Source of the DNA: Amphiura filiformis
Lineage: Eukaryota; Echinodermata; Ophiuroidea; Amphilepidida; Amphiuridae
DNA length: 64,000 nucleotides
Reading direction: 5' to 3'
NCBI RefSeq assembly: GCF_039555335.1
Contig: NC_092629.1
Location: 2,427,935 to 2,491,934 of the forward strand
Of the stretch, positions 1-64,000 are shown piece by piece; the first letter of the stretch is position 1, and every line of letters starts with the position of its first letter. The notes below the pieces were generated by a model. It saw only the letters and a list, made by a program, of their open reading frames with translations. It did not search any database and was not told the origin of the DNA. The position numbers were made by a program, and so were the translations under genes.

Positions 1-510
1 TTGAGGAAAACCAAGTATAATGTTATAGTTGAGGAAAACCAAGTGCAATGTTATAGTTGAGGAAAACCAAGTATAATGTTATAGTTGAGGAAAACCAAGT
101 ATAATGTTATAGTTGAGGAAAACCAAGTATAATGTTATAGTTGAGGAAAACCAAGTATATTGTTATAGTTGAGGAAAACCAAGTATAATGTTATAGTTGA
201 GGAAAACCAAGTATAATGTTATAGTTGAGGAAAACCAAGTATAATGTTATAGTTGAGGAAAACCAAGTGCAATGTTATAGTTGAGGAAAACCAAGTATAA
301 TGTTATAGTTGAGGAAAACCAAGTATAATGTTATAGTTGAGGAAAACCAAGTATAATGTTATAGTTGAGGAAAACCAAGTATAATGTTATAGTTGAGGAA
401 AACCAAGTATAATGTTATAGTTGAGGAAAACCAAGTATAATGTTATAGTTGAGGAAAACCAAGTATAATGTTATAGTTGAGGAAAACCAAGTGTAATGTT
501 ATGGTTGAGG
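1..510. repeat. 28-bp tandem satellite, about 18 units, truncated by the window edge
   Basis: Eighteen head-to-tail 28-bp units run from base 1 to 504, each beginning TTGAGGAAAACCAAG and ending TGTTATAG, with a partial unit to 510. Units differ only at one or two positions (TATAAT, TGCAAT, TATATT, TGTAAT), so the array is young or homogenised. A stray diverged unit lies at 851-878, and its following sequence (TATGCTT) also matches the sequence right after the main array. There are no unique spacers, so this is not CRISPR. The array probably continues left of the window. Confidence 0.97.
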
Positions 511-1171
511 CATGTATGTGAATTATGCTTTACATTTTGGACAGATATAACTTTAAAAACAAAGGGTAATGCAGTTTCCTTTACACTCAGATGTTGTGTC
601 TGAGGCAATAAAGTTGTAAATAATGGGTGGACAACAGAACCAATTATTTAATTTTTTTCACTACAGTGACATTTGGGTGTAAAGGATTAAACAACACACT
701 TTATTTCTATTCTATTACCATACTAAAGTGCAATTAAAAAAATATATACAAGTTTTTGGCTAAATATTTTATGTTGTTTACTTTAAGGTGGTGAGCTTAG
801 GCGTATCCACAGCGTCAGTGACAACACATATTGCGTAAAAATTGTATATGTAACCAAGTGTAATGTTATGGTTGAGGAATGTACATTATGCTTCAATGTA
901 TTTTGAACACAATCATCAGGCACATTATTTAGACAATAATAACTGTGGGCTATCTGTTTTAAGGTCTTTGGGGGTTTGTCTTGGGCCAAGGTAATTTTCC
1001 GAGTGAGTGCGAGCTCCCAAGGAAAAATACAGAGGCCTAACACAAACCACTTCAATTTCACACAATGACCGTAAAACAGATGGTGCAATGTTATTATTGT
1101 CATTCATTACGCCATTTCACAAGTTCGTTTCATGAAAATAACACAATTTTTTGCTTAAGACTAATGAAAAC
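511..1171. other. AT-rich gene-free spacer between two satellites
   Basis: I see no gene here. The stretch holds one stray 28-bp satellite-like unit (851-878) and AT-rich sequence. Short open frames on both strands have no recognisable domain. Confidence 0.6.
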
Positions 1172-2180
1172 GCATTTAATATGCAATCAACAAGTAAGCA
1201 TGCTTACTCGTGGTGATTATGCATTTAATACGCAATCAACAAGTAAGCATGCTTACTCGTGGTGATTATGCTTACACGTGGTGATTATGCATTTAATACG
1301 CAATCAACAAGTAAGCATGCTTACTCGTGGTGATTATGCATTTAATATGCAATCAACAAGTAAAGCATGCTTACTCGTGGTGATTATGCATTTAATACGC
1401 AATCAACAAGTAAGCATGCTTACTCGTGGTGATTATGCATTTAATACGCAATCAACAAGTAAGCATGCTTACTCGTGGTGATTATGCATTTAATACGCAA
1501 TCAACAAGTAAGCATGCTTACTCATGGTGATTATGCATTTAATATGCAATCAACAAGTAAGCATGCTTACTCGTGGTGATTATGCATTTAATATGCAATC
1601 AACAAGTAAGCATGCTTAGTCGTGGTGATTATGCATTTAATATGCAATCAACAAGTAAGCATGCTTACTCGTGGTGATTATGCATTTAATATGCAATCAA
1701 CAAGTAAGCATGCTTACTCGTGGTGATTATGCATTTAATACGCAATCAACAAGTAAGCATGCTTACTCGTGGTGATTATGCATTTAATATGCAATCAACA
1801 AGTAAGCATGCTTACTCGTGGTGATTATGCATTTAATATGCAATCAACAAGTAAGCATGCTTACTCGTGGTGATTATGCATTTAATATGCAATCAACAAG
1901 TAAGCATGCTTACTCGTGGTGATTATGCATTTAATATGCAATCAACAAGTAAGCATGCTTACTCGTGGTGATTATGCATTTAATATGCAATCAACAAGTA
2001 AGCATGCTTACTCGTGGTGATTATGCATTTAATATGCAATCAACAAGTAAGCATGCTTACTTATGGTGATTATGCATTTAATACGCAATCAACAAGTAAG
2101 CATGCTTACTCGTGGTGATTATGCATTTAATACGCAATCAACAAGTAAGCATGCTTACTCGTGGTGATTATGCATGCTTG
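1172..2180. repeat. 49-bp tandem satellite, about 20 units
   Basis: Units of 49 bp begin GATTATGCATTTAATAYGC and contain the palindrome AAGCATGCTT followed by ACTCGTGGT. A partial unit fills 1172-1214, one full unit 1215-1263, a 19-bp internal-deletion unit 1264-1282, then 18 units to about 2166 (one with an extra A). Variation is mostly TACGC/TATGC and CTCGTGG/CTCATGG, i.e. CpG to TpG. Because 49 is not a multiple of 3, frames rotate through the array and the repetitive open frames in it are not genes. Confidence 0.97.
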
Positions 2181-2437
2181 TTTGCCTGTTAAGAAGCGAT
2201 ATGCAAAAGCAGGTTATTTATGTGCCAGATTGGAACAATTAATTGCACACTTTGCGGTCAATTGTGAAATAGTTGCGTTCACATTTTTACAAATATAATA
2301 AAATATGATTGGATCACATGAGGTTATCTGTGAGGTTATGGATGCAGAATAAGGTACCCTCATGTGATGCATTTGGACAGATCACAGTACATGATTTTGA
2401 ATAATATTAGTGGTCAGTGGAGGTAATAGAACAATGT

Positions 2438-2718
2438 TTAAAGGGCATCTCATTTTGGGTATAGTTCAATAGATATCCATGAAAAAGTTATATTTAACAT
2501 TTCAGTAAGTTGATTCGGCCATTAGCAAAGTATGCATAATTGCATGTGTTACAGTGCCCAAAATAATACAAATTGGATGATGTCTTCGACAAACGACCAG
2601 ATTTGCAAGAAAGGTTATTGTAGGGCTAGGTTTCCGATGGTACACAAATATCAACTGTTTTGGAGTAAGTGGGAGCGGGGGGGGGGGGTGGATGAGGCGA
2701 TGGATCATAAAGTGCTCA
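2438..2718. mobile_element. Degenerate TTAA-type MITE, copy 1
   Basis: The left side reads TTAA then AGGGCATCTC. The right side (GATGGATCATAAAGTGCTC) is a decayed inverse of it. The interior aligns with the better-preserved copy at 3790-4132 (shared ATATCCAYGAAAAAG, TATGCATRATT, GATGAGGC). No coding capacity is seen. TTAA target preference is typical of piggyBac-type non-autonomous elements; that assignment is inferred from the ends alone. Confidence 0.7.
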
Positions 2719-3290
2719 AGACTTTATATAGGGAGGTTTACATGTTTGTTTATTTACCCAGGTTGGTCCGTGAGGGACTCATGCTAATCTGTGGGAAATC
2801 CATGGACCGTTCCAAGCTCATACTATAAAAAAAGCACAAGCCTGGATAGCCAGTGTAGGCTAATAAAGATGCATGCTGGCCTCTTATAACTTTGATAAAC
2901 AAAGCTAGAAATGGAAGAAAATAGCAAGGAAAAGGAGAAGGAGAGAAGGCCACTCCCAAACACAATTGTGCAATTTTACTCTTAGCCCTTACTTCTTGAG
3001 AAAGGAAACTGGAATTCCAATCTCAAAATCAGTAAAAAAATCACCGATATAAGGGGTTTTCAACAAAAGCAGTTTTTGGCGAGATGCTCATCCTACCCAA
3101 GCATCCCACCAAACCCCATATATCAGGACTTTTTTTGATGATTTTTTTTATCTCTTTTTTATTTTCTCAAAATTGCTCAAGTGGATGTAAGGGGTTTTGC
3201 AACAAAGCTCTTTATATCTTACAGTATATGGGAGAAGAAATCATATTGTTGTTGTTTCCTTTAAACTTTTAACCAATAGGTTATTCGATT
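2719..3290. other. Gene-free stretch
   Basis: No gene or clear element seen. Two short direct repeats of AAGGGGTTTTSMAACAAA occur near 3052 and 3190, and poly-T runs lie near 3130-3165. Confidence 0.5.
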
Positions 3291-3515
3291 GAAATTCATA
3301 CACCCCTGTGCAAGACATAATCATAATCTCCTACACGGGGTGTAGATTTCAACGAGTCACCATTCAGGTAATCCCATTTGAAATTCACACTCCCTGTATG
3401 GAAGATTAAGGTTAAGTCTTCCACAAGGGGTGTATGGATTTCAACTGGAATAGCCCAATTAGTGTCTTGTATCACTGCCCATGCATTTTTCTGCATTTTT
3501 TGTCTTCTCACAGAC
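3290..3515. repeat. Interspersed repeat with GGGGTGTRGATTT modules, part 1
   Basis: Two inverted-looking modules with GGGGTGTAGATTTCAAC and CAAGGGGTGTATGGATTTC resemble the units flanking the MITE at 3693-3785 and 4133-4240. No protein is recognisable. Confidence 0.6.
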
Positions 3516-3692
3516 CCTATGGCATTTTAATCTTCTTTTTTTGTCTTTATTTTTAAAATAATTTATCATACCTCCGTGTTTCTGGTAATAAATAATAATT
3601 TATAATCCTATAATTTTTTCGAAATTGTGTGATCTTTGATTTTATGCAGTCAGAATTTGATTGTATTTTAAAGCAATGGGCTATTTCAGACC

Positions 3693-4240
3693 TTAATATC
3701 CCATGCAGGGGGTGTAGATTTTAAATGGAATCACCCATTACAATAACCCCATTTGACATTCACACACAATATGGAAGACATGACCTTAAAGGAGGATTTC
3801 GTGATCCTACATGTAGCATCCTCTTTTTATGACATTTTTCAGTACATATCCACGAAAAAAGCCTATTCCCAAAATTTCAGTTGATTCCAATTTTTGCGTT
3901 TACTGAGTTATGCATGATTATGTGTATTACACTGCTCCATAGACAATGCGTTGTAATTTCGTTCTGGTGCACCAGAACGAAATTCAAATTTCACGATATC
4001 TTTGCAAAACGAATTAATCTGCAAGAAATATTTTGTACATAAACATTATGTAGCCAGAGGTTTCCAGTGATATAAAAATCTCAACTTTTTTGAGAAAAGT
4101 GGGGGATGAGGCTGTGGATCACGAAATGCCCTTTAATATTCCATGCAGGGGTGTAGATTTTAAATGGAGTCGCCCATTACAATAACCCCATTTGACATTC
4201 TCACTCCCTGTATATCTTCTGTAGGGGTGTACATATATGT
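3693..4240. repeat. Tandem interspersed repeat split by a TTAA MITE
   Basis: Bases 3693-3785 and 4133-4225 are two copies of one ~95-bp unit (shared TGTAGATTTTAAATGGARTC and ATAACCCCATTTGACATTC). They are separated exactly at TTAA by the MITE at 3790-4132. The original tandem array therefore predates the insertion. Confidence 0.8.
3790..4132. mobile_element. TTAA-flanked MITE (piggyBac-like), copy 2
   Basis: TTAA at 3786-3789 and 4133-4136 flank inverted ends AGGAGGATTTCGTGATCC and GGATCACGAAATGCCCT. The centre (3955-3984) is a perfect 30-bp palindrome around TGGTGCACCA. It is 343 bp long and non-coding. A diverged relative lies at 2438-2718. The piggyBac relation is inferred from the TTAA target site and TIR style. 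Confidence 0.85.
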
Positions 4241-4693
4241 CACCCAGGCGGAGGATGACATGATCGAGCCGGCAACTCTTGAAACCGCCCGGCCGTATGG
4301 CATTTTCCATATACTCGGTTAGTTTTGTGGGGTTCATTATCGAACCCCAACGGTTTTAGCTTGTATTTATATTACTAGTATTTATCAACATAGGCCTATT
4401 TGTTTGTGATATTTCAAGCGTTTTAAAATTTCAAAATAATCCCATTCAATTACACGGTTGACGATGAAAATTTACTGAATTTAGGGACTGCACGCGTCAT
4501 ACACCACCTGATGTCACCTGAATTAAAACTTCTCATTCTTCCTAAGGGCGAATAGGGACGACTCTGAAAGCTGAGACAAAATGCCAATGCATGGGGAGCC
4601 AATTGAAATTCAATGCACACAATGGGACGGTGACCAACGCCCACGTTCCTGCCATTGAACCATGACAACACTAGTCCAGTCAAAGTGGGTTTT
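4241..4693. other. Gene-free stretch
   Basis: I see no gene, RNA or complete element here. It separates the GGGGTGT repeat from the foldback element. Confidence 0.5.
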
Positions 4694-5526
4694 GACTCAC
4701 CACTAATTGCAACAGAATTTTTTTCACTCCTATGAATGTCAGAGATGTCCCTGAAAAAAATAAAAAAGTATACTGAAATATACTTGGTGGAAAGGTAGTT
4801 TTTGGTGGGAAAAGGTCATACAGGGTCAAATTTCAAAATTGTTCCTCTAGTCATAAGGATTCAGAAAAAATATAGTTTGCCATACCTGTGATGTACGGTT
4901 CTTGAGTTATAGCCGAAAAGGTCAAAGGTCAAATGTTGGGTTCAACAGAGGCCAAAAAACTAACAATTGTCTGATTTAAACCAAAATGGTCTCAAATTGT
5001 TCGGCTTGCAAACATAATTCATTTAAAGAATATTTGCACTGTTTAGGTTGTTTAATTACATGCGTAACATAGGTCGGGGTCAATAGAGTTCAATGGTCAA
5101 TGACCTCTTTTACCCTGCTATCTAGGTAACGAAGCATCCAAGATATGGCAAACTATTCTTATTTTGGAGTGTTTTTAAAGGACGAACACATTGAGACCAT
5201 TTTTAAGGAGATCGGAGCATTTTTTCGAAGTTGACCCACGTGGAGCTCAAACTTTGACCTTTGACCTTTTTGCTTATAACTTGAGAATGGTACATCACAG
5301 ATATGACAAACTATACTTTTTCTGAATCCTTAAGACTAGAGGAATGCTTTGGTATAGTTTTTAGAAAGATTAAAGCAATTTTGAAATTTGACCCCTGTAT
5401 AACCTTTTCCCGCCAAAAACTACCTTTCCACCAAGTATATTTTGGTATATTTTGGTATGATGTTCAGGGACATCTCTAAAATGTATAAAAGTGAAAAAAA
5501 TTCTGTTGCAATTAGTGGTGGGTGAC
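4694..5526. mobile_element. Foldback (long inverted repeat) element, about 830 bp
   Basis: The left end CACCACTAATTGCAACAGAA is mirrored at the right end (TTCTGTTGCAATTAGTGGTG). The arms pair over roughly 250 bases each, including CCACCAAGTATA, a GGTCAAAGGTCAAA stretch near the inner ends and TACATCACAGATATG-like segments. No transposase is visible. This is a non-autonomous foldback element of unassigned family. Confidence 0.9.
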
Positions 5527-5550
5527 ACCACTAATTTGTTTAGATTGACA

Positions 5551-5580
5551 CAACCATAGGCAGGTTATGGCCTATGGTTG
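5551..5580. repeat. Short perfect hairpin
   Basis: CAACCATAGGC is followed after 8 bases by its inverse GCCTATGGTTG. Its role is unknown. Confidence 0.7.
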
Positions 5581-5823
5581 AAAATTTGTTTGGTTTATAT
5601 ATACAAGGCGGAAACAATAAGACTCATAACACCGTGTATTGATATAGAATGGCTTGCACGCAGTTGGGCACAATGCGTACGCTAGTTGTGCATTGTGTAA
5701 TGCGTAACTAGCGCACACTTATGTGAATTTTTCGGTGATGAATTAATTCAAAGCAATAATTATTGACAGTAATGGATGTTCTAAAAATGTATTTCGTGAA
5801 TTATGTGGCTATTTCAGGTGACA

Positions 5824-6930
5824 TTAGCCTCGGTTCGAGGCTTCTGGGCTCTGGGGATGGTGATATATTTTTTTTTCCTATTTTTTTTCCCTTTTGTTTT
5901 TTTCTTTTTTCTTTTCTTTTCTTTTTTCTTTTTTTCTTTTCTTTTCTTTTCTTTATTTTTTTTTGGGCTGGTGCGGCGTGCCGCACCCGCCCTATATTAG
6001 TCTGACTATTGACCTACTTTTTCACATGCCGCAGTGTTGAGAAAATATTCTTGCCGGTTATATACCCAAACACCCACAGAGGTGAGTTTACGGCGAGTTT
6101 TGTAATTATTACTTGATTTTGATATGTATAAGTAATACGGTAAAGTCGTCATAGGCAGTATGTGTTTGTATTAAAAGAAATAACAAAAATAATTATTTAA
6201 GCAATAGAAATACTATTTGGAAATTGCAGCAAGATTTGCAGATGTTTTTATTTGAACAGTACCAGTTCACCAGTTTTGCTAGTTTTCCTAATCTTTGGGC
6301 TAAATTAATAGCATCGTGAAGGTCATATATATCATTTTATACTGTACTGACAGCTTCGGTATGTACTTTACAGCTTGTATGTGCATTGTGTTCAGTGTGT
6401 ACATAGGCTATTTACTTTTCAAATCTTGTGACAAATTGTGCTTGCTGATGCTGGTATAAGGTATTATAGACAAATTATTAGAATGCATGTGCACCGGTAG
6501 AAATGGCCCAGGTTGAATAAAATAAATAAACATATGAATGAATATTTTATTCCCTGGATTATTTTTGTTGGGACAAAATAATGATATAGTTTGACGCTTT
6601 GAAATACAGTTATGTTAATCATAATAAAGAATTAGAAGGAGCTTATAATACACTGAGAACTTTACAGTGTTGTGAGTAAGACACAAAAACTGATTGGAAT
6701 CAGCAATTTTCTCTGGTTATTTCTCAGAACCATGACAACTAAGAGAGGTAGTAATCTGATATTATCATGTACAGATCAGAGGTGGGTGGGCAGGATATGA
6801 AGACACATGACTAAAAAATAAATCGAGAAGCAAAAAAAAAAAAAAAAAAAAAAAAGAAAAAAAATGAAAAAAATAGAAAAAAAAATATATCACCATCCCC
6901 AGAGCCCAGAAGCCTCGAACCGAGGCTAAT
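5824..6930. repeat. Inverted repeat pair with homopolymer-rich inner flanks
   Basis: TTAGCCTCGGTTCGAGGC followed by TTCTGGGCTCTGGGGATGG (5824-5877) recurs inverted at 6883-6930. Each copy leads into a pyrimidine/T-rich (5870-5965) or A-rich (6829-6886) tract. The ~0.9-kb interior has no recognisable gene. Either a TIR element or two oppositely inserted short repeats. Each copy starts with a hairpin, GCCTCG-GTT-CGAGGC. Confidence 0.75.
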
Positions 6931-7405
6931 TCGCCCTTTGCACAGATCCGCCATCTTGCTACCAAAGCGAGGTTCTCCTGCAAACGCGTGTGCGAACCGG
7001 GTTACCGGGTGTGGGTGCGTGACCAAAGAAAGTTTATTTTGGTATTTTTATACCTTTTATCAAACTTTTAGGTCTTATTTTTTCTTGAAGCTTGGCTAGT
7101 GGTTATCAATCAATCAATCAATATCTTTATTTTCATCAATCTCATACAAACATTAGGCCTATAGCATTATTATATACAATTATTGTGAATTAACAAGATT
7201 TGATGAAGGTAGGTACATCACAAAGCCGAGGCCTGATAACGATGTACCACCTTTCAACTAACAAATAATTATAATTTAATCAAAACAACGAATATACACA
7301 TAACATAAAAAAAACATTTACAAGGAACCCATCTTAATTTACCATAGTACAATTTGAAGCAAACAAATATTTTAGCAGTAGTAGGGCCTATAGTATCAAG
7401 TAGTA

Positions 7406-8382
7406 CAGGGTGTAACAATAAAATTTATACAATTGCATTTTGACTTCTCAGGAAAAAACTAAAAGAGTTATGGCCTCAATTTTATATGCAATACAATCAG
7501 TAATATATTGGCTAAAAGAAGACGTTTAGTTGGTTTCTTTATTAGATCGGGTTCAAAAGTTATGTCCTATTAAAATCGTCCAGAAAACGTGTTGGGCCAC
7601 TTTTGCCATGTTTTGCGCATATCAAGTTTGAACCGCGTAGATATGCTTATTGTGCATTAAACATCATAATGAAGTCATGAAATTTCTTTAAAATTGTCTT
7701 ATAAGTAAAGTATTTTCTCATATCCCTGACCTGAGATATCATTGGTAAAACTGAGAACAATAACATTTTGAAATTAAGTTTAGTTGGGCTTCTAGCTGTT
7801 CTGGGACGAGCACTATTTCTGTTTACCAATTCTACATACTTCTCATAGTATGCCTTGATGGAAGACGTGAGTTTTGAAAATGAGCTATAAACAATCTTAT
7901 GTTTTCTACTTGACTCCATGTGCTACCGAATGTCACAACCATAAAAATACGCTCTTCCAACATGAATTGGGGTTGAAGTTGTTGAGCTGCCGATTTCAAG
8001 TAAATGAGGTTGTTATGTCAGTGCTTATTTGTGACTTTCAAAAACTCAATGAGATATTCTATTATGTAATCATTTCTACCACTTCGAATACCCCATTGTT
8101 TAAAACTACCTATCATAAGAGCACCGTCCAACGGGTCCATGGTTTCATCTCTATTTCAGACACTTTTGTAACACTTAGACAAAAGTGGCCCAAGCGGTTT
8201 TAAGACTAGGTTAAATAATTGGCCATATATTCACTTATATACCATCGATTTTATTGGAACAAAGCTTATCTGGTGGCTAAAGATATTATCTTGATAGACA
8301 TATAAATATCACACCAAAAAAAAGGCGGCATACTTGTGTCACTCTATTTTCAAAATTGTACAAATTTTATTGTTACACCCTG
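7406..8382. mobile_element. Tc1/mariner-like non-autonomous element with ~200-bp TIRs
   Basis: The ends are CAGGGTGTAACAATAAAATT and its inverse, flanked by TA (7404-7405, 8383-8384). The TIRs extend inward to GGCCACTTTTG (7594) and CAAAAGTGGCC (8182). A minus-strand remnant (7919-7647) contains LTSSIKAYYEKYVE and RPRTARSPTK, which resembles the second helix-turn-helix and the RPRTAR hinge of Tc1/mariner-type transposases. No catalytic domain remains. The element interrupts the 3' UTR of the surrounding LINE. Confidence 0.85.
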
Positions 8383-8499
8383 TATAGTTAATAACAATAT
8401 GAATTATAAGAACCCATCTTAATTTACCATAATACAATTTTAAGCAAAACATTTTAGCAGTAGTATAGTATACAAATATCAACTGTCTAATAAGATGAA

Positions 8500-8542
8500 T
8501 TGTTCCATTCCACGAGCCGGAACGGCGAGTGGAATGGAACAA
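8500..8542. repeat. Hairpin with GAGCCGGAACGGCGA loop
   Basis: Arms TTGTTCCATTCCAC and GTGGAATGGAACAA pair perfectly around a 15-base loop. Three other hairpins of similar build occur at 41947, 43706 and 55807. Confidence 0.8.
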
Positions 8543-8604
8543 TACATCTTTCACCGAGTGATTATATTTCGACCATTACACGAATTTAAGACAGTTAATA
8601 TTTG

Positions 8605-8890
8605 TTTTATATCACTCATGCATAAATTTTATTACTAAAATACTATTTATGGTAGGAAATACATTTTTTCATCAACATAACACCATGTTTTACCGTGATA
8701 TACTTCACATTTTGGGATCCACCCCATAACTAAATCGGCGAGTCCAAGAGTCAGCGCACGGCTTGGCGCAGGCGCACTACGGCAGAGCACTATGATGGTA
8801 AAGACTATCACACGGAGAGGGTGATGGTAAAAATGGCAAATGGTAATCAACCAATGAACTGTCTAGAATTTATGTATGAGTGATATAATA
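8605..8890. mobile_element. Small MITE, about 285 bp
   Basis: Inverted ends TTTTATATCACTCATGCATA and TATGTATGAGTGATATAAT enclose non-coding sequence. It lies within the 3' UTR of the minus-strand LINE. Confidence 0.7.
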
Positions 8891-8925
8891 TCAATTAGTA
8901 TAGTGAATAGTCAGCACAATATAAA

Positions 8926-9990
8926 TTATGAGAGGCAATATTTGTTATCTTTTAGATACCTTAACATAGGCCTACTATTTTTGAATTCATTTACCAGTTT
9001 AGCTTCTTTAATTTCACTTGGCAAACTATTCCATAGCCTAGGACCAAGTGTTAAAACATCAGTGACTTTATGGATGTCAGGGCGATAATTCTCTTTCTTT
9101 CTGGTATTATAATTGTGAATAGACTTCATGTTAATGAACAAGTTGTCAAATGATCTTGGTAATAGGCCCTTATGATATTTGTACATAAATATACCCAGTT
9201 CTTTATTATACAGATGGCATATATTAAGTAAATTGTACTTTTCAAACAAAGGTTTGGTGTGGCAAAGATACGAACTATTATTTATAATTCTTACTACTCT
9301 TTTTTGGAGCTTCACAAGTCTGTTTAAATTATACTTATTAGCAGAACCCCACAATATTATACCGTAGCTTAATATGGTAAGATTAGCGTACAATACAACT
9401 GATATAGGCTTGTTTTTGGTTTAAAAAAAGTTTTAGTTTGTTTAGGACACCGATATTTCTAGAACATGTTTTACTAATGTTGTTAATATGTGACCTCCAA
9501 GTTAGGTTGTAATCAAGTGGAATGCCCAGAAATTTAACATCATATACACGTGAAAGTTTGCATCCATCCAGGAATACATTGTGGACATCAGTTATATTTT
9601 TTGTTTGATGAGGTGTTCCAATAAACATTAGATTTGTTTTACTGGCATTCAAGGATAACTTGTTATACTTAAACCAGTTAACAATCGCCTTCAACTCTTT
9701 ATTCATATTGTCACAAAGCCTTTGGATATTGTTATCAGAAAGAAAAACAGTTGTGTCATCTGCAAATAACATAAACGATAGAAGTTTGGATGTTCTGCTG
9801 ATGTCATTCATATATACAATAAATAGTAATGGTCTCAAGATGGAGCCCTGTGGCACACCACACTTCACACTGGTATAAGATGATTTTGCAGAATTAAAAG
9901 ATACATATTGTTTACGGTTTGACAGATAGTTTTCAAACCAGTTATACGGTACCAATGTGGATCCATTTGATTGATTTTTCATTCTAGATG
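8926..9990 (-). pseudogene. LINE reverse transcriptase C-terminal half, frameshifted
   Basis: On the minus strand, the part from about 9990 to 9383 carries GVPQGSILRPLLFIVYMNDI and the catalytic motif as FADD (LLSFMLFADDTTVFL), then KLSLNASKTNLMFIG and VKFLGIPLDYNLTWRSHI. A frameshift near 9390 moves the reading frame. The remainder (to 8926) continues with ILSYGIILWG, LQKRVVRIINNSSY and the thumb-end pattern GPRLWNSLPSEIKEAK seen at the C-terminus of CR1-type ORF2. RT copies LINE RNA into DNA at the nicked target. This copy is dead: frameshifted and lacking the N-terminal half. Upstream of about 9990 the open frame continues but no longer looks like RT. Confidence 0.85.
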
Positions 9991-11025
9991 GTGTACAATG
10001 TGAAATTGTAAGCATTGGTATATAGGATGCCTCACCACTAGCCATGCTTCGGGAAACCAGCCCTAAGAATAGAAGCTTGCTATCTACCCAAGATAGCAAT
10101 AGGAAAAAAATAGAAAGAAAAAATATCTTTCTTATTCTAAAAAGGGGATGATCGAGAAAGTTTATTTTGACATTTTTACTCCTTTGATTAAACCAGTTGT
10201 AAAATCCCTTGTTGTCTACTAAAGATAGCACACAAATTGATAAGCAAAAATCGGTTTCCTCCAATTTTGTATATCAAAACCGATAAAGGGCAATTAATTC
10301 GACATTGTCTCCATGTTAAGATTTTTTTGTTTCTCATACATTTGGATCATGCTGTAGCTGTGACAAGCAAGTTTTGAAAATAAACGACTGATAAAGAATA
10401 CTAACAATATGCTCCACGAGACTATATTTACACACACTATTAAAGTACTTGGTTCTATAATAATTGTTCCATGATATTTTCACTGAGTACAAAATATATA
10501 TAAAACCATGTTAAATGTTATTTATTGTCCCAAGTTTAATATTTTGAAAACTCATTAATTCAAAAAGTGTCACCAATCCTATAGTCAATCCCCTTACCAT
10601 AGAAGACTGCTTAATAAGCAATTAAGCAATCATGCTAGCATTCACTGATCATTGTTTGATAGTGAACATTCTCGTTTCATTTCACCCGATATTTTATAGC
10701 CCAAATTAATGGAAAATAATAATACTGATATCCAGAATTTTTGATGACTGCTGCAGCCCTAGCTATGAAGCACTTTCGCACTGCATTTTCGGTTTAACTT
10801 GCAAATATACCCTAGCATATTCTGAGTCAGCCTACATACAAAATTATGAACTCCATTTGCCAAAAAGTCAAACTTTTCGCATTTCTTTTATTCTTTCCAG
10901 AGGACAGCATATTACTGTCTGTTCAATTAGCTTGAATTTTTAAGATATTTGAAAAATCAAAACTTTATTTGGTGTGATTACGTTTTATGCATAACATTAT
11001 TCTGAGCATTATTTTTTCCTATATA
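9991..11025. other. Gene-free stretch
   Basis: Apart from an open frame continuing upstream of the LINE fragment on the minus strand (to 10264, no recognisable domain), I see no gene or bounded element here. Confidence 0.5.
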
Positions 11026-11633
11026 TGAGGGGGTATCCAAAAGTTTTTGACATCACCCAGAAGCGAAGGAGCTATATTGATCAAATTGTGTCAGTGTAAT
11101 TACTGGTCCTTATGTACATTATGGTCCAAAAATGGTCTCATAAGTATGTTTACTTTTTTTACAGGTGGCGCTAGATGGGCAATAGGAGCATAACCTGTAA
11201 AATGGTGAAAATTGAGGCACGCAGCGTGATTAAGTTCCTGCATTTGAAGGGTTAGGCCTACAATGCTCAGAAAATCAATGATGAAATGAAAGCTATCTAC
11301 GGTGATGATTGCCCATCATATGGCACTGTTGATTTTTGAAAAAGGAATTTCAAAACTGGCCACATGTCCCTCACAGATGAGCCAAGAAGTCGACGTTCAT
11401 CACTTTTGGATGATGCGGCCGCAGTGAAAAAATTCAAGAAAGTGGAGGATCTTATCATGAAAAGATTATGCGCCTATTGCCCATCTAGCGCCAACTGTAA
11501 AAAAAGTAAACATACTTATGAGATCTTTTTTGGACCATAATGCACATAAGGACCAGTAATTACACTGACAAAATTTCATCGATATAGCTCCGTTGCTTCT
11601 GGATGATGTCAAAAACTTTTGGATACCCCCTCG
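11026..11633 (+). mobile_element. Internally deleted mariner element
   Basis: TIRs YGAGGGGGTATCCAAAAG (left) and its inverse (right) are flanked by TA. The TIRs continue inward about 160 bp (shared ACTGGTCCTTATGTRCATTA and GGCGCTAGATGGGCAATAGG). Between them a short transposase N-terminus remains. The catalytic domain is deleted, so the element could only move in trans. Confidence 0.95.
11202..11470 (+). pseudogene. mariner transposase N-terminal fragment
   Basis: Starting at ATG 11202 the frame reads MVKIEARSVIKFLHLKG, an in-frame stop, YNAQKINDEMKAIYGDD, CPSYGTV, another stop, then FKTGHMSLTDEPRSRRSS. This is the paired helix-turn-helix DNA-binding region of mariner transposases (HTH_48 type), including the family's GDDxPSYxTV and SLxDxPRSGRPS patterns. 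After about 60 further bases the sequence falls straight into the right TIR, so the DDD catalytic domain has been lost. Confidence 0.9.
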
Positions 11634-11806
11634 TAATGACATTAAAATTATGGATTTCGTTCTTATTTCAACTGGTTTACAATGTAAATTGAGTTTTGTT
11701 TAATACCACCATATTCCTTCCCAAGAATATCAGCATTCGCTTGACATTTTCAGATAGTGACTTTACAAGAATTGTTTTCTGTAACCTGATTGTTTTAAAT
11801 AATATA

Positions 11807-12107
11807 CGCTGGCGAAGTTACGTAATTAATCAGATTAATTACCATAGCAATAGGTGAAAACAATTTTGAACATATCGCGCTGCACTACAAGCAGGTTACA
11901 ATCATCACCTGTGTATGTCTGCAATCATAGATTGAATACAATACTGGTCTTTTCAAAGATACTAATCTTACAGGTGCAAACAATCAGCATGATATGGTTC
12001 AATGAAGAGGTACTGCGTGAACGTATCAGTGTAGCGCGGTATATTCAAAAATTGTTTTCACCTATTGCTATGGTAGTTAATCCGATTATTACATAACTTC
12101 GCCAGCG
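11807..12107. mobile_element. TA-flanked 301-bp MITE, complete copy
   Basis: Perfect ends CGCTGGCGAAGTTACG and (C/A)TAACTTCGCCAGCG are flanked by TA, and the TIRs run about 60 bp (ACCATAGCAATAGGTGAAAA). A second, left-truncated copy is at 25313-25538. Non-coding. Confidence 0.95.
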
Positions 12108-12499
12108 TATTGTATTGTACAAAAGTTCTTTTGTTTCACAAAACGAAATAACAAATTGAAAATAAATGTGCAATTTTATGCCTATAGGCCTACACCTTCT
12201 CAGACCCATTTTCAGACCCATTCGCAAAATAAATAAATGAATAAATAAATATTTTGCTGGACAATACTTCCTGATGCGGATAAGTGGATTGATTCAAAAA
12301 AAGTTAATGGTATCCGACATTCTACGGCTGTTTATGAAAATATCGTGGGAAAAGACCAAAATTTAAAAGAAATAGGGTTTTAAATTGAACTTTAGAATTT
12401 GAAAAGTATAAATCACGTTAGGTCTAAGGCTGTGCTAACACTTTTCATTGATGACTTTGACTTCATTGTTTTGTGTACATCAATGGCCAAGGACGGACG
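12108..12499. other. Gene-free stretch with AAAT microsatellite
   Basis: A short AATAAATAAATG run is at 12226-12252. Otherwise nothing recognised before the DIRS-like fragment. Confidence 0.5.
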
Positions 12500-13490
12500 C
12501 TTAGTCGGTTATTTTGCCCTGACAGTGCGGAGCCACTCTCCGTGGCATTCTCCTTCCAGGAGTGGACAACAAGATGGCCGATACCTTGTCATGAGGGGTG
12601 ACAGGCCCCGAGGCCCCATGACGGTATGAGGCACATCAGTGGATTGAAGTCTCGATGTGGGGACCTGCAACATGTGCAAGGGATTGTTTAACTGGATGGA
12701 TGATCCAAGATAGACATGTGCAAGGGATTGTTTAACTGGATGGATGATCCAAGATAGACATGTTTGCATCAAATGGCAACCACTAGCTTCCAACCTATTA
12801 GGCCTACATCTTGTACCTGCGGATAGGACCTGGAGGCTCTAACAGTGGATCCGGTGAGCATGCCGTGGGAGGAATGTCAACATATTTTTATGCCTTCTCT
12901 CGGCTCACACTGATCCTACGATTCCTGGTCAAACTGAACAGATCCAAGGACTGCAGACTCCTACTGATTGCTCACATTGGCCTAAGCATGAAGAAGATGT
13001 GGTTCCCCATCTACTCACCCTTCTGGTATTGGGAGTGGGGGTACCAGTCCGCTATCTGTGCAAGAGGAACTTTCTTTGGAACTCGGAGAGGTCAGCAGTG
13101 CCCCTGACGATAATCAAGACCCTTCTATCTGATTGCATGGCACCTTAATTCGTCACGTGCTTCACTGCAGCAACACTTTCTCAACAGGCTGCATCCCTGG
13201 TTGGAAAGTCAATGTGCCCATCAACCAGGGTGACTTATAATGCCAGATGCATTAGGTACATCAGCTTGTGTCAGGAGCCCCATATCATCCCATATCGGCT
13301 TCTCTGGTAGATATCGCAGAGTCCATTACCGTTTTGCTCAGCCCTTGTACAGTCAAGACTTTCTAGCGGTGGGAGCTAGCGCTTCGCCATGAGTTCAGTG
13401 CAGGATTGACAGTATCCACCTCTCCAGTTATTTGACATGTGGTTATGTGTGTTTTCCATGAAAACCATGTGCTGAGAAGCTGAATATTGG
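12500..13490 (+). pseudogene. DIRS-type retrotransposon fragment: RNase H end and start of tyrosine recombinase
   Basis: Conceptual translation with frameshifts gives, in order, LLPGVDNKMADTLS (RNase H end, cf. HIPGxxNxxADxLSR), DMFASNGNH (cf. DLFASxxN), DLEALTVDPVSMPWEE, YAFSRLTLILRFLVKL, LLLIAHIGLSMKKMWFP (cf. LLIAPxWPxxxWFP), AWHLNSSRASLQQHF and a VTYNARCIRYISLCQE stretch resembling the N-terminal core-binding part of a tyrosine recombinase. This order is characteristic of DIRS-like elements, which integrate with a tyrosine recombinase. Multiple stops and shifts show it is dead. The upstream RT and the catalytic R-H-R-Y part are not found. A 44-bp tandem duplication interrupts it at 12670-12757. 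Confidence 0.75.
12670..12757. repeat. 44-bp exact tandem duplication
   Basis: The segment starting ACATGTGCAAGGGATTG is repeated immediately (12670-12713, 12714-12757) with no differences seen, so it is a recent duplication inside the DIRS remnant. Confidence 0.95.
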
Positions 13491-13971
13491 TCGATCTGGC
13501 ATCCCTGACACCAATTGAAGTACCTCCTGAGTTTAGAATTATTTTATTGTCACCTTAGGGATGCCTTGCCTTTACATCTAGGGAGGGAGGCAGCCTGTTT
13601 TAGAGTCCTGCTGCAGTGAAGCACTTGCCAAAAGTGGCTATGCAGTCAGATGGGAGTCTTGATAATCGTCAGAGGCAATAAAACATACAAATTTCAGACT
13701 AGGTCAAAGGTGTGTAAATTCATTTGTGTAAAATAGCTCGTATGCTATCAAAATGTTGTTAACTTTTTTTACACATTTTACACTGTGAAAAATCTTAAAT
13801 ACTTTAATAAACTATTGTACAGGTAAATATTACAACTTATTTTTTTCCTAACAATTCATTCTTTGTCCCCAAATTTGTTAAACTTACACAGTATTGTTAT
13901 TTTTCTTAAAGTGTTGACAAATTTACGCAAATTGGAAATATTTTACACATTTTAGAGTGCACAGTTAAATA
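13491..13971. repeat. AT-rich tandem repeat interrupted by the LINE
   Basis: Motifs GTAAATATTACA and TTTACACATTTTAGAGTG recur at 13821-13962. The latter reappears at 16505-16522 beyond the LINE. The LINE at 13972 therefore sits inside a pre-existing repeat. No gene is seen. Confidence 0.6.
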
Positions 13972-16308
13972 TTACATCTAATTCATCAAACAAGTCGAAT
14001 CATATCCTTGATTTACTTATTACAAGGGAAACTGATGATCTTATTCAAGTACACGACGTCCATCCTGAGTTTTACTCTGATCACCACATAATCACTTGCA
14101 TTGTTAAGTGTGCCAAACCACCTCCGTTGAAGATTGTTACAAGTTCTCGTCCTTATGGGAAACTGGACCCTGATTTGTTCAATCAACTACTTAAAGATCG
14201 CTTGGTTGATTTCCCCTACGAATCTGATGACCCCAATGTCTTGGCTGAGGCTTATGAGACTATAACGTCATCTGTCTTCGATGAAGTGTGTCCAGTCGTT
14301 ACTAAAGAGCGTACCATTAGGCCGCAGTTACCTTGGTACAATGAGAATGTCCATATCCAGAGACGCGAGCGCAGAAGACTTGAACGAAAATGGCGGAAAA
14401 GTCGGAAGGAAGAAGATTATGAAGCTTTTCAGACTCAGAAAGAACTTGTTAATAAATCAATCGTCACAGCTAAAACTGAGTACTTTTCGGATAAATTTTC
14501 TAACGCTAACGCAAAGGATATGTATGCTACAATCAATGGACTTCTGAATAAATCAACAAAAGCTCTTCCTGCTTTGGAATCCAAATCTGAAAAAGAACTG
14601 GCGGATGACTTTCTATAATTTTTTATATCTAAGGTTGAGAAAATCAGAGCTAATGTTGATTTTGTTGATCAGGGAAACATCACTGATCCTAATCAAGTTA
14701 TTTGTTCAAGTATGCATGGCTTTGAATCTCTAGAAACAGGTGATGTTGAGAAGATTGTTATGAAGTTCCCCAGTAAGACCTGCTCCTTGGACACACTGCC
14801 CACCTGGCTAGTCAAGGACAATTTGGCTATTTTACTACCGGTACCTATAATAACCAAGGTTGTTAACAGTTCTCTGTTTTCTGGAACATTCCCTGACACT
14901 CTTAAGCAATCTATAATAACACCTGTTCTAAAGAAATCAAACCTTGATCATAACATTCTTAAGCACTACAGGCCCGTGGCCAATATCAAGTTCTTGTCAA
15001 AGGTCATCGAGAAAGCAGCGTCATGTCAAGTAGGTAGCCATATAGACAGGAATAATCTGGGCGAAAGAAATCAGTCTTCCTACAAAAAGTTTCATAGCAC
15101 GGAAACTGCTCTGCTAAAGGTGAAGAACGACCTTCTCCAGTACGTTGACGACAGCAAGACTGTACTGTTGGTGCTACTTGACATGTCGGCCGCTTTCGAT
15201 ACGGTTGACCACCCCATTCTCTTTCAGAGGCTTAGAGATAGGTTTGGAATGTGTGATTCCGTTGTTTCCTGGTTTCGATCTTATTTTGAAAACCGTACCA
15301 CCAGGGTGTCCATAAAGAATGCCTTATCCAATGAACACGTCCTCACTTATTCTCTGCCTCAAGGGTCTATCATAGGTCCTCAAGGTTTTATATGGTATAT
15401 TTCACTAATAGGTGATATAATTCGCCGTCATATTGTTAGTTTTCACTGCTATGCAGATGACATCCAATTATATGCTGCTTTTGAACATAAAGTAGCCGGG
15501 GAGTGTGAACGGACCATCGATCGTATTACCAATTGCATATCTGATCTTAATATGTGGATGTTGCGCAACAAACTGCAATTGAACCAAGAAAAAACTGAGT
15601 TTTTTGTTGTTGCGGGCCCAAGAGTGTTTCTGTTTAGTGTCTGATATCCAACTGAAGCTTGATGGTAAATCAATTGAGCCTTCAATATCTGTTAAGAACC
15701 TGGGTGTAACCTTTGATGGTGTAATGAACATGTCCATCCATATTAGTACCCTGTGTAAAACTATCAATTTCCACATTCGCAATCTGTGGCGCATACGCCG
15801 TTTTATTTCTCAGGAAGCCTGTCATCATGCCGTTAGAGCACTTGTCCTGTCCCGCATAGACTATGCTAATTCTCTTTTGTTTGGTGCTCGTGAGGCCGAC
15901 CTCAAACGGCTACAACGTGTCCAGAATAAGGCGGCCAGGCTAGTTTTTGCTTGTGGACGGGACAGGTGCTCTGCGGAACTCCTGAACTCCTTGCATTGGC
16001 TTCAAGTGAAAGATAGAATACAGTTTAAAATATTGTTGTATGTCTATAAGTGTTTGATGAATGTCGCTCCACCATATTTATGTGACCTGCTTACCTTGCT
16101 CAGCGACACGGTAACGCATGAAAATAGGCCCAGACTCCGCTCCTCTTCAGATACAACAAGGCTCTTGGTTCCACGATCAAATAAGAAAGCTGGTGATCAT
16201 TCGTTTGCTGTTGCCTCTCCACGGCTCTGGAATGAGTTGCCTATCCAGTTGAGGGAGGCGGTGTCTGTGCCTGCTTTCAAGCGTTTGCTTAAAACACATT
16301 TGTATTAA
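13972..16308 (+). pseudogene. LINE ORF2: endonuclease end and reverse transcriptase, one stop and one frameshift
   Basis: Domains in order: AP-endonuclease tail (SDHHIITC, about 14080); linker with RERRRLERKWRKSRK; RT fingers (SIITPVLKK, HYRPVANIKFLSKVIEKA); VLLVLLDMSAAFDTVDH; LPQGSIIGP; catalytic YADD in FHCYADDIQLYAAF; KLQLNQEKTEFFV; then thumb (SVKNLGVTFDGVM, VLSRIDYANSLLFG, LQRVQNKAARLVF) and C-terminus (SPRLWNELPIQLREA ... FKRLLKTHLY stop). An in-frame TAA at 14616-14618 and a frameshift near 15605-15640 break it. Apart from these two lesions the reading frame is continuous, suggesting a fairly young copy. Confidence 0.93.
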
Positions 16309-16432
16309 TGTTGGTTGTATTTATTTCTTGCTTCATTTTTGCCTGTATATTTTGTTAGGCGCTGTGCTCTTTGTTAGAGCGCCATATAAGTGTTGATTAA
16401 TAATAATAATAATAATAAATAATAATAATTTA
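13972..16432 (+). mobile_element. LINE of the CR1/L2 group, 5'-truncated, plus strand
   Basis: It contains the end of the endonuclease, an almost complete reverse transcriptase and a typical 3' end: GGCGCTGTGCTC...GAGCGCCATATAAGTG followed by a (TAA)n tail at 16398-16432. Only the last part of the endonuclease (HILDLLITRETDDL ... SDHHIITC) is present at the 5' end, so the copy is 5'-truncated. The (TAA)n tail and the inverted GGCGCT/AGCGCC hairpin are usual in this LINE group. Confidence 0.93.
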
Positions 16433-16879
16433 GCATTAAACTTGTAAAAATTACATAATAATGTCATTTTTCTGACAAATTTACAATTTTACACAAATCT
16501 GGCGGTTTACACATTTTAGAGTGTAACAAAAATTGCACCACTTTGGAATTCTACATCCACCAAGGCGCTTCCCCCCATGGGTGTACATATCACCTGGTGG
16601 TAGTTTCTTTTTTCTACCACACCGTGTATACCTGCACCTTATCTAGAGCCCTTTTTCAGTTTGGCTGTCCTACTAAACGTAAAGAAAGCAGCAAGTTTAA
16701 AAAGCCCCACCTCGGCTAACTTTTGGAAACTTGGTCCTGTCAATAGCAAATCGGTGTTTTTATTTTATTTTTCAACAACATATACAGCGTTTCCAGTAAA
16801 ATATAACAATAGCATCACTGCCATGACAGGACTACTTGTTATTCGTTTAATTCAATAATTAATCATGAAAATATGTATA
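16433..16879. other. Repeat-derived gene-free stretch
   Basis: Continues the AT repeat interrupted by the LINE. Then 16675-16730 (AAAGAAAGCAGCAAGTTTAA ... CACCTCGGCTAAC) is an inverted relative of 21546-21608. No gene is seen. Confidence 0.55.
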
Positions 16880-17137
16880 CCGTAAAGACGCGATAATTAG
16901 CTTATGTGCGTACTATCGAGCGCTTTGAAAACATGAAATTGTACCAAAGTCTGGCACTTTACCAACTGAGCTAATGGGGTAGACACATATTTGCAGGTTA
17001 CTTGTTCGTATATAACTATATGTGTATCGATAAGTTGCTCAAAACCCTTGACACTTTTGTGGATGGGGCAATTCATGTTTGCATGTTTTTAAAGCGCTTG
17101 ATAGTAAGCACATAAGCTAACTATCGAGTTTTTACGG
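16880..17137. mobile_element. MITE with tRNA-like internal segment
   Basis: TIRs CCGTAAAGACGCGATAATTAG / TTACGG end; the pair continues as TTAGCTTATGTGCGTACTAT against its inverse ATAGTAAGCACATAAGCTAA. On the minus strand, 16979-16948 reads ACCCCATTAGCTCAGTTGG then TAAAGTGCCAGAC, like the D-arm and start of the anticodon arm of a tRNA (A box TAGCTCAGTTGG). No B box or complete cloverleaf follows. Confidence 0.8.
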
Positions 17138-18548
17138 TTGGCTTGATTTGTCATTTTTTCGACACCACAGAGTGTATATTCTTGTATATACATTCCTGTA
17201 AATTTGAAATCATGACAAATTATCCGTCTGATGATCGGTTTACCCAATGATCGTAATTGAGGGTATTCCGTGAAACTTTAAGCATAGATGAACTCCTGGA
17301 TGGGCAGCTTTAATTAGCATGAGGCCGCATTGATATGTAAATAGCGTATTGTTATTTAAATTTGTGCCCAGACGTATTGAGGGCGACAGTCATGTAATCC
17401 AGACGGAGAATGGCTGCATATGCCGGGCATGTCAATTTGCTGAGTGAAGGCTGATAATCACCTTTCTGTATAGGTAATAAGCCCGGTAATAAGCTAGTAT
17501 ATTTCGTGTACCAGTTGGTTATAACAAAAAATTAGTATCATATTAATATTAAATGTATAAACTTTGAAAGTTACATGAATTTGAAGAGCAGAGCTTCGAA
17601 ATCTAGCTAAGTCAGGTCAGTGTGAAGTCAGGTGATGTGACATTCTGCTGCGTGACCCCCTCTGTGTGGTAGAATTATCTTCATAAAACATTGAATTTAA
17701 CAGATATCATGGGCAGCCAACCACGATTTATCAGCATTTAAAATATATGTTAATTAACAAAGATAAATAATAAAGAGTACAAATGGCAATTAAGTAGTAA
17801 ACAAGCCTGAAATCTTAAAATGTTGCCACGTGATTTCCCGAACACATGATATGTCACCATGTGACCACTATTCAGATTTACCGTAAATATTTGGAGTATG
17901 CTTGCACATCATGCACATACACTGTGCATTTCTTTACCTCCGTATAAAATCAATAATTCATGCTGGGAGCCAAGTAACATTGTCTGCTCAGCGCAGATTG
18001 GTATTTTATTTTACTTGAGAGCATAATAGAAATACATAAAACGAATCATGGCGCCATGGTGGAAGGTCAGGTCGGGTATCAAAGGTTATTATAACTTAAA
18101 TACTACTTGTATTTCCCACCTTGCCTCTGTCACATATTTCCTTCATATTATTGACAGCAAGTCCTAATTTTGACTTTGCTACTGCAAAATGTCATTTCAT
18201 ATCAAATTTGTACTTTCTTTGAAAAAACATATCACTGGTGCCTGATGGGAATACCCGTCCGCCATTTCATTAAACTGGATCGTTTTCGCCTGGTTTGTGC
18301 CCAGATGTATTGGGGGCGTGCTATACTCTCATTGAACAGGCAAAGTTCGCAAAACTAACAACGTTGTTATTTGCCAAACTCAATTAACATGATCCAAGGG
18401 GTCGAACATGAGTTATTCATAACGAGCTATAACGGATCGATAACTGGCCTCACTTTCTAGCTAGTAAACCAGCTAGTATCACCCCCCTGCTTTAAGTAAC
18501 GGTTGCCTTGCCAGAGGTCTATACTTTGAGTTTTTACGGTATATAGTA
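17138..18548. other. Gene-free stretch
   Basis: No gene is recognised. A 25-bp near-identical segment (TTTGTGCCCAGAYGTATTG) occurs at 17360 and 18294. GAGTTTTTACGG, the end of the preceding MITE, recurs at 18529, hinting at decayed relatives. Confidence 0.5.
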
Positions 18549-19331
18549 GGGCGGGTCATAAATAGGGAAGGTTTTTATTTCAAATCGGCCATGGCCAAAA
18601 GGTGTTCCACTTGACCCCACTTGAACAAATATGCACTTTAAAAAATAATTGAAGTGGGTCTTCAGACCCCACCACCACCCTTATTTCCCTATATACTGAA
18701 ATATGCCCATTTTGTCAGATATTCAAAGAACAGATACATAATGAGAGGACATGTTGCTTCAAAACGTACATTTGATCCACCCAGAAGCACTTTTCAAACA
18801 CAAATTAATCATCTACTATAGAAAATAGTCTATATACAATACTTTTCTCTGAATTTCATAACACTTTGTATGCTAAGATGTCCAATATTCACCAATATCG
18901 CATAAATATTACACATACAAAACTGGGTAACTTCTAATAACATAGCCATGACAAAATTAGGTTGATGTATTATTAGTATTTATTACCGGACTTGCTTAAA
19001 AAGGAATTAAATGAATCTGCAGCTGTTTATATGTGACCCATCATACCCATCAAAACCCGTCATACGTCGCCACTTTTGAAGATACATCCCAATAAACATT
19101 ACATTAAAAAAAAGGAATTTTGACGGGAAAATGTTATATTTTCATGGACAAATAATTTAGCAAATTTAAAAATGATATTCCACTCATATTATCGGTTTAC
19201 TGTTTACAATGTACCTTCAGGAAATCAAAAGTCTTTTCAACCATTTTTGTATATATATACTGGACCTTATAAGTCATCCTTGTATATTTACCTTTCAACA
19301 CGTTTAATGTCACTGGTGATCCAAATTATTG

Positions 19332-19652
19332 TCACCTGATACTACACTTGAAAGTCTTCTTTGATTCAAATACTGGCATTAAGGCACGTGATCGGCAGAT
19401 TTGACGAATGTAACCATCCCTTGCCTTCTGCCCATATACTTTCTCACTGGCTTCAGACACCAACTTTATCGCTCTTTCCACTGATTGTGTGTGGCATGGA
19501 TATTTGGGTACATTTAGTGGGACATTTACTATATCTTTAACCTGCTCATCAGTTAGGTGCTTTGTCAGATGTGGCTCAGTGACAGGCTCTTTGTGCCAAT
19601 CTATCATTTTGCCAATGCTCCAAACTTGATCTGAGGGACTTTGAAAAAGCAT
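19332..19652 (-). pseudogene. Same TE protein, C-terminal end on the left arm
   Basis: On the minus strand the left arm keeps an open 106-codon frame: DWHKEPVTEPHLTKHLTDEQ, VPKYPCHTQSVERAIKLVSE, KVYGQKARDGYIRQICRSRA, ending in PVFESKKTF and a stop. It is the better preserved copy of the segment that is frameshifted on the right arm (20393 on). It includes the PCHTQxVER and SRALMPVFESK patterns of the unnamed TE family. Without the N-terminal part it cannot be a complete protein. Confidence 0.65.
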
Positions 19653-19777
19653 ACAGTCTCATCTGTTGGGTAGTTTTCATCAGGAAACATGTCTCCTTCT
19701 GCTTCATCATCACTATATCCCTTTACTTCTGCATTGGCAAGCTCGTCTTATACATCTTCACCTGTGCCGTCAACTTA

Positions 19778-20480
19778 ATGCTCTGCAACATTGACCACAT
19801 GTTTCCATGCAGAAAGTATCCATCTATTAGCCTCTTCACGAATGATTTGAGTGCTGTCAGCTGCCATTGCAAGGAGGATGCAATCCCCATTCTTTCTGAT
19901 GAAGTAGTTGAAGATCTAAGTTGGGATCAAAAACTCCTGTACAAGTTTTGTATGGCTGTGATCTCAGGTAACTGGCCAGAAGATCTACTCTATGAACCAG
20001 GTGGTCTCAAACATTCACGCTGGATAACAACTGCAGAATGAATTCTATATGCTTGTATATCAGAACACCTGAGCCTTCTGTTGGACTGACAAGATTGGCA
20101 AATATTGTCAAATTCTACGCCCCTATGTGGTTCACAATCAAAAGTAATCCTTCTATCACAGATGCACATAGAAACTTCTTCCAGATGATAAAATTTTGCG
20201 ACACTTGACAACCAGGAGAAGGAGACACGTTCCCTGATGAAGACTACCCAACAGATGAGACTGTACGCTTTTTCAAAGTCCCTCAGATCAAGTTTGGAGC
20301 ATCGGCTTACAGCAAAATGATAGATTGGCGCAAAGAGCCTGTCACTGAGCCCCCTCTGACCAAGCACCTAACTGATAAGCAGGTTAAAGATTATAGTAAA
20401 TGTCCCACTAAATGTATCCAAATATCCATGCCACACATAATCAGTGGAAAGAGCGATAAAGTTGGTGTCTGAAGCCAGTG
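19778..20480 (+). pseudogene. TE-encoded protein, C-terminal part (unnamed family), broken
   Basis: The plus-strand frame runs from LLCNIDHMFPCRKYP through LSWDQKLLYKFCMAVISGNW, LKHSRWITTA, a frameshift near 20040, ANIVKFYAPMWFTIKSNPS, DAHRNFFQMIKF, a stop, then DETVRFFKVPQIKFGASAY, DWRKEPVTEPPLTKHLTD and a second frameshift near 20393. I recognise the layout (dLS.DQ..LY, HARWLTTA, Y.P.WF.IK, PPLT..L, then PCHTQ.VER) from uncharacterised proteins common in cnidarian, arthropod and echinoderm genomes, most likely transposon-borne. No catalytic motif can be assigned. Confidence 0.65.
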
Positions 20481-21376
20481 AGAAAGTATATGGGCAGAAG
20501 GCAAGGGGTGGTTACATTCGTCAAATCTGCCGATCACGTGCCTTAATACCAGTATTTGAATCAAAGAAAGACTTTCAAGTGTAGTGTCAAGTGACAATAA
20601 TTTGCATCACCAGTGACATTAAACGTGTTGAAAGGTAAATATACAAGGATGATTTATAAGGTCCAGTATTATACACAAAAATGGTCGAAAAGACTTTTGA
20701 TTTCCTGAAGGTAAACAGTAAACCGCTAATATGAGTGGAATATCATTTGTCATATTTGCTAAATATTTTGTCCATGAAAATATAAAATTTTCCCGTCAAA
20801 ATTCCTTTTTTTTTAATGTAATGTTTATTGGGATATATCTTCACAAGTGGCGACGTATGACGGGTTTTGTCATGATGGGTCACATATAAACAGCTACAGA
20901 TTCATTTAATTATTTTTAAGCATTAAGTCCGGTAATAAATACTAATAATACATCAACCTAATTTTGTCATGACTATGTTATTAGAAGTTACCCAGTTTTG
21001 TATGTGTAATATTTATACGATATTGGTGAATATTTGACATCTTAGCATACAAAGCATACAAAGTGTTATGAAATTCAGAGAAAAGTATTGTATATAGACT
21101 ATTTTCTATAGTAGATGATTAATTTGTGTTTGAAAAGTGCTTCTGGGTGGATAAAATGTACGTTTTGAAGCAACATGTCCTCTCATTATGTATCTGTTCT
21201 TTGAATATCTGACAAAATGTGCATATTTCAGTATATAGGGAATATGGTGGTGGTGGGGTCTGAAGACCCACTTCATTTATTTTTTAAAGTGCATATTTGT
21301 TCAAGTGGGGTCAAGTGGAACACCTTTTGGCCATGGCCGATTTGAAATAAAAACCTTCCCTATTTATGACCCGCCC

Positions 21377-21623
21377 TAGTATATAGGCTAACCATCAAGA
21401 ACAAGATTATAATCTTTCTTGTCGTACCAAACGGTACCATAAAGCTATATCGCATCTGCACATGAAAGATACCACACTTCTGGAATTGTTTAAGTTGATA
21501 ATATGATCATAATTATTTAAACCAGTACCTTTTACAAATGGGACCATGTTTCAAAAGGTGAGCCGAGGTGCTGGCCTTTTTAAACTTAGGCCTACTGCTT
21601 TCTTCACATCAATCAATAATATT
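21377..21623. repeat. Repeat-derived stretch
   Basis: Bases 21546-21608 are an inverted relative of 16675-16730. Otherwise nothing is recognised. Confidence 0.5.
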
Positions 21624-21945
21624 TGCTTGACAAAACCAGTAAATTTTTACTTATACATCATCTCGTCAGAGGACTTCATCAGATATGAGCATCTGATCCA
21701 CTTTCCCGGGAAACTGACTTCCGATTGTATGTAGTCTTATTTCCAGTCTTCAAAAGTGGGTCATACGTGGCTTAGGAAATAAGTGCATTCCTCTCTATTC
21801 ATGGTCGTTGTCCCCCTCTTTCTGATCTCCATCGCTTCCCGTACTTCCCTGGACGTAAGTGGATTAGATGCTCACATCTGATGAAGTCCACCGATGAGAT
21901 GGACGAAATATTAAGTAAGTAAAAACTTACTGGTTTTGTCTAGCA
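21624..21945. repeat. Inverted repeat with hammerhead-like arm
   Basis: Arms 21624-21695 and 21862-21945 are inverted copies (shared TCTGATGAAGTCC, TTACTGGTTTTGTC). The right arm on the plus strand reads CTGATGA (21878-21884), a 5-bp stem GTCCA/TGGAC and then GAAA (21905-21908), which is the hammerhead ribozyme core order. The left arm lacks GAAA. The arms also contain a small AAGTAAGT/ACTTACT hairpin. Confidence 0.75.
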
Positions 21946-22317
21946 AAACTGATTTGAAGTAAAAACCTGATGAATCTATTCACTGATGCTTTCTTTACGT
22001 TGTCAACGTTTATTGGTTGAAACTAAACTGATGAAATTTGGTGCCAACGCGGAATAAATTAGCGCGAAGCGCGCAAAATTGTGTACTTTTGGGGCTAAAA
22101 TAGCCAGAATATGAGGTTAATTTGGTCAGAAACCCACGTACAGGCGTCAACATTAGGGGGGGATGATCTACGCCTATGAGAGAATCAACAAACTTGGACT
22201 CTGGGAACGGGTGGCCCATTGTGCATGTTTTTTCTCCCTCCACCAGTTCCAAGAGCAGGAAATAAAAAACTTCAAAAAAAAAAAAAAAACTTGGACTAAA
22301 TCTCGATCCGTTCTGAG
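21946..22317. other. Gene-free stretch
   Basis: An A-run lies at 22275-22290. I see no gene with recognisable domains. Confidence 0.5.
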
Positions 22318-22673
22318 CAATTCTCGCTATTCGCAATAAGGGCGCCGCCAGCGGATTTTGCGATGTAATCGTGATGTATCAGTGGGAAAAGGTCGACATT
22401 TTTAGTTTGTCAATATAACGGTATTACACGCAAATCGATAGAGAAAAAATTAATTGTGCACATTTCAAATCACATTATTAAGTGTTATTGAGTATCAATT
22501 CGTGTGTAACACCTTTATTTTGACAAACCCAAAAAATATTGTCACGTGTTCCTATGTAATAGCATGGTAATGTTCGTATTTCGCGGACTTGATGTCGACC
22601 TTTTCCCATGATACATCACGATTACATCAAAAAAATCCGCTGGCGGCGCCCTTATTGTGAATAGCGAGAATTG
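22318..22673. mobile_element. 356-bp TIR element (MITE)
   Basis: The left end CAATTCTCGCTATTCGCAAT and its inverse at the right enclose arms of about 80 bp (GGGCGCCGCCAGCGGATTTT, GTGATGTATCAKGGGAAAAG, GGTCGACAT). The centre is AT-rich and non-coding. Confidence 0.92.
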
Positions 22674-23530
22674 CAGACAAAAAAGTGACGATTCAAATGA
22701 ACCCGGCAAGCAACATCTCAGTGCACAAACAAACAGGAGAACGCCCAATGGATGAACGAAGAGGCCGATTGTCAATGAAATCAATGCAAAATATGGGCTC
22801 AACCATTCTCTGCTGAGGTAAATTGGTTCTATTTAGACAAGCTAAATAAAACCATATTGGGGAGAACATAACCTTTTTTTGAATGAAACCTTTGGGTGAG
22901 AGCCGAAACAGCGCCACAGCTACATCGAACATTGAATTTCTAGTTTCAAATGGCTTCAAATTTCTTTGTTTTTTCATAATTAAGTAACAAAATTAGTGAT
23001 AAATGAAAGTTTCTGTTCAAATTGAAAAATTAGGGGCTTTGGGTGACAGATCAAATGAAAAAAATAAGGGGTCTTTGGGTGACAGAGCATGTGTTCGTGA
23101 ACAAATATGGGGCCTTTGGGTGACAGGAGACAGCGACGCTGAAAAAGGGGGGGGGGTCTTAACGGCCCTATCACCTCCAAAGTTGGAGTGCCCCCGGTAT
23201 TCCTACAAAGATGAATACTGAAAAGAGAGCACCATCCAGATGTGGGTTATGCAAAGGGGACAGCAAACAGCAAATGTAGGCACAAAAGTAGGTGAAGTTC
23301 GATAGCCAAAAATAAACAATTCCACGGCCCACAGAAGTGTTAACCTGCAAAAAACAACAAGAAGGACGAAGGACAATACCAATTCCAGAGCACACAGAGG
23401 TATAAACCAAACGAAAAAAACGACCGACGTTGTCGAGCTGATAAGACTGCTCAGCGACAAACAAGTACAATTAAACCCAGGAAATCAAACAGCAAAAATT
23501 ATAAGGCCCAAAAAGAAACTCGTCAGTTAT
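22674..23530. repeat. Stretch with short GGTCTTTGGGTGACAG repeats
   Basis: The motif GGGSYTTTGGGTGACAG occurs three times at about 40-bp spacing (23033, 23077, 23111), followed by a G10 run near 23148. Open minus-strand frames here lack recognisable domains, and I call no gene. Confidence 0.6.
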
Positions 23531-24964
23531 AGTCATCCTTGCTGTTCAACAACCTAACAATTTAGAATTATTTTGACTACATTTTGTTAATTGGACTTTG
23601 TTTTCTCATTTGACACCCTGTTCATGAAAATCGAACAAGAATTGACCAAAAAATGCGCCTCCAAATCGTCAAACCCCAAAATCAAAAGTTGCAATTTCAA
23701 CGATTTTCAAAGGGAACGCATCGTTATACAGGGTGTCCCATAAAAAATTACCGGGCGAATGAATTTGAAGTCGAGAAATAGACATCAGAATCAAAAATCT
23801 AAACATCAGCATGTAGCCCATTTTATTCAATTTTACTTGAATCGGTTGACTGATCGCGAAGAAATGAGCAATTACATAACGCATGCGTCAATTCACTTCA
23901 TTCCAAGTTTGAAAGAAATATCATTCAAAACACAATACACACTAGTGGTTAACTGTCAATGGGCTTCATATGTTGTTTTGTGAAATCCTTTTCGTTCTTT
24001 TTAAACAATCTGTTTCTTGCAAAACATTTAATTAGGTTTTGTTCAAATTTGAAAACCGGCACTATATTGAAAAAGAAAGCTTGCATGTAAGATGTTGCTC
24101 GGTACTTACAAATATATATTTTTGTTAATGTTGATAAAAATGTTGCATAAAGAATTCCAGCTGGGTTAAAATTAAAAAAATTCTCACACATTAATGTTTT
24201 TGGAATATTTCCAAGAAATTGTAATGCAAACTTTAAATCTTTTAAAACTTCAACATTAACATTGCATGGTATCAAAATCACACATAAAGCTGTACGCATT
24301 TGATCATTGTTATTCTTGGCTCAAATATTCTTTGGAAAGTTAAAATATAACATATTTGCCCAACATAAAGAATTTAAGTTGGAAAGCTTCCAATTGCAGA
24401 ACAAATTTTTGTCGGACAAACTGTTATTCATCTTCAGCACGACATAACTTCACCGATTATAAAATAGATAATGTGGACTAAATTTAATGAGATACACGAA
24501 CTTTAGGAAGCGGTGAGCGAGTATGAAAAAAAACACCTGTTGATCAAACTTGGAATGAACTGAAGTGATGCACGCATTATGTAATCGTTCATTTCTTCGC
24601 AACCGTTCAACCGAATCAAATAAAATTTTCGTATATGATTCACAACAAAATAAACTATACGCTACATTTTAAATTTATTGATTCTAATGTCTATTTCTAG
24701 ACTTACGTTCAATTTCATTCGCTCGGTAATTTTTTCTGGGACACCCTGTATTGCACACAAGCACCACCCACGGGCCAATAAAGCACACAATGTATGGGAA
24801 ACAGGACAATTGAATCGTTAAAATTGCAACATTTGATTTTGGGGTTTGGAGGCACATATCTTGGTCAATTCTTGCATGATTTTCACGAACAGGGTGTCAA
24901 ATTTAATGAGAAAGCACAGTCCAATTACAAAATTGTATTTGGTTGTTGAACAGCAAGGATGACT
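23531..24964. mobile_element. Foldback element split by a mariner-like element
   Basis: The ends AGTCATCCTTGCTGTTCAAC and its inverse frame arms of about 170 bp (shared TCATTTGACACCCTGTTC, TTGGGGTTTGRAGGCGC-like stretch). The middle holds the separate TA-flanked element at 23729-24748. Removing it leaves a palindrome of about 410 bp. Non-coding. Confidence 0.85.
23729..24748. mobile_element. mariner-like non-autonomous element, about 1.0 kb
   Basis: The ends CAGGGTGTCCCATAAAAAAT and its near-inverse (ATTTTTTCTGGGACACCCTG) are flanked by TA. TIRs are about 200 bp, with CGCGAAGAAATGAGCRATTACATAA against its inverse. No transposase is recognisable. A 3'-truncated relative is at 27240-27810. Confidence 0.9.
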
Positions 24965-25185
24965 CTAACCAACAAGTTTCTTTTTGTGTCTGGTGTAGGC
25001 CTATATGCTATAGTTTATAAGAACTAATTCAAGTAAAAAATATAGTCACAAGTTCAAATTAAACCGCAGTAAAGAAGAAAATAATCTCAGGTCAAAATAA
25101 GCTGCGTCTTTACTCAATGAAAGCAAGTTCACTACAAAGTACAAGCTGTGTCTTCACTCAATGAAATATTTATTTAAGTAATTAT
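24965..25185. other. Gene-free stretch
   Basis: Two diverged copies of GCTGYGTCTTYACTCAATGAAA (25102, 25146) are the only structure seen. Confidence 0.5.
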
Positions 25186-25305
25186 TGTAATATTGTATAA
25201 GGATTTGATTGATAGCCATACTGTTGCGTGAACTTAGAAGCATGTGATTTTGGCCTGGGTCATTTTACATGTTTTAGTGACCATAACAAATTGAACATGT
25301 TGAAC
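25186..25305 (+). repeat. Fragment of LTR-like repeat
   Basis: TATTGTATAAGGATTTGATTG, TAGCCATACTG, GATTTTGGCCTGGGTCATTT and GTGACCATAAC match, in inverse orientation, the repeat at 55979-56150, with about 60 bases deleted. It looks like the 3' edge of the same LTR. Confidence 0.7.
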
Positions 25306-25312
25306 CCGGGAT

Positions 25313-25538
25313 GTTGAACTACAAGCAGGTTGCACTCATCACCTGTGTATGTCTGCAATCATAGATTGAATACAATACCGGTCTTTTCAAAGATACTAAT
25401 CTTACAGGTACGAATGATCAGCATGATATGGTTTAACAGAGGTACACCGTGAATGTACACGTGCAGCGGGGTATATTCAAAAATTGTTTCTACCTATTGC
25501 TATGGTAGTTAATCCGATTATTACATCACTTCGCCAGA
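25313..25538. mobile_element. TA-type MITE, left-truncated second copy
   Basis: It matches 11880-12105 (CTACAAGCAGGTTRCA, TCTGCAATCATAGATTGAAT, CCTATTGCTATGGTAGTTAA) and ends at CTTCGCCAG, but the left TIR is missing. Confidence 0.92.
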
Positions 25539-25545
25539 ATGGTGA

Positions 25546-26098
25546 CTATGAGACAAATAATTTCGGACATAGTCTAACCATTGACCGGAAATGGACAATC
25601 ACGATGATTGACCAATTATTGTCTTCTTTTGCAGCATGACAATAAGCTGACATGTTTTTCTTCAAGACTTGGAACTCATCCAGAGACAACCAGACACCTT
25701 GCTTCGTTGGATACCACCTCCCCTTGTTAGATTTTCGAAAGTGATTCCTAATCAATGTGTATGTACTTCTTTCCTCTGAAAGTTTTCACCACTGCATGTT
25801 TGGATTTCAATTCATTACGACCAAGAGGTATGCGATACAACTCACGTTCATTAGCTGGTTCCTCCTTAACATCTGCTTCAACATTAACGGCTATGCTACT
25901 TGTGTTGTTGTTCTTAGATGTTGCGGTGTGAAGTTCTTTCAAATCTCCAAACAACTTTGGAATATGATGATCCATTGTGGTCATGTTTTGGAGTTATCGT
26001 TGATATGTAAATCTCCAAACAACTTTGGCAGGGAAAGATCCATCTTGGTTAAATTTTCTTCGCTCTTTAAATTTATTGGAAAACTGTAATTTCCTGCA
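25546..26098 (-). pseudogene. PC4-like (transcriptional coactivator p15) domain ORF, frameshifted
   Basis: On the minus strand, MEFAGNYSFPINLK (start 26098) leads, through frame changes near 25990 and 25752, to an acidic segment with a repeated PKLFGDL. It then reads RIPLGRNELKSKHAVVKTF, GKKYIHID, IRNHFRKSNKGRWYPTKQGV and WLSLDEFQVLKKNM. The end matches the PC4 C-terminal fold pattern (V..F.GK..I.IR.....G...P..KG..L....W..L), a single-stranded-DNA-binding module of transcription coactivators that also occurs in mobile-element proteins. The two frame changes argue for a decayed copy; an unrecognised splice could explain one of them. Assignment is from motif only. Confidence 0.5.
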
Positions 26099-26239
26099 AA
26101 CTCCATCTTTGTTTCGTTTTGTTGCAGTGATGATCGCTGATAGAACTTAATGATACTTTTTGAATAAGTTCATCAGGACTGATATAATTAAATTAAATAT
26201 CAGATTATGTTGTTCAAGTCCAAAGATTTACTCACGTTT

Positions 26240-26335
26240 TAGACGTGTCATCTTTCGTGCGGAAGATTTCATCAGTAATGCGCCGATACAGCCGCTTCAC
26301 CACCTCTGGTCCTCCTACTCTCATCCCCAGGGTGT
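26240..26335 (-). other. Possible orphan exon
   Basis: The minus strand reads LGMRVGGPEVVKRLYRRITD then EIFRTKDDTSK, followed directly by the consensus donor GTGAGT. I do not recognise the peptide. Its phase does not join to the neighbouring PC4-like segment, so it is unproven. Confidence 0.25.
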
Positions 26336-26727
26336 GTAGTTGTTTGCAGTAGCTGATCGTATACATGACTCAAAGAATAAGTTCCTTCATGATATATTTT
26401 ATTCTGAGAAAATCTTCATGTTATATACAAAATCCGTTCTATTTTTAGACATAACATCATTTCATCCAAATATTCATGACATCATCTTCTCAAAAATAAA
26501 TATGACATCATCAACTGTGCAGCTGGTCTTGTTTCACAATCCTTTGTTTCTGCAAAGATAATAAAAAACAAACAAAAACACAGTTGTAAATAAAGGTGTC
26601 CTAGCGCGTAATCTTATAAAAAAAAAAGTATTCGAGATTTGATTAAAGTCACAAAATATTTATTATTTACGAAGAAAGTGATCAAAAATAATCTGTATAT
26701 AAATGAAGCAAATTTACCTATTCTTAT

Positions 26728-27114
26728 TCATCCATGTCTTCGTATAAAATATAAAAAGTCTTCGTCTTCGTGGAAATAGGGTTTGGGTTTGGGTATGGGT
26801 ATGGCATTTGAACAGCCGCATGAACTGCTGCAATCAGGATCATCTTGATATAAAAGTTCCCAGGGTGGTGGAAGATTTTGATACAATGCTATTACCGATG
26901 GGTCTTGTGTGTTGACTGGTATGGGTGTTGAAATGCTTTCTACATTTATTGTCTCTTGTTGGGCATCTTCCCCAAATAATTCAAGTAGATCATCTCTCTC
27001 ATCTCTCGTCAAAAAGTACAATTCACCATAATCATTTGCGAGCCAATAGATGCCCTCCGTTTCAGAAAACATCGATCCCTCACCATAGTAAATAGAACCG
27101 ATGTCAAAAAAATG
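26728..27114 (-). CDS. Hypothetical acidic ORF, unknown function
   Basis: From ATG 27072 the minus strand encodes 114 residues: GIYWLANDYGELYFLTRDER, LLELFGEDAQQ, LPPPWELLYQDD, a CSSSCGC cluster and a Pro/Lys segment. The frame is open upstream to about 27114 (YYGEGS precedes the Met). Composition is protein-like (strongly acidic, Tyr/Leu-rich start), unlike the flanking AT repeats. It lies 0.6 kb upstream of the PC4-like ORF on the same strand, so the two might derive from one element or gene. I cannot name the family. Confidence 0.35.
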   Translation of the reverse strand, partial: HFFDIGSIYYGEGSMFSETEGIYWLANDYGELYFLTRDERDDLLELFGEDAQQETINVESISTPIPVNTQDPSVIALYQNLPPPWELLYQDDPDCSSSCGCSNAIPIPKPKPYFHEDEDFLYFIRRHG

Positions 27115-27239
27115 CAGTTACAGTTATAGCACCTATACAGAACAACAAAAAATAACAAAAATAAGTTTTGCTTACTTTAATGAGAAAACAATTTAAAGAT
27201 ATAATATGTTCGATTTTTTTAAAATATGATATAGATATA

Positions 27240-27810
27240 CAGGGTGTCCCAGAAAAAATTACCGGGCGAACGTGAGTCGAGAAATAGACATTAAAATCCA
27301 AAACTCTAAGCACCAGCTTATTTTGCATCTTATAAGTCAATTTTACTGTAATCGGTTGACTGATCGCGAAGAAATGAGCGATTACATAATGCATGCGTAA
27401 ATTCACTTCATTCCAAGTTTGAAAGAAAGATCATTCAACACAATGCACACTGGTGGTTGACTGTCAATGGGCTTCATATTTTGTTCTGTGAAATCCTTTT
27501 CGTTCTTTGTAAACAATGTGTTTCTTGCAAAACATTTAATTGGGTATAGTTCAAATTTGAAAACCTTGCATGTAAGATGATGCTCGGTACTTGTAAATAT
27601 ATTTTTTCGTTTATGTTGATATAAATGTTGCAAAAACAATTATTGCATAAAGGATTTCGTCAGCTGGCTTAAAAAATTCTCACACACATTAATGTTTTTG
27701 GAATATTTCCAAGAAATTGTAATGCAAAGTTTTAATCTTTTAGAACTTTAACATTAATGTTGCATGGTATCAAATATAACATGTAAAGCTGTAAGCACTT
27801 GATAAATTTT
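27240..27810. mobile_element. mariner-like element, truncated second copy
   Basis: It starts with TA then CAGGGTGTCCCAGAAAAAAT and follows the 23729-24300 sequence (GGTTGACTGATCGCGAAGAA, GCATGCGT, TTTGGAATATTTCCAAGAAA). The homology ends near 27810 and no right TIR is found. Confidence 0.9.
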
Positions 27811-29096
27811 CGAAATGCACCGATTCAATCAAAATTTGTCTTAAATTACTCCTCTCGGCAAACCAAATAGGAAAATCATTTATTTGAAAAATTGACTGCA
27901 TCAACTCTAAAGGGGACATGACAGTACAAAAATGCACTTAAATTGTAAATTAAGTATATGTTTGAGATTTCGTATGTTAAGGGGAGTAATTTGAAACCAG
28001 TTTCGATGAAATCGGACCATTTTTTAATTTTGACCTCGGTCTTCAATGGTAGTCAATCCTTATTGGTCGTCACATGACTATCATTTGGTCAGACTGTAAA
28101 TCGAAATTTGTAATTTCAGACTGTTTTCACCTACGCGTGCGGAAACTTGCTCGAGAATTCTAGCCACGAATTTGCTCACCGATAGGTTCACACTCGAGAA
28201 GTCTACCCACGAATTTGCTCAACGATAGCTTTACATTCTAGGCTAGAGAGAAAGTTCAGAAGTAGAAAATCTGGTAAACCAGTCCATGCCACATGGGTAA
28301 ACACAGTCCAATCAAGACGGCCGATCGCATCAAAAGTGTTCTATTGCACTTCAAAATCTTAGGCAAATTTTACTCAAAAGATACAGTTGACTTATCGAAA
28401 TAACGTACATCCAAATTTAAACATTAACACAACAAATAACATTCGTTGCAAAAATGTCAAATGAAAAACGATATATAGTCTAGCAATTATCGTACTCCAG
28501 CATCGAATGCGTAACTATCGTGTGCAAATTCGAAGCTAGAGTTCTCGAGTATAAAGCGGATCGAAACCCAATGATAATCTCTCATAGAGATGCTGATTCC
28601 GCGGCAGTCCTAGCGGAGTGGAGTAATTAGTATTGTGTAAGTCATACCAGTATAACCATGATTGTTAAACACCATCTTTTTCATCGTTGCCTTTACATAC
28701 CTTTTATATGTGAAATTAAATAAAGAGTGGAAGCAGTTGCCATGATGAATACGACCAGAAGAAATCTTCGTCGTTTTGACGAATGTCTTGGTAAAATGCC
28801 CATATCCGCGGGGAGTATTTGCCTATGATAGCTTATGATACATGTAGGAACTGAAATCATTTGCTGTCTGATCGATTAGCCTTGAATTGTCATGGACGAA
28901 TAACATACAAAATACAATATGAAAGGTCGAATAACTTAACCATATTTTAAGATAATTCACTGTATACCTCCATACCACAGTGCACATAGAATTCCACGGC
29001 TCAGCGCACATTATTATGCATACAATTTGGGCGCACTTCATGGAAAACTCGGTCGAGTTTTACCCAAATTTAAAAAAATAAATAAAGGTGAGTTAA
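27811..29096. other. Gene-free stretch
   Basis: No recognisable coding or bounded repeat. A short inverted pair, TTAAATTACTCCYCT and AGGGGAGTAATTTGA, lies at 27841 and 27981. Confidence 0.5.
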
Positions 29097-29753
29097 GGGC
29101 TGGGGTATGAACGTTTGGACAGTATTTATTTTGGGACATTAGAGCACATCAGACATATCGAATTGCATTCTGAATACGAAGAATGTCATTCTGATATCAA
29201 ATAATTTTGATTTTTGAAATTCGCAATTTAATACACATTTTATGGCAAATCATTAAAAATTGATATTTTGATATTTAACAGTACTTGAAGTAAACTTTTA
29301 AATCTGATGATTTATACTTAGAGTGTATGTAGGTGGGATGAAAAGCCAACGATCAATTGAAAAATTTGACCTTTCGTATTGAATATATAAAAAAAAAAAA
29401 AAAAACACCAAAACAAATTAGGTCTTTTGGGGAAAAAATCCATATCTTCAATATGAAAGGTCGAAATTTTCAATTGACCGTCGGCTTTTCCTCCCTGCTA
29501 CATACACTTTAAGAATATATCATTAGATTTATATAATTTACTTCGAGGACTATTATATATCAAAAATTTGAAAAATATCAAATTTTTATAATTTGCCATA
29601 AAATTTATATTATATTGTGATTTTAAAAAATGAAAATTATTTGATATCAGAAAGACATGCTTCGTATTCAGAATGCAATTCGATAGGTCTGAGGTGCTCT
29701 CATGTCCCACAAAAAATACTGTCGAAACGCAATAAACGCTCATTTTAGATCCC
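29097..29753. mobile_element. TTAA-flanked foldback MITE, 657 bp
   Basis: TTAA sits at 29093-29096 and 29754-29757, with ends GGGCTGGGGTATGAACG and a diverged inverse ending GATCCC. The arms pair throughout (TTCTGAATACGAAGAATG / CATGCTTCGTATTCAGAA; TTGACCTTTCRTATTGAA near the centre), with an A-run at 29389-29405 at the centre. Non-coding; piggyBac/TTAA-type by target site. Confidence 0.9.
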
Positions 29754-30460
29754 TTAATGAAAAAGAAATTTAGCAACGCGACCAGGTTTTATTTACCCGA
29801 AGTCTACATAATAGTACACTTCAAATATATTGAAATCCGCTATTGTATTCTGTTCATCGCTCAAATACACATTAATAATTTTCTGTACCGCCGGTATTTC
29901 GCAATTATTAACATTAAAAATGCTTCATTTATCTTATAATTAACAAATTGCAATTATGAAAAATAAAAACTTTTAAAGTGAACATATTAAGTTCTACTTC
30001 AATTGTTAAAATTTGGAAAATATCGACTGACCGGCAGATAGCAGCCTCTTACTAAATTTAATTATGTTCTAAATTATTGCCATCGCGCCCAAAAATCTCA
30101 TACACGATTTTATTGATTCATTTTTGGGCTTACTACCGAAAGTTAGAAGTCGTCAATGGCAACATCAATCAACATGATCATACTGAGCAGTGGTAAGAAA
30201 TACAAGAGTCTTGGACAACGAAATAATATATCTCGAGCCAAGGGAAGAAAAGATTTCATAATCTTGCTTAAAACATCTACCGAACCCAGGGCCAGGAGGC
30301 ACAATAACTTGGGTTAGGGGATTTAATATCACTAAAGAAGATATGCCCACAAGAGATTGTTATGATGAACAACCTGTCCTTTAAGATTAATAAAACAGGC
30401 AATGTTACCTTGTTTTTATGTTTGTTTGGACGCTATGACGTCAAAATGACGTCATTGTCA
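29754..30460. other. Gene-free stretch
   Basis: I see no gene or repeat boundary. Two TGACGTCA-like sites (30437-30453) lie just before the palindrome at 30461. Confidence 0.5.
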
Positions 30461-30502
30461 AGTGTCCCATATTACCTGCATGTGCAGGTAATATGGGACA
30501 CT
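30461..30502. repeat. Perfect 42-bp palindrome; motif recurs at 30666 and 31047
   Basis: AGTGTCCCATATTACCTGCA, a TG spacer, and the exact inverse. The half-site GTGTCCCATATTACCTGC recurs singly at 30666-30683 and 31047-31064 in the same orientation, so four half-sites lie in 600 bp. Intervening sequence is AT-rich and non-coding. It may be the hinge of a tandem or foldback element, or a protein-binding site. Confidence 0.9.
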
Positions 30503-31064
30503 GTGTTATCTCTATGGTGAAAATCAAAAAGTTCAGAAAATCACTCTTTTGTTCTAAAAACATTTTTGTTACATGATTTTGAATGTTAAATGCAAATTTC
30601 TACAAGAAAATTCAATTTTCTAAATAGTTTTGCTTTTCGCATTGACAATGCACACAATTTCCTATGTGTCCCATATTACCTGCACCCATTCAGTTGAAAA
30701 TCAGAGAAAATAATCATTTATAAAAGGAAAGTGCCACTTGTCAGTGGAATTTTACCTGCTGATAAGCTTAACCCATCACCTAAAGATAATAAAAATGACA
30801 AATGCCCCTCAGTACCAGAGTTTTTGGATACACAATCATAAAATGTGACGTCATTGATTTTATATCAGGTCAAAAAACGACATAATTTTTGGACAATTTC
30901 ACTCTTTTTGGCATTGATTTCCAAGAGTTTGATACACAGACTCCAAAACTGCATTTCTAGAAGCACAATTGATGTCTCTAAACACTTAACAAATCAACTT
31001 AAAGTGTTTACCTTCTCTAAGCTACTTTTTGTTAAAATGAAAACAGGTGTCCCATATTACCTGC

Positions 31065-33599
31065 TGTCTAAATCTAAATCTAACGTGTTGTTTTTACACC
31101 CAATTGCTTTCCAACAAACCTTCAGGCACTACTGAAGGACTCGTTGTTAATAATGAATTGACGCAAATTAAAATTTAAATTATATTTTTCTCTTCAGGGA
31201 CTTGACCAATCCAAAACATTCAAGAAAAGCTGTCTTGGACATTTTTGACACCATAGAACTTACATTATGGAAAGTAATTAATTTAAAGCATACCAGGGTG
31301 TGGATGAGGAGGGGAAGTGCCGATTTCAGGCGCGTATCCAGGAATTCGTAGACCGGGGGCGCAATTGAAGCTTGTTTTGTGAAATAGAATATGGCCGCTG
31401 TTTTGTTAGCCGAATCTTTTTGATGAAAGTCAATCTTTGACAAGATGTAACTACGGAACGTGCTATGAGAAAAAGGTTTTCAGTTTTGGCTTTCTTTACT
31501 CAAGGGCTTTAATTTGATTTATAAAAGGATGCAGTTTGATGGCAAATTTGAATTCACCTTTCATACCTATATCGTATATGCTGAGCCTGGGTCGCTCGGC
31601 CTATCTCGAACAAAATCGCCATGCATAGCTTTTGAAGAACGAGTGGATTCGCCGTACTATCACTGCAATTTTTGACACGAAGATATAGGGATGATGACGC
31701 TGTGTGAGGTGTCAAAATGCGCAGAACTAAATTCTGCTTCAAACGTAGAATAATGACCATTATTTAAGGGGGGGGGGGTAATAACTTATTTTGAGATGTT
31801 TACTTGTTTAACCTGATAGGGCAGCTATTCATTATTGTTTATCTTTAACTTATTCTACTATGTGAAAGTAATATTTCCTTCTCTATAACATAACCCTATA
31901 TTGTTGAGAGTAAACATAAAAAACAAATATTCATTGGGTACATAAACATAATAAAATGCCATGAATAGCGCCGCTAGGAGTGAAGTAGACAACCTTTTCT
32001 ACAGGTTGATGACGTAATATCCAAAATGTTTTTTATATCTGGCATTTAACGTTTACCATATTGTATATTGTATGCATTATAATAGTGTTTAACTCTTTTT
32101 GGGGCTTGATGCTTTCATCCATTGATATTCATTAATATTTATTCATTCATTCATTCATTCATTCATTCATTCATTTTGTTAAGTCAGTCAATCAGTTATT
32201 ATATATTTTCATACTTCCTCCATAACCGTACAATACTACCCTTTATTTTTGGATAAACAATAACACAGTCATTATACCTTAATCATGTCATTATTTTCAA
32301 CTGCAGAAACCTTTTAGTTTCTCTTCTATTTTAAGATTTACATCTCCCTTTCTCTTTTCCAAACTAATCAACCATCATTTCATTGTCAGTATCTAGTAAT
32401 AAATCTGAGCTGTGAGAGTACGTGCCTCATCTATCTCTGCTAATAAATTTATATAATTAATGTGTATAACCAATAGACAAACTTTGCCCTGAAAAGAAAA
32501 ATCAAATGTGAATAAATCATTATTGTCTAACATTGCAAGCTTAAGTAAAGCGGATCGAAATCTTGCCACAAATGTATACTTTTCCTAACTTAGGTATGGT
32601 TTCCAAGATTGTGTGGTTCCCAGTAGTTTCTCTCCAAATGGATAATATAGGTACACGGTCTGTAGCACAGAATATTGCGCGAGTTATGTTACGCATGCAC
32701 GCGGGGTGTTAGGATTTACCAGGTAATACGGCAAATATTCATGAGGTATTGGTTGTGCATCATCCATATAAAAATGGATATGTATTGTTGTCAATTTTCT
32801 TTACAAGTTCACACTTAAATAAACAGCTTTTAAACAATTAAATCTAATCAAGCATATGAGTAAGAAACGGCTTTTACCAATACATTGTATTCCATGTAGG
32901 TAGTCATAGCAGCCATACAATCTGAAAGGATCAGACGCATATGTATTTTTAACAATTAGTTGGATATACCCATATTTTGGTATTTGGAAAACACATTTCT
33001 TGCCACAATATTCCAAAACATCAGACTGGTAGAACCAAGAGCACGGCGTGTGCATTTGTAGCAGTAAGTAATGTCATCATCCACATTTATTTTGTTTTTC
33101 ATTTGTTTCATTTTGTATAAAATTGATTATTTGTGTATAATCCTTCCACTTTTTTTCTGTCACACAAACTATCATTCTGATATATCTGCTAAGATTTATT
33201 TTGACATTTTTTTTTGGTAGAAGTAACTGTAATATACCTGCTTTCTGAATTCTGAACTTGAAACTGATAAGAAAAGTCCAAATATGAAATGCTTTTAATA
33301 AACCGACGAATAACTTAAGGGGAAAGTGTATAAAACTATACATATTTGGAAAGGAAATGAGTCGCGAAATCCTATGGTAACGTCAGATTTAAACAGAATG
33401 TTTAGTTTTTGAAAAATCACAAAAATACTCTTTTTTAGCCCACATTTTTGTGACAACATACAAAAAATCGAAATATTGAAGAAGAAAAAAAAAGCCATTT
33501 TGTCACTCTGTTTAACAAGTGGTTGCATATAATGGTGTATCTTTTTGTTTAAAAATATGTTTTTCCAAAATGTTTAATATTGGCTATTATAAAAAAAAA
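31065..33599. other. Gene-free stretch with microsatellite
   Basis: An (ATTC)n microsatellite lies at 32141-32175 and a G11 run near 31768-31778. Open frames on the minus strand have no recognisable domain. Nothing else is supported. Confidence 0.5.
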
Positions 33600-33792
33600 A
33601 TCAATCAGTGGTCAGCAATCAATGACAGGCAATTAGTGATCATAATCAGTAATCTGTGATCAGTGCCGAGCAATCAGTGATCCCTGATCAGCCATCACTG
33701 AATCAGTGAATAGTAACGAGCAATTAGTGATCATCAGTCAGTAATCAGTGATCAGCTATCAGTGATTAGTCGTGATCAGTGACAAGCAATCA
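33600..33792. repeat. Degenerate ATCAGTG array
   Basis: About twenty variants of ATCAGTGATCAG / CAATCAGTGA follow each other without fixed period. An old short-unit array that has drifted. Confidence 0.8.
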
Positions 33793-34621
33793 CGGTTGTT
33801 TGATGTGATCATTTATTAATTTTTCTAACAACAACATTATATAATGTTCAATTCTAGACCTGGACAATACCAACAGCTATCACGCTAATACACATATGTG
33901 ACTGGACACTACGATTGAGCCGTAAACTCGGTAAATTGTATTCTGAGTTACAGTGTAAAATGTGCGTGAAGGTCGTATTCATAGGTATCTCAATTCGATG
34001 CGACAAGTATCTCATCAAACACTGTTTAAACTAATCAATATCCTATTGCTGAAGAGGATAACAAGTTTCTACCTATTTCTATAGAATCCATAAATATAGT
34101 TCTTGTCTTTGTTTGCTTTGTTCGAGTGGTGGATAACAAAGCATAGAGGTTATCCACTTCACTCATGTGTGACTTCTAACAAAATGCGCTGGTTCCCGTA
34201 GTATTCCTCATTCAAACCAATTCAATGCACGACCTCGGAGTTACCTGCATGACTTTGGCGGGCTATTTTGAAACAGTCATGGTTGCACGAGTATGTACTT
34301 CTTAAACAAGGTCCTAAACAAGGTATAGCAGTCGTCGATAGGATATGCAGCTTATAGAACATGGATAACCTCTATTGTATTTTGTCTAGGTATGTATAAC
34401 CAACAATTAACAATGAGAGGACATTCCTGAACCTCGTTGACTTTGGGATGATTTGAAATGACTGCCAATTATGACTGTTTGATATTTATTATCAGAAATG
34501 TGGAAAAGAGACGCATGTAGAACCGAAAAAAAGGTACATTTTTTGTTGAAGGAACAAAGTTCAACATACTATAACCCCGCTTCTGGATATCGTTTGAAGT
34601 CAAATGATATACCATTATAAA
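33793..34621. other. Gene-free stretch
   Basis: No gene or bounded repeat recognised. Confidence 0.45.
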
Positions 34622-35309
34622 CCCAGCAAACACAAAACGTTTTCGACATCATTCGCAAAAGGTTATAAAAGGTTGTCAGAAAACGTTTAAATGTCGGGTT
34701 ATATAAAGGGTATATTAAGAGTATAAAACGTTTTCATAACCTTAAAAAACATTTTTGATAATCTACTGCTCAGCAAACAAAAATGTTCTACAGAAAACGT
34801 ATAAATGTCGGGTTATATAAAGGGTATAAAAACGTTTTAATAACATTCCAAAAACATTCTTGAAAACTTGATACAAAACATTCTAAACAGAATGTTATTG
34901 GGGTTGAACAAATATTTTGCGAAAAATGTTTGCCCAAAATATTTTCAATAACGTTTTAAAAACGTTTTCATGACCTTTATATAACCCGACATTTAAATGT
35001 TATTAAAAGAATTAAAAAAAAAGATTTTAAGAACATTTCTGTGTTTCCTTGATACAAATATTTTCACATAATGTTATTTAAATGTTGAAAAAAAAAAAAA
35101 AAAAAATGTTTGCACAAATAGTTTACAATAACATTTTTTAAACATTTAAAAATATTGTTGTAGTGTGTTTTCATACAAAACGTTTTAAAACGTTATCATG
35201 ACCTTTATATAACCCGACATTTTAATGTTATTAAAACGTTTTTACCTAAACCAAAAACCAAAACATAACTTATTTAAAACGTTTTTAAAACGTTTTTGTG
35301 TTTGCTGGG
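34622..35309 (-). mobile_element. CCCAGCAAACAC inverted-repeat element, copy A
   Basis: The ends CCCAGCAAACACAAAACG and CGTTTTTGTGTTTGCTGGG are inverted. The interior is built of repeated AACGTTTT and TGTCGGGTTATATAAAGG modules in both orientations. It lies in the opposite orientation to copies B (49570-50250) and C (62060-62748). No coding capacity. Confidence 0.93.
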
Positions 35310-35855
35310 AAGCTTATGATATATATTTCCTAAACACGAAATAAAACAAAATTGACCGGGCCGACTTTACAGCTGATTCGTGGTGTCCACTCACATATGT
35401 TTTAAAAAGCTTTTTCTAAGATAGATTGTCGTTTCTATATCAAATTATTCATCTTTTTCTGTTTTTTAGTGGTGATTTTTATTCTATAAATTGTACATTT
35501 AAGTGCAAATTGAAGGCGCTATTTACTTATGTTTCAAATGTAAATTAGCCAAATATTTTGTCTAATTCCTGGTATTTTTCATGATAAAAAGTTTCTTGAA
35601 AATGTCCTTGCCATTTGTTAGTCTTTTTTTCTTATACCATTCTACAAGTGTCTACCCCTTGTAAAGATGCAAACAAGATTTAAGATAAATAGCGCCATCA
35701 TTGTTCAAGTTTTCTTTACAATGACACATTTTTACATTACATCAAACAACCGTGATAAGTTAATCAGTTACTCAGTAATTAGTATTTTACACCTGCCGAT
35801 GTCTGTAAATCCTAATCCATTTGTCTGTCTGTCTGTCTGTTCGCTCTCATTCCAG
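35310..35855. other. Upstream region of the discoidin-LU gene
   Basis: A pyrimidine-rich tract with (TGTC)n at 35822-35841 ends in TCATTCCAG (35855), a good 3' splice site. The first coding exon is therefore probably preceded by a 5' UTR intron. I see no TATA box that I would trust. Confidence 0.45.
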
Positions 35856-35886
35856 GTTTGGTTAACATGATACGTATGTGATAGCT

Positions 35887-35965
35887 ATGGCATCTTACAT
35901 AGTAGTAGTACTATCTGCAGTGACGGTTATGCTGTTTAGCACTCCTTTGCTTCAATATGTTCAAG
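35887..35965 (+). CDS. Exon 1: signal peptide
   Basis: ATG 35887 (context AGCTATGG, G at +4) encodes MASYIVVVLSAVTVMLFSTP then LLQYVQ and a split Ala codon. The donor is G|GTCCGT, a weak match. The next exon completes the codon (G+CC). The uORF ATG at 35868 is stopped after four codons. Signal peptide cleavage is likely near VQA-AAC. Confidence 0.7.
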
Positions 35966-38900
35966 GTCCGTGTATATGACCCCGGGATATGACCGGACAA
36001 TCGTGTTTCGTAAAAACGGTATCAAAAACTATTTAATCGACTGATTAAACTACCGTTTTACGGTATCTTCAAAGTGTTCTGTCCTATCCTGACTTGTACT
36101 GCTTTGTCTGTCCATACCCCTTTTATTTGGTATAATATATTGTTAACCGATCTTGTCAAATTATCTGTTGGTGGTGGAATCATGCGCTAATTATTTTATC
36201 CAGCTTTGTGTCAGAATATGTTATTTATTATATACGAGGGTCATTCAAAAGGTTCTACCTCTATCATCACATCTCTGTTATCTCACGTGTCAGAATATTG
36301 AAATTATCAATGTTTATACTCCTAAATCTAGGCTACTGATAGATATTGAGTAAATATTTGAACAAAAATAAATCAATTTAATCATTTTCAGAAATAAAAC
36401 TGCAATGATTTCTACATAGATGTGGGCAACTTTTTAAATCAAAAGAAGCCTTTCTTCTCAGACCGTTTTCGACGTACCAAATATGTGTTCGCTCCAATCA
36501 ATATATCGTAATAAACAAAAATCACATTTGCATCAAATAACTTTTATTTTGTAGCCACATTTTAAGAGTATAAGCATAGGCAATTTCAATATCATGCCAA
36601 TACCCTCGTGTTTTATTAGTGTACTTTTGAGTATTATTATCTGATTTAATGATTCCATCATTTTTTTTTTCATTCTTATTTCGGCCACAAGATATCATCA
36701 TTGTAGACACTAATAATTGTAGTGTAAGTTAACTTGCCATCTTGTTGAGATTGGGTGCCACTTTGCGGCCTCCACATCTCTTCACTCTTCATGTTCTTAT
36801 GGTTTATCTTAGTAATATCATAATGTATTCTTTATCTTGTATCTTTCCATTTTCATTATAACATTAATGTGAATTGGGATGAAAACAAATTAACTTGACT
36901 TTGAACTTGAAGCAAACACAGAGCAAAATGGAAACAAGCGATTTAAACATTCGTATTTCTTGCTCCAATTTGCAACCATAACTTGCTCCAATTTGCAACC
37001 ATAACTTTGTATCTTTTAGCCGCTGCTTGCCAAGAACCTCTTGGTTTAGAGGATGGTCAGATACTTGACAGTCAAATAACGGCTTCTACCTCGTGGGACG
37101 ACAACCACGGACCTAGCAACGCTCGTCTGAATCGCCCAGCACAGTACCCTACTCGTGGATCGTGGGCTGCCGAATACAATGACGACAACCAATGGATCCA
37201 GGTAGATCTAGGCTTCCCAACAGAGGTTACTGGCGTGTTGATTCAAGGAAGGGCTTATAACCTAGATGAGCGCCTTGTTGGAGGTAGCGATTGCTGTCCA
37301 CAGTGGGTGACAAAATTCAAAGTCCAGTACAGTAATAACAGCAGACATTGGCTTTTTGTGAAGTCAGCAATCAAAGGAGCTATAATGGTGAGTTTTTAAT
37401 TTTTGCTTCTTTTCATTTGAAGAACTGCGCGCCTTACCATCTAATGAAATATTAACCGCTATGATTTATGACACTGTTTTTTTTAAATATAATTTGAGAT
37501 GCATGTATAACAAAGCCAAGAATTGAGACAGGCATTCATCTAACACAGAAAAGTACGCACCAAGCACGTAAAGTCAGGGGCGTTCCGACCATTAGGCCAG
37601 GTAAGGCGGTCGCCTAGGGCGGCAAATGCAGAGGGAAGAAAAAAAAACAAGAAAAAACGGGAATGGAGAAAGAATAGGGAAGAAAAAATGAGGGCGGATA
37701 AAAAGAAAAAACGGGACGGAAAAAAAGGGGGCGAAAAGAGAAACAGAAAAAGGACGGAAAAGGAAAAGGGGGACATAGGAAAAAGAAAAGAAACGGGGCA
37801 GAGAAAAGGAAAGAAGACACGGGCGGAGAAAACAAAAGAGGAAACGGGCGGAGAAAAGTACGATGAAACTGGGCGGTGAAAAAACAAAAGAAAAAAAAAA
37901 AAACAGAAGACAAAATAGAAGAGAAACAGAAAACAGGACGAGAAAAGATAGATCTGTACTCAAGTGTTTGATCAACAATGACATATGGCCGTGTCAATTT
38001 TGTTTTGGTATCGTGATAATTTCCGTATCGTGAATTGTAATTCTATTGTTTAATGAATAGAATTACAATTTATGAAAACGGTCGTGGGGGAGGACAAGGG
38101 GATACGTCCCTCCACATTTTGGGATAGGGGGGGGGATATCAAATGCCCCCACCCCACCACGTTTCGGCAAATACTTCCCTTGTCTAAGTAGCCTTATTGT
38201 AAAAATACAGGCAATATTCGCTATTATACCTTGATTTTTGGCTAAAATGGTATGAAATTGACATTTTTTTCGCGCATTTCATCGGTGCCCGCAATGAGCC
38301 CAATGTGTATCAACTTTCATGGGCAACTTTCACTTCAAATAGAATGAAACTGAAAATTTCAATAATGCTCATTGGGTAATTTAATTTTGTTTTCTCTCCC
38401 CCTCCTCCCTCGACAAAATGTCCAGGCTAGCAACTAGAAATGAGCTGTAAACTGATTCAATTGGGCCTTCATATTGAATATATGTTAATTTTTTCCAACT
38501 GACATTTTACACAATAATAGTGTAAAAAGTGTCCACCACTAATGCCTTCATTTTACAAAACTTGTGTCCCCCCACTATCGAATTCGGATTGACGCCCTTG
38601 GTGGGCAGTATACAAATAGTTCAAAACTGATGAGTTTTCAAGGGGGAAACCCTGTGCTTTGGTGGGGCGGCAGGCGTGTCTGGCAACTCTGGCGCCTACT
38701 GGCAGCACTTTTTGCAGAGCTCTGCCAACTTGTGCCCATTTTTCCATCTTAAGGGCACTTGTTATTGCAATTTTTGCATCAGTCATTTTGGAACATACAC
38801 TGACTGGTTTGTGCTATTTTTCCAGTTTGTGACATTTTTTTAGTGTTTTTATATATGCTTATTTTTCAATTTCTCTTTAAATATGTATATAGATTATTTC

Positions 38901-41900
38901 TTGATTCTGTATTGAATTTAGTGTGCTTTTCTTATTATATAATATATGTTTTTATAATTGGACCCCAGTGGAAATAAGCCCCCTTTTGGAGGCTTTCTTG
39001 GGTAATCCAAGATTTTAATTCAACATTGTTTGATACATTGTATTTGTAATTTAAAGTTATATTGTATATTCTGTTTTTGCTGTAATTTTATGTTGAATTT
39101 TAATCGAATAAAATCAATCAATCAATCAATCAGGGAGAGCCCTGCATAAAGTAAACATTAATTTCTACTAGACTGCTGCCCTCATTCGTCAACCATCAGT
39201 ATAGACTAATAAACCTATGTGGAAACAAGGTGACGGACTTTGGGCAGCACACCACTAAACCCTTCCGCATTTGGTGTAACCCTTGATAGTCCCTATAAAC
39301 ATAATAGGTCGGTAGTGCAAACAAGTGGGTGTCCCTTGGGAGCAAGATGAGTAGCCATGATTGTTTATTATAATTAAATTAAAAGATATGCAATTGATCA
39401 ATGTTCAGAATATCACAAAATGGTGCATCTTGATCTGGTAAAACATTTTGGCTCCTGAAACTAATCCGCGTGCGGATATGATAAGGAGGCATTCGTGCAA
39501 GCTGAAAATAAGGGTGGTACTGTTCAGGTCCCCGTAGCTTAAAAGTTAGTCTCAGCTTGTTTCAAAAAACCAATTTTAAATTAAATTTTAATCTTTATTT
39601 AAGACATTGGTGCTACCAAAATATGAAAAATGGCTTTACATGGGGTAGGAAAACAAACTTACTTTCATGTATATTTACACGTATTTCAATGGGAGTTTTA
39701 GTGGTGTGCGCCCTTCGAAGACTCATTTTTTTAGGCTATGGGCATGATTGATACCTGATTTTAAGTGCCAAAAAGTTGAGATTTTTGCCTGAAATTGATC
39801 TATTTGCAACAAAAAAATGTGTGTTTTCTGTTACGCAATTTCATTCTTAAACGCACACGAAATTTTCTTCAAAACACAAGTTCCCGTCGAATTGACAATT
39901 TAAGACCGTGCTATAGAAATTGAGCTATTTTGGCCTTAGCATCATAGGAGTGGTCACTTTTGATTATCCAGGCGCAGCAAAAGTGAAACATCTTTGAAAC
40001 TATTTTGATGCAAAATGTAATTATAAGAACAAAACTCATATATTAACGTTTTTTCATATAAAGTGTAACATGTCATGTCAATCGGAGACACTTTTGGGCA
40101 GGATAGTAAATGGAGAAATAGCCAAAAATCTGCCCGGGAGTGATTTTTCACAATTTGGGTTTGTTGTGGATTGGTGATGTTCTTAATGTTAAAAATATTG
40201 TCTGATAGTTTCAGACCAGAATATAACTGGCATCTTGTATCTTTTAAGACATTTTTCAAGGTAATTCCTACTCTCGACATTGTTAATAATATTTTTAAAG
40301 GCCGATATCTCAATTTCCAATTTTATAATACCATAACTTACGAATTCAAAATCTTCGCTTAGGAATGTCCGATTTCATTGGGGCAAACGGCGTTGTGGAG
40401 CAAAATACATCTATATTTAAGATAGGTAAAAACCTCAAAATTGATAACCTGCCCAAAAGTGTCTCCTTTTGACATGACACGTCACAAGTGTTTGAAAACA
40501 TGCTTCCATGACTATTATTATAACCCGACATTTAAATGATAGTAGTGTACGTATGATACTTGCAATCTCTCGTGGAAAAATTGAGATAGCTTGAAATTCC
40601 CCCGGACAAGAAACTTACTACAAATTGTCTCGTTGTAACCCGTACAAAACTCGGGCACCTGATCCTGGCTGTGAAGGTCAATTGTGGAGTTGTTGTTAAA
40701 TGGTTTATGGAATGATGTGGACAGCGATAACCTGTACTTTGTGTTGAGGCTTGTGGATCAACGTCTAGGCGTTGTGCCTATGCGTAGACCCTCCCTCTGG
40801 TCCATGGAGAACGACTGGTAATGTATATTATATAACATAATATTATATGACCCTCCCAATCTGCAGGCAAGTTGCCTTCTACTTCCCAGCATTTTGTGAG
40901 AATTCACTTTTAGCGATCCTGTGTCAGACGAGTTTTCTATATATCACGTCCGTGGTCTCACTGTCTTGCCGTTTGTGTAAGCGGCTATTTAGCCTGACCA
41001 ATCAATGTAGATCTCAGCAAGCAAGGCAATTTGAAGTGGTTTTCATTGATAGTCTATTGATCATAACCATTGCATGTTATGTGCCTACCATATTTGAATT
41101 GACAATGGGGCGGGGCTATCATAATTGACGCCAGAGTCATGTTACGTAGCTTGATAATTATTTGGAAGGGACTTTTCTATTCAAAATGTAACAGTCTCGG
41201 ATTAGGAGAGCTATTATATAAAAAAAATAAACAACTTGGTCTGCAGATTAATTAAGTTTTCGTCGACACACAGTGCTCCAGAAGCACTATAACTTTGTTG
41301 CTGGCAGTTAGGGCTTAGTGGTGTGTGGGTATTAAACTATGGAGTGAAGGGGAAGCTGGTTTTAGCTCTAAGTATTTACCCAGAGATGGAAACGAGACTG
41401 TGGGACAGTCTAGCATATGCGCAGCACACTAGAAATCATTAAGTTTTTGTTTGTTTGCTTTGGGTTTTTGTTTTTTTATTCATCAAATGTCCTTTTTGAT
41501 TTGGACGATTAACGGCGTAATGTTGGTTGTATTGCATATAATTGTAGCGCGTCAGGAGTCATTGTGAGTTATTCATAACCTCCGCGTATCACGCCATATT
41601 TGCGTCCCAATCAAATTGGTCGTTAGATGATATACGTACATCGGCGTGGAGGTTATTGATATCCATCAATGACCTCCGCGTATGCTTACGCGGTACAATG
41701 ACTTCCGCGTGTGCGCATATGTTGCGCCGGAACACTTCACACGCACACAACTATAATATTTGCACATGGCGTGATTGCGTAGTGGTGTAATTGTTAAGTC
41801 CGTTTTAGCCTGTTCGATTTTTTGAAGGGCGAAATATAAGTTTTGATAAAAATTGTTTATTTCAACAAATTTTGAGATTTGGTTGAGTGATGAGTTGAAA

Positions 41901-44446
41901 ATGACGGGTATGAATTCGGTTAATAATTTTGCATCAGCAATATGTCGGGCATTGTGAAAAATCTAAACATTTTGCTTTGGACCTCGGAATATTCATCGGT
42001 TCCAAAGGCAAAATGTTTAGATTTTTCACAATGCCCTCCACACATGACATAACCGATGCGCAGTTAGTAACCTCTAAGTAGTTACTTTTTGTGCCAAGGG
42101 TAGATAATAGCATTTTAGTATTTAGTTTTGCTGCTGTCCACGCTAGTAGACCTATTTAGTATAGGATGATAGATGTGGACAAGCCATGCATTTTCTTTTA
42201 TTGATATTAAAATCCTATTTCTGTCACAGATATTTGATGGAAACACCGATCAAACTACGGTTGTCACCAATAATTTCCCTACAACAGTTATAGCGTCTTA
42301 TATACGAATACTACCTACTGAGTGGAACAAACATATCAGTATGCGTTTTGAAGTCGTTGGTTGTGCTACAGGTAAAGTAATCATGTTGTTAAGTATGTGG
42401 TTATAGCTATATAAATAAATAATAATAATAACAGCATTCCCAGAACCTGATCAAAGCACTTTACACATTGTTACCTTAAGGCCTTCATTTAGAACTAGAA
42501 TTTATTAATATCATTACCTTAATAGCCAATGTGCAAAAACGAACTTCCCATAGATTTATGGGAAGTGAGAGGCAAACTATAGACAGATTAGGAGGCCCCA
42601 TGTAAAGCAAGCTGCTTAATTGATCATTGATTAGAATCAATGGAAAATCCTGATTTTGATGTCATATTCAAAAGAAAGAACTAAGCTTTGAAACAAGATC
42701 AATATGAAGGGTGTGGTCATTATTGTTTTATTTTTTCAAGTCAAATGTCACGCCGCCAATAGAAGACACATGGCCATAGGCAAGTTTGACTTGAATGTTT
42801 AAAAATTAACAGGTATTAAAATTAACTGGATATACATGTATCTTGTTTTATCATGAACCATTAAACAGTTGGGCTTACATCAACCACAAACAGTGATACC
42901 AAATCGTTAACTAAGCCTACCACACCCACTGATACCAGCTTGTTATGTTATCAATGCATGCAACAAAATGACATGGATGACTGTAGCATCAATGGATTCC
43001 GGGAAGGAGCCGATCTAGTACAGCAGGTCCAATGTTTTGGAATATGCTATGTAAGCTGATTTATAATATTCTACTGTATATTGTATTGTATTGTATTGTA
43101 TTGTATTGTATTGTATTGTATTGTATTGTATTGGGAGCACGTGTGGCCGAGTGGATAAGGCGCCCGACTCATAATCCATAGGTTGCGAGTTCGAGTCCCG
43201 CTCGTGCCAACGTATTGTGTCCTTGGGCAAGGCACTTTATCCCAATTGCCTACTGGGGGATGGGGTTGGGTTGGGTTAGATGTTTGTATAGTTGTTTGTT
43301 TCAATGTTGCAATATTGGCGCTGATTAAGCTGCTGCCTGCAAATTGCATTGTGTCTGTTTAGTTGTGTTTAATGTACAATTCTAGCAATTTGACCTGCGG
43401 GTCACCATTAGAGTTTGAAATAAAACCTTCCTTTGTATTGTATTGTATTGTATTGTATTGTATTGTATTGTATTGTATTGTATTGTATTGTATTGTATTG
43501 TATTATATTGTATTGTATTTTGTATTGTATTGTATACGAAAGAGAATGCCAATCTGCTATTGTCTGTTCCAGCTCCAGTGACACCTTGTCGATTTCCCTG
43601 GACCTTTAGGTGCACTGTAATATTAGTAGTTACTTTGAAAACCCAATATAACATGGCTGTAGTTCTAATGCCCTCTAGTATAGTGATATAAAATTGGATT
43701 GATTGAGCCCATATTGGTCGAGCTATGAGTTTTAAAATATTGGACGATACGTAGTCGAGTCCAATATTTGAAAACTCATAGCGAGACCAATAAATATTGG
43801 GCGTAAAGCATCAGATTTTATCATTATTATGTTTTAGATCCAATATTTTCACACACTCGGATTCATCAAAACATAATAATGAATATACTAGGACATCCTA
43901 CTCAAGACATATGCATAAGTGTCTTTGGAGTTGGAACAGATAAACCGATGCAGTGTCTTTGACTACGACTTTATACAACACATACACTTTGGTCTTTACC
44001 AGATTCTGCAAATCGCAAACCAATTTTCTAGAGATTGTGAGAATGTCACCCAGCCTGACAATCACCTGTGCATAGATAAAAGTCCCGGATGTCATGACTA
44101 CTATAATACTACCTGGATTGGCCAGATCTGCTGCTGTGATGATGGTAATCTTTGCAACGGTCAAGATTTGGACATTCCAGAGCCATCTGTGACATCACTT
44201 GGAACACAAATTTTAACTGACAAGACTTCAAAAACCAGCCAAGAAATAGCTACAGGCTCAACAATATCAGAATCCAGAGATCAAACTACATCTGCATCCG
44301 AAGAGCATTCTGCATATATGTCTGAACACCAATACGCATCTGAGGAGCATACTGAAGAGCAAGTGACAACTGCTGGAGGACATACCAATTCATTTTTCAG
44401 TGAATTTGCCTACTTGATTATCACTGTGGCATTTTTCATACTGTAA
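35887..44446 (+). CDS. Discoidin (F5/8 C) - Ly6/uPAR surface protein, five exons
   Basis: Exons 35887-35965, 37020-37387, 42230-42371, 42869-43050 and 44003-44446 join with phases 1, 0, 1, 0 and give exactly 405 codons including the stop. Layout: signal peptide (residues 1 to about 26, hydrophobic VVVLSAVTVML); F5/8 type C domain (about 29-195; CQEPLGLEDGQI start, WIQVDLG, YIRILP, closing GC); Thr/Ser linker; LU domain (about 217-306; LCYQC, then CCCDDGNLCN end); acidic Ser/Thr stalk; C-terminal FAYLIITVAFFIL with no charged tail, as in GPI signals. Discoidin domains bind glycans or lipids; LU domains bind proteins. Likely an outer-surface adhesion or recognition protein. I know no named gene with this order. 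Exon joins are inferred from splice sites and phase, not from transcripts. Confidence 0.82.
37020..37387 (+). CDS. Exon 2: N-terminal two thirds of the discoidin domain
   Basis: Acceptor TATCTTTTAG, donor ATG|GTGAGT. It encodes ACQEPLGLEDGQILDSQITA, WIQVDLGFPTEVTGVLIQGR, WVTKFKVQYSNN and HWLFVKSAIKGAIM, the standard F5/8 type C core. An unusual SDCCP Cys pair sits in the loop before WVTKF. A 23-bp tandem duplication (TGCTCCAATTTGCAACCATA...) lies just upstream of the acceptor. Confidence 0.9.
37630..37935. repeat. Polypurine tract
   Basis: About 300 bases of almost pure A/G on the plus strand (GAAAAGG, GGGCGGAGAAAA). It is preceded by CAGGGGCGTTCCGACC and GGTCGCCTAGGGCGGC (37576-37623), which looks like a hAT-type repeat end. 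Long open frames across it are composition artefacts. Lies in intron 2 of the discoidin-LU gene. Confidence 0.85.
38960..39133 (+). mobile_element. LINE 3' end with (TCAA)n tail
   Basis: GACCCCAGTGGAAATAAGCC, GGCTTTCTTGGGTAATCC and a TCAATCAATCAA tail (39112-39132) form a typical LINE 3' UTR end. No RT coding is left. Lies in intron 2 of the discoidin-LU gene. Confidence 0.7.
40062..40483. mobile_element. TIR element, about 420 bp
   Basis: GTGTAACATGTCATGTCAAT with CGGAGACACTTTTGGGCAGG at the left pairs with CCTGCCCAAAAGTGTCTCC and TTTTGACATGACACGTCAC at the right. Non-coding interior. Lies in intron 2 of the discoidin-LU gene. Confidence 0.85.
40484..41946. other. Intron 2 sequence without recognised genes
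   Basis: Holds a short relic of the CCCAGCAAACAC element (ATAACCCGACATTTAAATG at 40520) and repeated CCTCCGCGTATSAC-type segments (41580-41720). No gene is seen. Confidence 0.5.
41947..42036. ncRNA. Pre-miRNA-like hairpin (90 nt), function unproven
   Basis: GGGCATTGTGAAAAATCTAA and ACATTTTGC at the left pair with the exact inverse at the right, giving 29 uninterrupted pairs, then a bulge and TTTGGACC/GGTTCCAAA around a 14-base loop. Length and stem suit a pre-miRNA, but the near-perfect arms also suit a small foldback transposon. It lies 194 bp upstream of exon 3 of the discoidin-LU gene. Confidence 0.4.
42230..42371 (+). CDS. Exon 3: C-terminal third of the discoidin domain
   Basis: Acceptor TTCTGTCACAG, donor ACAG|GTAAAG. 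It encodes IFDGNTDQTTVVTNNF, YIRILPTEW and MRFEVVGC, which completes the discoidin domain with the closing Cys that pairs with the first one. Phase 0 in, phase 1 out. Confidence 0.88.
42869..43050 (+). CDS. Exon 4: Thr/Ser linker and first half of the LU domain
   Basis: Acceptor CATTAAACAG, donor TAT|GTAAGC. It encodes VGLTSTTNSDTKSLTKPTTP, then LLCYQCMQQNDMDDCS and VQCFGICY, i.e. the first Cys pairs of a Ly6/uPAR domain. The phase (1 in, 0 out) matches both neighbours, which supports the exon although it is short. Confidence 0.78.
43075..43131. repeat. (TATTG)n microsatellite, left array
   Basis: Pentanucleotide TGTAT repeats run for about 57 bp directly before the SINE head. Confidence 0.97.
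43132..43432 (+). mobile_element. tRNA-derived SINE (tRNA-Met-like head)
   Basis: The head (43132-43210) reads GAGCACGTGTGGCCGAGTGG (A box TGGCCGAGTGG), an anticodon loop CTCATAA, and the B box GAGTTCGAGTCCCGC, ending CTCGTGCCA. Anticodon stem and acceptor stem are poorly paired, so it is not a working tRNA. A conserved-looking SINE body follows, with GTGTCCTTGGGCAAGGCACT, then a body of about 180 bp and a (GTATT)n tail. It lies in intron 4 of the discoidin-LU gene. Confidence 0.85.
43433..43533. repeat. (TATTG)n microsatellite, right array / SINE tail
   Basis: About 100 bp of GTATT repeats follow the SINE directly. The same unit lies before the SINE, so tail expansion and target duplication cannot be separated by eye. 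Confidence 0.97.
43706..43803. repeat. Intronic hairpin
   Basis: CCCATATTGGTCGAGCTATG and GAGTTTTAAAATATTGGAC pair with their near-inverse (to ATATTGGGC) around the loop GATACGTAGTCGA. Arms are about 40 bases with a few mismatches. It lies inside intron 4 of the discoidin-LU gene. Confidence 0.85.
44003..44446 (+). CDS. Exon 5: second half of LU domain, stalk and C-terminal hydrophobic tail
   Basis: Acceptor GGTCTTTACCAG, stop TAA at 44444-44446. It encodes SRDCENVTQPDNHLC, SPGCHDYYNTTWIGQICCC, DDGNLCNG, the typical LU ending. A Ser/Thr/Glu-rich stalk follows with EEHSAYMSEHQYASEEHTEE, then SFFSEFAYLIITVAFFIL. Several N-x-T/S sites (NVT, NTT) suggest glycosylation. The end is consistent with GPI anchoring, less so with a plain TM helix because no cytoplasmic residues follow. 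Confidence 0.85.
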   Translation: MLQIANQFSRDCENVTQPDNHLCIDKSPGCHDYYNTTWIGQICCCDDGNLCNGQDLDIPEPSVTSLGTQILTDKTSKTSQEIATGSTISESRDQTTSASEEHSAYMSEHQYASEEHTEEQVTTAGGHTNSFFSEFAYLIITVAFFIL

Positions 44447-44739
44447 ACATTTCTCACCACAAATGACTGAGTGCGGAATATGTGTGGGCTCTAGGATAAT
44501 AACATGCCTTGAGTTTGCAAAATCCCGTTAAAATCTTTGCAAACTGTTGTATAATTTGAATCCTTTAACTTTTCACTTCATGATTGATACAAACTTCTCA
44601 GACCAGCAAAAATAGAAAATTGGAATTTACTACCAGCGCCGGTGTCGCGAATGCGTGTCATCTCGTCGGTCGTGCTATGGTACAGTCCTTTGATGTGTGT
44701 ATGACCGTACCGCACGCCATGTACGTACTGTGTTATAAA

Positions 44740-45240
44740 CATCGCGCAGGACAGTAACAGTATGTCTACACATGAAATGTGGTTACATAGTGTATATGTG
44801 GTTTTTATTTTTATTTTTGGTCACTTCCGGTATAAAACGAAATACCTTAAATTTGTATTAGCTAAGAAAAACATAGGACAGTAACAGTAACAGTATGTTC
44901 ACACATGAATTGTGGTTACCTAGTGTATATGTGGTATTTTTTATTTTGGGTCAAATGTCATTAAGGGGTCACTTCCAGTATAAAACGAAATACCTTTAAT
45001 ATGCTTCTTCTCCCACAAATTACGTAGGACAGCGAAGCCACTTGCAATACCCAGTGTCTATAAGGTGAACACAGATTTGGGGTCAAAGCTCATCAAGGGG
45101 TCACTTCCGGTATAAAACAAAATACCTTTAAAATGCTTCTTCTCCCACAAATTACGTAGGATAGTGACGCCACTTGTACATATGCATTGTTATTACCCAG
45201 TGTCTATGGTCTTCACAGATTCGGGGTCAGTTGTCACTGC
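44740..45240. repeat. Diverged minisatellite, about 4 units of ~130 bp
   Basis: GGGGTCACTTCCGGTATAAAA, CRAAATACCTTTAA, CTTCTTCTCCCACAAATTAC and GTAGGACAGYGA recur in order near 44750, 44880, 45030 and 45160. A related TCGGAAGTGAACCCTTAATG segment lies inverted at 51982. Non-coding, downstream of the discoidin-LU gene. Confidence 0.8.
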
Positions 45241-46128
45241 TGGCTGTGCATGCTCGTGGTCGCAGACGACCACAATCATATTTAGTTTCCTTTGTTTTTT
45301 CTGTTATTTCATTTGTTTTATAATTTACGAAGTCAGAAGTGTCAAATCTGTCTTCTTTAGGGCTAGGGCCAAACATTTATCCTTAAACTTAATAAGAGTG
45401 CGGATTTGAAAGATAATGGATGGGCTGGCCAATATTTTTTCAGGTCAGTAAGTATAGGTACTGAGCAAATTAGTAATGGTACATGTATATAGTAACTCAT
45501 TGTTCGAAATTTCTTTGGGCCAAGTGGTTCAGATCGGGTCACATATATCACTAGTGTCGGAATGGATTATTGGAGCTAGTCGTATATCTGTCTTGGGATG
45601 TAAAAAAAGAAAAAGTGAAAAACACAACTACAACAAAATTCTTCAATCCCAATTATATTTATTTTCTTACAAAATTAAAAAGACAAAGTGTTGTTTATCA
45701 AGAACACTGAAAACGATCATCCTAGAGCTTTTCTAATTTGCGTCTAAGCCGGAGGGAGTGGGGACTGGTCATTTACAAGGTTATCTTTTTTTTACTAGAA
45801 GCCTAAATATCAATTTATGTAATGTTTTGATGCAATAGGAATCACAAAATGCTCAGGTATGTAAGCTCTCGCGGGCATAAATAACCGTTTGGTCATGAAA
45901 ATATATAAATGAACCGAACCCCTAATTGACTCTTTCAGAGGCAACCTGTCAATGATTACTGATAAACAATCAGTTCTTTGTATAGGATATTTTTTTCCCA
46001 TTTTCACCAGGTTTTTACATATCGTACCCTGTTACCAAGTTATAGATTGACCTTTATCTTAAAATAACCTCACTCATTTCCCCTTTTTTATCAAATCCTT
46101 TAGCTAACATATATACAAACTTACATAC
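45241..46128. other. Gene-free stretch
   Basis: No gene, RNA or bounded element recognised. Confidence 0.5.
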
Positions 46129-47569
46129 AAGGTGTCCCAGAATGATTTATATCGGGAAAGTTGTATTTATTTAGGTATGCAGGGCATTACTATTGGTAGT
46201 ATTGTTTAAAATTCTAAAATTTACATATATTTAGCTTTCTTAGGAATTTTAGATTTTAGAAATTGGTCGTATTTATTTATTTATTACACTTTATCACTGG
46301 TATATACAATAATTATAATATAACATCAAAATATACGAGCGTATTGCACATGAATATTCAAAAGTACATACAAAAAAAAAGGAAGTATAGATAAAATTTT
46401 GCACCAGTGAAAGGCAAGGACTAACAGGTGCAAAGCACCTCTAGGACAGTCCCACCAAGGATCAAAACAATGAGGACACCCCCACCCCCCTCCCAAAAAA
46501 TTTGGGGGAAAAAAAAAACCCTACACAAGCCTACAACCAGAACACTGGCAACATGTAACCCAAGAGCATGTGTTGTAAGGATCAAAACTCTCCTCTGAGA
46601 GCTGGCTCTTAAAAGAGGACATGTTGACAGTGGATCTAATTGTGAGAGGAAGTTGATTCCACAGGGGAACGATACGGTTGAAAAACGATGCCCTGTGAGA
46701 TTCGGTTTTGCATCGTTTGGGAATCAACAATAGGGGGTCAGCAGATGATCTGGTGGTGGGACGGTCCTTGAGGGTGGAGTTAAAAACAACAAAATGGTTA
46801 AGATTAACGTTATAAAGTTCCATTTTGCATCTTTCTTCTACTAAATAGTCGATATCTGTCGATTAGTTATGATGTTACGAAGAAATCTTTGCATGGAATA
46901 AAGGATTTGTTACGCTTGAGTGATTTCAAACTATTCTTTCTTTGGCGGCAGTTTTGAAGACAATTATTGCAGTTTGTGAGTTTCATCATTTGAAATGCCG
47001 GCAGAGATGGATTTTTCATAAAGTATAGAGAAGGTTCGTCCTTAGTGTCATAACATGTATTTATGTCCACAGTTACGTAACGGAGAAGATTAAAATTTAC
47101 TGTGGATGATCTTGAGGATATTCTCTGTAATATTAGCATTTTTGGGTACAAATTGTGGTAAAAATCTAATAAAAAGTACGTTTTTCAACCTAAATATCTG
47201 AAGTCATGTTGAAATGTTTCACTTTATAATCCCATATCAAGAATTATTCAGCGTTGTAAGCTCTACATCTGTGGCAAATTTGGTGTATTTCCTGTAAAAG
47301 AATGTAGGAATTCTCCAATATAGTGCGGCTGGACGATGGTTATAAAGGATCCATGGGTTATGAAGCATTTCCACTATGCAGTTTTCGTCCATTTTCAGTA
47401 ATAGCAATGTCACGCCAAAACGAATCAAGCTATTTACATGAAAGTCACAGAATAAGTAGGAGACATAATGTGTCATTGTATTGCATTTATTAAAATTAGA
47501 TGTACGCTGTTGACTATATATTTTTGATATTTTATTAAAACACGGTATAAATGATTCTGGGACACCCTG
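46129..47569. mobile_element. mariner-like element (1.44 kb) with a LINE fragment inside
   Basis: The left end CAAGGTGTCCCAGAATGATT and its inverse (AATGATTCTGGGACACCCTG) are flanked by TA. The end sequence is close to the 23729-24748 element. The left part has been filled by a minus-strand LINE 3' end (46266-46870). No recognisable transposase remains. Confidence 0.85.
46266..46870 (-). pseudogene. LINE 3' fragment, minus strand
   Basis: The minus strand encodes RPTTRSSADPLLLIPKRC, ESHRASFFNRIVPLWNQLPL and VNMSSFKSQL, the C-terminal pattern (SFF.R....WN.LP....R....FK..L) of LINE ORF2 proteins, then a 3' UTR ending in an (AAAT)n tail at 46269-46281. Only the last ~80 codons are left. Confidence 0.8.
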
Positions 47570-49569
47570 TACTATATCATTTCTCTTGTTATCACCTTTT
47601 ATTTATTTTATTAGATACTACTTTAAATATTGCAAAGTTTGATAAAGAAAGGATTTATTCTAGATACATTGTACTTGTGCTAAACAATACCCATGAGAAA
47701 CAGGTGTCATATTTGTGAATTTTTAGACTTAACAAAACATATACAACCCTATTGGGAAGTTGGTATGGTAGAAAAAGATAAATTATAGTGAACCGTTACT
47801 ACGGACATTCTAAACAATTAACACAATCAATAAGTTTACCTATTTCGTAGTTTAATCCTGACCTACACTTCTTATATCATACAGCTCCAACATTATCATG
47901 TTGACTGCATGAAAGAGCGACCTAATACCAGAAAATCAGACTAATTTTCAGTGGCCCGTCCCTGTGCAGATGTTGTGTCCAATTATTGTGAGTTAATTTG
48001 TCTCTTTAAGCTTTAAGAATATGAAAGTTATATTAGTATAAGTACAGCGGCTGAGCTGAATCATAAAGCATGAAAATGTCCACATTTGAAGAATATGTTC
48101 TAATTTTGCAAATTGAAACTGCAACCTCTGTACAACCAAAAAAGTGCTGTTTTGACAGAAGAATTAGGTTTTTGTAGATTAACTCTGTAACGCATACTAT
48201 ACATTTTTGAAATCCTTTAAATCAGACAAATAATTTGGTGACCCTTCGTAAACTCTAGCGGTCACTAGGGGTCAAATCCAAAATGCCTCCACATCTTAAA
48301 ATAAACTGTGCACACCACCAAATAAATTTACCATTGGTGAAACGCTAATGATTTCCGGTAAAACAAAAATGCTTTTTACGTTTTGCTTTTTAAAGACCTA
48401 TACAGATACATTGACTCACAAAAAGAGACACAATTATCAAGAAAATAGACCCTGAAATTGAAAAATAGCCGTAAACGGCTGTGCATATACCTGAGAACTG
48501 GTCGGAAATGGCAAGGGCGCCTGCAAATATTTCATGCAAATATTAATTTAAAAAAAAAAAAATCAGCAGAGGATTAATCAGCAGAGAACTACCTATACAT
48601 GGAAATATTATATTAAATTTATAATCGATAATCGATAATTAGTATTTTTATATTCAATTTCTTGCCGAACTAACATCAAATTGCGCAGAAAAAATATGTA
48701 CACATTTCAATGGGACTCTTTAATTGGTGGTGTGCTCCCATCTGATGACTTCACTTGACTGTAGTGTTTCTTATTCTATTGTTTATACAAATCACATTTA
48801 AAAGAGCATTTCAAGCATCATTTACAGCTGAGCATCAGTAAGTTTTTTGTTCACTTATTCTTTTCTTAATGAAAATACATATAACAAAACATTTTACCTT
48901 GTAAATCTACACTCAAATGGACATTCACAGATCCGTCACACCCAAACTGCACATTTAATTTTGTCGGCCATTTTAGAATATTTACTAATGTAGTAATTAC
49001 TCCCCATTCCAGAAAAATACAGCACTAATTTTTTGGCCGTGACAAACAAGTCTTTCAATAATGCATTATGTTTGGAAAAGACATGCTTAGACTTGCTTCA
49101 AGTATTGGATTTGGTGACTGGATTGTCAGAAAACGTGCCAAAAATACATCTTTTAAGCTTTATTTCAAGAAATTAGTAAAATAGTGAACTTTTTCTTTTA
49201 TCTCCAATTTGAATGACTAGAATCGAGCTATGTTTCATTTGGCCGTACTTAGTAATATTTCTTTAATCCCCCCAAATTTACTGGCATCGGGAGTAGCCCC
49301 CACAATGAATAAGCCAGACAAAGAGAGACAAATCTTAATTATAGTGAATTCTGTGCAAATGCAATATTATAGAGGACGCTCCCTCAAAAATTGACGTAGC
49401 CTTTCAATTTTCTTCATTTTTTGTCGATATTTTTGAAAGGAAATAGGTCAGAATTTTATTGATCTATCCACAATTTTTAAGCGATTTCAGAACATTTTAC
49501 AGATATTTTGTTGGTCCTCGACAGATCTCAGAAAGTCCCTGTAATAATCCTTTTTCATTTATCTATTGT
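47570..49569. other. Gene-free stretch
   Basis: No gene or bounded repeat is recognised. It contains the first copy of a 40-bp segment (49468-49507) repeated exactly at 50694-50733. Confidence 0.5.
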
Positions 49570-50250
49570 CCCAGCAAACACAAAAACGTTTTTAAAACGT
49601 TTTAAATAAGTTATATTTTGGCTTTTGGTTTAGGTAAAACGTTTTAATAACATTAAAATGTCGGGTTATACAAAGGTCATGATAACGTTTTAAAACGTTT
49701 TGTATGGAAACACACTGCAACAATATTTTTAAATGTTTTCAAAAAATGTTATTGTAAACTATTTTTGCAAACATTTTTGCCAAATATTGTGTCAATACTT
49801 AAATAACATTATGTCAAAATGTTTGAACCCAGCAAACACAGAAATGTTCTTAAAATGTTGTTTTCAAAACCTTTTAATAACATTTAAATGTCGGGTTATA
49901 TAAAGGTCATGAAAACGTTTTTAAAACGTTATTGAAAATATTTTGGGCAAACATTTTTCGCAAAATATTTTTTCAACCCAAAATAACATTCTGTTTAGAA
50001 TGTTTTGTATTAAGTTTTCAAGAATGTTTTTAGAATGCTATTAAAACGTTTTTATACCCTTTATATAACCCGACATTTAAACGTTTTCTGTAAAACATTT
50101 TTGTTTGCTGAGCAGTAGATTATCAAAAAAGGTTATGAAAACGTTTTATACTCTTAATATACCCTTTATATAACCCGACATTTAAACATTTTCTGACAAC
50201 CTTTTATAACCTTTTGCGAATGATGTCGAAAACGTTTTGTGTTTGCTGGG
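49570..50250 (+). mobile_element. CCCAGCAAACAC inverted-repeat element, copy B
   Basis: It has the same termini and internal modules as copies A and C and collinear orientation with C. It is 681 bp. Confidence 0.93.
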
Positions 50251-50322
50251 GTATTAGACAACCTCAGTTGATTATAATATAGTATCATTTTACAATTCGA
50301 AAAACTCCATTATTATTGTTAT

Positions 50323-50381
50323 ACATTACATTACATTACATTACATTACATTACATTACATTACTTTACATTACATTACAT
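50323..50381. repeat. (ATTAC)n microsatellite
   Basis: About 12 units of TTACA with one interruption. Confidence 0.97.
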
Positions 50382-50734
50382 TTATAGCATACGGTAGTGT
50401 GTAATAGCTATGTGTCTACAGCAATATGTAGGTTGCCGCGCCTGCTGAAATTCAAATTTTAGTACAAAGTAGGTCCGCTCTGAAAGAAAAAAGTGAAAAA
50501 AAAAAGCAAAATTAAAGAATGATTTTAATCAAAATACTTTGATGTGGATATTTTGGTCGTTTTTGATTTATAATTTATACTGGATCAATATCAGAGACTG
50601 TTCTCCCATGATGCCCAAGTTAGTGTGTACAAACAGCCAGGCATCACCCTGATCGGAACTGGCTGTGAGCTCGTTATCATTCATTGCATCTGCCCACAAT
50701 TTTTAAGCGATTTCAGAACATTTTACAGATATTC

Positions 50735-51060
50735 TGGTGTTGTGTGCATGCAGCATCATTTGCAAAGACTGTAACTCCCTGTACATTGGTGAATCTGGAC
50801 GTAAACTCGAAAAGTGGCTGACAGAACATAAGTCCAAAGCGGCCAGTTCAAAATCGGCGATTAAGGAGCATATTGACAGGAGCAAAGGACACCAGATTGA
50901 CTGGGAAAACGTAAAGGTGTTAGAGAAATAGTCAAATGCCTCCCCTCGAGGGTCGTGGAAGCAATCCATATTAGAACTAAAAGGCCCAGACTGAACCGTG
51001 ACAAAGGGTTAGACCTTGATCCTGTCTGGGACAACCTCATGACCTCCCAGAATCAAGAGG
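50735..51060 (+). pseudogene. Penelope-like element fragment: GIY-YIG endonuclease
   Basis: The plus strand reads CKDCNSLYIGESGRKLEKWL, TEHKSKAASSKSAIKEH, GHQIDWENVKVLE, a one-base frameshift near 50925, then REIVKCLPSRVVEAIHIRTK, RPRLNRDKGLDLD and VWDNLM. This is the C-terminal GIY-YIG nuclease of Penelope-like retroelements (YIGExGR, EAIxIR...P.lNRD.GLdL...W). The reverse transcriptase upstream is absent. Dead copy. Confidence 0.88.
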
Positions 51061-51369
51061 GCGCCGCAATATCTTTTTGTTTGACGTCATCTACACCTGT
51101 GATGTAATCGGAGGTGTCTCAACATCCCTAGCAACGACTTTCTACTACCTTGGCTTGCGTGGCACAGTGTTGCACAGATTAGTCTTATAAACTATAGGTG
51201 GCTGGGTCAATTCTCAATGAAATATAGTGTCTGACATAGATACAAGTCGGGATACATAGACAAAAGAAATTTAAGTATTTATTTTAATTATAATAATCAA
51301 TAGCTGCCATATGAGGATAGTTTTCTACTTTAACATCCAAGAACATGATATTTCATGGATGCAACATAC
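51061..51369. other. Intergenic or 3' intron of the Calx-beta gene
   Basis: No exon completing the C-terminus of the Calx-beta/EGF protein was recognised here or further down to 44447. Confidence 0.45.
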
Positions 51370-63022
<11,653 letters not shown>

Positions 63023-64000
63023 CTATAAATTAAAACAATAGCAAAATTTCAAAAAAGGCCAACTTAAATTGGCGTATAGACAAAAAAAAATGAAATTATG
63101 ATTTATAGCGTCATTTAAGGATACCGTCTATATGAAAAGAAAAACAGCCGCCTAGTCCTTCACCCACACCTTACCAGAGAGTATCCTCTCAGTAGAACGT
63201 CAAATTCATTTAGTTGCAGCATTCTATGAGATCATTTTTAAAAGTACTTAATTGTCACAACTGCCTACTATTAAGGATCGAGCTCCCTGATTTGTTAAAA
63301 CACATCACATGTGAGCCCTTTATTCAATCACCGCATACGATTTTCCTTGATTACGTGTACTATATTTCTACAATACAAGCTGTCACTTGCGCTATGCATA
63401 CGGGCATGCGCATTACCTCGTTGTAAAATACTTTAATGGAGAAATGTGAAAATTTTCTCTTTAAATAGCACAATTTTGACGGTAAAAGAATTAAAACAAT
63501 AAAAGGTTGCCCCCTTATAATTTACACCCAAATAATGTGTCCTGGTGTGAATTATCTTTTGTAGAAGTTCAGTTGCAATCATAATTATGCTTTAACCACC
63601 CTCTAGCAGTTGAGCCAGCTTAAGTTGGCAACCTATCTGGCTCGCCCGAACTTTTCTGATGAAAACGAGTGAAAATAAACTAGAGCGAACCATGTGGCTT
63701 CGGCAGTATATTGTGATAGGCCTATACCACTATCACCCGGAGTCTGTAATGGACATAATCTCGAAATGCTACGAAGGTATGACCGGCCGAGAGGTGTTAA
63801 TGAAAGAAGAAAAGTAAAGAATATAAAATAAACTAGAGCAACTGTGCTCTTTGCAAGGGCACAAGGTACAGCAAGTTAGGCAGATGACCGTGATGATCTG
63901 ATCAAGCAGCAATACTGTGCTGGATAGTATTAATTTTGATAAGACTGTTTCATTAATTGCCGTTTTAATACCTTGATCATGGAAAGCCGGTATTTTGAAA
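63023..64000. other. Upstream intron of the Calx-beta gene
   Basis: The preceding Calx-beta exon expected in phase 1 was not recognised on the minus strand here, so it probably lies beyond the window. No other feature seen. Confidence 0.45.

Follow-up and report, generated by a model that had tools for sequence, protein, structure and literature searches.

Within the 64,000-nucleotide stretch of the Amphiura filiformis genome analysed here (hereafter the window), five exons on the plus strand join into one open reading frame, and we put at about 0.6 the probability that they form one gene for a GPI-tethered discoidin-LU adhesion or recognition protein, which probably arose from exon shuffling. 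The protein would begin with a signal peptide. A Ser/Thr-rich linker would separate its F5/8C (discoidin) domain, from Cys30 to Cys194, from a divergent LU domain, from Cys223 to Asn309, and a stalk, again rich in Ser/Thr, would lead to a C-terminal GPI signal. As predicted, it represents a new pairing of known domains, each of which is ordinary alone, and is of modest interest. No description of an F5/8C-LU protein was found in the published literature among the matches listed, in agreement with the earlier note on this DNA, which knew of no described family that pairs the two domains in such an order. The main text of a survey of starfish LU proteins (PMC11595613) likewise names no F5/8C-LU protein. 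The features of the locus and their supporting evidence are collected in Table 1.

Table 1. Exons of the predicted discoidin-LU gene and an additional reading frame in its third intron (positions within the window)
Feature	Position	Strand	Content	Evidence or comment
Exon 1	35887..35965	+	Start codon and predicted signal peptide, aa 1-26 plus one base	Joined frame, hydrophobic N-terminus, donor score
Exon 2	37020..37387	+	First part of F5/8C domain, aa 27-149	Pfam PF00754, neuropilin-like PDB matches, GC contrast
Exon 3	42230..42371	+	End of F5/8C domain, aa 150-196	Pfam match, donor score
Exon 4	42869..43050	+	Ser/Thr-rich linker and putative LU cysteines 1-5, aa 197-257	LU-profile ORF rank 2/1164
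Exon 5	44003..44446	+	Last seven putative LU cysteines, stalk, predicted GPI signal, stop codon TAA	LU-profile ORF rank 1/1164, acceptor score, C-terminal hydropathy
Intron 3 ORF	42704..42802	+	Signal-peptide-like, ATG start, 32 aa and stop	May mark the start, alternative or relic, of an LU-only product

The five-exon gene model stands, and it comprises a single phase-matched frame. When the exons are joined, 404 codons followed by TAA are read without a break, all four introns are of the GT-AG type, and the intron phases in the joined frame are 1-0-1-0. The earlier note had described five exons with matching phases and an uninterrupted 404-residue protein, and its coordinates, junctions and length were all reproduced on re-joining. 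It had also considered that the junction of the signal-peptide exon might be missing; in the sequence, exon 1 joins exon 2 in frame via GT-AG. The ATG at 35887 is preceded by an in-frame stop, with no in-frame ATG between the two, and the N-terminus encoded by exon 1 is hydrophobic, with a best 9-residue mean hydropathy of 2.82. Exon 2 has a GC content of 0.489 versus 0.323 and 0.397 in its flanks. Translation of 21001-36000 in all three plus-strand frames gave no Pfam domain at E 0.001, and tblastn searches of the window for further copies of the F5/8C or LU domain returned only the exons of the gene itself, other matches having E-values of 2.6 or worse, so that there is no tandem array in the window. 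Since neither an upstream domain nor a further domain copy was found in these regions, exon 1 is probably where the protein begins. Skipping of exon 4 was considered and rejected, because the mismatch of phase 1 to phase 0 breaks the frame.

The sequence leaves no doubt that the first domain is of the F5/8C type. Pfam PF00754 covers 127 of 127 profile positions across the join of exons 2 and 3, with a score of 104.2 bits versus a gathering cut-off of 28.2 and an E-value of 7.1e-30 for the domain alone, and the match gets to the last profile position only via exon 3. Cysteines lie at both ends of the domain (Cys30 and Cys194). Among the matches of a PDB search were solved relatives from neuropilins, factors V/VIII, lactadherin and retinoschisin, the best whole-sequence E-value being 1e-43 for neuropilin-1.

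The cysteine-rich part that follows appears to be a divergent LU domain, an assignment with statistical support. The earlier note had proposed a Pfam search of the joined protein, which recovered the F5/8C domain at full length and gave no match for the LU region at E 1; two trims of the LU region searched at E 10 gave no family either. A phmmer search of the region against the PDB at E 1 gave no LU match, and a match to a phage baseplate (E 0.88) was taken as chance. The hallmarks of LU domains are an N-terminal L-x-C-x-x-C and a C-terminal CC-x4-CN (PMC4839075). In the candidate, the former is present as LLCYQC, and the end reads CCC-x5-CN, with five residues, one more than in the hallmark; the motif CC-x(3,5)-CN occurs twice in the six frames of the window, one occurrence being that in the candidate. 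The region holds 12 cysteines, of which ten can be assigned by eye to canonical positions. A home-made profile of 13 LU sequences gave the candidate 11.0 bits, a score reached by 0/3000 shuffles, by 0/3000 when cysteines were kept in place and by 1/3000 when segments were permuted. All 13 true LU domains scored higher when held out (13.3-48.5 bits). Across 1164 ORFs of the window, this profile ranked those of exons 5 and 4 first and second, and hhalign aligned the candidate with 82 of 84 profile columns at a probability of 66.7%. Smaller profiles were weaker, as seven sequences gave 5.7 bits (reached by 2, 1 and 15 per 1000 shuffles of the three kinds) and an hhalign probability of 5.1% over 18 columns, while sub-profiles built on Ly6 proteins, receptors and type II receptors only were equalled by 11/3000, 75/3000 and 49/3000 shuffles, respectively. 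With its weak score, a type-II-receptor-like ligand trap was rejected. A regular expression of cysteine spacing matched 24/200000 shuffles and 6/7 known LU domains, and is given little weight because its ranges were set after the candidate had been inspected. AlphaFold2 models made without an alignment had a mean pLDDT of 48.2 for the LU domain, which was mostly helix, and of 36.6 for the whole protein, with no three-finger fold in either, and are uninformative.

Splice sites were scored with matrices against a background of 3601 GTs and 3228 AGs. The donors of exons 1-4 fall in the top 3.7, 0.2, 0.9 and 6.3% of GTs, and the acceptors of exons 2-5 in the top 10.6, 4.7, 43.9 and 2.3% of AGs. 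Because the exon 4 acceptor is unremarkable, with a score that is reached by 43.9% of AGs, and because intron 3 contains a signal-peptide-like ORF, the junction of exons 3 and 4, which is the fusion itself, is the weak link of the gene model. The two halves are nevertheless likely to be on one transcript. In the alternative view the locus makes two products: intron 3 would contain both the end of a secreted discoidin protein and, at 42704, the signal exon of a GPI protein that has LU alone. The two could be distinct genes, or alternative transcripts made alongside the fusion. Such an arrangement is unlikely, while being the strongest of the rivals. It is favoured by the rarity of the ORF, since only six ORFs on both strands of the window are as hydrophobic at the start (about 0.02 per 497 bp of one strand, with the threshold set from this ORF itself), by an AATAAA at 42414, shortly 3' of exon 3, by the stop that readthrough of exon 3 reaches by 42406, and by other acceptors open to the LU frame at 42894 and 42939 (phase 2), beside the average one of exon 4. 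Conversely, the four GTs past codon 12 of the ORF are poor donors (-3.85 to -9.64), whereas the donor of exon 3 is good (4.08 bits) and agrees in phase with exon 4; the linker preceding the LU domain, with 58% Ser/Thr/Pro, is of the kind found between domains, and in AT-rich DNA we would expect an AATAAA to turn up by chance.

A different small disulphide-rich module in place of LU, on the same discoidin head, is improbable. The lack of a Pfam or PDB sequence match, the 12 cysteines and longer final motif, the weak receptor-only and type II profiles and the model without a three-finger fold all speak for such a module; the 13-sequence profile with its shuffles, the hhalign coverage, the exon ORF ranks and the Ly6-type exon layout speak against it. 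The fused protein might also be released as a soluble bridge, either lacking a GPI signal or being mainly shed, and we consider this a little more improbable still. At only 13 residues (392-404), the hydrophobic run at its end is short, the residue in front of it, E391, is acidic, and some Ly6 proteins are secreted or cut from their anchor (PMC4839075). However, nothing lies beyond the run, which is the extreme C-terminus, the small residues AGG precede it at 381-383, and the Ly6 exon layout predicts the GPI part on exon 5. Of the architecture proposed in the earlier note, the domain order and exon structure hold, and GPI anchoring is plausible from the tail; the roles that the note suggested, in immune recognition, adhesion or at gamete surfaces, are candidate functions. 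Least probable is an artefact of gene modelling or assembly, with halves from unrelated genes or one half a decayed copy. The repeats and tRNA-like element carried by the introns would suit it, but the 404 open codons with four phase-matched GT-AG junctions, the completeness of both domains and the absence of N bases within the window argue against it, as does codon use, which in the correct frame of each half predicts that of the other in both directions.

Ly6/uPAR genes typically consist of three exons, the first encoding the signal peptide and the third the GPI part (PMC4839075). Exons 1, 4 and 5 fit this layout, having a signal exon, LU on two exons and the GPI part last, and two F5/8C exons intervene. 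Like the Ly6/uPAR three-finger proteins (CD59, LYPD1 and the starfish Lystars), the candidate has the L-x-C-x-x-C start, ten assignable canonical cysteine positions, the CC...CN end, the exon layout and a GPI-like tail; unlike them, it has a complete F5/8C domain behind the signal peptide, two further cysteines and a final motif longer by one residue, and its LU domain is not recognised by the Pfam library. In multidomain LU proteins, which are activin-receptor-like and GPCR-like (starfish LyAr2), LU likewise serves as a single module within a larger protein of the cell surface. The partner of LU in those is a kinase or a GPCR-like part (PMC11595613, PMC9410279), whereas in the candidate it is an extracellular discoidin domain, and there is no cytoplasmic part. 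The F5/8C domain is common to the candidate and to neuropilins, lactadherin, factors V/VIII and retinoschisin. These proteins pair it with other parts or with more F5/8C copies, and we know of none of them that pairs it with LU.

The sequence itself shows the frame, the exon structure, the identity of the F5/8C domain and the statistical support for LU; splicing in the animal, the attachment of a GPI anchor, the origin of the gene and what its protein binds are inferred. The fusion probably arose through exon shuffling, in which a two-exon discoidin cassette with phase-1 introns at both sides would have entered an otherwise ordinary three-exon Ly6 gene, downstream of its signal exon and upstream of its two LU exons. 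With its outer discoidin head the protein may attach to a glycan, lipid or protein of the matrix or of another surface. The LU domain would sit nearer the membrane, where it may serve as a spacer braced by disulphides, may contact a transmembrane partner in cis, given that the protein lacks a cytoplasmic part, or may do both. A starfish LU protein, Lystar5, provides a precedent for pairing with an integrin, in its case an integrin alpha-8-like protein (PMC11595613). More speculatively, and with doubt, the gene could belong to a so far undescribed family, in this lineage, of GPI-anchored recognition proteins with two heads, discoidin as the outer and LU as the inner one, in which a phase 1-1 discoidin cassette entered intron 1 of a three-exon Ly6 gene; the ORF at 42704 would then be the Ly6 signal exon, as a relic or an alternative start, and the locus might make a plain Ly6 protein as well as the fusion. 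If the transcript is real, it would add a new pairing to the few multidomain LU proteins (receptor kinases, GPCR-like and multi-LU proteins), offer an example of exon shuffling within a Ly6 gene that can be read from the phases, and provide a candidate surface marker. Discoidin and LU modules are both widely shuffled in animals, and hence the fusion by itself opens no long-standing question. A search with the whole protein gave two pattern matches in genomic contigs, none of them confirmed, and none in viral contigs, both sets being ill-suited to animal genes. Downstream of the stop codon, and weighing against the predicted gene, no AATAAA occurs between 44447 and 46500, the nearest ATTAAA lying at 45674, and the introns contain repeats and a tRNA-like element.

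Rebuilding the candidate gene from the sequence confirmed that, as the earlier note had claimed, five exons at 35887–44446 join into one uninterrupted reading frame for a predicted protein of 404 residues, which that note divided into signal peptide, F5/8C domain, LU domain, stalk and hydrophobic end. The four introns are all GT-AG, in phases 1, 0, 1 and 0, and the joined translation contains no stop. The initiating ATG is the first in-frame ATG downstream of an in-frame stop; shortly 5' of it lies a strong acceptor, equalled by just 0.09% of 3228 AGs, for an exon that would start at 35856, which suggests that the gene has an additional, non-coding first exon upstream. Splice sites were scored with splice matrices and ranked among 3601 GTs and 3228 AGs, which placed the donors of introns 1–4 in the top 3.7, 0.2, 0.9 and 6.3%, and the acceptors of exons 2–5 in the top 10.6, 4.7, 43.9 and 2.3%; the acceptor of exon 4 is therefore of average strength at best. 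When codon usage was trained on the discoidin half, the Ly6/uPAR (LU) half scored highest in its own frame among the six, and the reverse held likewise.

Features of the candidate gene and its surroundings in the window
Feature	Position	Strand	Basis or remark
Candidate exon 1	35887-35965	+	joined frame
Candidate exon 2	37020-37387	+	joined frame
Candidate exon 3	42230-42371	+	joined frame
ATG ORF with signal-peptide-like start, intron 3	42704-42802	+	hydropathy
Candidate exon 4	42869-43050	+	joined frame
tRNA-like match, intron 4	43137-43208	+	Rfam RF00005, 33 bits; between long TATTG repeats
Candidate exon 5	44003-44446	+	joined frame
Separate downstream gene	51328-61746	-	two Calx-beta segments, weak EGF-like match, membrane-spanning-like ORF
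Calx-beta segments of downstream gene	61369-61746, 58773-59093	-	
Weak EGF-like match, downstream gene	near 54015-54098	-	
ORF with membrane-spanning-like stretch, downstream gene	51328-51696	-	
Reverse transcriptase, non-LTR-retrotransposon-like	9386-10273	-	PF00078 match
Reverse transcriptase, non-LTR-retrotransposon-like	14619-15641	+	PF00078 match

The discoidin (F5/8C) domain claimed for the first half is firmly established, as Pfam PF00754 matches over 127 of 127 positions (E 7.1e-30), spanning the join of exons 2 and 3. At E <= 0.001 this domain has 67 distinct matching sequences in the PDB; among the best 60 of these, neuropilin-1 comes first, followed by neuropilin-2 and coagulation factors V and VIII, and the single-domain matches include lactadherin and retinoschisin. 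Aligned with the two neuropilin-1 domains, the candidate carries an insertion of 8–10 residues at or beside Cys118-Cys119 of the joined protein, two adjacent cysteines encoded in exon 2.

The LU domain claimed for the second half is probably right, but standard models miss it: the Pfam search proposed in the earlier note matched F5/8C and assigned no family to the LU part, whether the cut-off was E 1 or E 10, and phmmer against the PDB with this part matched no LU structure. LU profiles were built from human LU domains, the main one containing 13 sequences. A PDB control with this profile recovered, among the best 60 of 71 matches, PSCA, SLURP1, uPAR, Lynx1, BMPR2, ACVR2A/B, CD59, LYPD1 and BMPR1A, as well as LYPD6 and GPIHBP1, which are absent from the profile, and since known LU proteins, these two included, were returned, the profile was judged sound. 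The candidate scores 11.0 bits against it, a value reached by 0 of 3000 shuffles, by 0 of 3000 with the cysteines fixed and by 1 of 3000 with inter-cysteine segments permuted, and hhalign gave a probability of 66.7% (E 5.3e-5) for an alignment over 82 of 84 columns. Most telling for LU identity is a ranking of the 1164 stop-to-stop ORFs of the window (>=30 residues), in which the ORFs of exon 5 (9.6 bits) and exon 4 (7.4 bits), each carrying part of the domain only, came first and second, ahead of a next-best 6.3 bits. A small seven-sequence profile was inconclusive, and sub-profiles gave weak results, their scores being reached by 11 (Ly6 only), 75 (receptors only) and 49 (type II only) of 3000 shuffles; all 13 held-out true LU domains outscore the candidate (13.3–48.5 bits). 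On these comparisons, the cysteine-rich part is judged to be a divergent LU domain, with a probability of about 0.9.

Its cysteine spacings are 2-8-16-3-12-10-6-12-0-0-5. The opening LLCYQC matches the N-terminal LU motif L-x-C-x-x-C (PMC4839075), whereas the ending CCCDDGNLCN is one residue longer than the CC-x4-CN of LU domains. Extra cysteines give the third finger a likeness to type II activin receptors, by comparison with ACVR2A spacings; an assignment to these receptors was nevertheless dropped, because the type-II profile scores the candidate poorly.

Whether the two halves form one protein hangs on the splice 42371|42869 between exons 3 and 4, which is the weak point of the candidate. 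Matching phases (a chance of 1 in 3), a good exon-3 donor, an open frame, an intron of only 497 bp and the linker-like beginning of exon 4 speak for this junction; the average acceptor and the signal-peptide-like ORF within the intron speak against it. This ORF could be an alternative or relic first exon of the Ly6 half, equally hydrophobic ORFs occurring at about 0.02 per 497 bp on one strand (6 in the window on both strands, with the threshold set from this ORF itself). An LU-only transcript starting there may exist, but would need a poor splice site, since the four GTs of the ORF past codon 12 have donor scores from -3.85 to -9.64. An AATAAA at 42414 would allow a transcript to terminate past exon 3, although such a signal means little in AT-rich DNA.

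In the joined protein, residues 197–222 (linker) and 317–384 are 58% and 37% Ser/Thr/Pro, there are N-glycosylation sequons at 132, 271 and 292, and hydropathy climbs only at the extreme C-terminus. Because the hydrophobic run 392–404 ends the protein and AGG stands at 381–383, about ten residues upstream, a putative GPI signal is the natural reading. As a gene model, the candidate probably stands for a protein of adhesion or recognition with a GPI anchor.

The predicted protein combines two familiar modules in a new arrangement. The papers listed by the literature searches, mostly non-subscription and judged by titles and abstract openings, contained no description of the F5/8C-LU combination, in agreement with the earlier note; automatic annotations of such a protein may well exist, because the comparison covered papers, mostly non-subscription ones, rather than general protein databases. 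A survey of Asterias rubens reports 48 LU proteins, of which two are GPCR-like, two resemble activin receptors, three carry two LU domains and the others one (PMC11595613); 'discoidin' is absent from its main text. An Asterias proteomic paper, in the part covered, mentions Ly6 proteins and not discoidin (PMC13409769). A typical Ly6/uPAR gene has three exons, with the signal peptide on the first, the mature protein on the last two and the GPI part on the third (PMC4839075); the gene of starfish Lystar5 likewise has three exons (PMC9410279). Exons 1, 4 and 5 of the candidate share this layout, and its two discoidin exons lie between them as a cassette flanked by phase-1 introns; judged by gene structure, the simplest history would be that exon shuffling placed a discoidin module within intron 1 of a Ly6 gene.

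No additional F5/8C or LU exon was found by tblastn of the window, and no larger gene is apparent upstream in 21001–36000, because Pfam at E 0.001 returned no domain in its three plus frames. ARAGORN called no tRNA at the tRNA-like match in intron 4, which may be the tRNA-derived head of a SINE.
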